A stretch of DNA of 64,000 nucleotides from contig SJCO01000001.1 of assembly GCA_005217565.1 (NCBI GenBank), forward strand, positions 1 to 64,000, given 5' to 3'. How positions within the stretch are numbered: the stretch's first letter is position 1; each line of letters starts with the position of its first letter. A program made the translations under genes and the position numbers. This stretch comes from Puteibacter caeruleilacunae. Its GTDB lineage: Bacteria; Bacteroidota; Bacteroidia; Bacteroidales; Prolixibacteraceae. Of the stretch, positions 1-64,000 are shown piece by piece. Under the pieces are notes generated by a model. The model did not search any database and was not told the origin of the DNA. It was given only the letters and a program-made list of their open reading frames with translations.

Positions 1-242
1 GTAGACGAAACAGAACCTGTAGAAGCGTATTTCCCGTCGTATGATCCTAATCCGTTTTTGTAATCAGCAAGCGTGTTGAAATCGAATACAATGTCAGACT
101 CGTCTAAAGTCAAAGCGATTGTTGTGTTCAAATTTGCTGTAAGATTAATTGTTTTTGCATCTTGTCGTGCTACCTGTGCTGATGCTGACATTCCTACTAC
201 TGCTACTAATACTACTGCGATTAAAGTTCTTAAAGTTTTCAT
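1..242 (-). CDS. Secreted protein of unknown function, N-terminal part (runs off window edge)
   Basis: Reading the minus strand from the ATG at 242 gives a typical signal peptide (basic start, hydrophobic core, ending ASAQ) and then the same sequence, with few changes, as the complete 195-residue protein encoded at 5363-5950. Only about 80 residues are inside the window. I do not recognise the family; the mature part is rich in Asn, Thr, Asp and Lys, as in secreted beta-rich proteins. The upstream DNA is also shared with the second copy, so this is a gene duplication including its promoter region. The coding call rests on this paralogy. Confidence 0.8.
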   Translation of the reverse strand, partial: MKTLRTLIAVVLVAVVGMSASAQVARQDAKTINLTANLNTTIALTLDESDIVFDFNTLADYKNGLGSYDGKYASTGSVSS

Positions 243-619
243 GATATTTATTTTTTTAATTTTTTTCGTCGTTTACGCTTGAGGTAAATCGGCGTGCCAA
301 AAAGTGTAATATGCACAATATCAGTAGGTAATGTTATTTGTGTGGTTTGGCGGATATAATTATTGTTCTTCGAAAGTGAAGGGGGCGTGTATTGTGAAGG
401 AGAGTTTTGCTTTGTCGAGGTTGTAAACTCCTTGAAAATAAGAAGTATATGGAGAGGTGTTCGAAAATGAATATGTGTATTGTCAAAAACGAAGAGGGGA
501 TTTTTACAACTTATTTTATATATAGGAGGTTATTGATTGTAACAAAAAGGTGAGGTAGACCGTTGTATTTAAGAGATTTGGGGATATGGCAGGAACAGGA
601 TAACCTTTAACTTTTGAAC
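243..619. other. Divergent intergenic region, duplicated upstream of the paralog
   Basis: No gene is seen here. The part next to the minus-strand gene (about 243-500) shares blocks with 5951-6210. Examples are the stretch around TTCGAAAGTGAAGG (near 370 and near 6080) and the stretch around GTTCGAAAATGAATA (near 460 and near 6170). These blocks probably include the promoter and 5' leader of the two paralogous secreted-protein genes. Confidence 0.6.
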
Positions 620-1594
620 ATGAGCAAGACAAGATGGATGCTATGTGTGCTTGTATTGTTTTCGTTTAACACTCTGAAAGCACAGATCGTAATGCAGAAT
701 TGTGATGGTACCGGTATGCAAACCATAAGTACCGAGAATGATATAAAAATCGAAGCAGGTCAGTGTAAAATCATAACCTCCTCTGCGGGTAAGATGAAGA
801 CAAATATTGAGGTTTATGGTACATTAACAATTAATGATGATATTACTTTAAATGGTAATATCAAAGTTGATGGAGGTACCTTGACTATTAATAATGATAT
901 TACTGTCGTTGATACTGATGGAAATTTGGAGGTGCATAACAATTCACAGGTATTCATAAACAATGCAACTATCACTACTGGGGGGAAAATGGAGATAAAG
1001 GATGGAGGTGAGATAACTATGAGTGGCGCTACTTTTGAAAGTACCGGAAATGATGTAGTGATAGATGTGCAAGGCTTATTAGATATGAATAATCAAAGTG
1101 ATTTGATTGTCAAGAGTGGGAAAAAAGTGGAAATAAAATCAGGAGGTGAAATCACTTCAGATGGAACGGGTAATGAGATATTTGGCGAGGTAAAAGAAGA
1201 AGGAAGTTTGGGCGTGAAATTTTATAAGCCTACATCAAATAATAAATATTGGATAGATGATATTACTTGGACTGTTGATGGTCCTGATGAGGCGTGTGAA
1301 GGTGAAACTATTTCTATAACGGCTACATTGATAGGTAGTCCGAAAGGTGGAACACATTATCTGATGGTTTTTCAGGGATCTACAGAGCTTACTATAACTC
1401 CTAAAAATAGTAGTAAGATAAAAATTGGAGCATCCTCAACCTTTAGTGTTACTTTAATAGATGGTAGTCCTATAACGGTAGCAATAGGTCATGATAATAG
1501 CGGAAAGCGAGATTCTGAGAGGCTGCTGCTCACTGTTGTTTATCAAAATGTTACAACTAACGTGATCCAACCAATAAATGGAGAATCTGAGTAG
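620..1594 (+). CDS. Secreted beta-solenoid-like protein of unknown function
   Basis: A 324-residue protein with an N-terminal signal peptide ending near LKAQ. I chose the ATG at 620; a TTG two codons upstream is less likely. Residues about 50-190 consist of short, irregular repeats of hydrophobic/Gly/Asn/Asp strands such as GTLTINDDITLNGNI and GGKMEIKDGGEITMSG. This is the pattern of a right-handed beta-solenoid in which each turn carries a small polar loop. After about residue 200 comes a globular tail with an Ala-Cys-Glu-Gly-Glu-Thr motif. The convergent gene at 1643-2650 is a diverged paralog with the same order of solenoid and tail. The family is not recognised; a surface or adhesin-like role is only a guess. 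Confidence 0.75.
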   Translation: MSKTRWMLCVLVLFSFNTLKAQIVMQNCDGTGMQTISTENDIKIEAGQCKIITSSAGKMKTNIEVYGTLTINDDITLNGNIKVDGGTLTINNDITVVDTDGNLEVHNNSQVFINNATITTGGKMEIKDGGEITMSGATFESTGNDVVIDVQGLLDMNNQSDLIVKSGKKVEIKSGGEITSDGTGNEIFGEVKEEGSLGVKFYKPTSNNKYWIDDITWTVDGPDEACEGETISITATLIGSPKGGTHYLMVFQGSTELTITPKNSSKIKIGASSTFSVTLIDGSPITVAIGHDNSGKRDSERLLLTVVYQNVTTNVIQPINGESE

Positions 1595-1642
1595 GTTTAT
1601 TATTATTAGTTAAATGATTTATTATTGAAGTTTAAGAGATTT

Positions 1643-2650
1643 TTACAGTTTAATAATTGGATTGGTTTGTACTGAGGCATTGATTATGAGGTCTGTTAAT
1701 GGGATTTCTTGGTTGAATTGTTTCTTTTTAGTTTTTTTCTTTTTCTTTGTTGTAATAGTACCTCCAATTATTAGAAATAAAGGATTAGTGTCTGTAATTG
1801 ATGTGATAACAATATTGATTGGCATATTGAAATCATTTACTGTTGCAATTGTTTGATTATTTTGTTTTATACTCATTGATGTTATGGAGATAGAGTTTTT
1901 ATCAGCAGAACTAATATCATCCGTTATAAAGACTGTAATTGAAACTGTTTGGCCCAAGCAGGCGTTCTCGTCAATTGTGTATCTAAAAACATTGTCAATT
2001 ATACCACCTTCGTGTATATTATCAAAAAATAACTCCGGATCACCTTTTTTGAATTTTCCAAAGATACGATTACCAGTAAAATCGTGAACGATTTCACCTT
2101 CATTTTCGATGTAATCCTCAACATCTATCTTGCTTTGGTTTTCCATTTCTAGTTTTGCTTCTGGTTTAATCAAGATGTAATTGCTATTTCCGGATAAGGT
2201 AATTGAGGAATTATTTAACTGTAAAGTAGCATCTTTTTCTATTAGTATATGATCATTGATTTGATTGATGTCGGCATTGATTATTAATGTGGAATTTTCG
2301 CCAACTTTTATGTTTCCATCAATTGTCTCGAAATCTCCATTGATGATTATAGTTGCTCCTTCAAGTACGTCAATTCCCTTGCAGTAGTTTACAGTCCCAT
2401 TCAATGTGAGGATTGTTCCAGAACCTTTTACAACAATACTTCCAGATATCCTGTTGATGTCTTCATTTATTGTTTTTGAACCACTAAAGTGTTCAATCTT
2501 ATCGTAGTTTTTAGCAGGGAGGGAAGGACTTTCGCTCGTAATCTGAGTATTGCTTGTTGATAGATCATGATGAGAATTAGTCTTGGCAAAAGAACAAAAC
2601 TCTATTGAAATGAATATAATAAGTACAAGATATTTCACTTTCGATATCAT
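1643..2650 (-). CDS. Secreted beta-solenoid-like protein, paralog of the convergent neighbour
   Basis: A 335-residue protein with a signal peptide (hydrophobic stretch at residues 7-22, then FAKTNS). Residues about 60-185 form solenoid-like repeats (for example GTILTLNGTVNYCKGI, GATIIINGDFETIDGNI). A tail follows that aligns with the neighbour at 620-1594: both share a T-G-N-x-I-F-G motif at the end of the solenoid and an A-C-x-G-x-T-x-S-I-T motif in the tail. A poly-lysine run (KKKKKTKKK) sits near residue 305. The two genes converge with a 48-bp gap. The function is unknown. The base composition is AT-rich compared with the sugar-utilization genes downstream. Confidence 0.75.
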   Translation of the reverse strand: MISKVKYLVLIIFISIEFCSFAKTNSHHDLSTSNTQITSESPSLPAKNYDKIEHFSGSKTINEDINRISGSIVVKGSGTILTLNGTVNYCKGIDVLEGATIIINGDFETIDGNIKVGENSTLIINADINQINDHILIEKDATLQLNNSSITLSGNSNYILIKPEAKLEMENQSKIDVEDYIENEGEIVHDFTGNRIFGKFKKGDPELFFDNIHEGGIIDNVFRYTIDENACLGQTVSITVFITDDISSADKNSISITSMSIKQNNQTIATVNDFNMPINIVITSITDTNPLFLIIGGTITTKKKKKTKKKQFNQEIPLTDLIINASVQTNPIIKL

Positions 2651-3763
2651 AGGAAGAGTGGTTGATTTTAATTTGGTTGATTCTAGTAATTCATCGTTTA
2701 ATGATAAATAATATTTGAGACGAAGAGTAGTTACGTGCTTCTCTTTCTTTGTGAACCAATCTCTATCTTGGAAATATCTACAATAGGTTGCGTAATCATC
2801 GTTGTTGCTATTTTACATTTTTTGAGATATGCAAGGTATAAAAAAACGATAAAAGGATTGCAGTTCAATCTATTATTAATATAAGATTTAACATCTTTTA
2901 TTGGTGGTACATCCTGTGTAATTGTACTGTATCGTATGTGTGGATGCTTTACTTGAGTTAGGATACAAGAAAGAGGCTGCAGCCCCATGCAACCTCTTTT
3001 TTGTTTGCCCAGCAGGCAAACAACTCTAGGGAACTGAAAGAGGTTCCTGTCGCCCCTCCAACGGGAAGACAATGTGAAAGCAAGGGCGCCACTGGCAACG
3101 TTGGGGTCTGAAGGAAGCTTTAGCAAGTTGTTGGAACATAGCGAAAGCAAACCGAAACTGGCGAGGAAACAAGGATGAGCTTGCGAAAAATGGCGAAGTC
3201 CTATAGTTGGACAATATTGCTCCTCGTTTAAACGGATGGCTTCAATAACAAGATTGTTGGCTTAACTGGGGAAACCTGTAATACCCCGATGGAGTATACC
3301 TTATTCAAGTTTGAGGACAAGATAAGGTTAGGATTGCAGGTGGCAGACGATTCCGTAGTAGTGATTAACTCTGAGCCGATGAAAGCTGGTAACAGACTGG
3401 AGGATAAAACTCGGAGGACATGATGCAGACTGGCGCAAAGTTAGTTATCATGAGATATTCAGGTCAAAAGCCTGTCTATGATGCGAAGGGATGAAGTATA
3501 AATTAAAGGCTATAAGATGAAAGAGCCTTACGGAGTAAGTAAAGATAATTTTCCCTGAGATGGGAAAGGGAATTTCTGTACAGTCGGCTAGGGGTCGGCA
3601 GTAATGATAATCCGTATATGACTAAGTAGATGTGGAAAAAAAATATAGAAGTGGGTAGATTGCCTTTGAGCTAGATACGCCCACTTCACACATCGAATAA
3701 AGGTCAGCTCCGATAAGAAGCAATCATATTTATATTCTTGCAATAAAAGAAAGGGAAAAAAAA

Positions 3764-5077
3764 ATGCGCAAATGGTACAGTCTAATAGATAAGGTGTACT
3801 CTTCAAAGAACTTGCATCAATCCTATAAGCTGGTTCGTCGTAATAATGGCGCTCCGGGAGTAGATGGTGTGAGTGTAAAAGACTATGGAGAAAACCTATC
3901 CAACAGACTGAACCAATTATCGGTGAAGCTAAAAGAGGGAGCATATACCCCTCAGAATGTACGCAGAGTAATGATTCCTAAGGCTGATGGAGGAGAACGA
4001 CCATTGGGTATCCCCACGGTTGAAGACCGTGTGGTGCAACAGGCGATAGTAAATATACTAGAACCTATCTTCGAGCCGACATTTCACAATAATAGCTTTG
4101 GCTATCGCAAAGGAAGGTCTTGTCACCATGCAGTGGCAAAAGCAGAAGATTTGATGCAACAAGGTTACACCTCAGTCTTGGATATGGATTTATCCAAATG
4201 CTTTGATACACTCTCTCATGAAATTATTCTAAAATGTTTGAATGTACGCATAAGTGATGGCAAACTTTTAAAGTTGATAAAGGGCTTTCTGAAATCGGGC
4301 GTAATGTACCATGGTAAATCAGAAGCAACCGATATTGGCAGTCCACAAGGTGGAGTGATATCGCCACTACTAATGAATATCTATCTAAATCACTTTGACC
4401 ACTATATGAGAAGGAACGGAGTTCCTTTAGTCAGGTATGCTGATGATATTCTGTTGTTTGCTCCACACAGGCAAGAGCTTGGACGCATTCGCAAATTGGC
4501 TTTTGACTATTTGGAGGGAACATTGGAACTGAAGATAAACCAAGAAAAGACAAAGCTTAGGGAATTTACCACAGGGATTGAATATCTTGGATTTATAATT
4601 ACTCCCAGAATGATATGCATACATCCTAAACGCATAAAGAGCTTTAAGAACAAAGTCAGGGCTTTAACTAAACGTACCGGAGGTGGAAATCTTGCGGATA
4701 AAATCCAAGATCTAAATCCTCTTTTACGAGGTTGGACAAACTATTTCAGGCTAGCTAAGTGTAATTCTACATTTCTCTCTCTAATGAAATGGATACGCAG
4801 ACGTCTTAGAATGTGTAAGATGCGGGAATGGAAGCGAAGCAAAGCACTACATCGTGCAATGCGTCGACGTGGTTATAAGGGATACATTGAAAAGATTTCT
4901 ATGCGCCGCTGGCGAAATGCAGGCTGTGGATATGTACATTATGCTTTACCGAACAAATCCTTTGATGAACTGGGGCTTTTCGATATGGGGAAAGTCCAAT
5001 GTAATCTATTGCACCTGTTTAAACAGGATAAATTTATGCATGAGCCGTATACGAGGTCCGTACGTACGGTTCTGTGA
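3764..5077 (+). CDS. ltrA: Group II intron reverse transcriptase/maturase
   Basis: A 437-residue LtrA-type protein that reverse-transcribes and helps splice its host intron. Residues about 20-290 are the reverse transcriptase: conserved blocks include NNGAPGVDGV, IPKADGGERPLGIPT, the D-M-D-L-S-K-C-F-D motif, SPQGGVISPLL and the catalytic YADD box at 225-228. Residues about 300-400 are the maturase (X) domain with the hallmark LLRGWTNYF. No H-N-H endonuclease domain follows, so the protein resembles the En-lacking bacterial classes. The last 12 residues are encoded by domain V itself, because the stop codon (5075-5077) lies just past that hairpin. Start: ATG after an A-rich leader with GAAAGGG. 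Confidence 0.95.
   Translation: MRKWYSLIDKVYSSKNLHQSYKLVRRNNGAPGVDGVSVKDYGENLSNRLNQLSVKLKEGAYTPQNVRRVMIPKADGGERPLGIPTVEDRVVQQAIVNILEPIFEPTFHNNSFGYRKGRSCHHAVAKAEDLMQQGYTSVLDMDLSKCFDTLSHEIILKCLNVRISDGKLLKLIKGFLKSGVMYHGKSEATDIGSPQGGVISPLLMNIYLNHFDHYMRRNGVPLVRYADDILLFAPHRQELGRIRKLAFDYLEGTLELKINQEKTKLREFTTGIEYLGFIITPRMICIHPKRIKSFKNKVRALTKRTGGGNLADKIQDLNPLLRGWTNYFRLAKCNSTFLSLMKWIRRRLRMCKMREWKRSKALHRAMRRRGYKGYIEKISMRRWRNAGCGYVHYALPNKSFDELGLFDMGKVQCNLLHLFKQDKFMHEPYTRSVRTVL
5042..5072 (+). ncRNA. Group II intron domain V (catalytic hairpin)
   Basis: The segment starts GAGCCGTAT and ends ACGTACGGTTC. The two arms pair to form the short, highly conserved domain V hairpin, including the 5' AGC-type catalytic triad and the CG pairs next to it. 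It is about 31 nt, close to the usual 34. It overlaps the 3' end of the maturase gene. Confidence 0.85.
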
Positions 5078-5257
5078 GAGGAACGAAGGCGGAAAATTTT
5101 ATTTCCACCTTCTACCTACTCGTTAATTAATCATGCTAAAATAAGAAACCCAATTAAGCCCTGATTTTAGTCTGACCGTATTGCTTTTATTTCTAATATG
5201 CTGTACTCTTTATTCGTTCTTTAAATTGAAAGTTCTGTTTAGTCCAAGTTGTTTGAA

Positions 5258-5362
5258 TTAGACGCTGTCAGGTTTTGCAAACGCTGACAGATCTTTATGT
5301 TCTTGGCATTCTAACGATCCCTTTTCCCGTCTTCCGTTTTCCATTTTCCGTAAGGCGAAGCC
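5258..5362. repeat. Dispersed intergenic repeat, copy 1 (hairpin plus purine/pyrimidine tract)
   Basis: A roughly 100-bp element immediately downstream of the minus-strand gene ending at 5363. It carries inverted arms CTGTCAG (5265-5271) and CTGACAG (5284-5290), then CATTCTAACGATCC, a pyrimidine-rich CCGTTTTCCATTTTCCG tract, and AAGGCGAAGCC next to the stop codon. A clearly homologous copy lies at 29950-30056, and a more diverged copy at 48923-49080. Confidence 0.75.
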
Positions 5363-5950
5363 TTATAGTATTTCTCTAGCAGTGAACTCAACGTCTGTAT
5401 TGTATGTACCTTTTTTAAGATCTTGCTCGAAGATTGATTTACCGTTCATTCCGTTTCCTTTTGTTCCCATTTCCCAGTAGATTTTGAAACCGTTGGTGTC
5501 GTGATCACCAGCGTTCATGTTTGAACCGTCATGTCCTAAGATCACCTGCTCAGATTTGCTTAATGCGATAGTTGAATTGTCTGCGTAGTTTTTGATACCG
5601 TTTGATCCTTCAAATTTTGCTGTTAAACCTACGTTGTTTAAAGGCATTTTGTCTTTACCATTCGCGTGTTTGAAATCTTTAGTTGCTTTGAAGTAAAGGT
5701 TCCAGTTGTTAGTAGATGATACAGATCCTGTTGATACGTATGCACCTTCGTATGATCCTAAGCCTTGTTTGTAGTCTGCAAGGGTATTGAAGTCGAATAC
5801 GATGTCTCCACTCATATTAAGAGCGATTGTTGTTTTCAAATTTGCTGTAAGATTAATTGTTTTTGCATCTTGTCGTGCTACCTGAGCTGATGCCGACATT
5901 CCTACTACTGCTACTAATACTACTGCGATTAAAGTTCTTAAAGTTTTCAT
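5363..5950 (-). CDS. Secreted protein of unknown function (complete paralog)
   Basis: A 195-residue protein with a signal peptide (MKTLRTLIAV start, ending MSASAQ) and a mature part of about 172 residues rich in Asn, Lys, Thr and Asp. No catalytic motif or membrane segment is visible after the signal. Predicted beta-strand/turn alternation (for example NNWNLYFKATKDF) would fit a secreted beta-sandwich. Its closest relative in view is the truncated gene at 1-242. The gene lies just downstream of the group II intron and is bounded by a dispersed repeat at its 3' end. Family not recognised; a surface or fimbria-like structural role is possible but unsupported. Confidence 0.85.
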   Translation of the reverse strand: MKTLRTLIAVVLVAVVGMSASAQVARQDAKTINLTANLKTTIALNMSGDIVFDFNTLADYKQGLGSYEGAYVSTGSVSSTNNWNLYFKATKDFKHANGKDKMPLNNVGLTAKFEGSNGIKNYADNSTIALSKSEQVILGHDGSNMNAGDHDTNGFKIYWEMGTKGNGMNGKSIFEQDLKKGTYNTDVEFTAREIL

Positions 5951-6424
5951 GATATTTAATTTTTTAATTTTTTTTTCGTCGTTTACGCTTAGAGTAAATC
6001 AATCGGTGTGCCAAAAATTGTAAGTGTCATGTATTCAGAGTGATAGGGTTTTTGGGTTCCCAAAGATAGAATACTTGAATCTTCGAAAGTGAAGGGTATC
6101 TTTTGTCAATTAGGCAAAGTTGGAATGAAGTAGTGTGAAACATTCAGAAAATAAGGTTGTTATGAAGTGGTGTTCGAAAATGAATAGTACGATTGCAAAA
6201 ATGAAGAGGTGATGAAAAAATACTTTTTATTTGTGTTGAGTGTAGTCTTTCATTGAAGAACCGGGTAATTTACGTTCAAAGGTGGTCCAATGGGTGGTCC
6301 AATAGGTGGTCAAAAAGTGTTATCAAAAAGATAAAAGGGTCAAAAGCATCGTATATTGGTAGCCTTTCCATCCTCCGTTTTTCCTTCTTCCATTTTATTT
6401 CTCTTTGTTTTTGGTTTTAAAAAA
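5951..6424. other. Intergenic region between secreted protein gene and ArsR operon
   Basis: No gene is seen. The first 260 bp repeat the upstream region of the paralog at 1-242. Near 6286-6315 there is a short tandem repeat of GGTGGTCCAAT-type units. At about 6370-6400 a pyrimidine tract (CCGTTTTTCCTTCTTCC) resembles the tract in the dispersed repeats described elsewhere. Confidence 0.5.
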
Positions 6425-6448
6425 CTATTTGGTAAATTCGCCAAATAG
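6425..6448. promoter_or_regulatory. Putative ArsR-family operator, site 1 (perfect inverted repeat)
   Basis: CTATTTGG (6425-6432) and CCAAATAG (6441-6448) form a perfect 8-bp inverted repeat with an 8-bp spacer, 14 bp before the ArsR-family start codon. A near-identical repeat with the same spacing lies before the next gene. This arrangement is typical of an autoregulated ArsR/SmtB repressor; binding is inferred. Confidence 0.75.
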
Positions 6449-6462
6449 AAATTAAAAGTATT

Positions 6463-6756
6463 ATGAACAAGGAAATTGAAAAAGAGTTTTTAGAAAAGGC
6501 TGAGATATTTAAAGCATTATCTCACCCTACGCGACTGTTTATAATACATGCCGTAAAAGACGAAAGTATGTCAGTGAAGGAACTCACAGAATTAGTGGGT
6601 GTCGATATCTCTACAATGTCCAAACATCTTGATATTCTTAAGCGGAATAGAATTATTGAGGGGCAAAAGGTGAAAAACTTTATTTACTACAAATTAGCTA
6701 TTCCTTGTGTACTTGAATTTATGAACTGCGCAGTTAAAATAATCAATAAGCGATAA
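6463..6756 (+). CDS. ArsR/SmtB-family winged-helix repressor
   Basis: A 97-residue protein with the compact ArsR fold. FKALSHPTRLFIIHAV is the classic first helix pair, SVKELTELVGVDISTMSKHLDILKRNRII is the winged helix-turn-helix, and the wing ends with IYYKL. Two cysteines near the C-terminus (about residues 82 and 90) could sense a thiol-reactive or persulfide signal. This is inference, based on known thiol-sensing ArsR proteins (BigR/SqrR) that control rhodanese and TauE/SafE genes like those downstream. Matching inverted repeats precede this gene and the following one, so it probably controls itself and the operon. Confidence 0.9.
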   Translation: MNKEIEKEFLEKAEIFKALSHPTRLFIIHAVKDESMSVKELTELVGVDISTMSKHLDILKRNRIIEGQKVKNFIYYKLAIPCVLEFMNCAVKIINKR

Positions 6757-6771
6757 AAATTTTTTATAAAA

Positions 6772-6795
6772 CAATTTGGCAATTTGACCAAATAG
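6772..6795. promoter_or_regulatory. Putative ArsR-family operator, site 2
   Basis: CAATTTGG (6772-6779) and CCAAATAG (6788-6795) repeat the half-sites of the operator at 6425-6448 with the same 8-bp spacer, 14 bp before the cytochrome start codon. This suggests an internal promoter under the same repressor. Confidence 0.7.
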
Positions 6796-6809
6796 GAAAT
6801 AATCAAAAA

Positions 6810-7649
6810 ATGAACAGACGTAATGCAATAAAGCTGGCTGTAGGAGCCTCAGCTGCAGGAGTAGCAGGTGTGGTAACTTTAACTACAGCCTTTAAACCCA
6901 AAAAAACAGCTGCAGTAGAGCCTAAAAAGATCGAATTAGGAGAGTCGGCAAGTCAGTGGAAGTATGCTCAGTTAAATCCTGCAGCTTCAGCTGATGTTGC
7001 TTATAGCAATTATAAAATTGGCAGTTGTATGTATGGTGTTAGTAGCAGTATTATTAGTCAGCTGGCAGAAAAAATTGGAGAGCCATATGCATCTTTCCCA
7101 ATTCATATGATGAAGTATGGACATGGTGGTATTGGTGGAGCAGGCACAGTTTGTGGAACGCTAAACGGGGCAGCAGCTGTGATTGGTTTGTTAATTGAGG
7201 AAAAACAAATCAGAGATGTGCTGATTGCCGAATTGTTTCATTGGTACGAAACCACTCTATTTCCATCTTTCAAACCTCAGGAGGCTGTTTATGACTATGC
7301 TCCTCCAAAATCAATTTCTAAATCAGTGCTTTGTCATGCTTCAACTACCAGATGGGGTAAACTAGCTGGATTTAGAATTGATAGCAATGAGCGCAAAGAA
7401 CGCTGTCGCCGATTGACAGCAGATGTTGCTGCAAAAACGGTCGAAATACTAAATGAATACTTTCATCATGGATATACTACAGTACATCAGAATAATGAAA
7501 CGGTAAATGAATGTATGGCTTGTCATGGCAGCAAAGGTAAGCTGGCCAATACAACAGGAAAAATGACCTGTACTTCATGTCATGATAAAACGGTTGGACA
7601 TAAACTGTTTGGTGATGTTCACTATAAGTATATGGATAAAAGGAAATAA
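6810..7649 (+). CDS. Split-Soret-type c cytochrome / C_GCAxxG_C_C family redox protein
   Basis: A 279-residue exported protein. It starts MNRRNAIKLAVGASAAG, a twin-arginine-like signal. Residues about 65-145 contain the C_GCAxxG_C_C-type region: a Cys-Met-Tyr-Gly early motif, then GGIGGAGTVCGTLNGAAAVIGLL. The C-terminal part has two CxxCH haem-attachment motifs, CMACH at 235-239 and CTSCH at 254-258. This architecture matches split-Soret cytochromes c known from sulfate reducers. It lies in an operon with a rhodanese and a TauE/SafE permease, which points to periplasmic sulfur-compound or electron-transfer chemistry; the substrate is unknown. Confidence 0.85.
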   Translation: MNRRNAIKLAVGASAAGVAGVVTLTTAFKPKKTAAVEPKKIELGESASQWKYAQLNPAASADVAYSNYKIGSCMYGVSSSIISQLAEKIGEPYASFPIHMMKYGHGGIGGAGTVCGTLNGAAAVIGLLIEEKQIRDVLIAELFHWYETTLFPSFKPQEAVYDYAPPKSISKSVLCHASTTRWGKLAGFRIDSNERKERCRRLTADVAAKTVEILNEYFHHGYTTVHQNNETVNECMACHGSKGKLANTTGKMTCTSCHDKTVGHKLFGDVHYKYMDKRK

Positions 7650-7666
7650 CATTAATACGCTGGAAA

Positions 7667-8056
7667 ATGAATAATTTAGACAATGTAATTGAGGAAATGG
7701 ATTTTCAATATTTTGGAACAGGTCAGCATAAAATAGAGCCAGAGCAATTCCTTACCAAAGAGAATACTGTTTTTCTTGACGTTAGAGCAAAAGAAGAAAC
7801 CGAAACTGTGAAGTTTAATCTTGAACATCATTGTGAGGTGTTGGAAATACCAACAGATGAAGTTCCTGCGAGAATTAATGAAATTCCTAAGGTTAAATTG
7901 ATTGGCGTTTTCTGTTCTGCAGGAGTGCGTGCAGCAATCATCTTTACCTTTCTGAGAAGTAAAGGATATCAGCATGTTAAAATAATTCCAGGAGGATATC
8001 CTCCATTGATGCAGGCGATCATGCCTGGAAAACTTTACAAACAATTGAATAAATAA
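7667..8056 (+). CDS. Rhodanese-like domain protein
   Basis: A 129-residue single-domain rhodanese, likely cytoplasmic because no signal is present. Visible features are the FLDVRAKEE motif near residue 38 (the CH2A-like start), the active-site cysteine in V-F-C-S-A-G-V-R-A (Cys83), and a C-terminal GGYPPLMQA segment. Rhodaneses pass sulfane sulfur through a cysteine persulfide. The start lies 17 bp after the cytochrome gene and the stop 3 bp before the TauE gene, so the three are co-transcribed. The active loop is C-S-A-G-V-R, the usual six-residue length for sulfur transfer. Confidence 0.9.
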   Translation: MNNLDNVIEEMDFQYFGTGQHKIEPEQFLTKENTVFLDVRAKEETETVKFNLEHHCEVLEIPTDEVPARINEIPKVKLIGVFCSAGVRAAIIFTFLRSKGYQHVKIIPGGYPPLMQAIMPGKLYKQLNK

Positions 8057-8059
8057 AAA

Positions 8060-8836
8060 ATGAGTACTTGGGTATTAGCAGTTGTCATTATGGTGATTGC
8101 TTTTGTGATGACGATGACAGGAAGGGGTGGTGGTAACTTTTTTGTCCTTACACTTGTATTGTCTGGCATTAGTATGAATTTGGCTGCATCAACAGGGCAG
8201 TTTATTTTGATGTGCTCATCTTTAGCTGCAGCGATTCTTTTCAGTAAGCAGAAAATGAACGATTGGAAGTTAACTATCCTATTGGGTGTGTTGGTGTTCA
8301 TATCTGCTTTAGCTGGAGGATATTGGGGCACTAGTTTCGATGAAAAGGTGCTGAAATTGGTGTTCTCGGTTGTGATGTTCCTTGCCGCAATCCTTATGCT
8401 TCGTAAGCCTAAACAAAAACTAAAGAGTAATCGAAAATGGATAATTACCATGCAATCACATGAGGATGTATATCATGTTAATCTATTAGTCACTATCCCA
8501 ATTGTTTTGATTACTGGCTTTATTTCAGGAATGGTTGGGGTATCTGGAGGTTCCTTTCTGGTACCGTTGATGCTTTTAACCATGGGTGTGCCTATGCATG
8601 TGGCTGTTGGTACATCAACTACTTTGGTAAGTATATCAGCCGGAGCTGGATTCTTTGGGCATTTAGGAGCCGGATTGTTTGATTTTCATTTAGCTCTACC
8701 TATTGCTGTGGGAGGTGTTATTGGTGGTTACATTGGTGCTAAGATGGCCTTGAAGTCAAAGCCTAAGAATCTGAAATATTTGTTTGCTGGTACTCAGTTG
8801 GTTGCTTCGGTAATCATGTTTGTCAGTATTTTATGA
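8060..8836 (+). CDS. TauE/SafE-family membrane permease (sulfite/sulfur exporter)
   Basis: A 258-residue integral membrane protein with about eight hydrophobic segments in two related halves. The family repeats are visible: a GRGGG-type glycine cluster near residue 22 and a matching SGMVGVSGGSFLVPLMLL segment in the second half, followed by HVAVGTSTTLVSISAGAG and a GGVIGGYIGAKMALK ending. TauE/SafE proteins move sulfite, sulfoacetate or related sulfur anions. The rhodanese next door suggests export or import of a sulfur species. The hydrophilic segment (about residues 115-135) divides the two halves. Confidence 0.9.
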   Translation: MSTWVLAVVIMVIAFVMTMTGRGGGNFFVLTLVLSGISMNLAASTGQFILMCSSLAAAILFSKQKMNDWKLTILLGVLVFISALAGGYWGTSFDEKVLKLVFSVVMFLAAILMLRKPKQKLKSNRKWIITMQSHEDVYHVNLLVTIPIVLITGFISGMVGVSGGSFLVPLMLLTMGVPMHVAVGTSTTLVSISAGAGFFGHLGAGLFDFHLALPIAVGGVIGGYIGAKMALKSKPKNLKYLFAGTQLVASVIMFVSIL

Positions 8837-8840
8837 TCTT

Positions 8841-9809
8841 ATGAAGAATATATATTTCCACAATAACGGCAGAGGGTATATTTCCCTTTTGCTGTTATTG
8901 TTTTTTACTACGTTACATGTCTCTGCACATCAGGACACATTGAGAAGGAATACTTCAATTGAGTTTCAGTTATTTGCAAAAGCAGGTTTTAATGATGAAA
9001 AATCAAAGACTATAGATTTTGATCATCACATTGATCGCACTTTACTTGTGTATAAACAATCATTATCTAATAAGTTTCTTTTCTGTCTGGCGGGTGATTC
9101 CTATTCAAAGAATAAGGAAAAACCTTATGAATTAAGACCTTTTCTTAAGAGAGTTTATATTCAATATCATAATAAGAAGATGTCGTTAACGGGCGGACTG
9201 CTGGTATTGGAACAGTTCAAGTACCAACGAAAACTTTGGCGGTTAATTTATATTGAGAAAACTTTTCAGTATAAATGCAAATATGGAGACAATAGGAATG
9301 TAGGAGTGTTGATGAAGTACAAGTTGAGTAATCGGTTCTCTTATGATGTTGCCTTAACATCGGGATTTAGTACCCCTAGTAAGGATTCTCATGAAAAATA
9401 TACGGTGATGACGGGGCAAACATTCAACGCGGGGCAGTGGGGGATTCGGTTTTTTAATAGCGTGTCAGTTAATCCATATTTCAGTCATGTGATCTCTTTG
9501 TTTGTTGCGAAACAACTACAGAATGGTGTTTTGGGATTGGAGCTTGCTAATAAAACCAGTGATAATAAGCAGACAAAGGAAGATAAATTAGGTGCATCAG
9601 TTTTTGGTAATTACCATTTTACTAAGAGTCTAATGTGTTTCGCACGTTATGATGTGAATAAGCAACAGTGTGACAGGAGTGCTGTAAATGTTATCTATGC
9701 TGGTGTTGAGCACGCTTTCAAAGATGTAATTCATGCATCTGTGTTCTATAAAAAGAAATTTTCACATGCTAATTTTTATGGAGTGGCCTTATTGGTAGCT
9801 TGTTTTTAG
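8841..9809 (+). CDS. Outer-membrane porin-like protein
   Basis: A 322-residue protein with a signal peptide (about residues 1-32, ending VSAHQ). I chose the ATG at 8841, just after the permease stop, over an upstream TTG. The mature part alternates amphipathic beta strands with polar turns (for example KMSLTGGLLVLEQ, GVLMKYKLSNRFSYDVALTSGF, GVLGLELANK, NFYGVALLVACF) and ends in an aromatic residue, as outer-membrane beta-barrels do. It is the last gene of the sulfur-related operon, so it may be the outer-membrane entry or exit pore for the same compound. No specific family is recognised. Confidence 0.7.
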   Translation: MKNIYFHNNGRGYISLLLLLFFTTLHVSAHQDTLRRNTSIEFQLFAKAGFNDEKSKTIDFDHHIDRTLLVYKQSLSNKFLFCLAGDSYSKNKEKPYELRPFLKRVYIQYHNKKMSLTGGLLVLEQFKYQRKLWRLIYIEKTFQYKCKYGDNRNVGVLMKYKLSNRFSYDVALTSGFSTPSKDSHEKYTVMTGQTFNAGQWGIRFFNSVSVNPYFSHVISLFVAKQLQNGVLGLELANKTSDNKQTKEDKLGASVFGNYHFTKSLMCFARYDVNKQQCDRSAVNVIYAGVEHAFKDVIHASVFYKKKFSHANFYGVALLVACF

Positions 9810-10044
9810 CGTTTCTCAAATGATGAAACGACTCCCTTTTTTGTATGTCTTTTAAGGACTCATCTTCGGACATCATTTGAGACTCATTAGGACCAAATAG
9901 GGAAATCACTGCGGGAATACTGGGTATTGGGCCCTATTTTGCCTTAATTTGGCTGCTATTTGAGGTTATTGGCTTAGTGTTTTAGTTCAACATTTATAGT
10001 TGTGATTGGTTTAAGGTTGGACAAGAATGCAGGTGTTGCCGAAA

Positions 10045-10090
10045 AAACTTCGTAGAAAACTTCGTACAAAGCTTCGTAAAAGACTTTGTA
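10045..10090. repeat. Four tandem 12-bp repeats
   Basis: CTTCGTA occurs at 10048, 10060 and 10072, and CTTTGTA at 10084, each exactly 12 bp apart and flanked by A-rich sequence. The consensus unit is AAAACTTCGTAG-like. Phasing close to one helical turn is typical of cooperative protein-binding arrays. Confidence 0.8.
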
Positions 10091-10530
10091 ATCGAGTTTA
10101 GTAACCTAATTGAAACGATAAACCCATTTAATCCGAATCAGCATTACTAGACAAATTGCAATCACTTTAGGTTTATTGTGTTGCTGTTTTTGATGCGAAA
10201 AATAGCTGAGAATGCTGATGGCTCCAATGTTTTAGCACTTTTTAATGCTGATATTTACAATAGGCATAGGGGGTTTAGTCATAAGTATCTGTTTTATAAC
10301 ATACTGAAAGTATTATAAATTTATTGCAAGAATTTTGATTTAAACGATAAACCTCCATAAATTTATTGAAATTATATTAAGAATCAATCAAACCAATCTA
10401 ATATGAACCTTAGTAATTATACCCAAAGAATAAGAATCTTCATACTTTATCCGAACCAAAATCATAAAACTTAATTCGTTTAGTAAGGAGATAATCAATC
10501 GTTAAAAATTTTTTATAGAGTTTCGTAAAA

Positions 10531-10551
10531 GGTTAACTAAACCGGTTAACC
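10531..10551. promoter_or_regulatory. Palindromic LacI-like operator candidate
   Basis: GGTTAAC, then TAAACC, then GGTTAACC. The centre TAAACCGGTTAA is an inverted repeat around CCGG, the shape of LacI-family operators. No LacI-family gene is in the window, so the binder is unknown. Confidence 0.45.
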
Positions 10552-10685
10552 CATGGTGCGTATTGTCGTAAGATTCATAGTGAAAGGGAAGCCCAACAGT
10601 TTACTCAATTCAAAATAGTAAGAATAATCATTGAATTATGTTAATATCAATTAATTAGTGCTTAGTTATTTAATGTTAAAAATTA

Positions 10686-13600
10686 ATGTTTATGAGAAAA
10701 ATTCTATTTATTCTTGCAATGTGCTTATCATTGTTTGGTAGTGCATATGCTCAACAAACGGTAACTGGTACGGTTACTGATGAGGATGGCCTTGGAATCC
10801 CCGGAGTATCCGTTATTGAGAAAGGGACAAATAATGGAGTTGTTACTTCAATTGATGGTGAATATTCACTAAGTGTTCCTGCTGATGCTATTTTATCTTT
10901 TTCATTTGTTGGTATGACCACAGTTGAGGAGGCGGTTAATGGACGATCAGTAATTAATGTAACTTTAGTAAGTGATGCTGTTGGTATTGACGAGGTGCGT
11001 ATTGTCGCGGCACTTGGAGTAAAAAGACAAGCACGATCGATGGGATATATGACTCAAGCTGTTGGTGGAACTGATCTTGTACAATCTAATACCCCTAACG
11101 TTGCAAGTGCTTTGTCAGGAAAACTGGCTGGAGTAAATATTACAAATGCAAACCAGATAGATGGAGGTACTTCCAGAATAGTTATCCGTGGTAACAACAA
11201 TATTACAGGGAATAATCAACCTCTTTTTATTGTTGATGGTATTCCTATAGAAAATAATGTATCTGTTAATACCAGTGGAACACAGGAGAATACATCTAGT
11301 GTGTCAGATTATGGTACTGGGATCAATTATTTAAATCCTGATGACATCGAAGAAATGAATGTTTTGAAGGGACCTGCGGCAGCTGCACTTTATGGAGCCA
11401 GGGGAGCGAATGGCGTTATCCTTATTACCACAAAAAAAGGTTCGAAAAAAGAAGGCGTTGGTATAAGCTATACATTTAATACTAAAATAACCGATCCTTA
11501 TCGATTCAGAGAACAGCAAAATGTATATGGGTATGGTGGATTAGCTATGCCAATGTATACTGCTGATAATGATCTTATGTATGAGAAGGATTCAGAAGGA
11601 AATACTCTTTATCCTCGACAAAAATGGAACGGTGACCGCTATGAAGGTATTTATGGACAGATGCCTCATGGGTTGTGGACTTTCGATGCAACGGCATTTA
11701 CCTGGCATGGTTACTCTACTTCCTGGGGTAGAAAAATGGATGGTAAGCTAATTAAATGGTGGGATGGTGAGATGAGACCGCATTCTCCTCAGCCGGATAA
11801 TCAAGAGTATTACTATCGAAATGGTATTCAAAACTCACATAATATCTCATTCTCAAATGCAGGTGATTTTGGATCAGTACGTGTAGGTATTGGACATGTG
11901 AGTAATGATGCAGTGGTGTATAATAGTAATTACAATAAGACAAACGTTACTATTGGATCGATACTGGATATTTCAGATGTTTTAGATGCAGAATTAAGTG
12001 CATCATATAGCGATTATTCCAGACTTAATGGTATGGATATGACCACATCTAACGATTATTTCACAAAATTTATTTACAACTACCCTGTTGACTACAGACC
12101 AGAGTTGGATCATCAGAATTATAAGCGAGAAGATGGAACGAAAAATAGCCATGGAAATGGTACCGTAAATCCATATGGTATTAATGCTTATGATGTATTC
12201 TGGAATATCTACGAAAAGAACAAAACACAACAGCGTAATCAAATGTTAGGTGCTGTTAAGTTGGTTTATACTCCACTTGACTGGTTGAGTTTTATGGCAA
12301 GGAGTGGTATTGATTATAATAATCAGGAAATTGAAGAGCGTCATAAACCTACCGATATTACTGGACTTAGAGGTTACTATTTTCACAGCATGGCCAAAGA
12401 AGTTGTTACTAATTTCGATTTCTTGGCTACGGCAACAAAAGATAACTTGTTCCCAGATATAAATGCAAGTTTCTCTTTTGGAGGAACAAGTTGGGATAGA
12501 GAAAGATATCTTATGAGTGGACGTAGTGGAAACCGCTTTAAAGATCCTTGGATTTATTCGTTCCAAAATTATGACTTATCACAACAGAACGGTCAGATAA
12601 ATTCAAATCAGGTTCCTAAAGAACAACGCCTGGAAAAAAGAATTAACTCGCTTTATGGATTTATCGATTTAAGTTATTCTAATTTACTATACTTACAAGT
12701 TACCGGACGTAATGACTGGTCTTCAACATTACCTTCTAACAATAACTCTTATTTTTATCCATCAAGTTCATTGAGTTTTGTGTTTAGTGAATTACTAGAG
12801 GATAAAGAATGGTTAACTTTTGGTAAGTTGCGTGTTGCATATGCTGAAGCTGCAAATGATGCAGATCCATATCAGATTTCACCAACGTTTACTTCTGGTT
12901 CTTTTGGTGGTTTCCCAACACATGGGATAAAAGATGTACTTCCTCCGGTTGATTTGGCTCCTCAAACTTCAAGATCGTATGAAGCTGGTATCGATTTAAG
13001 ATTATTTGACAGTCGATTGAAGATTGATGCGACTTATTACAGAACTGTGTCGGATAACCAAATTATGAGTGCGCCTATTCCTGTTTCTTCAGGTTATTCT
13101 AACGTGAAGTTCAATTCCGGAGAGATGGAAAATAAAGGTTTCGAGCTTGTAGCTAGTTACGATATTATCCGCGAAAGAGATTTAAGTTGGACATTGGGCG
13201 TGAATGGCTCAAATAATAAAAACACATTGCTTTCATTGGACGGAGTAAATGAAACCATCATAATCGGACAATTCTTTGGTGGTAATGGCCCTGTAATCCA
13301 GGTTGATGTTGGTGAAGAGTATGGTAATATTTATGGCTGGGATTACGTATTAAATGATAAAGGAAATAGAATTGTTGAAGAGCGTAAAGATAATGATGGT
13401 AACGTAGTTGGAACACTTTATAAAACTACAACCGACCGTGTAAAAATGGGTAATTCAACTCCTGATCTTATTGGTGGTATAAATAATAGCCTTCGTTGGA
13501 AAAACTTTAATCTATATGCTTTAGTTGACTTTAGTTGGGGTGCTGATATTTGGAGTGGTGACTATGCAACGTCATTATCATCAGGTGTTAGTCCGGCAAC

Positions 13601-14042
13601 ATTGTTAGAAAGAAATGGGGGAGGACTACCTTATACCTATCCTGATGGAACTCAAGCTAACCATGGAATAATAATGGAAGGTGATTTAGAAAATGGTACA
13701 CCAAACGATCATGTTGTTCATTATATCTGGAAATATGGTCGTCTGGGATCTTGGGGAGCATATAACTTATCTGCACCTTCGATTCTGGAAAACAATTGGA
13801 TTAAGATGAGAGAGATAACATTGAGTTATACCGTACCGCATGATATAGTTCGAAAAACTAAAGTATTACAAAACGCTAGGATTTCTGTTACTGGTCGTGA
13901 TTTATTCTATATCTACTCTTCATTACCTGATAAAATTAATCCAGAAGCAACAAGTTTAACTGCAGGAAATGCACAAGGACTTATGTTTGGTGCTTTGCCT
14001 GGAATGAGATCTGTTAGTTTTAGTTTAAATGTTGAGTTCTAA
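10686..14042 (+). CDS. SusC/RagA-type TonB-dependent outer-membrane receptor
   Basis: A 1118-residue receptor with a signal peptide (MFMRKILFILAMCLSLFGSAYAQ). A carboxypeptidase-regulatory-like domain follows (about 24-105, GTVTDEDGLGIPGVSV and the IDGEYSLSV strand). The plug domain (about 115-245, with GAAALYGARGANGVILITTKKG) and the 22-stranded barrel to the C-terminal NVEF complete it. The plug start has the AALGVKRQARSMGY form instead of the common VGYGT form, which marks a distinct SusC subgroup. An ATG at 10692 is a possible alternative start. The SusD partner follows after 24 bp. Together they would bind and import oligosaccharides. Confidence 0.95.
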   Translation: MFMRKILFILAMCLSLFGSAYAQQTVTGTVTDEDGLGIPGVSVIEKGTNNGVVTSIDGEYSLSVPADAILSFSFVGMTTVEEAVNGRSVINVTLVSDAVGIDEVRIVAALGVKRQARSMGYMTQAVGGTDLVQSNTPNVASALSGKLAGVNITNANQIDGGTSRIVIRGNNNITGNNQPLFIVDGIPIENNVSVNTSGTQENTSSVSDYGTGINYLNPDDIEEMNVLKGPAAAALYGARGANGVILITTKKGSKKEGVGISYTFNTKITDPYRFREQQNVYGYGGLAMPMYTADNDLMYEKDSEGNTLYPRQKWNGDRYEGIYGQMPHGLWTFDATAFTWHGYSTSWGRKMDGKLIKWWDGEMRPHSPQPDNQEYYYRNGIQNSHNISFSNAGDFGSVRVGIGHVSNDAVVYNSNYNKTNVTIGSILDISDVLDAELSASYSDYSRLNGMDMTTSNDYFTKFIYNYPVDYRPELDHQNYKREDGTKNSHGNGTVNPYGINAYDVFWNIYEKNKTQQRNQMLGAVKLVYTPLDWLSFMARSGIDYNNQEIEERHKPTDITGLRGYYFHSMAKEVVTNFDFLATATKDNLFPDINASFSFGGTSWDRERYLMSGRSGNRFKDPWIYSFQNYDLSQQNGQINSNQVPKEQRLEKRINSLYGFIDLSYSNLLYLQVTGRNDWSSTLPSNNNSYFYPSSSLSFVFSELLEDKEWLTFGKLRVAYAEAANDADPYQISPTFTSGSFGGFPTHGIKDVLPPVDLAPQTSRSYEAGIDLRLFDSRLKIDATYYRTVSDNQIMSAPIPVSSGYSNVKFNSGEMENKGFELVASYDIIRERDLSWTLGVNGSNNKNTLLSLDGVNETIIIGQFFGGNGPVIQVDVGEEYGNIYGWDYVLNDKGNRIVEERKDNDGNVVGTLYKTTTDRVKMGNSTPDLIGGINNSLRWKNFNLYALVDFSWGADIWSGDYATSLSSGVSPATLLERNGGGLPYTYPDGTQANHGIIMEGDLENGTPNDHVVHYIWKYGRLGSWGAYNLSAPSILENNWIKMREITLSYTVPHDIVRKTKVLQNARISVTGRDLFYIYSSLPDKINPEATSLTAGNAQGLMFGALPGMRSVSFSLNVEF

Positions 14043-14066
14043 TCGTAATCACAAAAAATTAGAAGT

Positions 14067-15674
14067 ATGAAAATGATAAAAATATATTCAATTTTGCTTA
14101 TCCTATTGTCTGTGAGTTTTATGCAAAGCTGTACCGAAGACTTTGAGGAAATGAATAAGGATCCTTTAAATCCTACTGAAGGATCGATCCCTACGGTTTT
14201 TAATAAATATGTTAGTTCATTGCTTTACGCGGGAGCAGAGATAAGTGGATTCCATAATGGTTACTATTACTATATGACACAACAGCTTGGTAATGCAGCT
14301 CCACGTTATGTGTTGGCTAATTTATCTAATCAAATGTGGACAGATTATTATAAAGCACTAAAAAATGCTCGTTGGTTAGAAAATGAACTGGATAATTCTA
14401 CGCTAAAGGTTGATAATGTGAGAGCTTGTTTAAATATTTTGATTGCATTTGAAACTTTACGAACTTCCGATTATTACGGTGATATGCCTTTTTCGAAAGC
14501 TGGAAAAGGATCTCAGGGTAGTGAGTATTTTCGCGTAGAGTACGACAAGCATGAGGATATCTATAAGACTTGCCTGGATATGTTAAAAAATGCAGTTGAG
14601 AGCTTTTCTTCGGATCCTGATCAAATGAGTTTAGGAGGTGGTGACATTCTCTTTAGTGGGGATTATGAGATGTGGAAAAAGTTTGCGAACTCCATTCGTT
14701 TGCGTTATGCACTGCAGATTTCTGGCGTTGACAACGCTCAGGCAACTACACATATTGGCAATATATTGGGAGATGCAGCAAAGTATCCATTAATCTCTGG
14801 AGATGAGGATCTAGGTTTTTGGCCCACTAGAGTGCCTGGTTTAACAATTGAAACTCGTAATTGGTCCTTAAATCAAGATAGCCCATTGTGTTTGGGAACT
14901 ACTATGTGGAGTTGGATGTCAGAAAATGATAATGTAGATGGCTCTGGAATTATAGATCCTCGTTGTAAAGTGTTTTTTGAAACAAATAATGATGGGGAAT
15001 GGAAGGCGCAAAAGCAGCTTGATCCTGTTGATTCGCAAGGACGTGGTGCCTATAATGGTGGTGCCTATCCTAGTGGAAGAAGTGAAGCTGCGACGTTGCA
15101 AGAGTGGGAAAATAAGACTGAGGGTTGCAAATTCTCTCCTGTGAATATTTACTATGCGAATGATAAAGAGTTTTTCCCTGAGTTATTCATAAGCGTTGCA
15201 GAGATAAATTTTATTAAAGCAGAGATATATAACCGAGGAATTGGTGTTACTAAAAATGCAGCTACAGCCAAAAGTGAATACGAAGCAGGTATTCGGTCAT
15301 CTATCAATTATTGGTATAATTTAGTTGAGCTTAAAGCTAGCAAATGGTATTTGTTTAAGCCTGAACTAGGTGAAGACGATATTGATGATTACTTGGCATT
15401 ACCAGTGGTGGCTTATAAGACGAATGAAAGCGAGGCACTAGAGCAAATTTATGCTCAAGAGTGGATTGCATTGTTCCGTGAACCTGCAGTAGCGTATAAT
15501 CTTTATAGAAGGACTGAAGCTACTCCTCACGATAGATCTTCATCAAGTCATGAAAATAACTTTTATCGACTTCCTTATCCGGAAGAAGAAAAGAACTTTA
15601 ATGCAGACAATTTTAATGCAGCCCTTAATGGAAGGTCAAATACTGTAGACCATAAATTATTCTGGCATAAATAA
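14067..15674 (+). CDS. SusD/RagB-family surface lipoprotein (SusD-like group 2)
   Basis: A 535-residue lipoprotein that forms the lid of the preceding SusC. The signal ends in a lipobox with the acylated Cys22 (SFMQSC), followed by acidic TEDFEEMNKDP, the N-terminal signature of the SusD-like_2 subgroup that pairs with AALG-type SusCs. The body is helical with TPR-like segments (YKALKNARWLENEL, AEINFIKAEIYNRG). A GRSEAATLQE-type loop and a C-terminal RLPYPEEEKNFN motif are also typical. The alternative start at 14073 (MIKIYS) would not change the signal. The gene is followed by a hairpin terminator. Confidence 0.93.
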   Translation: MKMIKIYSILLILLSVSFMQSCTEDFEEMNKDPLNPTEGSIPTVFNKYVSSLLYAGAEISGFHNGYYYYMTQQLGNAAPRYVLANLSNQMWTDYYKALKNARWLENELDNSTLKVDNVRACLNILIAFETLRTSDYYGDMPFSKAGKGSQGSEYFRVEYDKHEDIYKTCLDMLKNAVESFSSDPDQMSLGGGDILFSGDYEMWKKFANSIRLRYALQISGVDNAQATTHIGNILGDAAKYPLISGDEDLGFWPTRVPGLTIETRNWSLNQDSPLCLGTTMWSWMSENDNVDGSGIIDPRCKVFFETNNDGEWKAQKQLDPVDSQGRGAYNGGAYPSGRSEAATLQEWENKTEGCKFSPVNIYYANDKEFFPELFISVAEINFIKAEIYNRGIGVTKNAATAKSEYEAGIRSSINYWYNLVELKASKWYLFKPELGEDDIDDYLALPVVAYKTNESEALEQIYAQEWIALFREPAVAYNLYRRTEATPHDRSSSSHENNFYRLPYPEEEKNFNADNFNAALNGRSNTVDHKLFWHK

Positions 15675-15707
15675 ATTGTAGCTTTAAATAACTTGGTATG
15701 TTTTTTT

Positions 15708-15740
15708 AAGCCATCGGAATAAATGTCCGGTGGCTTTTTT
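15708..15740 (+). terminator. Rho-independent-type terminator after first SusC/SusD pair
   Basis: The arms AAGCCATCGGA and TCCGGTGGCTT pair (one G-T pair) around AATAAATG and are followed by a T run. It separates the first SusCD pair from the second. Confidence 0.8.
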
Positions 15741-16095
15741 AGTTTATAGCTTTTCGTTTATAGCTTTTCGTTTGAAAGTGCTCCCTGGGGTTTTTCAATG
15801 AACAATAATGTTGTTTAAAAAATGAAGACTGAACATAGTCTGGGTAATTTCGTAGAAGAATATTGTTCATATGGAGGGGAAAATCTTTCAATATTGGAGT
15901 ATTAAATATGGTGAAGACAAAAATCTTATGTCTTTTTTTTTGATAATACTGTAAGATACACTAGAAGAGATGTTTATGTGTTATTGTTGGTGGTGTGGAT
16001 TTGTCTTGTAATGCCTTTGTAATGCTTCATGTGCACTGCTAGTAATAGGTGTGACTATATATTCAAAGCACTTAAACTAGAAAAACTAATAGGAC
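15741..16095. other. Intergenic region between the two SusC/SusD pairs
   Basis: No gene is seen. A perfect 14-bp tandem duplication, GTTTATAGCTTTTC, lies at 15742-15755 and 15756-15769. The remainder is AT-rich and probably contains the promoter of the second SusC, but no clear promoter motif could be assigned. Confidence 0.5.
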
Positions 16096-19000
16096 ATGAG
16101 AAAAAGGCTTATTGTTAGTACATGCCGATTTGTTCTAAATGTAAAGAACATGATCCGTGGTGTAGGAGGAGTAGTTTTATTTGTAGCCTTATTGCAAGCG
16201 CTTACATTTAATAGCTATGCTCAAATGAAGTCGCAAGTTATTACTGGTACAGTTACTTCTGTATCGAAAGAACCAATCCCTGGAGTTTCAATTGCTATTG
16301 ATGGTACTACTATTGGTACTGTTTCTGATTTTGATGGAAAATACTCAATTAAAGTTAACTCTCCTGATCAGGTGCTCATTTTTACTTTTATTGGTATGGA
16401 ACCAAAGATGGTGAAAGTGGGAGAGCAATCTGTTATTAATGTTGTTTTGGATGAATCAAATGTTGAGTTGGAAGAGGTTGTAGCAGTTGGATATGGAACA
16501 ATGAAGAAAAGTGACGTTACTGGTGCAGTTGCTTCTGTACGTAGTGAAGATATCGTCGCATCTGGCGGAGCTACAATTGAGCAGGCGTTAGCGGGACGCA
16601 CTGCTGGGGTTATTATCAATAATAATGATAATGCACCAGGTGCTGGACTTAACATTAAAATTCGTGGAACAAATTCTATTAACGCAAGTTCTGCCCCTCT
16701 TTACGTAATTGATGGCTTCCCTGTTGAAGGGAGTTTTAATGAAGGAGGTTCTCTTGAATCATCTGGACAGAGTCCTCTTGCAGGTATCGATCCTAATGAT
16801 ATTGAGTCAATCGATATTCTGAAGGATGCTTCGGCAACTGCTATTTACGGTGCGCGAGGAGCTAATGGTGTTGTAATTGTTACAACAAAAAGCGGTCGTG
16901 ATGGAAAGATGAAAGTGAGTTTTTCCGCTAAGTCTGGCGTTCAGCAAATGATAAAACAATATAAGGCATTGGATGCAGTTGGATATGCCAAATTTCAGCA
17001 TCATCGTTATTTCCCATACGACAAACGCACAGAGGCTCCTACAGAAGAGGAGGACAATTATAAGTGGTGGAATTATGAAACTTATAAGGATTCGACCAAT
17101 ACTAATTGGATGGATGAAATCACTCAGATGGGTGAGATGCAAAATTACAATCTATCGGTGTCTGGAGGAAATCAGAAAGGGAATTACCTTGCTTCAGTAG
17201 GATATTATAAAAACAAAGGAATTGTTAAAGAGACTGACTTTACAAGATATACAGGTAATTTTAAAGCTACAGGAAAGCCAAACGATTGGCTGGAATTAGC
17301 TTTTACGACCAGATTCTCGTTTTCGGAGAATAATGGAACGGTAACGATCAACTCAGAAGGAGCAGCAAATTATGCGGGTATATTACAGCAGGGAATTAGA
17401 ACAAAACCACTGAAATCTCCTAACGAAGCATTTCTGGATATGGATGATAGTGATGGGGTGACTGGAAATCCTTTAGCCACTCTTAAAAATGTCGACATGT
17501 TAAGAGAAAATTTTCAATCAATTACAAATGCCTCAGTCACTATCATTCCCTGGAAAGATGTTCGTATTAAATCATTGGTTGGAATGACGCATAATAAAAA
17601 CGATTTTTATTATTATGCTCCTTCTACCACTAGTTGGGGTGCTAATTTCAATGGTCGGGCCAGAATAACAAATAATAAATCTGTCTCTTGGTTGAATGAA
17701 AATACGGTCTCTGTTAATAAGAAATTTGGTGATCATCGATTAAATGCGTTGGCTGGTTTTACAGTACAGTCAAATAATCGATTCTCAACAGAGATGGAAG
17801 CTTCAAACTTCCCAATTGAAGTTCTAGGATATCAGAATATTAGTGTTGGTGAAAGCTATTCTGCTCCTAAGTCTCATGAAGAGGAATACTTGCTTCTATC
17901 TTATCTTGGAAGAGTAAACTACAATTATAAGAATAAGTATTTGGTGACTGGTTCCTTTCGTGCAGATGGCTCTTCTAAATTTGCAGAGAATAATAAATGG
18001 GGATACTTTCCATCTATAGCATTAGCATGGAGGGTGAGTGAGGAGTCATTTTTACAGGCATTGGGATTCTTCGATAACCTTAAGTTGCGTGCAGGTTGGG
18101 GGGAAACAGGTAATCCTAATATTGCTCCTTACCAATCGCTTTCCAATTATGGTCTTACTAAATATCCTACTGGAGAAGATCAGTTAAATACAGGTGTTTT
18201 TCCTATTAATACAGGTAATCCTAACTTGATGTGGGAAACATCAGTTCAATCAAATGTTGGTCTTGATTTAGCTATTTTCGATGCACGACTTTCAGTTACC
18301 ATCGATGCATATTTAAAGGAGACTAAAGATTTGTTATTAAAGGGAGACATTCCTCCATCATTAGGCTTTGATACTTACTTGTATAACTCAGGGAAAGTAA
18401 AGAACAAAGGGATCGAAGTTGCCCTAAATGGATTAATCGTTGATCGTAAGTTTAAATGGACCTCCGACTTTAACATTGCATTCAATAAGAATGAGGTTAC
18501 AGATTTAGGAGAACTGACTACCTCTGATTGGTTAACTGTGCCGGGATCTAAAAACTATTCAACTGCGATATTGAAGGAAGGTGAAGCTATCGGATTATGG
18601 TATGGTTATGAAACTGATGGATTATGGCAGCAAAGTGAGTTTAACTGGAATGGCTCAAAATATGAATTGGCAACTGATGCTGAAGGAAATTCACCTGCAG
18701 CATTACCGTCAGTACAACCTGGTATGTGGAAATTTAAAGATTTGAGTGGACCTAATGGTACTCCTGATGGTAAGATTGATGCCTATGATAAAAAGATCAT
18801 TGGAAAGTCGCAGCCTAAGTTTACTGGAGGTTTGAATAACCGATTTGAGTATGGGAATTTTGATCTAGCTGTATTTATGGAGTGGAGTTATGGACGTGAT
18901 ATCTACAATGCCAATAATCGCTTCTTCATAGAGCCTGCCAATAGTGCTGCTAATACTATCGATGTTGACTATTGGTTGCCTATTCAGTATGAGTTGGATG

Positions 19001-19359
19001 AGAATGGCATGGAAACGGATGTTGTGCTAGATCCGGGAAATCCTGATGGAAGGTATCCTGGACCAGGAAGAGGAGATGCTTACCAGGATATGCATAATGC
19101 ATATATCGAGGATGGTTCTTATTTGAGAATTAAGAATGTTACTTTGGGATACAAGTTTAAGCCTCAAGTTTTGAAATCGTTAAATGTGAAGTCTATGAGG
19201 TTGTATGTGAATATCTTGAACCTGTACACATTTACAAACTACTCAGGTTATGATCCTAATGTGAATGCTCAGAATTTAGGAGGATTAAGACCTGGGTACG
19301 ACTATAGTTCATATCCTTTGGCCAGGACTTACATGGTTGGTGTGAATGTTGATTTTTAA
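16096..19359 (+). CDS. SusC/RagA-type TonB-dependent outer-membrane receptor
   Basis: A 1087-residue receptor. An unusually long N-terminus (about 43 residues, with the hydrophobic core at GVVLFVALLQALTF) ends at SYAQ. Next are a carboxypeptidase-regulatory-like domain (ITGTVTSVSKEPIPGVSI to GMEP), the usual VAVGYGTMKKSDVTGAV TonB-box/plug start, the plug ending in IYGARGANGVVIVTTK, and the barrel to the C-terminal NVDF. It belongs to the common SusC subgroup, unlike the first receptor. Its SusD partner starts almost directly after it, with the fucosidase next, so it likely imports the oligosaccharides made by the downstream enzymes. Confidence 0.95.
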   Translation: MRKRLIVSTCRFVLNVKNMIRGVGGVVLFVALLQALTFNSYAQMKSQVITGTVTSVSKEPIPGVSIAIDGTTIGTVSDFDGKYSIKVNSPDQVLIFTFIGMEPKMVKVGEQSVINVVLDESNVELEEVVAVGYGTMKKSDVTGAVASVRSEDIVASGGATIEQALAGRTAGVIINNNDNAPGAGLNIKIRGTNSINASSAPLYVIDGFPVEGSFNEGGSLESSGQSPLAGIDPNDIESIDILKDASATAIYGARGANGVVIVTTKSGRDGKMKVSFSAKSGVQQMIKQYKALDAVGYAKFQHHRYFPYDKRTEAPTEEEDNYKWWNYETYKDSTNTNWMDEITQMGEMQNYNLSVSGGNQKGNYLASVGYYKNKGIVKETDFTRYTGNFKATGKPNDWLELAFTTRFSFSENNGTVTINSEGAANYAGILQQGIRTKPLKSPNEAFLDMDDSDGVTGNPLATLKNVDMLRENFQSITNASVTIIPWKDVRIKSLVGMTHNKNDFYYYAPSTTSWGANFNGRARITNNKSVSWLNENTVSVNKKFGDHRLNALAGFTVQSNNRFSTEMEASNFPIEVLGYQNISVGESYSAPKSHEEEYLLLSYLGRVNYNYKNKYLVTGSFRADGSSKFAENNKWGYFPSIALAWRVSEESFLQALGFFDNLKLRAGWGETGNPNIAPYQSLSNYGLTKYPTGEDQLNTGVFPINTGNPNLMWETSVQSNVGLDLAIFDARLSVTIDAYLKETKDLLLKGDIPPSLGFDTYLYNSGKVKNKGIEVALNGLIVDRKFKWTSDFNIAFNKNEVTDLGELTTSDWLTVPGSKNYSTAILKEGEAIGLWYGYETDGLWQQSEFNWNGSKYELATDAEGNSPAALPSVQPGMWKFKDLSGPNGTPDGKIDAYDKKIIGKSQPKFTGGLNNRFEYGNFDLAVFMEWSYGRDIYNANNRFFIEPANSAANTIDVDYWLPIQYELDENGMETDVVLDPGNPDGRYPGPGRGDAYQDMHNAYIEDGSYLRIKNVTLGYKFKPQVLKSLNVKSMRLYVNILNLYTFTNYSGYDPNVNAQNLGGLRPGYDYSSYPLARTYMVGVNVDF

Positions 19360-19385
19360 TGCAGAATCCTTTAATGTTTAAACAG

Positions 19386-21149
19386 ATGAAGAAGATTAAA
19401 TATATAGCACTTGTTTTATTGATTGCATCGATGTCGTGTACTGATATGCTCGATGAATCTCCTAAGTCTACACTTACTCCCGATAATTTATTCGAGACGG
19501 TAGATGATGCCAAGGCAGCAGCAATGGGTATGTACGAGGGACTTATTGTTAGTAATGAGAGTCCTAATGGTAACTGGGGAGTTCTTTTTCCAGTCTATGG
19601 ATGGGGAATTATGGGAACTGATATCTGGAGTATTTCTGTGGCAAACAAAGGAGTACAATCCAGGTTCTCTCGCTATTCATTAAGCGCAGCCGAATCGCAA
19701 GTTAGGTCGAATTGGACCGACTCGTATAAGGTGATTAACCGTGCAAATAACATTATAGCATACGTCAACAATATTAGTGCCTCAGAAGAGACAATTAATA
19801 CATTTCTAGCAGAAGCTCATTTTATACGTGCCTTGTGCTACATGGATTTGGTGCAGTTTTATGGTGGTGTGCCATTGCGACTGACTCCAACATCAGATAT
19901 CAAGGAAGACTTGGGAGAACCTCGGGCAACAGAGGAAGCAACCTGGGCTCAAGTTTTTGCTGATTTAGAATTTGCTGAACAGTATTTGCCGGAAGTGACC
20001 AATCCAGGTAGGGCAACTAAATGGGCTGCAAAAGGATTGCTGGCAAAAGCTTATTTAACCCGAGGTGGATATCCTGTTGGTAATTATCAGGAACCTGAAT
20101 GGTTCGATAAAGCTGCAAAAAAAGCTTATGAGGTAATCAGTCAGAGTGGCAAGGGGGTAAATCCAACTACTCAAGGTGATGCAGGTGCCTTTAAAGAATA
20201 TGGTAGTCAGTTTATTGTTTCTGGTGAAAACAGTCCTGAATCATTATTTGAATTGCAGTTTCAGGAAGCCGACTATGGTAGTGGCTGGGGTTATAGAACA
20301 ATTGCTGGAGGTAAGCGCTGGGATAATACTGATTACGGAAACTTCTATGCCATGTATGGAGGTAGTGTTGTTGGTTCTGATTTTGCCTTAAGCTTTAATG
20401 ATGATGATATTCGTTTTCAATGGAGTATCGGTCCTTATGGATTAAATCCCAAAGGACGTATTGCTAAGCCATTAACGCAATGGATGCCGAATAAACATCG
20501 TTGGGAAAGTATACCTGGAAATGCATGGAAGTCGTCGAACAATGCTATTGTATTACGAATGGCTGATGTGTATCTATTATTCGCAGAGGCAGCAAATGAA
20601 GCTACTGGCGATCCAAATGACAGTCAGTATGGAATGAGCGCTTATGAGGCAATCAATGTGGTACGCGAGCGTGCACAGGTGCCAGTTATAGATGATACCT
20701 ATTTGATGAAGGATTCCCCATTTAGCTCTGTCGATTTGCTTTATGGTATGTCCTTCCAGAGTTTTAAAAAATCGGATTCAAACTACGATGGAAGACATGT
20801 ATATTATACTGGTTCTCTACAAGAGCGGTTCAGCGCTGCAGTGTTAATGGAGCGTGGCTGGGAATTATGCTTCGAACGTCATCGTTGGTTTGATTTGAAG
20901 CGTACCGGTAAGCTGGTAGATTTCGCTCAAAATACGCAGATTGCTGCCATGGGTAAATTGGGTAAAGATGCTTTGTTTGATCCAATCGATAAGAGCGAAT
21001 GGCTCAACGCTTCCAATGAACCTAAAAAAGGGAATCAGGTATGGCCTCCTTCAGGAATTCAGGATCATAATATTTACATCCCAATACCAGATGTGGAGAT
21101 TCAGATAAATCCTGAAATGTCACAAGCCGATCAAAACGTTGGATATTAA
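19386..21149 (+). CDS. SusD/RagB-family surface glycan-binding lipoprotein
   Basis: A 587-residue SusD. The start at 19386 gives a clean lipoprotein signal ending in Cys18 (IASMSC); in-frame ATGs at 19359 and 19374 would only lengthen the N-terminus. Typical motifs are DMLDESPKSTLTPDNLF after the signal, AEAHFIRALCYMDLVQFYGGVPL, WAAKGLLAKAYLTRGG and the C-terminal ERGWELCFERHRWFDLKRTGKL followed by NPEMSQADQNVGY. These belong to the canonical SusD/RagB family (N-terminal TPR-like half, C-terminal binding half). It pairs with the preceding SusC. Confidence 0.95.
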   Translation: MKKIKYIALVLLIASMSCTDMLDESPKSTLTPDNLFETVDDAKAAAMGMYEGLIVSNESPNGNWGVLFPVYGWGIMGTDIWSISVANKGVQSRFSRYSLSAAESQVRSNWTDSYKVINRANNIIAYVNNISASEETINTFLAEAHFIRALCYMDLVQFYGGVPLRLTPTSDIKEDLGEPRATEEATWAQVFADLEFAEQYLPEVTNPGRATKWAAKGLLAKAYLTRGGYPVGNYQEPEWFDKAAKKAYEVISQSGKGVNPTTQGDAGAFKEYGSQFIVSGENSPESLFELQFQEADYGSGWGYRTIAGGKRWDNTDYGNFYAMYGGSVVGSDFALSFNDDDIRFQWSIGPYGLNPKGRIAKPLTQWMPNKHRWESIPGNAWKSSNNAIVLRMADVYLLFAEAANEATGDPNDSQYGMSAYEAINVVRERAQVPVIDDTYLMKDSPFSSVDLLYGMSFQSFKKSDSNYDGRHVYYTGSLQERFSAAVLMERGWELCFERHRWFDLKRTGKLVDFAQNTQIAAMGKLGKDALFDPIDKSEWLNASNEPKKGNQVWPPSGIQDHNIYIPIPDVEIQINPEMSQADQNVGY

Positions 21150-21173
21150 TTGTTGAACTAGAAATTAAATGAT

Positions 21174-22622
21174 ATGAGGCATATTATTTACCTACTGATA
21201 CTCATATTAGTCTGTATGGGATGTATTGCGACTGATGAAGAAAAGTTATCCTGGGAGGAAATGAATGCCTCAAAAGAAGAAACCAGGGAGTGGTTTAATG
21301 ATGCTAAGTTCGGCATGTTTATTCATTGGGGACTTTATTCTATTCCAGGAGGTGTTTGGAAGGACAAAAAAATGGAAGAGATGGGACGTCCTCATGTGGC
21401 TGAATGGATCCAGTATGTGGCTCACATTTCACGTGATGAATATGCTCAATTGGCATCAGATTTTAATCCAGTAAATTTTAATGCCGATTCAATAGCTAAA
21501 CTCGCAAAAGATGCTGGTATGAAATATTTAGTCATCACGTCAAAACATCACGATGGTTTTGCACTTTACGATTCAGAAGTCAGTAAGTATGACGTGATTG
21601 ACGCCACTCCCTTTAAAAGGGATATTGTACAGGAACTGTATGATGCATGCAAGAAATATGGTATTGATTTTGGTCTCTATTATTCGCATAATATTGATTG
21701 GATGGATGGTGGTGATTGCCAATATTCAGTGATAAAGGAGATGAATGATCAGGAGGGCAAAAATACTGTAATATTTGGTCCAAATCTTTGGGATCCTAGT
21801 AATAACTCGTTTGAGGAATATCTTGACGAAAAGGCTTATCCTCAGGTAAGAGAGATCCTAAGCAAGTTTCCTGGCATGACTACGCTATGGTATGACATGT
21901 CGCGTTACATGACTCCAGAGCAGAGTCTGAAATTCTATGAACTAGCTTATAAGTATCAACCTAATATGTTGGTGAACGAGCGAGTTGGAAATGGGTATGG
22001 TGATTTTGATATTCCTGGAGACAATAAGATACCTGCTGTTCCGGATGAAATAACTAAGCCGTGGCAAACAGTGGGTACCTTGAATAACTCATGGGGATAC
22101 AAATCTTATGATCATGACTGGAAATCAGTGAAGGAATTGCTCTTTTGGTTGATAGAGATCGTGAGCAAGGGAGGTAACTATATGCTCAATATTGGTCCCG
22201 ATGCTTTGGGTAATGTACCAGAGGAAAGTGTTGATAATCTCCGTGCTGTTGGGCAATGGTTGAAAGTAAATGGGAAGGCAATCTATGGAACAAATAAGTG
22301 GAGGGTAACACATGAAGGTCCTACAGTCATAAAAATGGAAGGAACCAAGAAACGACAAGAGCATGGTTTTAAGATAGATTTTACTGCTGATGACTTTTGG
22401 TTTACATGTCGAGACAACAGGGTATTTGCTATTTCATTGGTTAGTAGCTCAAAGGAGATAATAGTTAGATCATTGTCTGATACAGAAGAGAGAGTGAAGA
22501 GTGTGCAATTGCTTGGGACTGTAGAAAAGTTGGAATGGAAACAGACAAATGATGGTTTATTGGTTAAGTTACCCGAGCAATTGCCTTCAGAGATCGGTTA
22601 TGTGTTAGAGATTGGTCTTTAA
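21174..22622 (+). CDS. GH29 alpha-L-fucosidase, lipoprotein
   Basis: A 482-residue enzyme that removes alpha-linked L-fucose. The lipobox VCMGC puts the lipidated cysteine at 17. The GH29 signature [16 protein letters not shown] is at about residues 44-59, and the barrel has [17 protein letters not shown] and GIDFGLYYS. The predicted nucleophile is Asp241 in T-L-W-Y-D-M. In place of a longer C-terminal lectin domain there is a compact beta domain (about 390-482). It lies 24 bp after the SusD and is part of the same operon. The acid/base residue varies in GH29 and was not assigned. The substrate is likely terminal fucose on the target glycan. Confidence 0.93.
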
Positions 22623-22647
22623 TGAGTGCATATAAATTTGAAGAATT

Positions 22648-24570
22648 ATGCGTAAGTATATATTGATCCTAATAGGTATTGTATTTATTATAAATGTTGG
22701 GTATAGTCAGACAGTTTACTATGTCTCTAATAATGGTTCAGACAAACATACAGGGACTCCGAAGAAACCTTTTGCTACTATTCGAAAGGCTTTAGAGATA
22801 ATGAAACCAGGAGATGTTTGTCGTGTCAGAGGTGGCGTATATCGTGAGACTGTTCATGTGAAACAATCAGGATACACAGGGAAACCAATTCGGATTGAAT
22901 CTTACAATGGAGAGAAAGTTATTCTGGATGGTACCAACGAAGTGAAAAGTTCCTGGAAAAAATGGAAGAAGAATATTTACAAAACAAAAATGCCGGAGGT
23001 TTTTGAACAGTTGTTTCAGGATCGGGAAATGATGACAGAGGCCAGGTGGCCGAATTGTAATATGCCTGATCAATTATGGGATCGATCAACTTGGGCTACT
23101 TCAGGAGAGGGAAGTAGATATGGCAAAATGGTGGATGCTAGATTGGCCGAGACCGATGTTGACTGGACTGGTGCGATTGCGGTGCTTAATGTTGCGCATC
23201 AATTTAGAAGTTGGTCGAGGAAAGTTTTGAAGCATGACAAGCATGCCAATTCTTTTACCTATAAGAAAAATCTAAAGCCCATTACGTCGTACGCCAACAA
23301 AACGAAAGAATGGGAGGATGATCTGTATTATTTGACAGGAAAATTAGAAGCCTTGGATGCGCCTAATGAGTGGTTTCTTGATAAAAAGACTAAGCTGCTT
23401 TATGTCTATACTACCGGTGATGTCAAAAATAACATCTATCGATACAAGTGTCGTGATTTTGGTCTTGTTGCTAGTAAAATGAGTCATATTGAAATAGTAG
23501 GACTTTGTTTCTTCGGGAGTACAATAAAGTTGTCAAATTGTAACAATTGTCTTGTTGAGAATTGTCGTTTTGAATATCCTGCCTACAATCGAGAATTTAA
23601 CGATCCAGAGGTACCTGCTAATACTGTAGACACGTATGTTAGAGGCAATAATAACCGCATCTTGAATAACTATATATCCTACAGTCAAGGGAATGGTATG
23701 GTTATTCAAGGAGGGAACAATCATGTAGAGAATAATATAATACATGATGTGGCCTGGACAGGACAGGGATTTGGAATTCAGCTTTATTCAACAGGGAAAG
23801 AAGGATTCCTTGTAACGAAAAATACGATCTATAATACTGGATATTCAGGGATGAGATTAGATGGTGAAGGAGGTTGGACTGCTTCGTACAATCATGTTCA
23901 TCATACGGCTCTGATATCAAAAGACTGTGCGGCTATTCAGACAGGTAACTGGAGAATTAAAGGTAGTGTAATACATCATAATTGGGTACATGATTGCTTT
24001 ACCGTGGGTAAGCATCAAGCTGGTCTTTACGGAGGATTGGGTATTCGTGGTGATGATCAAACCCGAGGACTGACTGTTCATCACAATGTGGTATGGAATT
24101 GTGGAAGGGATGGTATTATTGTGAAAGGAGATCGTAATATGGTTTACAATAATACTGTGTTTGCCATTGGTTCTAACGAAAAAGAAGGAAACTATATTAG
24201 TATGCATACCATGCCTGAGCCACATAAGCCTTGGCTAAAGCAGGCACCATTGCTTACGGTCCAAAATGAGAATAGTTTGATATTCAATAATCTAGCTTTT
24301 AATATAGTAGGGGATCGGAAAAAGACAGCATATCAGTATCTGAGCAATCTGTCAACAAACTACAATGAAAAGATCCTGCCATTAGTGGATCCTGAAAATT
24401 TCAACTTCTCACCTATAGAAGGCTCTTCAATTATTGACGCAGGTACTTATTTGCAAGGGTATACAGATAACTTTAATGGAATCCTTCCAGATATTGGAGC
24501 TTATGAATTTGGAGATACTTGGAAAGCTGGAGCAGATTGGGATCCGTATTGCGATCCACAAGGGAATTGA
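22648..24570 (+). CDS. Right-handed parallel beta-helix carbohydrate-active protein
   Basis: A 640-residue secreted protein with a signal peptide (ending VGYSQ). It begins TVYYVSNNGSDKHTGTPKKPF, the DUF1565-type cap found on many beta-helix glycosidases and lyases, then AMRGGVYRETV-like sequence (RVRGGVYRETVHV). The middle (about 290-500) is a run of helix coils with N-N-x-I-x-N and HHN motifs (NNRILNNYISYS, NHVENNIIHDV, SYNHVHHTA). The end has the IDAGTYLQGYTDNFNGILPDIGAYEFG signature in parts. GH141-type (fucosidase/xylanase) or PL6/GH120-like activity are options; family assignment needs a profile search. The position after GH29 favours a role on fucose-containing glycan. Confidence 0.75.
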   Translation: MRKYILILIGIVFIINVGYSQTVYYVSNNGSDKHTGTPKKPFATIRKALEIMKPGDVCRVRGGVYRETVHVKQSGYTGKPIRIESYNGEKVILDGTNEVKSSWKKWKKNIYKTKMPEVFEQLFQDREMMTEARWPNCNMPDQLWDRSTWATSGEGSRYGKMVDARLAETDVDWTGAIAVLNVAHQFRSWSRKVLKHDKHANSFTYKKNLKPITSYANKTKEWEDDLYYLTGKLEALDAPNEWFLDKKTKLLYVYTTGDVKNNIYRYKCRDFGLVASKMSHIEIVGLCFFGSTIKLSNCNNCLVENCRFEYPAYNREFNDPEVPANTVDTYVRGNNNRILNNYISYSQGNGMVIQGGNNHVENNIIHDVAWTGQGFGIQLYSTGKEGFLVTKNTIYNTGYSGMRLDGEGGWTASYNHVHHTALISKDCAAIQTGNWRIKGSVIHHNWVHDCFTVGKHQAGLYGGLGIRGDDQTRGLTVHHNVVWNCGRDGIIVKGDRNMVYNNTVFAIGSNEKEGNYISMHTMPEPHKPWLKQAPLLTVQNENSLIFNNLAFNIVGDRKKTAYQYLSNLSTNYNEKILPLVDPENFNFSPIEGSSIIDAGTYLQGYTDNFNGILPDIGAYEFGDTWKAGADWDPYCDPQGN

Positions 24571-24602
24571 TATTAGTATTAAAAACAGTGAAATTTAATA
24601 AG

Positions 24603-25397
24603 ATGAAGCGCAAAGATTTTATAACCCGTTTAGGTTTAGTTGCGGGTTTTGCCATATGTCCAAAACTTTTCTACGCTAGTGTAAAAAAGGTAAAAACGAA
24701 TTATCAAAAATGTAAGGAAGAGTGGCGAAAATTGTGTGGAGTAAATGCAGATAAAGAACCTTTCACTTATGTAAATAATGAGGAAGGGATTCCAAATGTT
24801 CTGTTGTATGGAGATTCCATTTCAATAGGATATACTCCAACGGTAAGATCAGAACTTAAGGGAAAAGCTAATGTGTATAGAATACATCGAAATGGAGCGT
24901 CGAGTAACCAATTTATTAAATACATCGAAGAAATGAAAAACAGTATGTTTCAACCATATCTAAATGAAGGTTGGAGCTTTAATTGGGATGTTATTCATTT
25001 TAATGTTGGCTTACATGATTTAAAATACTTAGCTGAAGGAAACCTGGACAAGGAAAATGGTAAGCAAATGACTTCAATTGCAAATTATAAAGGGAATTTA
25101 AAGGCAATTTGTAAGTATCTTATGAGTGAGTATCCTGAAGCTGTTTTAGTTTTTGCAACAACTACTCCTGTGCCGGAAGGAGAACCTGGACGGTTTATGG
25201 GTGATGAGTTAAAATACAATAAGGCTGCAATGGAGATTTTGTCGCAATTTCCTCAAATAAAAATAAATGACCTACATGAATTTGTACGACCAAATTTTGA
25301 GGATTGGAAAATTAAGCCTGGTAATGTTCATTATAATGTGAAAGGGAAGCAGCAACAAGGGAAAGAAGTTGCAAGAACGATAATTAAATACTTGTAG
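24603..25397 (+). CDS. SGNH/GDSL-type hydrolase, probable carbohydrate esterase
   Basis: A 264-residue protein with an N-terminal hydrophobic signal (GLVAGFAICPKLFYA). The start at 24603 replaces a longer frame that overlaps the previous gene. Block I is YGDSISIGY with the nucleophile serine. Block III reads HFNVGLHDLKYL in place of the usual GxND. The C-terminal block has PGNVHYN, with the catalytic-type His but Asn where Asp is usual in DxxH. This pattern matches the HFN-GLHDL subgroup of SGNH enzymes known in PULs. It probably removes acetyl or other acyl esters from sugars; the exact ester is unknown. Confidence 0.8.
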   Translation: MKRKDFITRLGLVAGFAICPKLFYASVKKVKTNYQKCKEEWRKLCGVNADKEPFTYVNNEEGIPNVLLYGDSISIGYTPTVRSELKGKANVYRIHRNGASSNQFIKYIEEMKNSMFQPYLNEGWSFNWDVIHFNVGLHDLKYLAEGNLDKENGKQMTSIANYKGNLKAICKYLMSEYPEAVLVFATTTPVPEGEPGRFMGDELKYNKAAMEILSQFPQIKINDLHEFVRPNFEDWKIKPGNVHYNVKGKQQQGKEVARTIIKYL

Positions 25398-25444
25398 TCA
25401 GGATAGTTTAGATCTGATGCAAAGCTGATACACAGAAAAATATT

Positions 25445-27250
25445 ATGGATTTAAAAAGTTTAAAACCAATAGCATTATTGTTACCCTTAATGTTGGGCAA
25501 ACATGTTATTGCTTCAGATACCTCTGTTCATCCTAATGTGGTTGTAGTGATAACAGATGATCAAGGTTATGGCGACTTAGGGTGTCATGGTAATGAAATC
25601 ATCAAAACACCGAATTTGGACAGCTTCTATAAACAGGCAATTCGATTTACTAATTTTCATGTTTCTCCTACCTGTGCACCAACCCGGTCTTCAATAATGA
25701 CTGGTAGATATGCTAATAGAGTCGGAGTCTGGCACACCATTGGTGGGAGAAGCTTACTATGGGACGATGAAGTTACAATGGCAGATGTTTTTGCTAAGAA
25801 TGGTTATACTAACGGTTTGTTTGGGAAATGGCATTTAGGAGATAATTATCCTTTCCGACCTGAAGATAGAGGTTTTCATGAAGTTGTTGTTCATGGAGGT
25901 GGAGGCATTACTCAAGGTCCTGATTATTGGGGAAATGATTATTTCGACGATTTTTATCGTCATAATGGTAAGTTTGAAAGATATAATGGGTATTGTACTG
26001 ATGTATTTTTCGATGAAGCATTGAAGTTTATAGAGCAAAATAAGTCGCAACCATTTTTCTGTTATATTTCAACAAATGCTCCTCATGGTCCTCTGAATGT
26101 TCCTGCCACATATCATGAAATGTATAAAGACGAAGAGAGGCTGACCAAACAGCAGCGTCGATTTTATGGGATGATAACCAATATTGATGATAATTTCAAG
26201 CGCTTGAGAGATCGACTGAAGGAATTAGAGTTAGATGAGAATACGATATTAATCTACATGACAGATAACGGCTCAGCATATGGTTATCGCACAAGTAAAG
26301 GTATTTCATATGGCAATAATGGAGGAATGCGTGGCGCTAAAAATAGTGAATACGAAGGTGGTCACCGTGTTCCGTTTTTTATTAGTTATCCGGCAGAGAA
26401 TTTAACGGTGAATAGAGATATTGACCAGCTTGCTGCGCATATCGATATGTTGCCAACATTTATTGATCTGTGTAAACTTGATAAAATTCCTACACACAAA
26501 GCTTTTGATGGAAAGAGCTTGGCCCCTAAAATTCTTGATAAAAAGGATGAGCCGAAGGATCGTGTGTTAGTGGTTGATTCGCAACGAAGGCAAAATCTGG
26601 TTAAGTGGCGTAAATCTGCGGTTATGAAGGGAAAGTGGAGATTAATTAATGGGAAGGAACTGTATGACTTAAATACTGATCCAATGCAGAAGAGTGATGT
26701 AGCCTTAGGAAATCCAAATATTGTGAAGGAGCTTAGACTTGGTTATGAAAAGTGGTGGGAATCTATTATTTCTGAGGGAGCAAATGAAAGATATGCGTAC
26801 ATTCAAGTTGGAGCTAACGCTGAAAATCCTGTTCGTATAAGTGCACATGACATGCACACAGAAAGTACGCATGCTCATAGTCAGCATGGACCGTTATTGG
26901 GATTAAATCCACTGGGTATTTTTAAAGTGGAAGTGTTACATGAAGGTGATTACACCATAAGTCTATGCCGATTTCCTCGGGAGAGTATGCTGAATTTCAA
27001 CGATAATGTTGATGCTGTTAGTCCGAGTTTTGAAATAGAAAAAGGAATGCCTGCAAGCGTTTCCATAGATATCAAGAAGGCTTTCTTAAGTATGGCAGAT
27101 CGAGATGTAAATGTTACTGTGCTGGGGAATACAAAGGAGGCACAATTCAAACTACACCTGCAACCGGGGAAGTTTGATCTGGATGCTTTTTTTCTAGATG
27201 ACAATGGAGTAAAGTATCCTCCATACTATATCTATATTGAGAAAAACTGA
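25445..27250 (+). CDS. S1-family sulfatase (formylglycine type)
   Basis: A 601-residue exported enzyme. The metal-binding start VVVITDDQGYGDLGCHG is at about residues 30-46. The modification motif C-A-P-T-R-S gives the formylglycine precursor Cys77. GKWHLGD follows near 125, and MTDNGSAYGY carries the second Asp-Asn metal pair. The C-terminal part (about 430-601) is an extra beta-rich domain of roughly 170 residues beyond the usual S1 core. It would remove sulfate esters from the glycan. A sulfatase-activating radical SAM enzyme is not in the window. It is followed by a strong terminator, closing the first operon. Confidence 0.93.
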   Translation: MDLKSLKPIALLLPLMLGKHVIASDTSVHPNVVVVITDDQGYGDLGCHGNEIIKTPNLDSFYKQAIRFTNFHVSPTCAPTRSSIMTGRYANRVGVWHTIGGRSLLWDDEVTMADVFAKNGYTNGLFGKWHLGDNYPFRPEDRGFHEVVVHGGGGITQGPDYWGNDYFDDFYRHNGKFERYNGYCTDVFFDEALKFIEQNKSQPFFCYISTNAPHGPLNVPATYHEMYKDEERLTKQQRRFYGMITNIDDNFKRLRDRLKELELDENTILIYMTDNGSAYGYRTSKGISYGNNGGMRGAKNSEYEGGHRVPFFISYPAENLTVNRDIDQLAAHIDMLPTFIDLCKLDKIPTHKAFDGKSLAPKILDKKDEPKDRVLVVDSQRRQNLVKWRKSAVMKGKWRLINGKELYDLNTDPMQKSDVALGNPNIVKELRLGYEKWWESIISEGANERYAYIQVGANAENPVRISAHDMHTESTHAHSQHGPLLGLNPLGIFKVEVLHEGDYTISLCRFPRESMLNFNDNVDAVSPSFEIEKGMPASVSIDIKKAFLSMADRDVNVTVLGNTKEAQFKLHLQPGKFDLDAFFLDDNGVKYPPYYIYIEKN

Positions 27251-27289
27251 TTTTGTCTGAATAGTAAATAAATTCTCTTGGTGAGAAAT

Positions 27290-27326
27290 AACCTACAGTC
27301 TAAATTTAAGACTGTAGGTTTGCTTT
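27290..27326 (+). terminator. Strong hairpin terminator after the first sulfatase
   Basis: The 12-bp arms AACCTACAGTCT (27290-27301) and AGACTGTAGGTT (27309-27320) are perfectly complementary, with a 7-base loop and a following T-rich tract. It closes the SusCD/GH29/sulfatase operon. Confidence 0.9.
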
Positions 27327-27427
27327 TATTCGACGGTTGATAATATAGAAGATATAGGGGTTTTTTATTTGCCTCATAGCTTTGGATCTGATAAAATTGT
27401 TATCTTCATCCTGAAAAAGGGACTTGC

Positions 27428-29860
27428 ATGAATTATCTCAAGGGTATATTCTTTCTGTTAATTTTTTGCTGTTGGAGTACATTAATGGGATTCTCTCAGA
27501 ACCAACGAATCTCAAAATCTCCATTTGCCATTCTAGATGTTTCAAACGCTGAGATCGTTAATGATTCGGTTGATGTAATAAAAGAATCAATTTCAGATTT
27601 GAGGTGGGGATTGAGATTAGAAGTGGAAGACGAGAATAATATGCTGGAGGTAAGAAATCGAAAAGCTGATCCAATTCAACTATCAAAAGTATTTCGATTA
27701 ATTAAGCAGAATGCTGAACGCCGACCTTATTTTTTTATACCTGTTATAATAAACTATCACGGAGATTATTCAAAACTAGACACGCTGATTGAATCCTTGG
27801 AATTAGGAGAAAAAGTAGTTAGTAAGGAGCTGTTAGCGCAAGACAAGACAGTAAGAGAATATATCAGGCTTAAAAGACAGTTCGTATTGTTTTCAGAATC
27901 TCCCAATACGAGTAAGTATGTTTTGCCCCTGAATGATTTCTTCGGGACCAAGGATCGTGAGGGATTGTTTTGTTCTTATGTATTCACTGATTTTGACGAA
28001 GCACAGCAAGGAGATAGCTTCTCGAGCCTGACTTTTGGTAATGAGAGTAGATTTATTCAGCACATAATTTCAGATTGGAGAACGAAGGGGAGGTATCCTT
28101 GCTATATACAAACAAAATGGTATAATGCTCAATTTAATTCTCTGTCCCGAGCTATTGAGAGCTTCCCCGTTTGTGAAGGAGAAGTGTCGTTATCGTCTGA
28201 TAAGGATTCTGTTATAACGTATTGGAACGAATTCCCAGAAGCAAAGACTTACCAACGGTTTTGTTTTCCTGTTGATGATGAGGCCGAATTTAGATTAACT
28301 CCGCATGCTGCAGGTTATTCGTATGAGCCATCAAATATCAATTATACTGCTAAAGATCCTAAGGAGAATGTAAGATTTAATCGGTCGAAAGTGCATTTAT
28401 CAGCTAACCTCAAAGGTTACTACAAGTTTGATGGAAATATACTTGATGAAACGCTTCTTAATAGTGGTTTTAAGGTATACGGGACAGACTTTGAATCGGA
28501 TAATTTACGAGGTACGGTAATCGACTTTAAGAAAGGTGATTTTGTTGAATTACCTAAAATCAGGTATTTCAATATTGCTGATAATAGTTTTTCTATTGCC
28601 ACATGGATTTATTTAACCTCGAAAGAGGATTATCACGCTATTGTATGTAATAATGAAAATACCTTCAGGAAAGGATTGCAATTTGCCATTCGTGATGACA
28701 AACCTTATGTTGGGTTTTGGCATATCGATCTAAAGGGAAATACAACAATAAAACCTCGAAAGTGGTATCATTTTGCTTGTGTTTACAATGAAGATTTAAA
28801 GCGACTTGCGATTTACATAAATGGTAAGCTGGATGCAGTCGCATATGATTTTCTATCATTTAAGGGATCGAAAGGAAAGCCTTTGTTTTTAGGCCGCAAT
28901 TCTATTGGTCATTATTTTGTAGGAAGACTGGATGAACTGATGATATGGGATCGTGCGCTCGGAGAAGATGATATTGAGTGGGTGTTTAAAGAAGGAATGA
29001 ATTCAATACAAATAAAACGATATTGGTGGACAACAAATGTATTTAAACTGGTTTGGGGTACTGCATTATTGCTTTTTATTGTATTTCTTTTTATCAATTG
29101 GAGGAAGAAACGAAGTCAGATTCGCAGAATTAAAAGCGTTGAAAGTATTGATCAACAGACCAAGTTGTCTATTTATCTCTTTGGAAACTTTAAAATTGTC
29201 GATACACAAGGGAATGATTATACTAAATTATTCACCCCAAAGATCAAGAGTGTTTTTATAGCTATCCTGCTCAATTCCTTTGGGAAGGATGGAGATGGTA
29301 TCGATTCGAAGAAATTAACAGAGTTATTATGGCGAGAGGCATCACATAAAAATGCATTGAATAATCGACGTGTTGCAATGAAGCGCTTGCGTGATGTTTT
29401 GAGTGAAATTGATGGACTTGAGTTGATTGCTGAAGAACAATTGTTTAGAATCGAGACTGATATTGATGTTTTTGTTGATTTGGGCGAATACTGTAAAGTC
29501 ATTGAATCAAGTAATAATAAAGATACTCTGGTACTTGCCAAAGTTCTGTCACGTGGTTGTTTTCTTGAGAATATTGAAGAAGAATGGGCAGATGAATTTA
29601 AAAATGAAATAACGAATCAGGTTATTGAGAGTTTGGCTAATTTAATTGATGATGAATCAATATCAGCAAAACACAAATTGGAATTAATAAATGTGTTGTT
29701 GTTGAATGACGCTGTGGATGAATTTGCTGTGTCAAAGAAAATTGAACTATTGAAGAGAATGGATAAGCATAAGTCTGCGGCATTGACAGAGAAGAAGTTT
29801 AAAGAGGATTACTTGAAATTTTATGGCGAAGATTATGAAGGAGATATTTTCTCTTCATAA
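27428..29860 (+). CDS. Membrane-spanning LamG/SARP-like one-component regulator
   Basis: An 810-residue protein with an unusual order of parts. A signal peptide (about 1-24) leads into a periplasmic region. Residues about 345-525 form a LamG/concanavalin-like domain (SIATWIYLTSKEDYHAIV, KWYHFACVYNEDLKRLAIYINGK in parts, VGRLDELMIWDRAL), which can bind sugars. One membrane helix follows (about 540-557, LVWGTALLLFIVFLFINW). The cytoplasmic part has a winged helix typical of SARP/OmpR-C-type regulators (about 579-675, LSIYLFGNFKIVD, LTELLWREASHKNALNNRR) and a helical activation domain (about 680-810). It likely senses a glycan fragment outside the inner membrane and controls nearby genes. The role is inferred from domains and position. 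Confidence 0.8.
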   Translation: MNYLKGIFFLLIFCCWSTLMGFSQNQRISKSPFAILDVSNAEIVNDSVDVIKESISDLRWGLRLEVEDENNMLEVRNRKADPIQLSKVFRLIKQNAERRPYFFIPVIINYHGDYSKLDTLIESLELGEKVVSKELLAQDKTVREYIRLKRQFVLFSESPNTSKYVLPLNDFFGTKDREGLFCSYVFTDFDEAQQGDSFSSLTFGNESRFIQHIISDWRTKGRYPCYIQTKWYNAQFNSLSRAIESFPVCEGEVSLSSDKDSVITYWNEFPEAKTYQRFCFPVDDEAEFRLTPHAAGYSYEPSNINYTAKDPKENVRFNRSKVHLSANLKGYYKFDGNILDETLLNSGFKVYGTDFESDNLRGTVIDFKKGDFVELPKIRYFNIADNSFSIATWIYLTSKEDYHAIVCNNENTFRKGLQFAIRDDKPYVGFWHIDLKGNTTIKPRKWYHFACVYNEDLKRLAIYINGKLDAVAYDFLSFKGSKGKPLFLGRNSIGHYFVGRLDELMIWDRALGEDDIEWVFKEGMNSIQIKRYWWTTNVFKLVWGTALLLFIVFLFINWRKKRSQIRRIKSVESIDQQTKLSIYLFGNFKIVDTQGNDYTKLFTPKIKSVFIAILLNSFGKDGDGIDSKKLTELLWREASHKNALNNRRVAMKRLRDVLSEIDGLELIAEEQLFRIETDIDVFVDLGEYCKVIESSNNKDTLVLAKVLSRGCFLENIEEEWADEFKNEITNQVIESLANLIDDESISAKHKLELINVLLLNDAVDEFAVSKKIELLKRMDKHKSAALTEKKFKEDYLKFYGEDYEGDIFSS

Positions 29861-29949
29861 TCCCTATTTCGTTCTACCATTTTGTTTTTCAATATCTGTC
29901 TCAGGCAAAACTATGGTATGGTATCCATGGGACTTTTTATAGTGTTGTA

Positions 29950-30056
29950 GTTTTGATACTGCCAGGTTTGGTAAACGCTGCCAGATCTTTCCAGCTTTGG
30001 CACCTTAACGATCCTTTTTCCTGTTTTCTTTTTTCCGTTTTCCAGAAGGCGAAGCC
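29950..30056. repeat. Dispersed intergenic repeat, copy 2 (reaches into lysR 3' end)
   Basis: It matches copy 1 (5258-5362) over its whole length: the CTGCCAG arms at 29959-29965 and 29978-29984, the AAACGCTG core, CCTTAACGATCC, the pyrimidine-rich TTCCGTTTTCCAG tract and AAGGCGAAGCC. Its last 52 bp encode the C-terminal tail of the LysR protein on the minus strand. Confidence 0.75.
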
Positions 30057-30934
30057 ATATAGCATTCTTCTTCCAGCATTATCTTTATGAATTCTTTGGC
30101 AGAAAATTTCTGATAGCTATCTCTTATCCAAAGTAATGCTGCTTGCATGTCGAAAGAGTCTCCAGCTAAAGGAATAGCTTTGAAATTCTTCTGACCAAAT
30201 ATGGTGGATGACGATAAAATAGTAATCCAATCTCCTGTTTCAACTAATTGTAGTAAAATATTGGCTTCATTTAATTCTATTTTAGGATGAAGCGTTGTCC
30301 TGTTGGCATATAGAGATGCATCAAGTTTTGATCGTGCATGCAATCCTTTTGATGGTAGTGCCAATGGATATTGTTTGATCTCATCTATGGATATTCTTTT
30401 AGACTTACTCAGTGGATGGTTTTTGTGAACGATCACAGAAAGATGTGTCTTAAATAAATCCATACTTTCGATACTTCTTTCTTCCCAAACAGGCTTATAG
30501 GATAGAACAAAGTCTACTTCTCTTTTTCGAACCATCTCGATTAACTCACTGACAGTTTTATAGAGAATATTGAGTTTGATGTTAGGGTATAAAGTCAAGA
30601 ACTTAACAACTGTATTTTTTAATAAGCCACTAAAGCTGTAATTCACTCCTATTGTTAACTCTCCTGTTCTTATATTTTGAAGATCTAGCAATCGTTGTTT
30701 GCCATACTCTGCATCTTGAATGACTTTTACAGCATGAGGCAGGAATTCTAATCCTGCCTCAGTAAGACATATTTGTTTCTCGCTACGGTCGAATAGTAGA
30801 ACATTCAGTTCTTCTTCCAACTGTTTTATTTGCTGTGATATTGTACTCTGCGTTATGAAGAGCTTCTTCGAGGCTTCAGTGAAATTTAAGCTTTCTGCTA
30901 CTTGTATAAAATATTTCAGCTGTCTTAATTCCAT
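30005..30934 (-). CDS. LysR-family transcriptional regulator
   Basis: A 309-residue regulator. Residues 1-60 are the LysR winged helix-turn-helix (MELRQLKYFIQVAESLNFTE in part, SQQIKQLEEELNVLLFDR), and residues about 90-295 are the periplasmic-binding-like effector domain (GELTIGVNYSFSGLL, VDFVLSYKP, VIVHKNHPLS). The final 15 or so residues (SPSGKRKKENRKKDR) are encoded by a dispersed repeat, so the tail is probably a late addition. The gene leads the minus-strand block with the DUF6064-like and ThrE-like genes, 73 bp from the nearest. It likely controls one of these groups; the effector is unknown. Confidence 0.92.
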   Translation of the reverse strand: MELRQLKYFIQVAESLNFTEASKKLFITQSTISQQIKQLEEELNVLLFDRSEKQICLTEAGLEFLPHAVKVIQDAEYGKQRLLDLQNIRTGELTIGVNYSFSGLLKNTVVKFLTLYPNIKLNILYKTVSELIEMVRKREVDFVLSYKPVWEERSIESMDLFKTHLSVIVHKNHPLSKSKRISIDEIKQYPLALPSKGLHARSKLDASLYANRTTLHPKIELNEANILLQLVETGDWITILSSSTIFGQKNFKAIPLAGDSFDMQAALLWIRDSYQKFSAKEFIKIMLEEECYMASPSGKRKKENRKKDR

Positions 30935-31007
30935 TTGTTTGTATTATTATATCTCAAAAAAGCTGAGAGGATTTGTGAATCATTCTGTTAGCAATAAAAG
31001 GATAATA

Positions 31008-31733
31008 TTATAAATACCCAAAACTTTTAAAAATAACGTAGCTGAATACGATTCCTATAACTGAACATGTACCAAGTAATATAAGGTTAATTGCATGATT
31101 GCCAGGCTTTGAATTGGTGCATATATCAGAGCTTATATATTCTTTAAAATACAAGAAAACAGCAGGGACTGTGCAAATTGTTAAAAGGATATCTTCAGGT
31201 ATTTTGTAAAGATAGATCTTAGAGATTCCTAATAATGCCCAGTGAAATAGGAATAGTACTAAGAAAAGGTTGATCTTCTTCGAAAATGACATGAGTAGTC
31301 CTAAGGTAAAAATGGTAACGGTGCATGGCATTACAGGTGATGTGACACTGGGAAATGACATCCCTCTGGCAAAGGAAACTGCGGGATAAATGAAAGGAAT
31401 AGCATATAGTACAAACGCTATTTTATCGTATTTGTATGATCGTTCCAGTCGATATCCTCCTTTTGCTAGATCATATAACCAAATACATGCGACAATAGCC
31501 CAGAAAATAGCAAAAATATAGTAGTAGTTTCTGTCTGAACAGAATACCAGATAGTATATAATGGCTATCCAAAGGTTTAAGAATACCATGAATAGCTTCA
31601 TTGCTTTTTTTGTCTTCTCGTTGGGATCGCGATAAAGACTGATTGTTAAAATACTACCGATGATGATTAGTAGAAGCTGGAATGTCCAGGTAGCGGCGTT
31701 GTAATCACTGATTGTTCTCCAGAAAATTTCCAT
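31008..31733 (-). CDS. DUF6064-like integral membrane protein
   Basis: A 241-residue membrane protein with about seven hydrophobic helices (for example TFQLLLIIIGSILTISLY, LFMVFLNLWIAIIYYLVF, VLYAIPFIYPAV, IVFSYVIF). The early MEIFWRTISDYNAATW motif is the hallmark I associate with DUF6064 proteins. There is no catalytic motif that I can identify. It overlaps in transcription with the split ThrE-type exporter (4-bp gap to the next gene) and may be a partner in transport. Function unknown. It sits inside a large sugar-utilization region but is transcribed in the opposite direction. Confidence 0.75.
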   Translation of the reverse strand: MEIFWRTISDYNAATWTFQLLLIIIGSILTISLYRDPNEKTKKAMKLFMVFLNLWIAIIYYLVFCSDRNYYYIFAIFWAIVACIWLYDLAKGGYRLERSYKYDKIAFVLYAIPFIYPAVSFARGMSFPSVTSPVMPCTVTIFTLGLLMSFSKKINLFLVLFLFHWALLGISKIYLYKIPEDILLTICTVPAVFLYFKEYISSDICTNSKPGNHAINLILLGTCSVIGIVFSYVIFKSFGYL

Positions 31734-31737
31734 TTTA

Positions 31738-32229
31738 TTATCGTTTATTTCTTGTTAATGTGAATGCTTTTGTTTTAAAAATGAAGTGGGGAAGTGTAGC
31801 TCCTATGGCCAGATTGAAAGTTGTAGTGAATGCGAACATAAAGTTTGATCCGATATCTTGCATATGCGCCATGTGTTGTGGTGTGTCACCAGCACTACGC
31901 AAAAACATAATTAGTGATAGTATCGTGTTGTAAAAATAGATACCGGGAACCATTGGCAGTAATGCAGGTATTGATAATACGGTCATCGGACACTGTAATT
32001 TTCGTCCTATAAGAAAACTTCCCAAACCAATGATAAGGGCTCCCATTAATGATGCCGAAGCAATATCTTGTCCAGCATAATTCATGAAGCAGAATCGAGT
32101 GGCATGTCCGAATGCTGCTAATATTGCAATGCCCTTGAAAGCCTTTAGTGGAGGATCTGAAATAGCACCAAAACCAATGCCTGCGATTGCTGCGAAACCG
32201 GCATCATATAGAATATCTGTGAATATCAT
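31738..32229 (-). CDS. ThrE-type exporter, C-terminal (DUF3815-like) subunit
   Basis: A 163-residue membrane protein. The start at 32229 gives MIFTDILYDAGFAAIAGIGF; a longer frame reaching 32304 would overlap the upstream gene by 58 bp. About five hydrophobic helices are visible. The LPMVPGIYFYNTILSLI segment is the conserved proline/glycine motif of the ThrE C-terminal half. It pairs with the N-terminal half at 32247-33062, so the threonine/serine-exporter fold is split over two adjacent genes, as in many bacteria. Substrate not determined by sequence. Confidence 0.85.
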   Translation of the reverse strand: MIFTDILYDAGFAAIAGIGFGAISDPPLKAFKGIAILAAFGHATRFCFMNYAGQDIASASLMGALIIGLGSFLIGRKLQCPMTVLSIPALLPMVPGIYFYNTILSLIMFLRSAGDTPQHMAHMQDIGSNFMFAFTTTFNLAIGATLPHFIFKTKAFTLTRNKR

Positions 32230-32246
32230 TGTATTGCTTTTTCTGA

Positions 32247-33062
32247 TTAAATTGAAATGTGTTTTGTAAGCATGATTGTTCCAGACATACCGATGGCAAT
32301 ACATAATACGAGTAAAAGTGCATTGATCAGGCGTGCTGTTCCCGTAATTACGTGTCCTTCCATAATGTCCATAAAACCGTTTATTAAAGGGACACCTGGA
32401 ATAAGAAATAAAACACTGGTTGCTATGGCTATATCTGAAGTTGTATTGAATATTACTGATGTTGACGCTGCCAGTGATGCAATAAATGCACTGGTAATAA
32501 AACTAAGAAATAGATTGATATCCTTTGCAAGCATTTGCTGCTTAGTGAACATGCCTATTAAGGTCGCGGAAAAAACGATACCCATGGCAAAACAATCTCC
32601 TCCGAATAATGCACAGAATGAGGCGTTGGCAAATGATGAAAGAATAAGTACAACTATTGGATGTAGTTTGGGCCGACTTACCAGACCTGTGAAGCGTTTG
32701 ACTATCTCATGAAATGATAGTTGTTCATCATGTGCTTCCCAGCTTAGTCGACTAAGATTGGTGTTTATTTCAAAACTTATCGGACTGTGTGGGATTTCAA
32801 CCATTGTACTAAAGCTGTCTCCGGTATGATCAGCTACCACTGATAGTATTAGCGATTTGTGTAATCCCGAAACGGTTACTTCTAATCCTAGTGCTTTCCC
32901 AATGCGTTTGGTATTTCTGATGACCCGTGATGTGTGGACTCCTGAGCCCATGAGTGTGGAAGCATACTCTGATAAAAACAACGATTGCTCCTTTAATACA
33001 AGCTCTTTTGAGTTGTGTGCTTGTAATGGAGGTGTTGCCTGATATGTGTTCCCGTTAATCAT
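32247..33062 (-). CDS. ThrE-type exporter, N-terminal (DUF1212-like) subunit
   Basis: A 271-residue protein. Residues about 25-135 are a soluble N-terminal domain with LSEYASTLMGSGVHTSRV (the conserved start of the family) and a GLEVTVSGLHKSLILSV strand pair. Residues about 140-268 hold five hydrophobic helices with FLIPGVPLINGFMDIMEGHVI, the conserved proline/glycine motif in two short pieces. It forms a pair with the short gene at 31738-32229. It is divergently transcribed from the GH105 gene; the 251-bp space between them has a 22-bp-phased direct repeat. Confidence 0.88.
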   Translation of the reverse strand: MINGNTYQATPPLQAHNSKELVLKEQSLFLSEYASTLMGSGVHTSRVIRNTKRIGKALGLEVTVSGLHKSLILSVVADHTGDSFSTMVEIPHSPISFEINTNLSRLSWEAHDEQLSFHEIVKRFTGLVSRPKLHPIVVLILSSFANASFCALFGGDCFAMGIVFSATLIGMFTKQQMLAKDINLFLSFITSAFIASLAASTSVIFNTTSDIAIATSVLFLIPGVPLINGFMDIMEGHVITGTARLINALLLVLCIAIGMSGTIMLTKHISI

Positions 33063-33137
33063 CTATTTTCTGTTTTTCTGAATTGACGGTGCAAAAATAG
33101 GTGGGTAAAATTGGGATGTGCTAATTTCTACTAAGGT

Positions 33138-33171
33138 TAATTTCGATGGTTAACATTGGTAATTTCGATGG
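33138..33171. promoter_or_regulatory. 22-bp-phased direct repeat in divergent promoter region
   Basis: TAATTTCGATGG occurs at 33138-33149 and again at 33160-33171, exactly 22 bp apart (two helical turns), between the divergent ThrE-type and GH105 genes. Such spacing fits binding of a dimeric regulator such as the AraC protein encoded nearby; this is inference. Confidence 0.55.
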
Positions 33172-33313
33172 GTATTTTCAACCAAATTATATCTTTTCTG
33201 GATGATATTTAACTGTTACTGTTTTAAAGAGTGGTAAATTTGGGTGACGTCAATTGCTACAAAGTATATATTGATTGTGATGAAGAATTGAAAATGAATA
33301 AGCAATAAGAAGT

Positions 33314-34423
33314 ATGAAGAAATTAGCATTTTGTATCTCTCTATTGATTCTACCTGGTTTGTTATTGGCAGGAGGAAACAGTAAAAAGTATTTTAAAGAA
33401 AAGCGTATTTTAAAAACGATGGAGAAAGTGGCCGACTGGCAGCTTGCTCATCCTAAATGGAAGAAGTATGAGTGGCATAATGCTCCACTGTATAATGGAG
33501 TATTTGCGACTTATAAAACTACTTCTGACGAAAAATACCTAACGGCTTGTGAGGAAATGTTCGAGGAAAATAATCAAAAGCCAGGACCTCGTTGGTTCCA
33601 TGCTGATGATATTGCTATCGGTCAGACTTATTTAGAAATGTATCGTCAGGATAAAAAGGAAGCTTATATCAAGGCTTTGCGCGATACCATCGATAAGATG
33701 TTCACCGTTAAACCTCCTTTCCAGCCAAATAGAAAAGATTGGAGAAAGTGCTTCTGGTGTTGGTGCGATGCTTTATATATGGCTCCTCCTACATTGGTTA
33801 AACTTGGTGTCTTTACAGGGGAGGATAAATACCTGGAGCTATCTGATAAATTATACCAGGAAACCATTGATTATTTATGGGATGATGAAGAGAATTTATT
33901 TGCTCGTGATTTAAGGTATGTGTGGGAAGATGAAACATACAAAGACAAGAAGGCAGAAAAGAATGGTGAAAAAATCTTCTGGTCTCGTGGTAATGGCTGG
34001 GTGCTTGGAGGACTTGTAATGATGCTGAAAGACTTGCCTGCTGATTGGCCGACTCGCCCAAAATATGAAGCAATATACAAGAAAATGGTGAAGCGTGTGG
34101 CAGAACTTCAACCTAAGGATGGATTATGGCGAGCTGGTTTACTTGATCCTTATTCCTATCCTCATGGTGAAACCAGTGGAAGTTCATTCATGACCTACGC
34201 ACTGGCGTATGGTATTAATAATGGATTGCTTGATCGCGCTACTTATATGCCTGTTGTTGAAAAAGCTTGGGTGGCTTTAAATAAGTGTGTGGCTAAGGAT
34301 GGTATGTTAGGATATGCTCAACCTGTAGGAGCTGCTCCTCAGCGTAACTTCTCTCAAAATGATTGGGAGGTTTATGCTTCAGGTGCGTTTTTACTTGCTG
34401 CCAGTGAGGTGATAAAATTATAA
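33314..34423 (+). CDS. GH105-type unsaturated uronyl hydrolase
   Basis: A 369-residue secreted enzyme (signal ends LLLAGG). It has the six-hairpin fold of GH88/GH105: KVADWQLAHP, HADDIAIGQTYLEMY, CFWCWCDALYMAPP with the likely catalytic Asp152, FWSRGNGWVLGGLV, and GETSGSSFMTYALAYGI. The W-S-R-G-N-G-W motif is diagnostic of GH105. Such enzymes remove the 4,5-unsaturated uronic acid that polysaccharide lyases leave at chain ends, so it would work after the PL8 and heparinase-fold lyases downstream. It is separated from the AraC gene by a terminator shared by both strands. Confidence 0.92.
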   Translation: MKKLAFCISLLILPGLLLAGGNSKKYFKEKRILKTMEKVADWQLAHPKWKKYEWHNAPLYNGVFATYKTTSDEKYLTACEEMFEENNQKPGPRWFHADDIAIGQTYLEMYRQDKKEAYIKALRDTIDKMFTVKPPFQPNRKDWRKCFWCWCDALYMAPPTLVKLGVFTGEDKYLELSDKLYQETIDYLWDDEENLFARDLRYVWEDETYKDKKAEKNGEKIFWSRGNGWVLGGLVMMLKDLPADWPTRPKYEAIYKKMVKRVAELQPKDGLWRAGLLDPYSYPHGETSGSSFMTYALAYGINNGLLDRATYMPVVEKAWVALNKCVAKDGMLGYAQPVGAAPQRNFSQNDWEVYASGAFLLAASEVIKL

Positions 34424-34433
34424 TTAATATATT

Positions 34434-34457
34434 GGGCTATTCCGACTGGAATGGCCC
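34434..34457. terminator. Shared hairpin between convergent GH105 and AraC genes
   Basis: GGGCTATTCC and GGAATGGCCC pair over 10 bp (one G-T pair) around a GACT loop. It starts 10 bp after the GH105 stop and ends 3 bp before the AraC stop, with T-rich sequence on the plus side, so it can stop transcription from both sides. Confidence 0.8.
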
Positions 34458-34460
34458 ATT

Positions 34461-35327
34461 TTACATGTTGAAATTCTTCCTATAGGTCATCGGAGTGATG
34501 TTCATCTTTTCTTTAAATTTCCTGTTAAAAAATGTGGTGTTGTTATAGCCGCTCTGGTGGGCTACTTGATCTATGTTTAAATCGGTTTCTATTAGTAGTT
34601 TGCAACTGTAACCGATCTTTAAATCATTAATATAAGTAAAGACTGTTTTCCTTGTTTTGTTTTTAAAATAGGTACAAAATGCTTGCGGCGACATATGTGC
34701 AATATCGGCAAGTATATCTAAACTTATTTTCTCTCTAAAATGAGTCGCTATGTAATTATGAATCTTTGACAGTCGATCACTTCTTTGTTCTGATGCTACT
34801 TGATAATAGTCATTACTGCTTAATAGTTCAAATGATTGATGTTGGCTTAAGGCCGATAACAACTTGAATACTTCAATGATTCTTTCCGTTGAGTTACTTT
34901 CTTCAATAGCTTTTAAGTACCGTTCAGGATTATTGAAGTTAATGAATCGTATACCTCTTGATGAGCGATCGAATAAGGTTTTTACGGCACTCATTAATGG
35001 TAGCTCAAAAAAGCTGTTATGGATAAATTGACGTTGAAAATGGATTATTGAGGAGGCTGCGAGAGTTTGTTCTTTTTGTTTGTCTTGTGACTCTTCTGGC
35101 TTGTTTATCCATATGTGTGGTAGTCTGCTACCCAATAATACCAAATCTCCTGGCTGAAATGGATTAATGCTATCGCCTACGTATCTAATACCTGCACTTT
35201 TATGTATATATACAAGTTCATACTCATCATGAAAGTGCCAATGAGGATAGAAATTGGCTCGTTCATCATATCTTATGGTTACTGAATTATCGTATTCGTG
35301 TGTCGCTTTTGTATAGAATGGCTTCAT
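34461..35327 (-). CDS. AraC-family regulator with cupin sensor domain
   Basis: A 288-residue regulator. I chose the ATG at 35327 (MKPFYTKATHEYDNSV), since the longer frame would need a hydrophobic 43-residue extension that overlaps the divergent promoter. Residues about 20-85 form a cupin sensor (YPHWHFHDEYELVYI, FQPGDLVLLGSRLPHIW). Residues about 185-285 hold two helix-turn-helix motifs of the AraC type (SLDILADIAHMSPQAFCTYFK and QVAHQSGYNNTTFFNRKFKE in parts). It is divergent from the RraA/MR-MLE/SDR/SMP-30 operon, so it is the likely regulator of that oxidative pathway. Confidence 0.92.
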   Translation of the reverse strand: MKPFYTKATHEYDNSVTIRYDERANFYPHWHFHDEYELVYIHKSAGIRYVGDSINPFQPGDLVLLGSRLPHIWINKPEESQDKQKEQTLAASSIIHFQRQFIHNSFFELPLMSAVKTLFDRSSRGIRFINFNNPERYLKAIEESNSTERIIEVFKLLSALSQHQSFELLSSNDYYQVASEQRSDRLSKIHNYIATHFREKISLDILADIAHMSPQAFCTYFKNKTRKTVFTYINDLKIGYSCKLLIETDLNIDQVAHQSGYNNTTFFNRKFKEKMNITPMTYRKNFNM

Positions 35328-35455
35328 TAGTATTTGGATTATATTATTCAAAAATAATAATAAAGTTGAAATGAATATGAATATAGTGTAGAAAATAGAT
35401 CTCTTCACCCTATAACTTTGCAGTGTAAATATTTCTAAAGAATTAATGAAACACA

Positions 35456-36145
35456 ATGAACGAACTTACTGACGATAATAGATTGTTCGAAATAATCCGT
35501 ACTGAGCTTACGAGTTCAGTGATTGGTGATATTATGGATAAGATGGGATATACCCATCAGTTTCTTTCTCCTCGATTACAACCTCTTCGCGACGATATGA
35601 TTGTTGCTGGCAGAGCGATGACAGTGCTGGAGGCCGATTGCTTTGAAGAGCTAAGTAATGGGGCTAATCCGGTTTTGAGTAAACCTTTTGGTTTAATGCT
35701 TGAGGCATTGGATGACTTGAAAGAAAATGAAGTATATGTATGCTCTGGTGCTTCTCCTAATTATGCATTATGGGGAGAATTGATGAGTACCAGGGCGTTG
35801 AAACTAGGTGCTGTTGGTGCTGTAGTTGATGGATTTTCCAGGGACACTAAAGGTATTTTAGAATTGGATTTCCCCACATTCTCCTATGGTCGCTATGCTC
35901 AGGATCAGGCTCCAAGGGGGAAAGTGATCGATTATCGAGTTCCCATTGAAATGAATGGAGTGCGGATTCATCCGGGCGATATTATTATGGGAGATATGGA
36001 TGGTGTGTGTGTGGTACCACAATCAATAGAGAAAGAGGTGATCGAAGGAGCCCTGGAGAAGGCAAGAGGAGAGAAGATCGTTCAGAAGGCCATTGAGGAT
36101 GGAATGAGTGCAGTGGAGGCATTCGAAAAATATGGAATCATGTAG
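35456..36145 (+). CDS. RraA-like / HMG-aldolase superfamily protein
   Basis: A 229-residue protein of the RraA fold, shared by RNase E regulators and class II pyruvate aldolases (4-hydroxy-4-methyl-2-oxoglutarate aldolase). Visible features: SVIGDIMDKMGY near the start, GRAMTVLEAD, LGAVGAVVDGFSRDTKGI with the conserved Asp-x-x-x-Arg-Asp metal region, and HPGDIIMGDMDGVCVVP at about 175-191. It is first in a group with a dehydratase, SDR and lactonase. I infer that it cleaves a 2-keto-3-deoxy sugar acid to pyruvate and an aldehyde; other known RraA-like roles remain possible. Confidence 0.85.
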   Translation: MNELTDDNRLFEIIRTELTSSVIGDIMDKMGYTHQFLSPRLQPLRDDMIVAGRAMTVLEADCFEELSNGANPVLSKPFGLMLEALDDLKENEVYVCSGASPNYALWGELMSTRALKLGAVGAVVDGFSRDTKGILELDFPTFSYGRYAQDQAPRGKVIDYRVPIEMNGVRIHPGDIIMGDMDGVCVVPQSIEKEVIEGALEKARGEKIVQKAIEDGMSAVEAFEKYGIM

Positions 36146-36237
36146 AAGGATTAGTTTAACTAATGGAGTTTACTTCTCCTAATCGACAGATCTGAAAATC
36201 TAAGAATTGGAGAACCTAATAATCTAAAAATCATAGA

Positions 36238-37398
36238 ATGAAAATAACTGAAGTGAAAGTGTGGTTAGTTGAGGGAGTGAAATACAACTGGACCATGCTA
36301 AAAATATATACAGATGAAGGCTATACCGGTGTGGGCGAAGCAACAAACTGGCCTGGAAGTCCTATTGTTGAAGCTGCAGCCAGGCATTTGGGAGAACGTA
36401 TTATTGGAGAGGATCCCATGCGTATAGATTACCTCTGGACAAAATTGTATCGAGACTTAAACTGGGTGGGGCCTTTTGGTGCTAGTATGTGTGCTATTAG
36501 TGGATTGGATATGGCATTACTTGATTTGAAAGGTAAGGTGCTAGGCGTGCCTGTCTATGAACTTTTAGGGGGAGCTTTTCGTAAGGAAATAACTTTGTAT
36601 GCTAATTATTGGTTTACCAAAGGAGGATTTAATGCTAATGATTATGCAGCACAGGCAAAAAAGGTTGTAGAAAATGGATTTACAGGCCTTAAGTTTGATC
36701 CGTTTGCTCATACAAATTACTTTTATGGTGCTGATCTTTCAACAAATCTTGCGCTTACTGAATCACAAATGGATTACTCTTATGATGTGTCAAAGGCTGT
36801 ACGTAATGCTGTTGGAGATGATGTGGATATTATGATTGAGACTCATGCGATGCTAAATGCCAAGACTGCAATAACGATGGGTAACCGTTTAGCTGACTTG
36901 AATATTACATGGTTTGAAGAGCCGTTGGGACCTGAAAATCCTGAGGCTTTGAAGGCTTTTCGCGATAGGTTGAATCCTGCAGTCTCTATTTGTGTGGGAG
37001 AACGTCACTACACGCGTCATGGTATTCGAAGATTGCTGGAATTGGGGGTCTGTGATATAATGATGCCTGATATTACCCGTTGTGGAGGTCCTTCAGAAAT
37101 GAAACGAATGGCTACCATGATGGAGGCTTATAATGTGCTTTTGGCCCCACATAATCCTAACGGACCATTATCTACATTGGCGAGCGCACATGTCTGTGCA
37201 GCGGTACCAAACTTCTTCCGCCAGGAATTCATGTTTAATGACGTAACTTGGAGAGATCAAATTATTGATCATGCTCTTCCAATAGAAAATGGTAAATTAG
37301 TTCTATCGGATCGTCCGGGTCTTGGTGTTGACTTGATTGAGGAAGAAATGGAGAAGCATCCTGGGATACGTGAAGCAAGAGATGGTTTTTATGTATAA
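36238..37398 (+). CDS. MR/MLE enolase-superfamily sugar-acid dehydratase
   Basis: A 386-residue cytoplasmic enzyme of the mandelate racemase subgroup. The capping domain covers about 1-125. In the barrel, the metal ligands are Glu201 (in I-E-T-H, with His203 behind it), Glu227 in F-E-E-P and Glu255 in G-E-R. The His-Asp dyad is His305 (A-P-H-N-P) with the Asp of M-P-D-I-T-R. This pattern resembles galactonate-type dehydratases, which convert a sugar acid to its 2-keto-3-deoxy form. Position between an aldolase-like gene and a lactonase supports dehydration of an aldonate such as L-fuconate; the exact substrate is inferred. Confidence 0.9.
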   Translation: MKITEVKVWLVEGVKYNWTMLKIYTDEGYTGVGEATNWPGSPIVEAAARHLGERIIGEDPMRIDYLWTKLYRDLNWVGPFGASMCAISGLDMALLDLKGKVLGVPVYELLGGAFRKEITLYANYWFTKGGFNANDYAAQAKKVVENGFTGLKFDPFAHTNYFYGADLSTNLALTESQMDYSYDVSKAVRNAVGDDVDIMIETHAMLNAKTAITMGNRLADLNITWFEEPLGPENPEALKAFRDRLNPAVSICVGERHYTRHGIRRLLELGVCDIMMPDITRCGGPSEMKRMATMMEAYNVLLAPHNPNGPLSTLASAHVCAAVPNFFRQEFMFNDVTWRDQIIDHALPIENGKLVLSDRPGLGVDLIEEEMEKHPGIREARDGFYV

Positions 37399-37409
37399 AA
37401 ATTCAAGTT

Positions 37410-38195
37410 ATGCTATCAATCGATTTAAATAACAAAGTCGCTATTGTTACCGGTTCAACGCAGGGAATAGGATTAGGCGTTGCAAAAGTTTTAGCTGATG
37501 CTGGTTGTAATATTGCAGGATGCGGATTAAGTGATTCCTCAAGCGATAAGGTCTTGAATTTTATAAAGGAAATCGAAGAACGAGGTCGTAAGGCTATGTA
37601 TATGCGTGTTGATGTGAAAGATCAGACATCAATAAATGCTTTTATTAATAGTGTTGTGGATCAGTTAGGTCGTATCGATATACTTATCTCTAATGCAGGC
37701 AGAAACATGTTTACTAATCCTGCTGCTTGCGATGAAACTTTCTGGGATGATAATATGGACTTAAATCTAAAGTCTCATTGGCTAATGTCAAAAGCATGCT
37801 ATCCTCAGCTGTGTGAAAATAAAGGAACAGTATTGTTAATGACTTCGAATCATGCATATGCGACATTGCCTGATTGCTTTCCATATAATGTTTCGAAGGC
37901 TGGAATCACCGGAATGGTGAAAGCTTTGGCTGTTCAATGGGGGCCTAAAGTCAGGGTTGTTGGTCTGGCTCCTGGTTTTATTCAAACCGAAGGCGGGGAT
38001 AAGTGGTTTGAATCGTTTCCTGATCCTATGAAGAAACGTCAGGAGGTTGAAAATATCCATCTGGTACAGAAGCTAGGGGATGTAGGTGAGGTTGGTGCTT
38101 TTTGTGCTTTCCTGTGTAGTGAATTTGCTGGATTTATAACAGGAACGACTTATCTTATGGATGGTGGCCGTTCTGCAATAATGCAAGATGTATGA
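37410..38195 (+). CDS. Short-chain dehydrogenase/reductase (sugar dehydrogenase-like)
   Basis: A 261-residue classical SDR with the nucleotide-binding loop TGSTQGIG near residue 15, the NAG motif (ISNAGRN) near 95, and the catalytic Tyr159-x-x-x-Lys163 (YNVSK). A serine-containing loop MTSNHAYA precedes it. The C-terminal end SEFAGFITGTTYLMDGG is canonical. Similar SDRs oxidise L-fucose or L-rhamnose at C1, or sugar acids. Here it is inferred to form the lactone that the SMP-30 protein next door opens. The SDR stop overlaps the next start by 4 bp, so the two are translationally coupled. Confidence 0.9.
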   Translation: MLSIDLNNKVAIVTGSTQGIGLGVAKVLADAGCNIAGCGLSDSSSDKVLNFIKEIEERGRKAMYMRVDVKDQTSINAFINSVVDQLGRIDILISNAGRNMFTNPAACDETFWDDNMDLNLKSHWLMSKACYPQLCENKGTVLLMTSNHAYATLPDCFPYNVSKAGITGMVKALAVQWGPKVRVVGLAPGFIQTEGGDKWFESFPDPMKKRQEVENIHLVQKLGDVGEVGAFCAFLCSEFAGFITGTTYLMDGGRSAIMQDV

Positions 38196-39085
38196 TGAAG
38201 GTAGAGTTGATTGTTGAGGCCAATAATATATTGGGCGAAGGTCCTCTATGGGATGAGCGAAATAAAGAGTTTGTTTGGGTAGATATTGAAAAGGGACTGC
38301 TGCAATTCTTTTGTGTGGAAGATAATGGATTGGAAGTTGTAGTCCTTAAAGAGAAGATAAGTGCAGTGGTGCTAACCTCAGTAGCTGGAACATATTTACT
38401 TGCATTAAAACGTGGCTTAACACTTTATGATAGAATAAAAGGATCATTCAAAAAGATTGTTGATCCGGAAAAGGATATACCGAATAATCGCTTTAATGAT
38501 GGAAAATGCGATTCTATGGGACGATTTTGGATTGGCTCAATGGATATGGATGTAAAGAAATATGCTGGAAATCTTTACTGTCTGAATAATGATTCGCAAA
38601 TCGATCTAAGGTTGTCGGGATTAACAATTTCAAACGGAATGGCTTGGAGTCTGGATAATCAGCAGATGTATTTTATTGATACGGATACCTATAAGGTGAT
38701 GTGTTATGATTATGATGAGACTTCAGGAGCAATAGTGCATCCGGTAGAGGCTGTTTGTGTGTCAAAAGAGCATGGAGCTCCAGATGGAATGTGTATTGAT
38801 AGTGAAGGAATGTTATGGATTGCTCATTGGGGCGGAGCCAATGTGTCTCGTTGGAATCCTAACAGTGGAGAATTATTGGAAAAGGTGGATATTCCTGCCC
38901 CATTGGTTACCAGTTGCTGTTTTGGCGGAAAAGATTTAACAGAATTGTATGTAACAACAGCTTCACAAGGACTTACTGAAGATGAGTTGAAGAGATATCC
39001 TCTTAGCGGCTCAGTATTTAAGATAAAAACAAGTATAAAGGGTGCTCCAGTGCATCGATTTCACTTAAATGGATTAAAAGAATAA
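38192..39085 (+). CDS. SMP-30/gluconolactonase-family lactonase
   Basis: A 297-residue six-bladed beta-propeller. The metal-binding motif GEGPLWDE near residue 15, NDGKCDSMGRFWIGSM near 107, LTISNGMAWSLDNQQMYFIDT and GAPDGMCIDSEGMLWIAHWGG are the family's conserved blade motifs. It hydrolyses sugar lactones to aldonates, and with the SDR and the dehydratase it completes an oxidative route. The start overlaps the SDR stop by 4 bp; the GH2 gene follows after 17 bp, so the operon may continue into it. Confidence 0.92.
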   Translation: MMKVELIVEANNILGEGPLWDERNKEFVWVDIEKGLLQFFCVEDNGLEVVVLKEKISAVVLTSVAGTYLLALKRGLTLYDRIKGSFKKIVDPEKDIPNNRFNDGKCDSMGRFWIGSMDMDVKKYAGNLYCLNNDSQIDLRLSGLTISNGMAWSLDNQQMYFIDTDTYKVMCYDYDETSGAIVHPVEAVCVSKEHGAPDGMCIDSEGMLWIAHWGGANVSRWNPNSGELLEKVDIPAPLVTSCCFGGKDLTELYVTTASQGLTEDELKRYPLSGSVFKIKTSIKGAPVHRFHLNGLKE

Positions 39086-39102
39086 CTAAACCATATCGAA
39101 CA

Positions 39103-42060
39103 ATGATCACAAAATTAAATTATTTATTGCTGATATTGCTGTTTGTCAGTTGGGGCTGCAGTAAGAAGCAACCAATTTATGAACTGCAGGTTGCAGGTGT
39201 AGAGTACCCTGAGATTTTGCTGAATGGAACATGGAAGTTTACAATGAATCCTCCCGAGAAATTTTGGGAAAATAGTGTAGATACTAAATCGTGGAACGAT
39301 ATTTCAGTTCCAGGAGAATGTCAGATGCAGGGATTTGCAATTAAGCATGATCAACCGTTCGTTTATAAGAAAGAAATAAGCGTCCCTGACGATTTCGAGA
39401 ATAAGAGTGTATTGCTTAATTTCTATGGTGTTTATAGCTATGCCAAAGTATGGGTGAATGGAGAATTTGTTCGTGATCATTGGGGTGGCTTTACCAAATG
39501 GAGTTGTGATCTAACGGACAAGGTTAAAGCTGGAGAGAAGGCCATTATTACAGTTGAGGTTACTGATCGTGCTGATGATATCTCGTATGGTAGTGGTTAT
39601 GCCAAACATCAAATCGGGGGGATTCTTCGTGATGTAGAATTGGTTGCACTTCCGGCATGCCATTTCAAACAGCTTTATGTTGAGACTGAATTAGATGATG
39701 ATTATAGAGATGCTAATTTGAAAATTTATTATGAAGTGAGTAATGCAAACTCGTTAAAGGCTGCATTCGAATTACTAGACTCTAATGATGAACTAGTAAC
39801 AGCATGGGAAAGAAACCTGGAAGTATCTCGAGGTGAAATTAACTTACCGGTAGAAAATCCAAAGAAATGGGATGCAGAGCATCCAAATTTATATACGTTG
39901 GTTACTCGGTTGTTTGTGGCAAATGATGAAGTGCTGTCTCAATCTCAACGTATTGGTTTTAGGGAGGTGAAGGTTGATGGAAACAAGTTATTAGTAAATG
40001 GAAATCCTGTAAAGCTTCGTGGAGCATGTCGTCATGATGTTCATCCTACGTTGGGAAGGACTACTACGGCAGATTATGACTTGAAGGATGTGTTGTTAGC
40101 CAAGGAATGTAATATGAATTTTATTCGTACTTCACACTATCCTCCGTCAGAGACTTTCTTAAAATATTGTGATGAATTTGGGATTTATGTAGAAGATGAG
40201 ACGGCTGTGTGTTTTGTTGGTTCTCATCGGACTGAAGCTTATAGGGCCAGCGGTGCTTCTCAGGCTGATCCTGAGTTTTCCTCAAGATATCTTTCTCAAT
40301 TGGAGGAGATGGTCGATAATCATCGGAATCATCCTAGTATCATTATTTGGTCCATTGGTAATGAAAATACTTTTGGCCATAATTTCATCAAATCGTATGA
40401 GTGGATGAAAAATAATGATCTAACCAGACCGATAATATATAGTTATCCTGGACAGGTTCCTGATAGTTTGATTAATTATGAGATCCTGAGTATGCATTAC
40501 CCCGACTGGCGAGGTAATCTGAATCAGTATGGAATTCAAACCAAGGATTTCAATTATGAGCCCATGCCTGTATTGTTTGATGAGTGGGCCCATGTGGCTT
40601 GCTACAATAATTTTGAATTAAAAGAAGATCCTAATGTTCGTAGTTTCTGGGGACAAAGTCTTGATAGTATGTGGACCAAAGTGTTCGAAGCTCCAGGAGG
40701 ATTGGGAGGTGCTATATGGTGTATGCTTGATGAAACATTTATGCTTCCCGAAGATCTTGATGGTTTCAATGAATGGTGGGGAATCCTCGATAAGAATGTT
40801 ATTCCTGCAACTTATATGGGACCTACTGTTGGTTATGGTGAGTGGGGGATTGTTGATGCCTGGCGTAGAAAGAAACCAGAGTTTTGGGGAACGAAAAAGG
40901 CGTATTCTCCTACTAAAATCTATCAAAAGCAAATTGATGATTTTAAAACCAATAAGGTTCTTACTGTTCCTGTCCATAATCGTTTCGATCATACCGATTT
41001 TTCAGAGTTGAAGATTCAGTGGAAATATAATGGAAACACTGGACTGTTGAATGGAGTGAGTCTAGCGCCTCATACTAAAGGAGAACTTGTATTCCCCGCC
41101 CAGGATTGGGCGTCTGGTCAAAAGCTGAATATTCAATTCTATCAAAATGATACATGCTTGGTGGATGAATATAACCTGCAATTAGGTGAACGAAAAACAG
41201 AACAGCTGGCTTGTAGTGAGGGAATTCTTAAGGTTGTGAAGAACAATGAAGTATTGCGTATAAGTGGTAAGCAGTATGCTGTTACTATTAATAAACAAAG
41301 TGGTCTTCTTGAGAATCTAACGGTTAATGATCAGGAAGTTGTTAAATCAGGGCCTTATTTGAATTTAAAGTTGCCTGGTAAAGCTATTCAATATTCCACT
41401 ATTCAAATGGATCAATATGGTAAAGATTGGAAAATGAAAGACCTACATGTTGATATAAAAGATGGCATTGCAGAAATAAAAACGCAAGGTAATTATGGCG
41501 AAATATCGGTTGATTATATCATTAAGCTTGATGAAAATGGTGTATGTAGTATCGACTATCATGTAGACAGGATACCTGCTAATAAGAATATCCAGGAATT
41601 AGGCTTACGATTTATAATGGGTGATAACTTTGAAAAGATCGCCTGGGATAGGAACGCTTATTTCACAGCTTATCCTGATGGTGATCTTGGATGTCCAAAA
41701 GGAATAGCACACTTGTCAGAAATGCCAAAGATGAATTACTGGGAAAAACCGGGGCACCGATGGGAGTTGGATTCACAAGGATACTATTATTTTGGATTAA
41801 AGAAGCAGCTACCATACTCGAATATTGTGCGAGCATTAAAAGAGCACATTTACTCTTACTCTATTTCCTCCTCAAATGCAGAGCTTGAGGTGGTGTCTAA
41901 CGGACAACAAGCTTGTCGATTCGATAAGGTGTCTAATGAAAATGTGTTGATTATCAATGATAAATGGGATTACAATAGTCTGCTTTGGGGAAATTATTAT
42001 AAACGAATAAATGTGGGAAGTACTTATAATGGTAAGGTTGGGATTAAATTCACAAAGTGA
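39103..42060 (+). CDS. GH2-family glycosidase, lipoprotein
   Basis: A 985-residue enzyme with a lipobox (VSWGC, Cys19). The order is a sugar-binding jelly-roll (about 40-190), an Ig-like domain (about 195-295), and the TIM barrel (about 300-600). The barrel has RGACRHDVHPTLGR, the likely acid/base Glu421 (S-I-G-N-E-N) and the likely nucleophile Glu494 (F-D-E-W). A further Ig-like segment and a large C-terminal beta-sandwich (about 710-980) follow, as in LacZ-type beta-galactosidases. It probably releases beta-linked galactose or glucuronate from the glycan; GH2 subfamilies differ in specificity. Confidence 0.92.
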   Translation: MITKLNYLLLILLFVSWGCSKKQPIYELQVAGVEYPEILLNGTWKFTMNPPEKFWENSVDTKSWNDISVPGECQMQGFAIKHDQPFVYKKEISVPDDFENKSVLLNFYGVYSYAKVWVNGEFVRDHWGGFTKWSCDLTDKVKAGEKAIITVEVTDRADDISYGSGYAKHQIGGILRDVELVALPACHFKQLYVETELDDDYRDANLKIYYEVSNANSLKAAFELLDSNDELVTAWERNLEVSRGEINLPVENPKKWDAEHPNLYTLVTRLFVANDEVLSQSQRIGFREVKVDGNKLLVNGNPVKLRGACRHDVHPTLGRTTTADYDLKDVLLAKECNMNFIRTSHYPPSETFLKYCDEFGIYVEDETAVCFVGSHRTEAYRASGASQADPEFSSRYLSQLEEMVDNHRNHPSIIIWSIGNENTFGHNFIKSYEWMKNNDLTRPIIYSYPGQVPDSLINYEILSMHYPDWRGNLNQYGIQTKDFNYEPMPVLFDEWAHVACYNNFELKEDPNVRSFWGQSLDSMWTKVFEAPGGLGGAIWCMLDETFMLPEDLDGFNEWWGILDKNVIPATYMGPTVGYGEWGIVDAWRRKKPEFWGTKKAYSPTKIYQKQIDDFKTNKVLTVPVHNRFDHTDFSELKIQWKYNGNTGLLNGVSLAPHTKGELVFPAQDWASGQKLNIQFYQNDTCLVDEYNLQLGERKTEQLACSEGILKVVKNNEVLRISGKQYAVTINKQSGLLENLTVNDQEVVKSGPYLNLKLPGKAIQYSTIQMDQYGKDWKMKDLHVDIKDGIAEIKTQGNYGEISVDYIIKLDENGVCSIDYHVDRIPANKNIQELGLRFIMGDNFEKIAWDRNAYFTAYPDGDLGCPKGIAHLSEMPKMNYWEKPGHRWELDSQGYYYFGLKKQLPYSNIVRALKEHIYSYSISSSNAELEVVSNGQQACRFDKVSNENVLIINDKWDYNSLLWGNYYKRINVGSTYNGKVGIKFTK

Positions 42061-42092
42061 TGACCACTAACTATTGAAGATTGAAAAATATA

Positions 42093-42128
42093 AGACCAGG
42101 CTATATTTATTGATAGCCTGGTCTCTTT
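42093..42128. terminator. Shared hairpin between convergent GH2 and lyase genes
   Basis: AGACCAGGCTA (42093-42103) and TAGCCTGGTCT (42114-42124) are perfectly complementary over 11 bp, with a 10-base AT loop and T-rich tail. It lies between the GH2 stop and the stop of the minus-strand heparinase-fold gene. Confidence 0.88.
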
Positions 42129-42130
42129 CT

Positions 42131-44461
42131 TTATCTTAGTTTATAATCTCCTGCTTGAGTTATAGTGATGTTTAGAGTGTTTCCTGATCGTGAAGTTTTA
42201 CACGTATTACCTGACATTGATTGAGGAACAGGGTAGTTCCAATCTTGTATTTTAATATTTACTGGTTGAGCGACTTTTAGATTAAGCTCTGACTTATTCT
42301 TCATTAAAGTAATGATACCGCTGATTTTCTCATTCGCATGTAGCGAAAAGTCATCACTGTCTATTTTCGTTGAGTTGCGAAGAATGTAGCTTTCCCCTTT
42401 TGAATGACTGTAATATCCACTCATTGTGTTTGAAGTCTTCCAGGTGATATTTCCTACCTCCTGACTGTTTCTTCTTATAACGACTCCGTTTGGTGTTGAA
42501 TGAAATGATAAGTCTTTAACCGAATTTTCAAAGCCCATAACCACAATTGAGTTGCCGATTGCTCCGTTCGTTTTTCTAGAAAGATGATATCCCTGTTGCG
42601 TAAAACCATTGCCTTTTTTCTTACGTACATAGTTGTCGTAAAACCACGATTCTTCAATACTGGAATTCCATTGGTCTGCAGTAAGATCATAGATGTAAAG
42701 TGGCTCACAAGGTTCTGTTGAAGGAGTCAATTTCCAAGTATTGTTATTAACTACATGGAAAGGATTCTGATCTCGAGTATTCACGTATTCGTACGCTCCT
42801 TCATTTCCTGGTTCTGTAACTGAACTGTGTAATAGTAGTTCTAGTTCTGCTTCTTTTTCTGTTTTAATAACATCTTTAAGGATGTAAAAGTCACCAAGGT
42901 TAATGATTTCTCTTTGCCATTCTTTTAAACAGGTGGAATCGTACAGGTTGGTTGGATTAAGTACGACATCGAAATATGGTGTTGAAAGCTTGTCCGTATT
43001 ATTGTTTGTGAGCAAGAATTTTGTCTCACCCCAGTTGTCTTTATTGTTAGGGAATGAACCAAAATTAGGCCAGTCTTGTCCTTCTCCTATTTGTCCTTTA
43101 CCATTGACCAGTAAAACATTGTGTTCTTTTGTTGTTTTTGGATTAGAATAGCCTAAGTCAGAGATGTAAGGTACGCCAGCTTTATGAAGCATAAACTGTC
43201 CATCGTCTGGCTGTCCATGTCCCTGATAATGCTGACCCGAGCGACAAGTGAAATAGGTTGCATCGTTGGCCCATGATGAACGCCAGGCAAATATTCCCAG
43301 GTCTTCAAAAAAGTGCCAGTTAGGGTATTGCGTGATATCAGCTGATTGAACATTAGGTGCTTTCCATATGTATCGCCATACATCACCCTTGAAATTTGAA
43401 TTCCCGCGTTCTACTGTATCTTTTGACTGATCACGCCACTCTTCAACTCCATCACATTGTAAGTCATTGGCCAACCATTTTGCAATAGGATCATCAAGAG
43501 CTTTTGCTAAGGCTGGAAATACACACCTAGGATCTCCCCAAAAGTTAGGATTACAATCTGCAAAACGTGCTAATCCTCCGAAATTGTCTTTTCCACCAGG
43601 TAGGATAGTGTATAAACAGTAGGTTGAGGTATTTTTAAACCAATCTAAGTCGCTATATGGTTGTGATTTGGTTTTAAACTGATGATTTCGGATCATCTCA
43701 AACCATTGCATATAAGTTTTAAGTTGGAACATAAAGTACGTTGCTCCTTCGTCTGATGCACCATCCGACATGTAATTGTTCATTGCTCCTGTCAATGTCT
43801 CATATTTGTGGCTTAATGTTTTCTCCCATTTTGTTTTAATCGCTGGAGAGATGTTGTCGACAGTATAAAGTACTGCTGTTAAGGCTGCATAAGCATTGAT
43901 GCCATGATTACAATGCATGATGTCGAAACGTTCTGTAGAGAATCGGCCATATTCATGATGAAAGTGATCAGCAATAGCTATCAGACGTTGGTCTATTTCT
44001 TTTTGTTCTTGCGATGTAAATAGATTATGACTTATATCGTATGCTCCAGATGTGGCTATCAATGCCTGTCCTAATGCCAAGTCATTTGGCCCTTTGGCTT
44101 TTCCTGCAATCCATTGGTCCCATTCTTCCCAGTTTACGAATTGAAGTATACTTTTTCTAATATAAGCTTTGTAAGGCTGATCTGGTTCTAGAAGTTGTAC
44201 CAGTGCCATTGCCATTAGGTTTTCTGTTTCACCCCTGAGAATGCGTGGGGAATTTTTCTCAAATGATACTTCAGATTTTAGACGCTTGCTTTTTTCCACA
44301 AGACTAGCCCATTCATCAGTGTGGGAAGACGTGCGATAGGCTTGCAATGATTTAATTTCATCCTGTTGGAAAAATAACCGGGGATGCTGTTTGTTTTGTG
44401 CATTGATACATGTGATCAACAAAAGTTGACTAAGCAGTGTGATTAGAATTATCCTGTTCAT
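42131..44461 (-). CDS. Heparinase II/III-fold protein, probable polysaccharide lyase
   Basis: A 776-residue secreted protein (signal ends CINAQ). The N-terminal half is an alpha/alpha toroid (LFFQQDEIKSLQ, the FDIMHCNHGINAYAAL segment with the Asn-His pair, GASDEGATYFMFQLKTY). The central part (about 400-450) is the heparinase II/III beta domain with YQGHGQPDDGQFMLHKAG, DLGYSNPKTTKEHNVLLV and GQIGEG, positions where related lyases bind metal or substrate. A C-terminal beta-sandwich follows. It is on the strand opposite the rest of the operon and divergent from the second sulfatase. It would cleave uronate-containing glycan by elimination; family assignment within PL12/15/17/21/35/39-like groups is not possible by eye. 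Confidence 0.83.
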   Translation of the reverse strand: MNRIILITLLSQLLLITCINAQNKQHPRLFFQQDEIKSLQAYRTSSHTDEWASLVEKSKRLKSEVSFEKNSPRILRGETENLMAMALVQLLEPDQPYKAYIRKSILQFVNWEEWDQWIAGKAKGPNDLALGQALIATSGAYDISHNLFTSQEQKEIDQRLIAIADHFHHEYGRFSTERFDIMHCNHGINAYAALTAVLYTVDNISPAIKTKWEKTLSHKYETLTGAMNNYMSDGASDEGATYFMFQLKTYMQWFEMIRNHQFKTKSQPYSDLDWFKNTSTYCLYTILPGGKDNFGGLARFADCNPNFWGDPRCVFPALAKALDDPIAKWLANDLQCDGVEEWRDQSKDTVERGNSNFKGDVWRYIWKAPNVQSADITQYPNWHFFEDLGIFAWRSSWANDATYFTCRSGQHYQGHGQPDDGQFMLHKAGVPYISDLGYSNPKTTKEHNVLLVNGKGQIGEGQDWPNFGSFPNNKDNWGETKFLLTNNNTDKLSTPYFDVVLNPTNLYDSTCLKEWQREIINLGDFYILKDVIKTEKEAELELLLHSSVTEPGNEGAYEYVNTRDQNPFHVVNNNTWKLTPSTEPCEPLYIYDLTADQWNSSIEESWFYDNYVRKKKGNGFTQQGYHLSRKTNGAIGNSIVVMGFENSVKDLSFHSTPNGVVIRRNSQEVGNITWKTSNTMSGYYSHSKGESYILRNSTKIDSDDFSLHANEKISGIITLMKNKSELNLKVAQPVNIKIQDWNYPVPQSMSGNTCKTSRSGNTLNITITQAGDYKLR

Positions 44462-44817
44462 TGTTTGTTAATTTGAAATCAAATGTAAAGTAAAAAGATA
44501 ACTGGAATTCTACTTGGTAATATTGTTCGGGATATAGGTAAATATGATGAAAGTTAGATAACAGATGGTTACGAGGACAAAATTTAGGTTTAAGCGATTT
44601 TAGATGGGGTTACAATCGTTCAAATAGGTGGAAAATATGGCTAAATCCTGATCGTTCAACGAAACTGTATTTCTTTTGAACGAGAGTGAAATTGTTCTGC
44701 GAGATATTGAATCGAGACACTTTTAAAAGGAGTTAATTTTGGTGTAGTGATTTTAGTCTTGAGGATTGAACCTCTGTAGAATAGCTTTTAAGAGGTTCAG
44801 CGTTGGAAGAATTAAAC
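44462..44817. promoter_or_regulatory. Divergent promoter region with repeated TCGTTCAA boxes
   Basis: This 356-bp gap separates the minus-strand lyase and the plus-strand sulfatase operon. TCGTTCAA appears at 44617-44624 and 44652-44659, and its inverse TTGAACGA at 44676-44683. The last two form an inverted repeat with a 16-bp spacer. The boxes are good candidates for a shared regulator binding site. Just before the sulfatase start a GGAAG at 44806-44810 may act as ribosome binding site. Confidence 0.6.
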
Positions 44818-46239
44818 ATGAAAATCAACAAAAAAAATTATAGAACCATGGATAGGAGAACATTCATAAAGAATACATCTGCGGCAGGAGCCCTGACTGC
44901 CATGCCTGGAATTTCGATTTTCGGGAACAATGCAGAGAGTAGCGAGCAACCTAATATCCTTTTTATTATGACGGATCAGCAAATGGCAACAGCCATGAGT
45001 CATCGGGGAAATAAATGGTTGAAGACACCTAATATGGATCGGTTAGCAGAGAAAGGAACAACATTTACAAAAGCTTATTGTCCGCAACCATTATGTGGTC
45101 CTTGTCGTTCATCAATGCTCACAGGTAAGTATCCTCATGAGATGAAAGCAACAGTCAATTTACCAGAAAAAGATGGTTACTGGGGACGTGACGTAAAGGT
45201 TATGGGTAAAATCATGAAGAAGGCTGGTTATGATACAGGCTATGTTGGGAAATGGCATTTACCTATTCCTGTTTCAGATATTGATTTGCATGGATTTGAT
45301 TTTATAACAAATACAAAGCGACGTGATTGGCAGGATGCTTCAATTCCTGCTGATTGCGGCGATTTTCTTAAGAAGAAGCGCAAGCAGCCATTCTTTTTGG
45401 TGGCATCGTTTATAAATCCTCATGATATTTGTGAGTTTGCCAGAGGTCAGAAATTAAGGATGGATGAGATTGAAACTCCTCCTCCATACGATCAATGTCC
45501 TCCATTACCTGATAATCTTGAAATACCAGAAGGTGAGCCATCATTTGTACGGGAAATGCATTTAAAATCTCCAAAACAATATCCAACGGTAGGATGGAAA
45601 GATGAAAAATGGCGTCATTATAGCTGGGCCTATTATCGTTTGGTTGAAAAGGTTGATCATTATGTGGGACTTGTATTGGAGTCGTTAGAGCGTAATGGAT
45701 ATCTTGATAATACGATTATTGTTTTTACTTCTGATCATGGTGATGGAAATGGCTCACATCGATTAAATCAGAAGCAGATTTTGTATGAGGAGGCTACCAA
45801 TGTGCCGTTTATTATTAGTCATCTGACTAAAGGTAAGGCTCGAGTTAATGATACGTCGCTAGTTAATACAGGACTTGATCTTATTCCTACATTTTGTGAT
45901 TATGCTGGGGGTAAGCAACCTTCAGAATTGAAAGGAATGAGCGCACAATATGGTGTTAAAGGAACTTCACTAAATGAACGAAAGTATTTGTTTATGGAGA
46001 CTGAGTTTGCTGAGAATGCAAAAAGCTTTGGCATAACAGGACGAGCTGTTCGTGGAGATCGTTATAAGTATATTGTTTACAGCAAAGGGGACAATAGAGA
46101 ACAATTATTCGACCTGTATAATGATCCGGGAGAAATGAATGATTTATCGGATAATCCAGATTATGCAGAGAAGAAAGCAGAATTGATCGTTGCTTTAAAG
46201 CAATGGCAGAATGAAACCAATGATCAGGTTAATATATAA
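44818..46239 (+). CDS. S1-family sulfatase with twin-arginine-like signal
   Basis: A 473-residue enzyme. I chose the ATG at 44818, 8 bp after GGAAG; a second ATG at 44848 begins the MDRRTFIKNTSAAGAL twin-arginine-like signal. Core motifs are NILFIMTDQQ (first metal pair), the modification site C-G-P-C-R-S with the formylglycine precursor Cys93, GKWHLPIPV, and FTSDHGDGNG (second metal pair). The second Cys at the C-x-P-x-R fourth position is less common but permitted. It resembles exo-acting sulfatases that work on N-acetylhexosamine or uronic acid sulfate; the true position is unknown. The following lyase starts 4 bp after the stop. Confidence 0.92.
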   Translation: MKINKKNYRTMDRRTFIKNTSAAGALTAMPGISIFGNNAESSEQPNILFIMTDQQMATAMSHRGNKWLKTPNMDRLAEKGTTFTKAYCPQPLCGPCRSSMLTGKYPHEMKATVNLPEKDGYWGRDVKVMGKIMKKAGYDTGYVGKWHLPIPVSDIDLHGFDFITNTKRRDWQDASIPADCGDFLKKKRKQPFFLVASFINPHDICEFARGQKLRMDEIETPPPYDQCPPLPDNLEIPEGEPSFVREMHLKSPKQYPTVGWKDEKWRHYSWAYYRLVEKVDHYVGLVLESLERNGYLDNTIIVFTSDHGDGNGSHRLNQKQILYEEATNVPFIISHLTKGKARVNDTSLVNTGLDLIPTFCDYAGGKQPSELKGMSAQYGVKGTSLNERKYLFMETEFAENAKSFGITGRAVRGDRYKYIVYSKGDNREQLFDLYNDPGEMNDLSDNPDYAEKKAELIVALKQWQNETNDQVNI

Positions 46240-46243
46240 TAGA

Positions 46244-48922
46244 ATGATACGCATGCAATTCAATAAACTAATAGCAGCAATAGGATTGCTTTTTATTGCT
46301 AATACTGGATTTTCACAACAAGCGGAGTTGTCCTTACAAAAGGAGTATCTTGTTCCGTTGATGAGATTAGAGCCATTTCCATCAAGTGGTATTGTCGACA
46401 GAAATGCGCCTTGGTTTTACTGGTCACCTATGGTTAAAAGTAAGTCAGGTGTTAATACCTACAAGTGGGATGATGCTTATCTTTATCAGGGGAGAGTTTC
46501 TAAAAACAAAGATTTCACGGGAGCTTCAACAATAACATCTGATTTACGGGAGTGGGCATTTTTTAATCCCCACAAAGCTTTATCGAAAGGAACATGGTAT
46601 TGGCAGTATGCAACTGTGAATAGGGAGAGCGGAGAAAAAAAATGGTCAGAACCTATCTCATTTGAGATAACTGGTGATGAAAGGGTATTTGTTATTCCTC
46701 GCTTTGAAAAGGTATTACAGCGCATACCCAAAAGTCATCCTCGTATTTTCTGTGAGAAAGAGGATATTGGCAATATGAAATTTCCAGCATCAGAAGTGAC
46801 TTCTTTTATTTCAAAAGTTGATGGAGAATTAGGGAAAGATTTGCCAAAGACATTGATTTATTCGAATAAAGAAGATCTTGCGAAACGTAAAGCTGCGTTG
46901 AGTGAATCTAATTTTAGGTTGTTTGTAGCCAAGCGAACCAAAGAAATTTATAGAAGTGAGAAGCAGGATTTCGAGCAATTTATAAAAGCCTATCTGATTA
47001 CTGGTGATCAAAAGTATATGGATGAGTCACTACGTCGATATGATTATTTGAAAGATCGGTATAATAAAATCATAGAAGCAGACTATTGGAATGACTTTAC
47101 AGAAGGTTTTTATGTGACTATTTCAACGTTGGTTTATGACGTTTGTTACGATCGTTTGAGTGAGAATGTCCGAATGGAAATTCAGTCTTTTTTGAAGGAA
47201 TATCTAGAGGACTCGTATCATCATATATTACACAAAGGAGAACATTTTTCGATTGATAACCACCTATGGCAACATCACTTTAGGAGCTTTTTTGTATCTG
47301 CTTTGGCATTGGCACATCATGTGCCAGAAACAGAAAACTGGATGAAGTATGTTTATGAGGTCTGGTCAATGAGAGCTCCTGTAGGAAGTTTAAATGATGG
47401 ATCTTGGGTTCCTGGCAACGGATATTTTGATGCGAATAAAGAGTCATTGATAACAATGCCTGTTATCTTGTCGCGATTTACTGGAGTGAATTATTTCGAT
47501 CAGCCTTGGTATCATAATGTTGCAGCATATATGGCTTATACTTCTCCTGTGGGACACGTTTCGGGTTGCTATGGAGATAATGCCGATATAAAGCGTGAAA
47601 ACAATATGGATTTTGTTCGTGCAATGACTACAATTAATGGTGATCGTCATGGAATGATGTATTCTAATTTGGGTGAAATACTTGGACATCCGCAGAACGT
47701 GAGAGGTATACGTGAGCCTAAAGATGAAGAGTGTAAATTGCCTATGTCTCTTTATGAGGATGGTAATATTTATTGGTACATGTATCAACCAGAGATTGCT
47801 GATCTGGCAAAAGTTAAGGCAATTAAGTCACCTAAGAGAGCAAGATGTTTTAGGGATGTAGGTATTGTGGCAATGCATACAAATTTATTGAAGCCTGAAA
47901 AGAATCTAATGCTTTCGTTCCGTTCTTCTCCTTTTGGACTGTATGGACACTCACATGCTTGTCAGAATTCCTTTAATATACAATATGGAGGTAAGCCATT
48001 GTTTTTCAGAACAGGTTATTATTCAAGCTTTATAGATCCTCATTCAGTTCATAGTTACCGTCATACTCGTGCTCATAACTCAATATTGGCCGATGGGATG
48101 GGACAAACATTTACGACTTCAGGCTATGGATGGATTGCTCGTTTCATGAATGGTGACCAATTGAGTTATACCTTAGGGGATGCATCGGCGGCCTATTCTG
48201 GTTTGATCTTTAGAGATCTTTATCCTAAACGATTTAAGAAGTGGGATATGGTTGCTAATGAGGATAATGGTTTTGGGGAACCTGGTGTTTCAAAATTCCG
48301 CAGACATATTAGTATGCTTGGTGAAGATATCATTGTGATATATGATGAATTGGAAGCAAATAAACCAGTTGATTGGTCGTGGCTTATTCATAGCAAGGAT
48401 ACTTTAGCCTTAAACGACAATGTATATTACACTGAAAACGGTAAAGGAAAAGGGAAGCTATGGTTATATAGTGGAGATAAAATTAATCTTGATGTTACAG
48501 ATCAGTTCTTCTCGCCTGCAGAGGATTGGCTTGGCAATGGAAAGAAAAGAGGAATTGAGTTTGTGAACCACTGGCATGGAGAAAGTAAAACCGAGACGGT
48601 TGGAAAAACTCGCTTTCTGGCAATTATTCAGGTGAAACCTAATGGTGAAACATTTAATGTTCCAGTGAAAAAGAATGATGGTGTTTTTGAAATTAATGGT
48701 TGGAAGATCGAAGCAGAATTGAAGGCTGATAGGAAAGCTGCTTTGCGCATGGTGAAAGCTGGTGTTGGCGCAATTGATTTTGGAAGTCTGGCTTTTGAAT
48801 TCGAAGGAAAAACATATAAGCACAAAATTGCTGGAAGCTCAATGTTGCTGGAAGTTAAAAATGGTAAGGTTGAGATGCAGGAGGTGGTTGATGAACTACC
48901 ACATGTAGCGAAGTATTATTAA
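46244..48922 (+). CDS. Heparinase II/III-fold lyase with N-terminal DUF4962-type domain
   Basis: An 892-residue secreted protein. The ATG at 46244 is 4 bp after the sulfatase stop; MQFNKLIAAIGLL at 46253 is the alternative. Residues about 30-150 are a two-strand beta domain (FPSSGIVDRNAPWFYW, WAFFNPHKAL, GTWYWQYATV) typical of DUF4962. The toroid (about 150-520) has LSIDNHLWQHHFRSF-like sequence (FSIDNHLWQHHFRSFF). The beta domain has YGHSHACQNSFNIQYGG and HTRAHNS at 607-613, the hallmark loop of heparinase II/III proteins. It is a paralog of the gene at 50098. It probably degrades a sulfated uronate glycan, with the sulfatase as its operon partner. Confidence 0.85.
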   Translation: MIRMQFNKLIAAIGLLFIANTGFSQQAELSLQKEYLVPLMRLEPFPSSGIVDRNAPWFYWSPMVKSKSGVNTYKWDDAYLYQGRVSKNKDFTGASTITSDLREWAFFNPHKALSKGTWYWQYATVNRESGEKKWSEPISFEITGDERVFVIPRFEKVLQRIPKSHPRIFCEKEDIGNMKFPASEVTSFISKVDGELGKDLPKTLIYSNKEDLAKRKAALSESNFRLFVAKRTKEIYRSEKQDFEQFIKAYLITGDQKYMDESLRRYDYLKDRYNKIIEADYWNDFTEGFYVTISTLVYDVCYDRLSENVRMEIQSFLKEYLEDSYHHILHKGEHFSIDNHLWQHHFRSFFVSALALAHHVPETENWMKYVYEVWSMRAPVGSLNDGSWVPGNGYFDANKESLITMPVILSRFTGVNYFDQPWYHNVAAYMAYTSPVGHVSGCYGDNADIKRENNMDFVRAMTTINGDRHGMMYSNLGEILGHPQNVRGIREPKDEECKLPMSLYEDGNIYWYMYQPEIADLAKVKAIKSPKRARCFRDVGIVAMHTNLLKPEKNLMLSFRSSPFGLYGHSHACQNSFNIQYGGKPLFFRTGYYSSFIDPHSVHSYRHTRAHNSILADGMGQTFTTSGYGWIARFMNGDQLSYTLGDASAAYSGLIFRDLYPKRFKKWDMVANEDNGFGEPGVSKFRRHISMLGEDIIVIYDELEANKPVDWSWLIHSKDTLALNDNVYYTENGKGKGKLWLYSGDKINLDVTDQFFSPAEDWLGNGKKRGIEFVNHWHGESKTETVGKTRFLAIIQVKPNGETFNVPVKKNDGVFEINGWKIEAELKADRKAALRMVKAGVGAIDFGSLAFEFEGKTYKHKIAGSSMLLEVKNGKVEMQEVVDELPHVAKYY

Positions 48923-49283
48923 CGGAGACTGGAGAAAGGGAAACCGGAAAAAGGCTTCACCTGGAAAAGGGGGCCGGAGACCTGCCAGTGTGTAAAGCTC
49001 CTGGCAGCGTCTGAGAAAAGGGTTGAAAGGTTAACGGTTAAAAGGTTGAACGGTATCGTTAGTTTGCCTAGGCCGGAAACAACTAACAGTGGGTAGACCA
49101 TAATAACAATAACACGTTAAGAGCTAAGAGTATGGAGCAAAGGTTGTTGGTGTAGAACCAAAGGGGGATGTCTAACGCTCGCCTTTAGGTAAGCTAATGT
49201 TTGTAGAAATGCGACATTATCTTCCACTTCCTTTGTCAAAAGACGCTTCATACAGAAACGAAAGAAATAAAAATTATAAAACA
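48923..49283. repeat. Gene-free region holding a diverged copy of the dispersed repeat
   Basis: Downstream of the lyase stop come a purine-rich tract (GAAAGGGAAACCGG), AAGGCTTCACC, and arms CTGCCAG (48982-48988) and CTGGCAG (49001-49007), then ATCGTTAGTTTGCC. These elements match, in the gene's orientation, parts of copies 1 and 2. The rest of the region has no gene that I can support. Confidence 0.6.
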
Positions 49284-49982
49284 ATGAAGAATAAGCTATT
49301 ACTAATCGGATTACTTTTTATTGGACTAGGAGCCTTTGCTCAGGTGAGTGAAAAAGAATTGGCTCAGGATTTTCAGAAAGAGGTTGTATCTCCACAGGAT
49401 CTTGCCAAATGGGATTTTTATGGACTGGGTAAAGCCTACACCGAAGTGCATAACCAGTTTTGTATTACTGAAGCAGATGTGTCAAAAGGAGCAATGATTG
49501 TGAGCCCTAAGCGTTATGGTGAAAATATCATAGTTCGATATAAAGCGATGACCTTGACTCACGCAGCTGTATTGGTAGCAATGCTGTCAGCAAGTGATCA
49601 TGGTAAATCTACAGGTTTAACCGTTCCTGAGAATCATGATGGGGCTATGCCTTTTTGGAGAGATGAAGTCGATTGTTATTTCTTTGCTTTCAGAAATGGA
49701 CCACACAATTTTACGCCATTTGTGCGAAAGTATCCAAAGAAAGATAATACGGCGCTTGGTTCAGCAGAAGAAAATGTAATGTATGCCGGTAAATTTCACG
49801 ATATTGAAGTGGGACGAATAGGCAAGAAACTGTGGCTGAAGATTGACGGTTCATTAATGTTTGATGCAGTTGATGAAAAGCCTTTGACAGAAGGTAGGAT
49901 TGCTTTTAGAACAAGGGGAACAGCGGGATTTAAAGCCGCATTCCTAATGAAGGATTTAGAAATTTATACTAAAAACGACTAA
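49284..49982 (+). CDS. DUF1961-family secreted protein
   Basis: A 232-residue secreted protein; the ATG at 49284 gives a clean signal peptide (KLLLIGLLFIGLGAFAQ), whereas the longer frame has a charged N-terminus. The mature part is beta-rich (ENIIVRYKAMTL, DEVDCYFFAFRNGPHNFTPFVRKYPK in short pieces, YAGKFHDIEVGRIGKKLWLKID), as in concanavalin-like folds, which fits the DUF1961 family seen in sugar-utilization loci. No catalytic residues are assigned. It lies between the two paralogous lyases and may be a small binding or hydrolytic domain acting on the same glycan. Confidence 0.75.
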   Translation: MKNKLLLIGLLFIGLGAFAQVSEKELAQDFQKEVVSPQDLAKWDFYGLGKAYTEVHNQFCITEADVSKGAMIVSPKRYGENIIVRYKAMTLTHAAVLVAMLSASDHGKSTGLTVPENHDGAMPFWRDEVDCYFFAFRNGPHNFTPFVRKYPKKDNTALGSAEENVMYAGKFHDIEVGRIGKKLWLKIDGSLMFDAVDEKPLTEGRIAFRTRGTAGFKAAFLMKDLEIYTKND

Positions 49983-50097
49983 GCTTTTCTGATTTACTTC
50001 TAAAGAACGTAAACAAGGAATAAAGATTGACTCTTTGTATATAGGAGGCCAAATAAGAAAACCTTAAAATCAAATAATCTAAAAATCTTTTAATAAG

Positions 50098-52707
50098 ATG
50101 ATAAGAGTTGCAATGATATTGAGCTTATTGATCACATTAGTTCTTTCTGCTGTGATCAATGCTACAGCAAAAGAGAAGGATGGTGTGGTAAGAATCGAAA
50201 AGGAGGAATTGCTTCCGATATATCGCACAGATCCATATCCATCATCAGGTGAGGTATTGTTTAATGCCCCTTCTTTCATCTGTATGCCTGTGATTAAAGA
50301 AAAAAAGGGGAATAACAGTTATGTCTTTGACTATGATTATCAGTATCAGTTTAGAATTTCAAAAGACTCGAAATTCAAGGATCATACAACGATTACTTCA
50401 GAATTACAGGACTGGACCTTCTTCAATACACATAAAGCATTAGAAAAAGGTGATTGGTATTGGCAATATGCGTATGTAAAGGGAAACGAAAAGAAGTGGC
50501 ATGAGCCAATTAAATTCTCTGTTACCGGGAATGAAAGCGACTTTGTCAGTCCTTCGTTTATTGATCTAAAGGCAGCAATTGAGCAGGTTCATCCGCGAAT
50601 GTTGGCTACACCAGAGCAAGTTGGTAAGATCATTCTTCCTGAACATGTGAAAAATGAGATGAAAACGCGTATTGACAAGAAGGTTGGAAAGCAAATGCCT
50701 GTCTTGATTTTCAATAACAAAGAGGTGATGGCACAAAAAAAGAAAGAGCTTTCGCCGGAGCGTTATCATCTTTATATTACCAAACGAACTCGCGATAACT
50801 GTAAGAAGTTTTCAAAGGAGACTGCCGAGGTGGTGATGATGTATTTGCTGACCAAGGATCAGAAATACAGGGATGAAGCATTGAAAAGATATCGCTATTT
50901 TAAGAAGACTTATGCTCGTATTATAGAGTTAAAGCAATGGTTAGACTTTACTGAGGTCGCTTATCATGCGGTTGAGTCGGAAGTATTTGATATTGCCTAC
51001 GATGTGTTGACACAAGAGGAGAGAGATGAAATTATTAAGGATCTTTCTAAAGCACAGGAAAAGACTTATCGAAAGTTTATTCATAAACCTTCACATGCGT
51101 TACATGATAGTCACTTCTGGCAAATCGAATTGCGTAACTTCTTCTTGAACTCTTTGGTCTTGGTAGGGCATAATCCAGAAGCAGACAAGTGGTTGAATTA
51201 TGCCTATGACTTATATATTGTTCGTGCTCCTACTGGTAGTTGGAACGATGGGGGCTGGGCTCTTGGAAACAAATATTTCTCAGCGAATCAGGAAACCTTA
51301 TTTGTGATGCCATATTTGTTGTCACGCATAACCGGCTTTAACTATTTTTCAAAGCCTTGGTATCAAAATGTAGCTGAGTATTTATTGTATACTTCCCCGA
51401 TTAAACATCGCACTGGTTCTTTTGGTGATGGTACGGATATGTCGAGTGAGAATATGGTGCCACTGGTAAAAGCTTTGAACAAAGTACAATCTTCAGTAAG
51501 TGGTTTGTTATACGAGGAGTTGTACGATAAGTATGGATCAAAAGCATCGGAATATCCTCGACTTACGTGGTATTCACATCAACCATTAAAACTAAAAGTT
51601 CCAGCACCGGAAAAGGAAAAGCTTGCATTAGCAAAAGACTTCAGAGATGTTGGTAATGTGGCGATGCACACTACGTTAAAAGATCCTAATAAGGATTTAT
51701 TTGTAGCTTTTCGATCTAGTCCGTATGGAGTGGTTGGTCATGCACATGCTGCGCAAAATGGCTTTTCCATTTTCTACGGAGGCGAACCATTGTTTTATCA
51801 TACAGGGTATTATACCAATTGGGCAGACTTACATACGATGCAGTCGTATCGTCATACGAGAGCTCATAATTCAATTTTAGCTGATGGTATTGGTCAGAAC
51901 TTTCATACTTCTGGTTATGGATGGATACCACGATTTGTTTCTGGAGATGTGATCAGCTATTCCATGGGAGATGCCTCTAAAGCATATTCTGGTACTATTG
52001 TCCGTGATGAAATTGCAAATCAGATGAAAAAATATGGAATTTCAGCTACTCCAGAGTATGGTTTTGGAGATGCGGGAGTGACAAAATTTCGCAGACATAT
52101 GTTCTTACTGCGACCAGGAGTCGTGGTAATCTACGATGAGTTGGAAGCAGAAAAGCCTGTTGCCTGGAGTTGGATGAGTAATAGTCGCTGTTTGATGGAG
52201 TTAAAGAATGAAAAATTGGTGTTGAAGTCATCAAAAGGTTCTGCATCAATGACGCAATTCTGTAGTGCAGACCTTGATCAATCAATTCGTGATACGTTTG
52301 TTTCTCCTCCTGTTGATTGGCAAGGAAAGGGAAAGAAACTGAATATGAATGAAACCAGTTATCATTATACAGCAAAGACTAGTAAGACTAAGAATGCACG
52401 TTTTTTATCTGTTATTCAGATTGGAGATAAGAGGTTGAAGCCATTAGTTGTAAAAAAGATTAATGGAGGATACCAGGTAGGAGAATGGATTATACAAGCA
52501 GAACTGGATGCCAACAGACCTGCTCAATTTAAGATGACAGATGGAAAGAGTGCTGTTATCTCAATGGGGAATGAGCAGGTTGTATTAGGAGAAAAGACTT
52601 TCAGTCCACAGTATAAACGTTCAACGTTTCTTGTTGAATTTAAAGATGGTAAGCCTGTAGTTCAGGAAGAAGTTGATCAACTTCCTAATGCTGCAATGTA
52701 TTATTAG
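50098..52707 (+). CDS. Heparinase II/III-fold lyase, paralog of the gene at 46244
   Basis: An 869-residue secreted protein with a signal peptide (MILSLLITLVLSAVINATA in part). It has the same order as the paralog: DUF4962-like beta domain (PSSGEVLFNAPSF, WTFFNTHKALEKGDWYWQYAYV), toroid with HDSHFWQIELRNFFLNSL, and heparinase II/III beta domain with VVGHAHAAQNGFSIFYGG and HTRAHNS at 586-592. Identity to the paralog is clear along the whole length but not high, so specificities may differ. In the toroid, the matching position of the Asn-His pair reads D-S-H, so the residues that neutralise and abstract the proton may differ between the two copies. Confidence 0.85.
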   Translation: MIRVAMILSLLITLVLSAVINATAKEKDGVVRIEKEELLPIYRTDPYPSSGEVLFNAPSFICMPVIKEKKGNNSYVFDYDYQYQFRISKDSKFKDHTTITSELQDWTFFNTHKALEKGDWYWQYAYVKGNEKKWHEPIKFSVTGNESDFVSPSFIDLKAAIEQVHPRMLATPEQVGKIILPEHVKNEMKTRIDKKVGKQMPVLIFNNKEVMAQKKKELSPERYHLYITKRTRDNCKKFSKETAEVVMMYLLTKDQKYRDEALKRYRYFKKTYARIIELKQWLDFTEVAYHAVESEVFDIAYDVLTQEERDEIIKDLSKAQEKTYRKFIHKPSHALHDSHFWQIELRNFFLNSLVLVGHNPEADKWLNYAYDLYIVRAPTGSWNDGGWALGNKYFSANQETLFVMPYLLSRITGFNYFSKPWYQNVAEYLLYTSPIKHRTGSFGDGTDMSSENMVPLVKALNKVQSSVSGLLYEELYDKYGSKASEYPRLTWYSHQPLKLKVPAPEKEKLALAKDFRDVGNVAMHTTLKDPNKDLFVAFRSSPYGVVGHAHAAQNGFSIFYGGEPLFYHTGYYTNWADLHTMQSYRHTRAHNSILADGIGQNFHTSGYGWIPRFVSGDVISYSMGDASKAYSGTIVRDEIANQMKKYGISATPEYGFGDAGVTKFRRHMFLLRPGVVVIYDELEAEKPVAWSWMSNSRCLMELKNEKLVLKSSKGSASMTQFCSADLDQSIRDTFVSPPVDWQGKGKKLNMNETSYHYTAKTSKTKNARFLSVIQIGDKRLKPLVVKKINGGYQVGEWIIQAELDANRPAQFKMTDGKSAVISMGNEQVVLGEKTFSPQYKRSTFLVEFKDGKPVVQEEVDQLPNAAMYY

Positions 52708-52809
52708 TTCACGCCGACAGCTCAAAAGATGCTGTCAGGTGTTTATTTCACCTTTCAGCGTCCGACAGTACCAGGAAGCGTGTGATTGCACTTAAATTAA
52801 CTTGACAAA

Positions 52810-55800
52810 ATGAGGAGAATAAATATTGCATTGAGCGTTGCACTATCCATCGGAATGATTTCCGGAGTGTCAGCCAAACGCCATGAATTAAAAAATAAGG
52901 AAAGTAAAGGGTATGATAAAGTCATATCCTTTGAGAACAAGGTGGACTTAAAAGTCTGGGAAGGTAAGAAGATTGCCTTAAATACTGATCATGCAAAGCA
53001 TGGTGAGCATTCTCTAAAGTGGAGTTTTGCTGCAGGGGATAAACTGTTAACTCAGCATGCTGATATCCTTAAAGCTGTGATCTCCAAAGAGGGAGGGATG
53101 AAGGCATGGATTTATAATGAGAAACCTATCGATGGAGCATTGACAATTCGTGTTGCTAACAAGACTTTACTTGCTCAGGATAAAGCTCCTTATGAGTTTG
53201 GGTTTAAATTAAATTTTAAAGGATGGCGCGCTTTCTGGGTACATTTTAAGGAAGATGCAACCAACATGCAGGTGAAGGCAAATGATCATGACTTGAATAC
53301 AGTTGAGATTATTGCTCCTAAATCAGCCGGGGCACTATTCTTTGATCACATTGAATTTACCGAAGAAGTAAGTTGGAAAAGAAGTGAAGATCAGTTTAAA
53401 ATTATCAAGAATGAAATTGATCATTTTGGAGTAAGTCATCCATGGGAATATACCAACTTTTGGAGTAAACAACCTGTAACGTCGGCAAAACCATTTAAGT
53501 GGGATGAGAAGAGTGCTCAAGAAGTGAAGGTGATAGAAAAACGTTATCATGACTGGGTGCTGGGAAATGATCCTGATTACGCATATGAGCCATTAAAGAT
53601 CAGAAAGCAGGAGCTAGACAAGCTAATTGCACAAGCAAAAGACGTTTTCGAATCACTAAATATCAAGAGAGATAAGAAAGGTAACTTGAGTGGAACTCCT
53701 CTTTACACATTGCGCGAAGGTCATCAGCCTTACATGGCATCTTTGTCTATGAATGTATTGCTTCAACTGGCTTTAGATTATAAAGTGAATGGTAATACTA
53801 AGAGTCTCGACGATTATTTTCTGGCACTCGATTATATGAGAGACCAAGGTTGGGCATATGGTAGTTCTATGGGAACTATTGACCACGAGCTGTTGAGGCA
53901 TGCTGGTTATTTTCATTCGATTTATCTATTGAAAGATGAATTGAAGAAAGCTGGAAGATTACAGGAAGAGATTAAAACAGCGCAGTGGTTTCTGAACTGG
54001 AATGAGTTGTACAATATGCCTGACTACGTAGGGTGTACAGCAGACTTTATGAGATCTGTATTCATGTATCGATTACTTATTGTGATGTGTCAGGAGGATG
54101 GTCCCGAGAAGTTGAGAGATATGACCTATTATAGTCAGTGGATCAACAACTCTATGCGTATTGCTTCTGGATTTGCAGATACATTTAAACCTGATTTCAC
54201 GGGGTATCATCACCGCGGAGTGTATATGAATGCCTACTCTCCAGGTGCTTTCCATTTAGCTTCAGTTGTTAGTTATATGCTTCATGATACGCGCTTCGAA
54301 GTGAAGCCTGTGCAACTTAATAATCTGCGACAGGCTTTAATAACAGCACGCATTATGAATTGTAAATATTCTATTCCATTAGGTGTATGCGCGCGTTTCC
54401 CTGAGAATACTTCTAACTTTTCAGATATTCTGCCAGCAATGGGATATCTTATTAAGACCAACCCTAATGACAAAGAGTTACTTGGTTATTTTAAAGATTG
54501 GTGGGCTCCCGAAAGTGAATTGTTTAAAGAAGAGTTATTTAACAAGGCTGATAGTCGATTGAGCTTCTTTCATACGTTGGGAGCAGTGCAAATGATGAAC
54601 GAAGTCGCTGAAATCAGCGGAACTCCAGCAGAAAGTCCCCAAGGCAACTGGTTCAAACCATATGCAGGCTTAAGTATCCATCGTCGCGATAATTGGATGG
54701 CATCAGTGAAGGGATGGAGTAGCTATATCTGGGACTTTGAGTCTGGTAAAGGCGAGAATGTCTTTGGTCGTTATGAAGGATGGGGAGCATTACAGTTCTT
54801 TACTGCAGGTAATCCTGTAAGTGATCGTGCAAGTGGTTATATGCCTGATAAAGGATGGGACTGGAGCAGAATTCCAGGAACTACTTCCATCAAGCTTCCA
54901 CTAAGAGATATGGAGCATAATAAGACAGGGAATAGCGCTATCTACAAAGAAAGTAAACACAGAAATTTCACTGATCAGACTTTCCTTGGTGGGGTGTCCG
55001 GATCTGATGGTAATGGGGTGTTTGCAAATAAGATTCATGATACGGCCTTTAATCCTACATTTTGGGCACGTAAATCGGTATTCTTTTTTGATAACCTGAT
55101 TGTATGTCTTGGTGATGGGATAAAAAATAATGATGCAGAACACGGAACCGAAACTACATTGTTTCAGATTTACGATCATGGTAAGAGCTTAGTTGTAAAT
55201 GGAAAAGAGGCTAAAAAGGGAAGTGCCGACTTTAATGATAAGGTTGTATTTGAAGCTCCTGATAACAACCTGTATTTAATTCCAAACGGACAGCAGGTGA
55301 AGTTTTATTATGGAGAACAGAAAAGTATCAACGAGTCGGGTAAAGGAGAAACTGTTGGTACATATTATACAGCCTGGTTAGATCATGGAAATGCACCTGC
55401 TAATGCTACTTATGAATATGCGGTGATTGCTGATCATAAGAACGCCAATTTAGCTATTGATGATGTTGCTTACACTGTTATTCAAAAGAATGAAGATGCC
55501 CATATTGTTAAAAGAGGAAACCAAACAGGTTATGTGATGTGGGATGCTGAGTATACATTAAATGAAGGAGTGCTGGCTAGCGTAAGTACTCCTGGTTTGG
55601 TAATGATTACAGCTAATGGAAAAGAGGTGGAATTGGCTTTTTCTGATCCTGATCTACGCAGACCAAAAATGCTGAATATTTCAGCAATGGCGCATGAAAA
55701 TGTGATTGCTGAATCTCATGCCCAATTGGTGAGGATTACTCTAAATGGTAAATATAAGGTTGATCGTACATCGAATATAAAATTCGTTGGATATTTTGGA

Positions 55801-55872
55801 AATCAGACCATCCTGGAAGTGATGTGTAAAGATGGTGCAACTTACCGTGGGAAAATGATTATGATTAAATAG
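52810..55872 (+). CDS. PL8 chondroitinase-ABC-like polysaccharide lyase
   Basis: A 1020-residue secreted lyase, very close in length to chondroitin ABC lyase I (1021). The N-terminal jelly-roll (about 30-200) contains VISFENKVDLKVWEG. An alpha/alpha toroid (about 230-600) and the super-sandwich domain (about 620-1020) follow. The toroid carries GYHHRGVYMNAYSPGAF with His468 and Tyr476, and Arg529 in C-A-R-F-P; Glu644 in W-D-F-E-S lies before NVFGRYEGWG. These match His501, Tyr508, Arg560 and Glu653 of the Proteus enzyme by my alignment. GWDWSRIPGTTSIKLPLRDM is a PL8 hallmark. It should cleave chondroitin-like uronate glycan; the sequence shows it as a chondroitin-type lyase, not its exact polymer. 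Confidence 0.9.
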   Translation: MRRINIALSVALSIGMISGVSAKRHELKNKESKGYDKVISFENKVDLKVWEGKKIALNTDHAKHGEHSLKWSFAAGDKLLTQHADILKAVISKEGGMKAWIYNEKPIDGALTIRVANKTLLAQDKAPYEFGFKLNFKGWRAFWVHFKEDATNMQVKANDHDLNTVEIIAPKSAGALFFDHIEFTEEVSWKRSEDQFKIIKNEIDHFGVSHPWEYTNFWSKQPVTSAKPFKWDEKSAQEVKVIEKRYHDWVLGNDPDYAYEPLKIRKQELDKLIAQAKDVFESLNIKRDKKGNLSGTPLYTLREGHQPYMASLSMNVLLQLALDYKVNGNTKSLDDYFLALDYMRDQGWAYGSSMGTIDHELLRHAGYFHSIYLLKDELKKAGRLQEEIKTAQWFLNWNELYNMPDYVGCTADFMRSVFMYRLLIVMCQEDGPEKLRDMTYYSQWINNSMRIASGFADTFKPDFTGYHHRGVYMNAYSPGAFHLASVVSYMLHDTRFEVKPVQLNNLRQALITARIMNCKYSIPLGVCARFPENTSNFSDILPAMGYLIKTNPNDKELLGYFKDWWAPESELFKEELFNKADSRLSFFHTLGAVQMMNEVAEISGTPAESPQGNWFKPYAGLSIHRRDNWMASVKGWSSYIWDFESGKGENVFGRYEGWGALQFFTAGNPVSDRASGYMPDKGWDWSRIPGTTSIKLPLRDMEHNKTGNSAIYKESKHRNFTDQTFLGGVSGSDGNGVFANKIHDTAFNPTFWARKSVFFFDNLIVCLGDGIKNNDAEHGTETTLFQIYDHGKSLVVNGKEAKKGSADFNDKVVFEAPDNNLYLIPNGQQVKFYYGEQKSINESGKGETVGTYYTAWLDHGNAPANATYEYAVIADHKNANLAIDDVAYTVIQKNEDAHIVKRGNQTGYVMWDAEYTLNEGVLASVSTPGLVMITANGKEVELAFSDPDLRRPKMLNISAMAHENVIAESHAQLVRITLNGKYKVDRTSNIKFVGYFGNQTILEVMCKDGATYRGKMIMIK

Positions 55873-55968
55873 TTCAGAAAGTCCTTGGTTTGTATTAGAG
55901 GTATGAATAGTTGGAAAGCAAAGGAATAAATCAGGCAAGAAACTGGTGAAATGAAAAACAACAGATAG

Positions 55969-56814
55969 ATGAGAAAAGTACTAAAATCTTTATTATTTGT
56001 AGGTCTATTATTATTGGGGATCTTGTGGTATGTAAAATATGTAGTTACCGACGGTGATGCAGTTCAATTAGATGTTGAAAAACTTGCCCCACAAGATGGC
56101 CGAGTTTTGGTAATATTTCCTCATCCTGATGATGAGGTTAGTGTTTGTGGAACCATCGCATTACTTGATAATGCAGGGATTGAAACGAATTATCTTTGTT
56201 TGACTCGAGGAGAAAAGGGAGCAAAAGAAAAGGGACAAACAGCATTGAACCTGATGAAAGAACGAACGCAGGAACTTAAAAATTCAGCGGCTATTCTAGG
56301 TATTGATATTCTTGTTCAGGATACCTTGCCTGATGGAGAATTGAGTGCAATGAATGATTCTATCATTAAAGATGTTATTCTAAGGGAGATTAATCGGTTC
56401 AAACCAGAAACAATTATTACATATGATACAAATAAGGGATTGTATGGTCATTTGGATCATATAAAAACATCTCGTAATGTAGTACAATTGTGTGAACAAT
56501 ATTCTGACTCATCTTTTTTTAGTGTGAATTCGGTTGTTTCTTTTACTCTGCCAGAAAAGCTTGTGGAGGTATTTTTGAATAACTCGAAGAAATTCAAAAA
56601 CAGGTTTTATAAGATTAATGACTTGAACTTGCCTAAACCAGAATTTGCGGTCAAGACTTTTAGCAGTCGCTCTCAGGTTGAAGCTGTCTTAAATAACTAT
56701 AATAAAAGAAAGATTATATCTAATCTGATGCCTCATAAACGTTGGTTGCCAAAGGATTTATACTATTATATACACGATCGGGAATATTTTTATTATTCGT
56801 GGAAGCGAAACTAA
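55969..56814 (+). CDS. PIG-L (LmbE)-family deacetylase
   Basis: A 281-residue protein with an N-terminal membrane anchor (about 8-24, SLLFVGLLLLGILWYV). The zinc motif H-P-D-D-E is at 52-56 and the third ligand is in G-H-L-D-H at 160-164. These are the signature residues of PIG-L enzymes, which remove N-acetyl groups from sugars. It lies in the lyase operon, 96 bp after the PL8 gene. A de-N-acetylase here would act on an N-acetylated hexosamine of the glycan or of its fragments; this is inference. Confidence 0.9.
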   Translation: MRKVLKSLLFVGLLLLGILWYVKYVVTDGDAVQLDVEKLAPQDGRVLVIFPHPDDEVSVCGTIALLDNAGIETNYLCLTRGEKGAKEKGQTALNLMKERTQELKNSAAILGIDILVQDTLPDGELSAMNDSIIKDVILREINRFKPETIITYDTNKGLYGHLDHIKTSRNVVQLCEQYSDSSFFSVNSVVSFTLPEKLVEVFLNNSKKFKNRFYKINDLNLPKPEFAVKTFSSRSQVEAVLNNYNKRKIISNLMPHKRWLPKDLYYYIHDREYFYYSWKRN

Positions 56815-56833
56815 AAGAGAGAGGTAATAAATA

Positions 56834-57547
56834 ATGAAACGGACTATTTTCATCTGTTGTCTGCTGTTGTTTGCAGGTACTGTATCGGCGCAAAAGAGTT
56901 CTTACGATTGCCGGAAAACAAATGAACCCATTGATGTTGATGGCAATTCGAATGAGCAAATTTGGAATCAGATAGAACCAGTTTGGTTTGTGCCAAACGA
57001 GGTTGAGCCGTTAAAAGAAAAATCATGGTTTAAGGCTACCTGGGACCAGGATTATCTCTATTTTTTGTTCTGGATCGAGGATCAGGATATTATAGGTAAG
57101 ATGACCCAGAGAGATGATCATATCTGGCATGAAGAGGTAATGGAGATTTTCATTGATGCTGATTGTAATCCAAAGGATTATTATGAGTTCGAATGGAATC
57201 CATTGAATACATTGCTCGATCTGTATGTGCTGAATCCTGGTTGTAATAGAGATATCATCCGACAATGGTGGTCGTGGGATTGCCGTGGTATAAAATCAGC
57301 AGTTTATGTTGATGGAACCTTAAATAACAATAGCGATAAGGATAAAGGGTGGAGATTGGAAGTGGCAATCCCTTTTAGTGAGATTCAAACAGCAGAACAC
57401 ATTCCTCCTCTTCCGGGAGATGTGTGGCGGTTTGATTTAACGCGTAGAGAAGGTACTGAAAAAGGTGGTGATTTACAGAAATCATCGTGGTTGCCTCCAT
57501 CATGTCACTTCCCTTTGTCGTACGGAAAATTGAAATTTAAAAAGTAA
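56834..57547 (+). CDS. CBM9-like secreted carbohydrate-binding protein
   Basis: A 237-residue secreted protein (signal ends GTVSAQ). The start DCRKTNEPIDVDGNSNEQIWNQ, the ATWDQDYLYFLFWIEDQDI strand pair and EVMEIFIDADCNPKDYYEFEWNP-like middle are typical of the family 9 carbohydrate-binding fold. The end has W-R-F-D-L-T-R-R-E. No catalytic residues are expected. It probably binds or presents glycan fragments. It is 19 bp after the PIG-L gene and 5 bp before the glycosidase gene, so the three are co-transcribed. Confidence 0.82.
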   Translation: MKRTIFICCLLLFAGTVSAQKSSYDCRKTNEPIDVDGNSNEQIWNQIEPVWFVPNEVEPLKEKSWFKATWDQDYLYFLFWIEDQDIIGKMTQRDDHIWHEEVMEIFIDADCNPKDYYEFEWNPLNTLLDLYVLNPGCNRDIIRQWWSWDCRGIKSAVYVDGTLNNNSDKDKGWRLEVAIPFSEIQTAEHIPPLPGDVWRFDLTRREGTEKGGDLQKSSWLPPSCHFPLSYGKLKFKK

Positions 57548-57552
57548 AAAAA

Positions 57553-60330
57553 ATGATAAAGACAAGACTAACTATTATTGCTTGCCTTTTTAGCTTGTGG
57601 GGAGTTGCACAACATGACAATATCGACCATAAGCTTATAAGCGATTATGAATATTCGCATGATTTAGATTTGCCTGATTGGGGACCGTATTCAAAAAAAT
57701 ATAATGGTATATCTCATGTTACCAGCAAGGAACAGGGTTTCCGTTTCGATTTAAGTTTTGCCACAGGATACTTCCAACGATCAAAGATGGTAATTCCTGA
57801 TGTGGTAGAAGAAAGAGATTATTTTATATGGGATGTAACACCCGACTTAAAGTATCTGGGCTATAATTATCAGCTTGAATGGAAAGATAAAGTAAAGTGT
57901 GAGGTGGTGTTCTCAGAAATTGATGAGAACAGTCGCTTTATTACAGCGAAATTTGTGAATAATACGGCTACGCGACAGGATGTTGTTTACAACCTGTTGG
58001 CTTCAATGAACTATCCGCGTAAAAAGGAGAAAGGTGTTGAACAGCCAGTCTTGCCAGTAAGAGTTGAACTTCCGACAGGAGGTATGTGGATCGATGGTAT
58101 GGAGTACGCTTCTATGGATTATGCCAATCCACGATTTGATGACAACCTTATTTACGATGGCTTTACTAAAGGTGAAGTGTATGGAGGTGGCATGGTCAAT
58201 TCACGGGCATTGGGACGTAACTTTGGAAAAGATAAAGGTGATCAGGTGATCTATCGCTTTAAAAGTATCGATGCTTCTAAAGGTTTGATGTTGATACGTT
58301 ATAAGACAAATACAGGTGCAGATGCGGCATTCAATGCAGAAGGGATTGTTAATGGTGAGATCGTCTTAAAAGGTTCAACGGAGTTCACTACGCAGCAGAT
58401 CCCTGTTTCTTCAGGAGATCTTCTTAAGTTAACTGCCACAAAGGAGAATTCAGCAGTGGTTATTGATGGTTTTGCCTTGGTAAATGACGTGAATCAGGTG
58501 AAGTTTATTCAGGAAGAGTTTACTCCTGTTCCAGAAATCACAAAAGGACCAGTGCCGAATTCAGTGATTCTGAACTATGAGAATACTGATCAGTATTATG
58601 GTATCTTATGGGAGGGGCCAGAGTTTTATCAGGTGGAAATTCACTCAGATAATCTAAAGAACCTGCCTGCCTATAACAATCGTAACATTGATGTTGCCAG
58701 TCATGTTGAAAATGATCGAGGTCATTTTACTGATATATTAGTTTATGGAATTGAAGTGATGCCATTCTCTGATAACGAGTTGAATGGATTGGTGACTGTT
58801 GGAACGAAAGCAGAGGTGGAAAGTGCGTTGAGAAAGTTTAGATCAGCAAAAACAAGCTACAAGAATACGCGTGATAAGATATACAATGAGCAACTTGCAG
58901 GACCATGCATTGATCGTTATGATTTTGCCATGAAGCGTATGGAAGCAGTAATGGCAAACAACCTGGTATTTCCAATTATCTGTCAGAATGAATATATCAA
59001 GCACTATACTCCTGGTCGTAGATGGAACAGCTTGTATACATGGGATGTTGGAATGATTGGTATTGGAATGTTGGAAATGGATCTTAATCGATCAGTTAAT
59101 ATATTAAATACCTATACAACGGCACCAGAGAATCCAAATGCATTTATTCATCACGGAACTCCGGCGCCAACACAGATTTATCAGTTTTTAGAGATCTGGA
59201 ATAAGACGAATGACAAGGAGTTTCTGAAGCATTATTACCCACGGTTGAAGAAGTATTATCAATTCCTGTCAGGAAGCTACGGAACATCGATTACAAAAAT
59301 GAAATCGGGACTAACCAAAACATGGGATTATTTCTATAACTCTGCGGGGTGGGATGATTATCCTCCTCAGCGCTGGGTGGAGCATCACGATAGAGAAAAC
59401 TTGATTACTCCTGCAATTTCACCTACACATGCCATCAGAAGTGCAAAGATATTGAGGAAGGCAGCTGAACAGCTGGGATTAAATGATGATTTAAAGATGT
59501 ACGATGCAGACATAAAGTCTATCAGTAAAGCTTTGCAGAAGTACTCCTGGGATGAGGAATCGGGTTATTTCTCGTACGTAAAGCACAATGAGCAGGGAGA
59601 GGTTATTGATATTCTGCGTTCAGAGAATGGGGAGAATATGAACATGGGAATGGATGGTGCCAGTCCGATTATTGCCGGCGTTTGTACTGATGCTCAAAGA
59701 GAGGTGATTGTAGAAAAGTTGTTGGATAAGACACGCCTTTGGACGAAGTTGGGTATTTGTGTTGATCAAAAAGCATCTCATGCTAATGTGAATGCTTATG
59801 CAAACGAAACAGTATGGATTTCTCATCAGTGGTTTTTCTGGAAGAGTTTACTGGATCTTGGATACGGACAAGAAGCATGGGAGTTGGCTGACGTGGCATT
59901 AAGTGCATTTAGCGATGAAACCAACCGAACTTATCACTGCTGGGAGCACTATACACAAAATAGTTTGTTGGGAACAGGATGGCATCAGTTCTCGGGATTA
60001 AATGCTCCTTTAGTAAACTGGTATCATCTGTATTTTAAGTCAGGCAATGTTTATGGAGGATTCGATTTTTGGATAAAATCAAAGGAGATGAATGAGGATT
60101 GCACCAAATCATCTATAGAGTTTGAATTGTCAGATCTACATAGAAGCAAGAAAAAGACTGTACTGGTATCGATGAATGATAAGTATGATTACAAGGTGAA
60201 GTTAAATGGGAAAGTGATTCCTCATAAAAGAATTACAGAACACACCTTAATGGTTGCTGTTCCTTCTAGTACCGCAACAAATCGTTTAGTTATAGAACAG
60301 GTAGGAAAAAGAGAAAGAACTCTGTTTTAA
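57553..60330 (+). CDS. Six-hairpin (GH37/GH63/MGH1-like) glycoside hydrolase
   Basis: A 925-residue secreted protein. A beta-sandwich N-terminal part (about 20-400) contains WGPYSKKYNGISHV and a jelly-roll stretch. The alpha/alpha barrel (about 440-830) carries YTPGRRWNSLYTWDVGMIGIGM, TWDYFYNSAGWDDYPPQRW and GLNAPLVNWYHLYFKSG, motifs shared by trehalase- and GH63-type enzymes. A small beta tail with a K-x-N-G-K motif closes it. It is the last gene of the operon, so it likely trims released oligosaccharides; the sugar is not known. Family placement is from motif shape only. Confidence 0.78.
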   Translation: MIKTRLTIIACLFSLWGVAQHDNIDHKLISDYEYSHDLDLPDWGPYSKKYNGISHVTSKEQGFRFDLSFATGYFQRSKMVIPDVVEERDYFIWDVTPDLKYLGYNYQLEWKDKVKCEVVFSEIDENSRFITAKFVNNTATRQDVVYNLLASMNYPRKKEKGVEQPVLPVRVELPTGGMWIDGMEYASMDYANPRFDDNLIYDGFTKGEVYGGGMVNSRALGRNFGKDKGDQVIYRFKSIDASKGLMLIRYKTNTGADAAFNAEGIVNGEIVLKGSTEFTTQQIPVSSGDLLKLTATKENSAVVIDGFALVNDVNQVKFIQEEFTPVPEITKGPVPNSVILNYENTDQYYGILWEGPEFYQVEIHSDNLKNLPAYNNRNIDVASHVENDRGHFTDILVYGIEVMPFSDNELNGLVTVGTKAEVESALRKFRSAKTSYKNTRDKIYNEQLAGPCIDRYDFAMKRMEAVMANNLVFPIICQNEYIKHYTPGRRWNSLYTWDVGMIGIGMLEMDLNRSVNILNTYTTAPENPNAFIHHGTPAPTQIYQFLEIWNKTNDKEFLKHYYPRLKKYYQFLSGSYGTSITKMKSGLTKTWDYFYNSAGWDDYPPQRWVEHHDRENLITPAISPTHAIRSAKILRKAAEQLGLNDDLKMYDADIKSISKALQKYSWDEESGYFSYVKHNEQGEVIDILRSENGENMNMGMDGASPIIAGVCTDAQREVIVEKLLDKTRLWTKLGICVDQKASHANVNAYANETVWISHQWFFWKSLLDLGYGQEAWELADVALSAFSDETNRTYHCWEHYTQNSLLGTGWHQFSGLNAPLVNWYHLYFKSGNVYGGFDFWIKSKEMNEDCTKSSIEFELSDLHRSKKKTVLVSMNDKYDYKVKLNGKVIPHKRITEHTLMVAVPSSTATNRLVIEQVGKRERTLF

Positions 60331-60351
60331 TATTAAAACAGAGGTTTTTAT
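60320..60351 (+). terminator. AT-rich hairpin at the glycosidase gene end
   Basis: CTCTGTTTTAA (60320-60330) and TTAAAACAGAG (60333-60343) form a perfect 11-bp stem around two bases, followed by GGTTTTTA. It overlaps the stop codon, a compact way to end the operon. Confidence 0.82.
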
Positions 60352-60377
60352 TCATGTTATTACACTCAGATTCTGGT

Positions 60378-60410
60378 GAGGTTATCCCTTTGGGGATAGC
60401 CTCTTATTTT
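60378..60410 (+). terminator. Second hairpin downstream, next to HD gene
   Basis: GAGGTTATCCC and GGGATAGCCTC form an 11-bp stem (one G-T pair) around TTTG, followed on the plus strand by TTATTTTTG. It immediately precedes the stop codon of the minus-strand HD gene, so it can act as a back-up terminator for the operon. Confidence 0.75.
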
Positions 60411-60952
60411 TGAAAATTATTTTCGTAATCTTTTATCTTCTTAACCAGTCTTTCGTGTAGATAGGTATTTTTATCGGCAAGATGCTTTGCAATGACTTTT
60501 GCTTCTTCTTTGTAATAGTAGATTTTTTCCTGATTCCAATGTGCAGGTGGTTTTTGCATGTTGGTGATTCGGTCAGCTAATTTTACAATCCCAACTTCTT
60601 TGCTTAATGGAAGAATGCGTTGCAGACTGTCGAGCATTCTCTCTTTTTTCGATTCAATTGTGTCATTTTTAGATAGAGCCTCTACAGCATTAGCAACCTC
60701 TTGACCGAATTCTACCTCTAACTCTTCTCTTGAAGTATTAGTATCCTCAAGTGTGTCGTGTAACAGAGCTACCTGAACGGCAAAGTTTAAATCAAAGCTG
60801 TTGGTGTGTTGAAAGGCAAGCATTACCTCCATTGCAACATTGGAAACATGTACAAGGTAATTCGCTTTTCCTCCCGGCATATCTTGTTGATAATGTTTTT
60901 CTCCCGCAAATCGTATCGCGCGCTGAAATATTTCTTGTGTCATAGGGTTCAT
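60404..60952 (-). CDS. HD-domain phosphohydrolase (SpoT/Mesh1-like)
   Basis: A 182-residue cytoplasmic protein. The metal-binding HD-type core comprises H at NYLVHVSNV, the H-D of ALLHDTLEDT near residue 63, and a following D at KLADRITNM. This order matches small single-domain (p)ppGpp hydrolases of the Mesh1/SpoT type. An alternative start is the next Met (MTQEIFQ, 60943). No synthetase domain is present. It is convergent with the glycosidase gene. It may remove (p)ppGpp or a related nucleotide; no sugar function is implied. Confidence 0.85.
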   Translation of the reverse strand: MNPMTQEIFQRAIRFAGEKHYQQDMPGGKANYLVHVSNVAMEVMLAFQHTNSFDLNFAVQVALLHDTLEDTNTSREELEVEFGQEVANAVEALSKNDTIESKKERMLDSLQRILPLSKEVGIVKLADRITNMQKPPAHWNQEKIYYYKEEAKVIAKHLADKNTYLHERLVKKIKDYENNFQK

Positions 60953-61479
60953 TTTTTGAATAATTCTTAGGATAAACTTAGTAAAAATTGAGAGATAGTC
61001 TGAAAAAATAGGAACTAATTTAAGTTTCAGTTCGGCTAACGCCTCACGGTCTCAGGTTATACGTTGAAGTTGTTGCAGTGGTAATTTTTACCACTACAGA
61101 ATCTAGGTTCAGGTTAAAAGATTCAAAGCCTTAGGCTCTCGCACCCAGATTGGCCTCCTGAAAAAGGTGATTGATTTAGCAGCTGTTGGTTAGTAAAACT
61201 GGGAAGCTGAGAGCTCTGCTCGAAGATCACCCAGTTGCACTTAGCAACAGCAATAAATCGATTGCTTTTTTCAGGCAGCCTTGACCTTTTTGCTTCTTTT
61301 TGGGCAAGCCAAAAATGAAGGCCCATCTGGCAGGACAATAAGAAATAAGAAAATAGACCTAATAATTCAACAAAAATTAAACTTATTTCAACTAGAGCTT
61401 AATTGGTTAAGACATAAGAAAATTAAAGAAATAAATGCAATTGGTTTCTTTGGTAAGACCAAAAACTAATGCCTTACCA
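60953..61479. other. Gene-free region upstream of sigma factor, with hairpins and repeat-like motifs
   Basis: No supported gene. A perfect hairpin AGTGGTAA/TTACCACT (61077-61084 and 61088-61095) is present. The stretch near 61288-61340 (CTTTTTGCTTCTTTTTGGGC and following GCCAAAAATGAAGGCCC) looks like a repeat type common in related genomes, but no second copy is visible here. Confidence 0.5.
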
Positions 61480-62052
61480 ATGAAAACAGATGCTGACCTG
61501 GTTAAAGCAATTGCTAATGGCGGCAAGAAGGATTTTGAGATACTTTTTAAGCGCTATTACCCAAGAATGTGTTCATACGCATTCACTATTCTTAAGGATT
61601 CAGAGTTATCAGAGGATATCGTTTCGGAATTCTTCTTGAAGTTGTGGGATCGGTATCATATATTGAGAATTTCAGGATCTGTTTCATCCTATTTATTTCA
61701 GTCAGTTCGTAATGACTGCATTAATTATCTAACTCGAGAAAAATATAATAAAAATACCGTCTCAGAGAACGAAATAACATTGCTCCATTTAAGACTTAAG
61801 TATAATTGTTCAGAAGATAATCCTTACATGAACTTAGTGTCCAAGGAACTAGCAGAAAGAATTCAGAAAGAGATAGCAGCTTTACCTCCCCAATGCAGAG
61901 AAATTTTTGAATTAAGTAGAATTGAGCAGCTGTCGCATGAGGAAATTGCTACTCGACTAGGAATATCAAAGAATACCGTAAAGGTGCAGATATATAGGGC
62001 TTTATTGCGATTTAAAATACGATTGTCTCCATACCTGTCAATATTCTTTTAA
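61480..62052 (+). CDS. FecI-type ECF sigma factor
   Basis: A 190-residue extracytoplasmic-function sigma factor. The ATG at 61480 gives MKTDADLVKAIANGGKKDF. Region 2 has YYPRMCSYAFTILKD and SEDIVSEFFLKLWDR. Region 4 has LPPQCREIFELSRIEQLSHEE and RLGISKNTVKVQIYRALLRFK in parts. It is followed by an anti-sigma FecR and a SusC, the standard order of a signal-transducing sugar receptor locus. It likely directs transcription of that SusC operon when the receptor signals. Confidence 0.93.
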   Translation: MKTDADLVKAIANGGKKDFEILFKRYYPRMCSYAFTILKDSELSEDIVSEFFLKLWDRYHILRISGSVSSYLFQSVRNDCINYLTREKYNKNTVSENEITLLHLRLKYNCSEDNPYMNLVSKELAERIQKEIAALPPQCREIFELSRIEQLSHEEIATRLGISKNTVKVQIYRALLRFKIRLSPYLSIFF

Positions 62053-62104
62053 AAAAAGATAAAATTCTTGTAATACCAGTTGATTGAATTTGTGTCATGC
62101 TTAT

Positions 62105-63160
62105 ATGACAATGAAAATCTCACATTTAAATGACATTCCTGAAGAGATCAAAAGCTCTATTATTCATTATTTGAAGGGGAATTATTCTGATTGTAATGCG
62201 GTTGAATTGGCTGCTTGGTTATCGGAAGATACTTCACATGAGAAGCTGTTTGAGCAATTTGTGCACTTGAAAAGTGGTGACGAAATACTGTTAGCTGAAA
62301 AACGTTTTGATCCGGAAATAGGATGGGATGAGTTTAAGCGTAGACAAAGGGGGAGAAACTCATTAAAACCAAGGTCTATTGGTGTTTTACAGATCATGCG
62401 TTATGCTGCGATTTTTATCATTGCATTGTGCTGTGGTGGCTATGGGATGTATTTATTACATGATTTGCAAGCTGAAACAAGTACGAGAATGGTAGAATAT
62501 AAAATTCCTTATGGTTCTACGTCTGAGTTGACTCTTGCAGATGGAACAGTCGTGGAAATAAACTCAGGGACTTCCATTAAATATAACGAGGGCTTTGGTA
62601 AAAGCAATAGAGATATAGACCTCAGTGGTGAGGCTTTTTTTCGTGTGGCAAAAAATGAGGAATTACCATTTGAAGTCCATGCTAAGAATATTACAGTAAG
62701 GGCAGTTGGTACAGCTTTTAATGTTAAAGCTTACACTGAAGATTATACCGTAAAGACTATCTTATCAGAAGGTATTGTTGATGTGATCGATGTAAGAAGC
62801 TCGAAAGTTCGATTGAAACCCAATCAGATGGCATTGTTTGATGAACGGAATAGTACGCTGCAAGTATCAGATGTAAATGCAGAGAAAGCAATTGCGTGGC
62901 GTTCAGGACAATGGGAAGTTCATAATATGAATTTAGAGGAGCTAGTGTGTGTGCTTGCACGAAAATTCGATGTGAAATTTACCTTTAAAGATGAGGAAAT
63001 CAAGCATATGAAATTTGGTGGAACCATCAGAGGCAATGATTTGAAACAGATATTGAATGTCATATCTGCAACTGCTCCTATAGATTATAAGATTGATGAT
63101 AATGATATTGCTTTTTCTATAAGTCATGACAGACTAAGTGATTTTAATTTGCTGCAATAA
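62105..63160 (+). CDS. FecR-family anti-sigma factor
   Basis: A 351-residue anti-sigma factor of the FecR type. I chose the ATG at 62105; ATG at 62111 is close and a TTG upstream is unlikely. Residues 1-90 are cytoplasmic and would hold the sigma factor. A membrane helix lies at about 97-118 (MRYAAIFIIALCCGGYGMYLL). The periplasmic FecR domain has the YGSTSELTLADGTVVEINSGTSI and GEAFFRVAKNEELPFEVHAKNITVRAVGTAFNVKAY motifs in pieces. A DUF4974-like C-terminus (MNLEELVCVLARKFDVKF) follows. It would pass the signal from the STN domain of the SusC downstream. Confidence 0.93.
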   Translation: MTMKISHLNDIPEEIKSSIIHYLKGNYSDCNAVELAAWLSEDTSHEKLFEQFVHLKSGDEILLAEKRFDPEIGWDEFKRRQRGRNSLKPRSIGVLQIMRYAAIFIIALCCGGYGMYLLHDLQAETSTRMVEYKIPYGSTSELTLADGTVVEINSGTSIKYNEGFGKSNRDIDLSGEAFFRVAKNEELPFEVHAKNITVRAVGTAFNVKAYTEDYTVKTILSEGIVDVIDVRSSKVRLKPNQMALFDERNSTLQVSDVNAEKAIAWRSGQWEVHNMNLEELVCVLARKFDVKFTFKDEEIKHMKFGGTIRGNDLKQILNVISATAPIDYKIDDNDIAFSISHDRLSDFNLLQ

Positions 63161-63260
63161 TGGATGAGGGATCCTGGCCAGATCTCTCTCTACAAGTTAG
63201 TATTGCATGTGCGAAAGGTTAATCCTTTTAATTAAGCTAAAACCAATTAAATCAAATTGT

Positions 63261-64000
63261 ATGAAACGAAAATGTAAGTTGTGGTCGGGGATTCGATTGA
63301 ATCAGCGAGGGATTATCCTTGCACTGATCATTTTATTCTTTTGTAGTAGTATCGAGAGTTTATCGGCTTCTGTACTTCAATTGGATAACAAGTTCTCAAT
63401 TCAGGTGAAAAATATGACTGTTAAAGAGGTCTTGAAGGAAATTGAAGAACAAAGTGATTATCGTTTTTTTTATAATGAGAATTTTGCTGTCCTACAGCGA
63501 GTTGTATCATTAGATGTGAAAGATGCTGAACTTGAGGTTGTGTTAAAAGACGTCTTTAAAGACTCAGATGTAACCTATAAGTTGATGGATGATAAAATGA
63601 TTACCATTACTCCAAAGGCTAAACCATCAAAACAGAATAAGTCTATTGAAAAGATTACTGGAAAAGTAACAGAAGCTTCAGGGGAGACTCTCCCTGGGGT
63701 ATCTATTGTGGTGAAAGGCACCACAATAGGTACTGTAACTGATTTTGATGGTAATTATGAGCTACTTAATGTACCAGATGATGCAGTGTTGGTCTTTTCT
63801 TTTGTGGGAATGAGAACCCAGGAGATAGCAGTGGGAAGCAATACTTCAATTGATATGGTTATGGAAGAAGATGCCATTGGTCTCGAGGAGGTGGTTGCTA
63901 TCGGATATGGTGTGACAAAAAAGAAAGACTTAGTATCGTCAGTATCGTCTGTGGAATCAGAAGTATTACAAAATCAGCCAACCCCTCGAATTGATCAGGC
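63261..64000 (+). CDS. SusC-type TonB-dependent receptor with STN domain, N-terminal part
   Basis: The frame is open to the window end and starts at ATG 63261. Residues about 1-37 are a signal peptide with a charged start and a hydrophobic core (GIILALIILFFCSSIESLSA). Residues about 40-115 are a Secretin-and-TonB N-terminal (STN) domain (VLQLDNKFSIQVKNMTVKEVL in short pieces, DVFKDSDVTYKLMDDKMITI), which contacts FecR. A carboxypeptidase-regulatory-like domain follows (ITGKVTEASGETLPGVSIVV, TVTDFDGNYEL). The plug begins at LEEVVAIGYGVTKKKDLVSSV. It is therefore a signal-transducing receptor regulated with the FecI/FecR pair just before it. Confidence 0.92.
   Translation, partial: MKRKCKLWSGIRLNQRGIILALIILFFCSSIESLSASVLQLDNKFSIQVKNMTVKEVLKEIEEQSDYRFFYNENFAVLQRVVSLDVKDAELEVVLKDVFKDSDVTYKLMDDKMITITPKAKPSKQNKSIEKITGKVTEASGETLPGVSIVVKGTTIGTVTDFDGNYELLNVPDDAVLVFSFVGMRTQEIAVGSNTSIDMVMEEDAIGLEEVVAIGYGVTKKKDLVSSVSSVESEVLQNQPTPRIDQ

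Follow-up and report, generated by a model that had tools for sequence, protein, structure and literature searches.

A gene in a 64,000-nucleotide stretch of the Puteibacter caeruleilacunae genome (contig SJCO01000001.1, positions 1 to 64,000; "the window" in the following) codes for a protein which probably acts as an inner-membrane one-component activator: it would sense a glycan-type ligand in the periplasm and bind, by a SARP-type head, to 11-bp direct repeats, with the neighboring SusC2 operon as its target. The features of the window that bear on this reading are reported in Table 1.

Table 1. Features of the regulator and of the neighboring operons, in window positions; residue numbers refer to the regulator protein.
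Feature	Position	Strand	Evidence
Preceding SusC1/SusD1 pair	10686..15674	+	SusC1 by Pfam; SusD1 by clustering with SusD-like neighbors
Candidate operator, TTGTAATGC twice at 11 bp; ends 70 bp before SusC2 start codon	16006..16025	+	
Adjacent PUL operon (SusC2, SusD2, GH29, beta-helix, GDSL, sulfatase); proposed target	16096..27250	+	Pfam; SusD2 by PF14322
Terminator-like hairpin, sulfatase/regulator gap	27290..27320	+	Terminator scan: 12 pairs, T-rich tail
Membrane-spanning regulator, 810 aa	27428..29860	+	ORF; relatives share layout
Signal sequence, residues 1-24	27428..27499	+	Hydrophobic 4-22; helix 2-22 in AF2 model
N-terminal beta/alpha TIM-like domain, residues 33-255; PI-PLC-like without catalytic histidines	27524..28192	+	AF2 secondary structure, profile comparison
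Small beta domain, residues 264-306	28217..28345	+	AF2 model
LamG / ConA-like lectin domain, residues 315-525	28370..29002	+	PF13385 E=2e-21; Foldseek AbnA; profile match 5hon E=2e-14
Single transmembrane helix, residues 538-556	29039..29095	+	Hydropathy
Predicted winged-helix DNA-binding domain, residues 578-683	29159..29476	+	hhalign to BTAD/SARP profile 99.6%; AF2 model
Predicted BTAD-like helical domain, residues 684-800	29477..29827	+	hhalign; weak colinear AfsR match, E=0.42

Domain organization of the regulator

Hydropathy analysis of the protein reveals a hydrophobic N-terminus (residues 4-22); inside the protein there is one membrane segment (538-556), followed by the basic residues WRKKRSQIRRIK. 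A single transmembrane segment occurs at the same place, just ahead of the C-terminal part, in all of the aligned relatives (32 out of 32). By these topology signals, the protein is predicted to cross the inner membrane once, with the sensor in the periplasm and the DNA-binding head in the cytoplasm. Laminin_G_3 (PF13385, residues 370-516; 77.2 bits, cut-off 27.6, E=2e-21) is the sole Pfam match: kinase, receiver and AraC domains and the Reg_prop propeller are all absent by Pfam, and neither the whole protein type nor its head is covered by an NCBIfam or Pfam model.

The AF2 model, built from the alignment of 32 relatives (mean pLDDT 84), features a strand/helix alternation at residues 33-255, a small beta block at 264-306 and a LamG sandwich at 315-525. 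In the C-terminal part, where pLDDT is about 90, strands and helices (580-683) are followed by helices only (684-799); the linker between membrane segment and winged helix (562-576) is of low confidence. A fold search with the full model ranked the arabinanase AbnA first, its domain 4 being the matching part; this search yields ConA-like lectin folds only and is uninformative on the other domains, because LamG dominates the full model. Hydropathy, Pfam and the AF2 model bear out the signal peptide, the LamG-type domain and the single membrane helix reported in the preliminary description. LamG alone, in contrast, does not account for the sensor, as had been assumed: a TIM-like domain is present too in the window protein, and Kelch repeats replace LamG in some of its relatives.

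The N-terminal domain (residues about 33-255), omitted from the preliminary description, consists of about 220 residues and is predicted to adopt a beta/alpha, TIM-like fold. The TIM-barrel model PF25506 matches 7 out of 19 family members, the window protein not being among them; in the source genome it finds no match, the controls being likewise silent, and comparison of the domain with PDB profiles yielded chance matches only. Comparison with four Bacteroidota PI-PLC proteins scored 67% (E=5e-5; controls 0.2-0.7%), with the matching stretches in the same order. The match starts past the first conserved histidine of the PI-PLCs: in the family's N-terminal alignment (A4) no histidine is conserved and both catalytic ones are absent, whereas the PI-PLC alignment (A6) has an invariant H19. 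It is therefore probable, on these alignments, that the domain is an inactive PI-PLC-like one. The same domain pair is found in a PI-PLC protein of another locus (L101, 1063-3381, minus strand), where an apparent LamG-like domain lies upstream of the PLC and the conserved histidine is retained.

Neither BTAD nor Trans_reg_C matches the C-terminal winged helix/BTAD of the window protein above the curated Pfam cut-offs, and weak matches are seen in 2 and 1 of the 32 relatives. The family profile A2, made from 30 C-termini, picks out distant proteins in the genomes of the phylum, with E values as low as 2e-17; two of them (L081, L084) contain Trans_reg_C and BTAD above the Pfam cut-offs. When aligned by hhalign to ten such proteins, the family profile matches over 236 columns with a probability of 99.6% (E=3.9e-24), while unrelated profile pairs, used as negative controls, score 0.2-0.7% (0.7% for the SARP/BTAD comparison). 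A PDB profile search of the C-terminal half mostly returned TPR-like chance matches, along with a weak, colinear match to AfsR (E=0.42); the fold predicted for this part from the single sequence (pLDDT 43) was unusable.

The absence of Pfam matches in the C-terminal half and the TPR-like hits might suggest that this half does not bind DNA, and that its likeness to SARPs is merely one of helical repeats. This is very improbable: the hhalign alignment (E=4e-24) extends across both winged helix and BTAD, the family profile directly matches proteins in which both domains exceed the cut-offs, and SARP-type 11-bp repeats are found near the family's operons. The C-terminal end of the protein is thus, as judged from profiles and model, a SARP-type winged helix followed by a BTAD. 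This confirms the SARP/OmpR-type winged helix and helical activation-like domain described earlier: the direct Pfam search is empty, yet a winged-helix profile is matched.

Distribution of the family and genes next to its members

Seven proteins with the head of the window regulator are encoded in the source genome (8 Mb). In the taxonomic family, homologs are present at E<=1e-30 in 76 out of 140 genomes and 13 out of 23 genera, and the arrangement recurs, relatives having the same layout. In the phylum the head is matched in 41 out of 395 genomes, the weaker matches being ordinary SARP-like proteins. The sensors vary, and may be of the TIM-LamG type, composed of two LamG domains (L040, L058), or made of Kelch repeats, while the membrane helix and the DNA-binding head stay the same. 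The family is widespread in Bacteroidota and apparently unnamed; no description of it was found in the open-access literature, which is weak evidence. DUF6377 proteins, which we take to be SusR-like, do not match the family's profile and were discarded as relatives. In three loci (L147, L149, L150) genes with this head form tandem pairs, one full-length and the other shorter.

Chances appear about even that these proteins represent a phylum-wide, undescribed class: SARP-type regulators tethered to the membrane, whose periplasmic sensors are exchangeable and which bind to 11-bp direct repeats, a dead PI-PLC barrel having become a ligand sensor. If so, carbohydrate loci would be under a further type of membrane one-component control, separate from SusR and HTCS.

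Neighboring genes differ among sensor types. Kelch-type members are mostly found no more than three genes away from SusC/SusD (L043, L062, L063, L065, L066, L067); L043 and L065 additionally feature an SSS transporter and GH130-like genes. The largest LamG groups adjoin either genes for an NapC-like multihaem cytochrome, for Gfo/Idh oxidoreductases and for glycosyltransferases, or Gfo/Idh together with DUF1080 genes (gene names, here and for the two Kelch loci, were read from the sequences), and the two members with a double LamG adjoin recR. In many genera (L044-L055, L167-L186) the regulator forms a conserved unit with an NapC-like multihaem cytochrome, a Gfo/Idh oxidoreductase and two glycosyltransferases, possibly tied to 3-keto sugar chemistry.

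In the tree, the only partner of the window gene is a paralog from the same genome, L038 (32% identity, SH-aLRT 98). No ortholog was found in other genomes, and a search for related loci with the window gene gave one distant LamG match only. Both the window gene and L038 are located at SusC/SusD with a GH29-type gene, the paralog likewise facing SusC and a GH29-like gene. Since the window gene has no ortholog outside its own genome, its PUL link is drawn from these two loci. Of the seven members in the source genome, three are found at up to 10 kb from a PF14322 SusD, a distance which covers 30% of the genome as background; a fourth, at L043, has another SusD type nearby.

PUL association of the family is partial. 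Recurrence next to PULs, on which the preliminary description had made its proposed class depend, holds for the Kelch types and for the clade of the window gene, which are regularly found at SusC/SusD operons; most LamG types, in contrast, lie beside NapC-like cytochrome, Gfo/Idh, 3-keto-glycoside or DUF1080 genes, and the neighbor tables rule out that the family regulates PULs as a rule.

Such neighborhoods leave room for a membrane regulator sensing a metabolite or lipid-type ligand, rather than a PUL glycan, with the window copy controlling genes other than the adjacent PUL. The PLC-like domain suggests a ligand of this kind, and most LamG-type members, being found next to the genes just named or recR, point the same way, as do the three members out of seven near SusD, against the 30% background, and the terminator and separate upstream region which part the window regulator from the operon. 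Yet both members of the clade are located at SusC/SusD with a GH29-type gene, an 11-bp repeat lies ahead of SusC2, and carbohydrate genes are numerous also among the non-PUL neighbors: this alternative is unlikely, although to be reckoned with.

The locus and its candidate operator

The source genome features 140 PF14322 SusD matches, at least 150 sulfatase matches and many HTCS-like propeller proteins, and is that of an extreme sulfated-glycan degrader. The window also contains a group II intron reverse transcriptase/maturase ORF (RVT_1 and GIIM, 3764-5077) and, at the start of another SusC locus, an ECF sigma factor with a FecR-like anti-sigma partner (61435-63160). The SusC1/SusD1 pair is ended by a terminator-like hairpin (15708-15736, terminator scan). 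The regulator had been described as directly following the sulfatase which closes the operon: the position is correct, the gap from the sulfatase stop (27250) to the regulator start (27428) being 177 bp, yet a terminator-like hairpin parts it from the operon. Because of this hairpin, the regulator probably constitutes a transcription unit of its own. A sigma-70 consensus scan remained at chance level.

In regions upstream of the regulators, a period of 11 tops the 32 periods tested (9-40), with 7.7 vs 1.8 per 1000 positions. The core of these repeats reads TTAA(T/C) and is frequently present three times. When five loci from four genera are aligned, the region proves diverged except for a few conserved columns, to which TTAA blocks, spaced by about 23, 11 and 11, belong. 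TTAA-n7-TTAA pairs occur in 14 out of 29 regulator-upstream regions, compared with 4 out of 146 control promoters (Fisher 1e-9). In a held-out set, 60 further loci fetched after the pattern had been fixed, a TTAA pair at 11 bp was found in 30 of 55 loci, compared with 3 of 103 control promoters (Fisher 5e-14); one genus predominates in this set, and in the loci from other genera the motif lies directly upstream in 6 out of 28. Where the regulator is divergent from a neighboring SusC or NapC operon, all held-out loci (26 out of 26) contain the repeat; where the SusC/NapC target is downstream on the same strand, the pair is located between regulator and target in 13 out of 19. Some 11-bp repeat, of any kind, is present in 18 out of 127 control promoters. 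The Gfo/Idh-DUF1080 subclades seldom show the TTAA pattern, and two prospective SusC promoters (L217, L218) carry TTAAY clusters spaced by about 10/12 and 12/12, not 11. The same period is known for SARPs, which bind heptamers with 4-bp spacers (PMC7040171). The enrichment in sequence suggests that 11-bp direct repeats mark the target promoters of the family.

An exact repeat of the 9-mer TTGTAATGC at 11 bp precedes SusC2, while at L038 the interval from regulator to SusC contains copies of ATTTTAATGA with the same 11-bp period. A search of the 8 Mb for the pattern T[GT]TAATG-n4-T[GT]TAATG (TKTAATG) gives exactly 4 copies: 2 are within genes, and the only two intergenic ones are those before SusC2 and before the L038 regulator/SusC. 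As the pattern was written from these two sites, their recovery is by design, and represents a prediction, not a test. No similar repeat was found ahead of the window regulator itself. The site before SusC2 is suggestive as the operator of the window regulator, and the DNA target would be sought there, at about 16.0 kb, not at the promoters at 27 kb or 10 kb proposed in the preliminary description. At 10044-10090 a 12-bp unit (AAAACTTCGTAG-like) occurs four times in tandem; this repeat was set aside as an operator, as it lies about 600 bp ahead of SusC1 and does not contain the family core.

Proposed mechanism and comparison with known systems

In the proposed mechanism, the periplasmic half, composed of the TIM-like pseudo-phospholipase and the ConA-like lectin domain, would bind a ligand; this is probably an oligosaccharide which the adjacent SusC/SusD takes up, most likely one from a fucose-containing sulfated glycan. 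Binding would alter how the cytoplasmic winged helix and BTAD are arranged, as a dimer or in tandem, and these would then settle on the 11-bp-spaced repeats before the target operon and recruit RNA polymerase; in the window, the target would be the SusC2-SusD2-GH29-sulfatase operon. The original idea of a protein binding glycan outside and DNA inside, with no phosphotransfer, fits a one-component, membrane-spanning protein with a SARP-type end and neither kinase nor receiver; "outside", however, has to be read as periplasm. Alternatively, a signal-triggered cleavage in or near the membrane might free a soluble wHTH-BTAD factor, for which the low-confidence linker could serve as cleavage region. 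This is clearly improbable, as the neighbor tables show no protease partner gene recurring beside the family, and SusR-like and ToxR/CadC-like regulators are known to act while tethered (PMC3878776, PMC5430869).

PUL regulators decide which glycan gets a response, and the known membrane types (HTCS, ECF/FecR, SusR) leave some loci with no assigned regulator. With its recognizable head, its single membrane helix and an operator as simple as an 11-bp repeat, the family would make regulons predictable from sequence. DNA recognition of the SARP type, familiar above all from antibiotic control in Streptomyces, would here be working from the membrane.

SusR is already known as a membrane one-component PUL regulator (PMC3878776), so that the signaling logic is not new. 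Like the SusR family (BT3705, BT3091, BT3309, BT2160), the window family appears to consist of inner-membrane one-component proteins with a periplasmic sensor and a cytoplasmic DNA-binding end; direct-repeat operators, predicted ones in the window family, and, for part of its members, location beside PULs are further common traits (PMC3878776). BT2160 belongs to the BT2156-2160 cluster, which includes the 3-keto-glycoside hydrolase BT2157 (PMC3878776, PMC11501099, PMC9007349), and several window-family members are likewise located beside Gfo/Idh and DUF1080 genes. The C-terminal DNA-binding domain of SusR, in contrast, is described as having no similarity to known transcription factors, whereas the window family has a SARP-type head; the repeats predicted for SusR are 67-77 bp apart (PMC3878776), those of the window family 11 bp. 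The distinct class of one-component regulator claimed in the preliminary description is therefore new as a protein family, set apart from SusR by the description of the latter, but not in its logic.

With the SARP/AfsR-type regulators of actinomycetes the family shares a winged helix directly followed by BTAD and 11-bp-period direct repeats near the promoter (PMC7040171); SARPs, however, are soluble and carry the winged helix at the N-terminus, while in the window protein it is C-terminal, behind membrane helix and periplasmic sensor. ToxR/CadC feature, like the window protein, an OmpR-type winged helix, a single membrane helix and a periplasmic sensor (PMC5430869), but they belong to another phylum, lack a BTAD and have an N-terminal winged helix, the domain order being reversed. 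HTCS, numerous in the source genome, are membrane-spanning PUL regulators as well; they are composed of Reg_prop propeller, kinase, receiver and AraC domain, none of which is found by Pfam in the window protein.

Follow-up and report, generated by a model that had tools for sequence, protein, structure and literature searches.

A run of genes on the plus strand of the 64,000-nt window (the whole stretch of Puteibacter caeruleilacunae DNA analysed here) would constitute, from position 44803 to 60330, a periplasmic operon for degradation of a sulfated chain of the glycosaminoglycan (GAG) type. Such a target is likely: a sulfated GAG-like substrate, already suggested in the initial annotation, is supported by the complete composite active site of chondroitinase ABC type in a PL8 lyase, by S1 sulfatases, by PL15-type lyases and by the loci of relatives, which carry GH88 genes and sulfatases. 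As to the kind of chain, our leading reading, to which we give nearly even chances, is a sulfated uronate-hexosamine polymer closer to heparan or heparosan (GlcNAc, 1,4-linked) than to fucosylated chondroitin sulfate; a chondroitin-like chain comes second and fucosylated chondroitin sulfate is unlikely.

Gene content of the operon and its neighbourhood

The interval 52810-60330 holds four genes only, all on the plus strand: a four-domain PL8 lyase (52810-55872), a zinc N-deacetylase of the PIG-L type that carries a hydrophobic anchor at its N terminus (55969-56814), a secreted CBM9-type carbohydrate-binding protein (56834-57547; PF06452, 3.5e-9) and an (alpha/alpha)6-type glycoside hydrolase (57553-60330). 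Upstream of the PL8 gene and co-directional with it are genes for an S1 sulfatase (44803-46239; Sulfatase, 3.7e-49, with the CxPxR motif present as CGPCR at residue 98), a PL15-type lyase with DUF4962 and Hepar_II_III_C domains (copy 1, 46211-48922), a 261-aa secreted protein with no NCBIfam match and only a sub-threshold match to DUF6250 (49197-49982), and a second PL15-type lyase (copy 2, 50098-52707). Since intergenic gaps in 44803-60330 do not exceed 274 bases, a single transcription unit is plausible from the arrangement of the genes.

The initial annotation had linked the PL8 lyase to a PIG-L deacetylase, a sulfatase, a GH105 enzyme and a GH29 fucosidase. All these genes are present in the window. 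The linkage holds for the PIG-L gene, which adjoins the PL8 gene, and for the sulfatase gene, which lies outside 52810-60330 in the same co-directional run. The other two, also outside that interval, are merely near, in other gene blocks: the GH105-type unsaturated glycuronyl hydrolase (33314-34423, plus strand; PF07470, 1.6e-78) is 18 kb upstream of PL8, and the GH29 alpha-L-fucosidase (21174-22622, plus strand; PF01120, 8.5e-84; nearest structure 9S0X, 4.7e-209) is 30 kb upstream, in a SusC/SusD block (10686-29860). Three blocks of minus-strand genes (30005-33062, 34461-35456 and 42131-44461) separate GH29 from PL8. The last of them encodes a divergent heparinase-fold protein, recognized by its DUF4962/Hepar_II_III_C profile match, with 17-20% identity to the other PL15-type sequences.

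Directly downstream of the operon a second locus, running from 61435-64000 of the window into L045:1-9135, contains genes for an ECF sigma factor, a FecR-type anti-sigma factor, SusC and SusD, as well as a sulfatase and a protein resembling heparinase II, in which HepII_C is matched at 2.1e-29. At the other end of the window, positions 3089-3261 match the group II intron family D1-D4-3 (60.9 bits).

The PL8 lyase and its subgroup

The PL8 protein has Pfam matches above cut-off to Lyase_N (3.8e-30), Lyase_catalyt (1.8e-64), Lyase_8 (5.7e-37) and Lyase_8_C (4.1e-6), and its closest relatives of solved structure are the chondroitin ABC lyases 2Q1F from Bacteroides thetaiotaomicron (3.2e-106) and 1HN0 from P. 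vulgaris; the description of the protein as a chondroitinase-like PL8 is thus borne out. In the alignment the catalytic tetrad His-Tyr-Arg-Glu falls on H468, Y476, R529 and E644, exactly the residues that had been proposed. The second base His345 and the neutraliser Asp398 of 2Q1F (reference residues of the chondroitinase ABC site are tabulated in PMC12088678) correspond to H359 and D412, and all six residues of the composite site are conserved. An AlphaFold model built from the PL8 of the window together with ten loci, of middling quality (pLDDT only 63), matched 1HN0 across the whole length (Z 31.5, 818 aligned residues, rmsd 5.7), with 2Q1F best by Foldseek E-value; the catalytic alpha/alpha, super-sandwich and C-terminal domains of the family are all present. 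Fold matches to PL40, PL15 and further families were set aside, since they reflect only the fold that lyases of this group have in common.

Architecture, fold and composite site are thus common to the window protein and the chondroitinase ABC lyases, whereas sequence identity is 28%, the dipeptide at the second base is D-H rather than H-H, the catalytic Arg is followed by Phe (R-F rather than R-H), and the distance between the catalytic His and Tyr is 8 residues. ABC lyases have a distance of 7 and AC lyases one of 9 (numbering from PMC12088678), while 8 is common to a whole subgroup, in which the motif takes the form HHRGxY[ML]NAY with some variation (HHRGVYMNAY in the window copy), R-F replaces R-H in nearly all rows and D-H mostly replaces H-H. 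In a tree of 38 rows the window PL8 grouped with proteins from two further genomes of the Prolixibacteraceae (100/100), within a group of 19 rows (99/98 support) that includes eleven Paenibacillus proteins and stands apart from the canonical ABC group containing 2Q1F.

An alternative explanation of these data would be that the PL8 is a diverged chondroitinase ABC acting on ordinary chondroitin or dermatan sulfate or hyaluronan, with the PL15-type lyases being secondary. We consider it rather unlikely, though second in rank. The identity of the best solved relatives and the full composite site speak for this explanation; the separate subgroup, its His-Tyr spacing and R-F in place of R-H speak against it, as does the fact that the host genome already holds canonical-type PL8 loci. 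The 8-Mb host genome has 13 Lyase_8 places, on contigs C1, C2, C3, C9, C47, C48, C53, C100 and C194; two PL8 genes are adjacent on C9 (L071: 13410 and 16386).

The PL15-type lyases

Both PL15-type lyases resemble the exolytic heparinases of PL15_2, represented by BIexoHep (6LJA; 2.1e-117 for copy 1), in the DUF4962 and Hepar_II_III_C domains and in the catalytic His/Tyr/His: residues H337, Y390 and H555 of BIexoHep map to H351, Y405 and H580 in copy 1 and to H339, Y393 and H548 in copy 2. Identity to BIexoHep, however, is about 30%, and most of the residues contacting sulfate (R332, R579, K755, R757 and others) are replaced. Taking the catalytic and heparin-contact residues of BIexoHep from PMC7904915, we found, for copy 1 and copy 2 respectively, R332 changed to F and A, R579 to Y in both, R648 kept in the first and changed to Q in the second, K755 changed to L and Q, and R757 to N and K. 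The same picture was seen in both relatives: His/Tyr/His is kept in all four proteins, position 579 is Tyr in all four, and R332, K755 and R757 are replaced. In the PL15 of the heparin-type locus in G554, on the other hand, R579 and R648 are both intact, and positions 755 and 757 are occupied by basic residues. Because most of the contacts to heparin sulfates have been lost, the window copies, judged by these alignments, are not standard exoheparinases.

Loci of relatives and association with heparinase-type lyases

What recurs among relatives is a unit of sulfatase, PL15-type lyase and PL8. The closest cassettes, those of G030 and G516, have the order ROK-MFS-sulfatase-PL15-PL8-sulfatase, where the last sulfatase, adjacent to PL8, is 46% identical to the window sulfatase; no further gene of the window's PL8 operon was found in these two cassettes. 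The heparin-type locus in G554 contains GH88, PL12, SusC/D, a PL13-like gene, PL15 (49% identity to BIexoHep) and a sulfatase that adjoins the PL15 and is homologous to the window sulfatase (42% identity).

The association of PL8 with heparinase-type lyases was assessed with PL12, PL13-like and PL15 queries taken solely from the G554 locus, as an outside source. In the first count such a lyase was present in 6/8 Bacteroidota loci of the tree group, in none of the 11 Paenibacillus loci and in 1/18 other PL8 loci. The single exception, G030C14, carries the spacing-8 motif yet is absent from the tree, as is also the case for G011e. With the Bacteroidota loci grouped by motif, a grouping adjusted after the first count with the data in view, heparinase-type lyases were found in 7/10 spacing-8 loci versus 0/16 other PL8 loci; the Fisher p of about 2e-4 is indicative only, given the common ancestry of the loci, the post hoc refinement of the groups and the variable locus sizes. 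This co-location is a further point against an ordinary chondroitinase. We rejected P. chondroitinus as a species that could discriminate between chondroitin sulfate and heparan sulfate, as it has two further PL8 genes.

Of the characterised loci of B. thetaiotaomicron (PMC9067506), the one for heparin and heparan sulfate, BT4652-BT4675, shares PL15 and sulfatase with the window operon; its section BT4652-BT4655 is a set of kinase, transporter, sulfatase and PL15, and a ROK kinase and an MFS transporter are also present in G030 and G516. The window operon differs in having PL8 in place of PL12/PL13, in lacking GH88, SusC/SusD and HTCS, and in the addition of the PIG-L, CBM9 and (alpha/alpha)6 glycosidase genes. 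With the chondroitin sulfate locus, BT3324-BT3350, it shares PL8 and S1 sulfatases; here the differences are the lack of GH88 and the presence of PL15-type lyases instead of PL29/PL33.

Sulfatase, deacetylase and accessory proteins

The solved structures nearest to the sulfatase are 3B5Q (7.7e-55) and, second, 5G2T (5.5e-53), the latter a Bacteroides GAG 2-O-sulfatase. The sulfatase does not separate chondroitin from heparan sulfate, because sulfatases 51-52% identical to it are also found in canonical PL8 loci with GH88, an observation that suits the chondroitin alternative.

The PIG-L gene is real, as had been claimed: its product matches PF02585 (2.3e-26) and has the zinc motif, with HPDDE at residues 52-56 and HLDH at 161-164 (H161xxH164). 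The nearest solved structure is 8BGN, a diacetylchitobiose deacetylase (1.1e-10). Known PIG-L activities are on GlcNAc compounds. Among 139 further genomes from the family, none yielded a relative at 1e-25.

The glycosidase encoded at 57553, a gene missing from the initial annotation, matched PF22422 (1.2e-12) and, at about 1e-4 to 1e-5, YgjK/trehalase; the matches of MGH1-like, GH63 and trehalase type are weak, and a fold model from the single sequence was useless (pLDDT 34). Homologues exist in four other Prolixibacteraceae genomes, none seen adjoining a PL8, and as a second copy in the host genome. The loci of these relatives include GH115 or GH28/GH43-like genes.

Fucosidase and unsaturated glycuronyl hydrolase

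The view first taken of this region was that the substrate is a GAG both fucosylated and sulfated, namely fucosylated chondroitin sulfate or one similar to it, from which GH29 removes fucose. A GH29 gene does occur within the same 40-kb neighbourhood, and in one distant relative, G044, a GH95 gene directly adjoins a sulfatase-PL8 fusion, both points in favour of this view. Fucosylation, nevertheless, is not supported by the loci compared, and we regard this substrate as improbable: the fucosidase stands in another block, apart from the lyases, homologues of GH29 (and likewise of GH105, PIG-L and the 57553 glycosidase) were found in 0/36 other PL8 loci, and none of GH29 in the G030 and G516 cassettes. 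The GH29 gene is accompanied by a SusC/SusD pair, a sulfatase and a beta-helix protein, a setting that would be compatible with a separate fucan-type locus. Titles and abstracts in the literature revealed no system combining fucosylated chondroitin sulfate with PL8, or PL8 with PIG-L.

The G044 fusion is 1609 aa long (L042:16006 to L043:835), and its locus also encodes PL12, GH88 and a DUF3604 protein; DUF3604-like proteins near PL8 were seen in Paenibacillus and in G044 (L049:4774-6279 and L042:3-953). In the window, positions 35456-39085 encode an RraA-like aldolase, an enolase-superfamily dehydratase, an SDR and an SMP-30 lactonase, an oxidative sugar pathway adjoining GH2. Its interpretation as a fucose pathway was dropped: the best matches of the dehydratase are gluconate/galactonate dehydratases, although it stays below their cut-offs.

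GH105, proposed earlier as the partner removing unsaturated uronate, fits this role poorly. Among solved structures the ulvan enzyme 4CE7 comes closest to it (5.4e-87), it bears hardly any resemblance to the GH88 proteins of relatives' loci, and in characterised GAG loci it is GH88 that handles the unsaturated disaccharide (PMC9067506). The scanned window genes include a GH105-type protein and no GH88, and tblastn with GH88 found none in 42.8-64 kb. The ulvan-type relative could also mean that the whole neighbourhood targets a non-animal uronate polysaccharide (a bacterial capsule, an ulvan-like or a glucuronan-like polymer). Consistent with that are the GH115 and GH28/GH43-like loci of the 57553 glycosidase relatives and an alginate lyase (7R2X) within the PL8 family; but GH105 is in a different block, and the relatives' cassette of sulfatase, PL15 and PL8 with ROK kinase and MFS transporter is like that of heparin/heparan sulfate loci. 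Such a target appears to us improbable, if slightly less so than a fucosylated one.

Proposed function

The analysis establishes the gene content, the catalytic residues, the PL8 subgroup, the cassette that recurs in relatives and the loss of residues contacting heparin, whereas substrate, cellular location, order of action, position attacked by the sulfatase and co-transcription are inferred. The PL8 and the two PL15-type lyases would cleave by beta-elimination next to uronates, with His and Tyr as base and acid; the PL15-type lyases are probably exo-acting, because known PL15 enzymes are. In the PL8, H359 would be available for the iduronate epimer, with D412 as neutraliser. Sulfate would be taken off by the neighbouring S1 sulfatase, which may be a 2-O-sulfatase acting on uronate (subfamily S1_9), and the PIG-L protein would deacetylate the amino sugar, whereas the CBM9 protein and the (alpha/alpha)6 glycosidase may be accessories gained in this lineage.

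For a heparan-like chain speak the G030 and G516 cassettes with their likeness to BT4652-BT4655, the sulfatase homologue adjoining PL15 in G554 and the heparinase-type lyases of spacing-8 loci; one PL8 active on heparin and heparan sulfate is on record (PMC11848413). Against it are the nearest characterised PL8s, which are chondroitin/dermatan sulfate lyases (though at only 28% identity), the changes at PL15 heparin-sulfate contacts (four in both copies, R648 in one), the Paenibacillus members of the wider clade, none of which (0/11) had a lyase detectable by the outside queries, and the lack of GH88 among the scanned window genes.

If the spacing-8 subgroup consists of plain chondroitinases, the finding is an ordinary one. 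If the subgroup is heparan-directed, it would be a source of new lyases for the structural study of GAG-like chains, and, because most characterised PL8 members act on chondroitin sulfate and hyaluronan, one short motif would help annotators to split PL8 specificities. One could speculate further, in what we hold to be a doubtful scenario, that the subgroup moved from chondroitin-type to heparan-type or new GlcNAc-uronate chains, paired with PL15 lyases now blind to heparin sulfation and with an N-deacetylase; this would be a hitherto undescribed lyase/deacetylase route for a GAG-like polymer.
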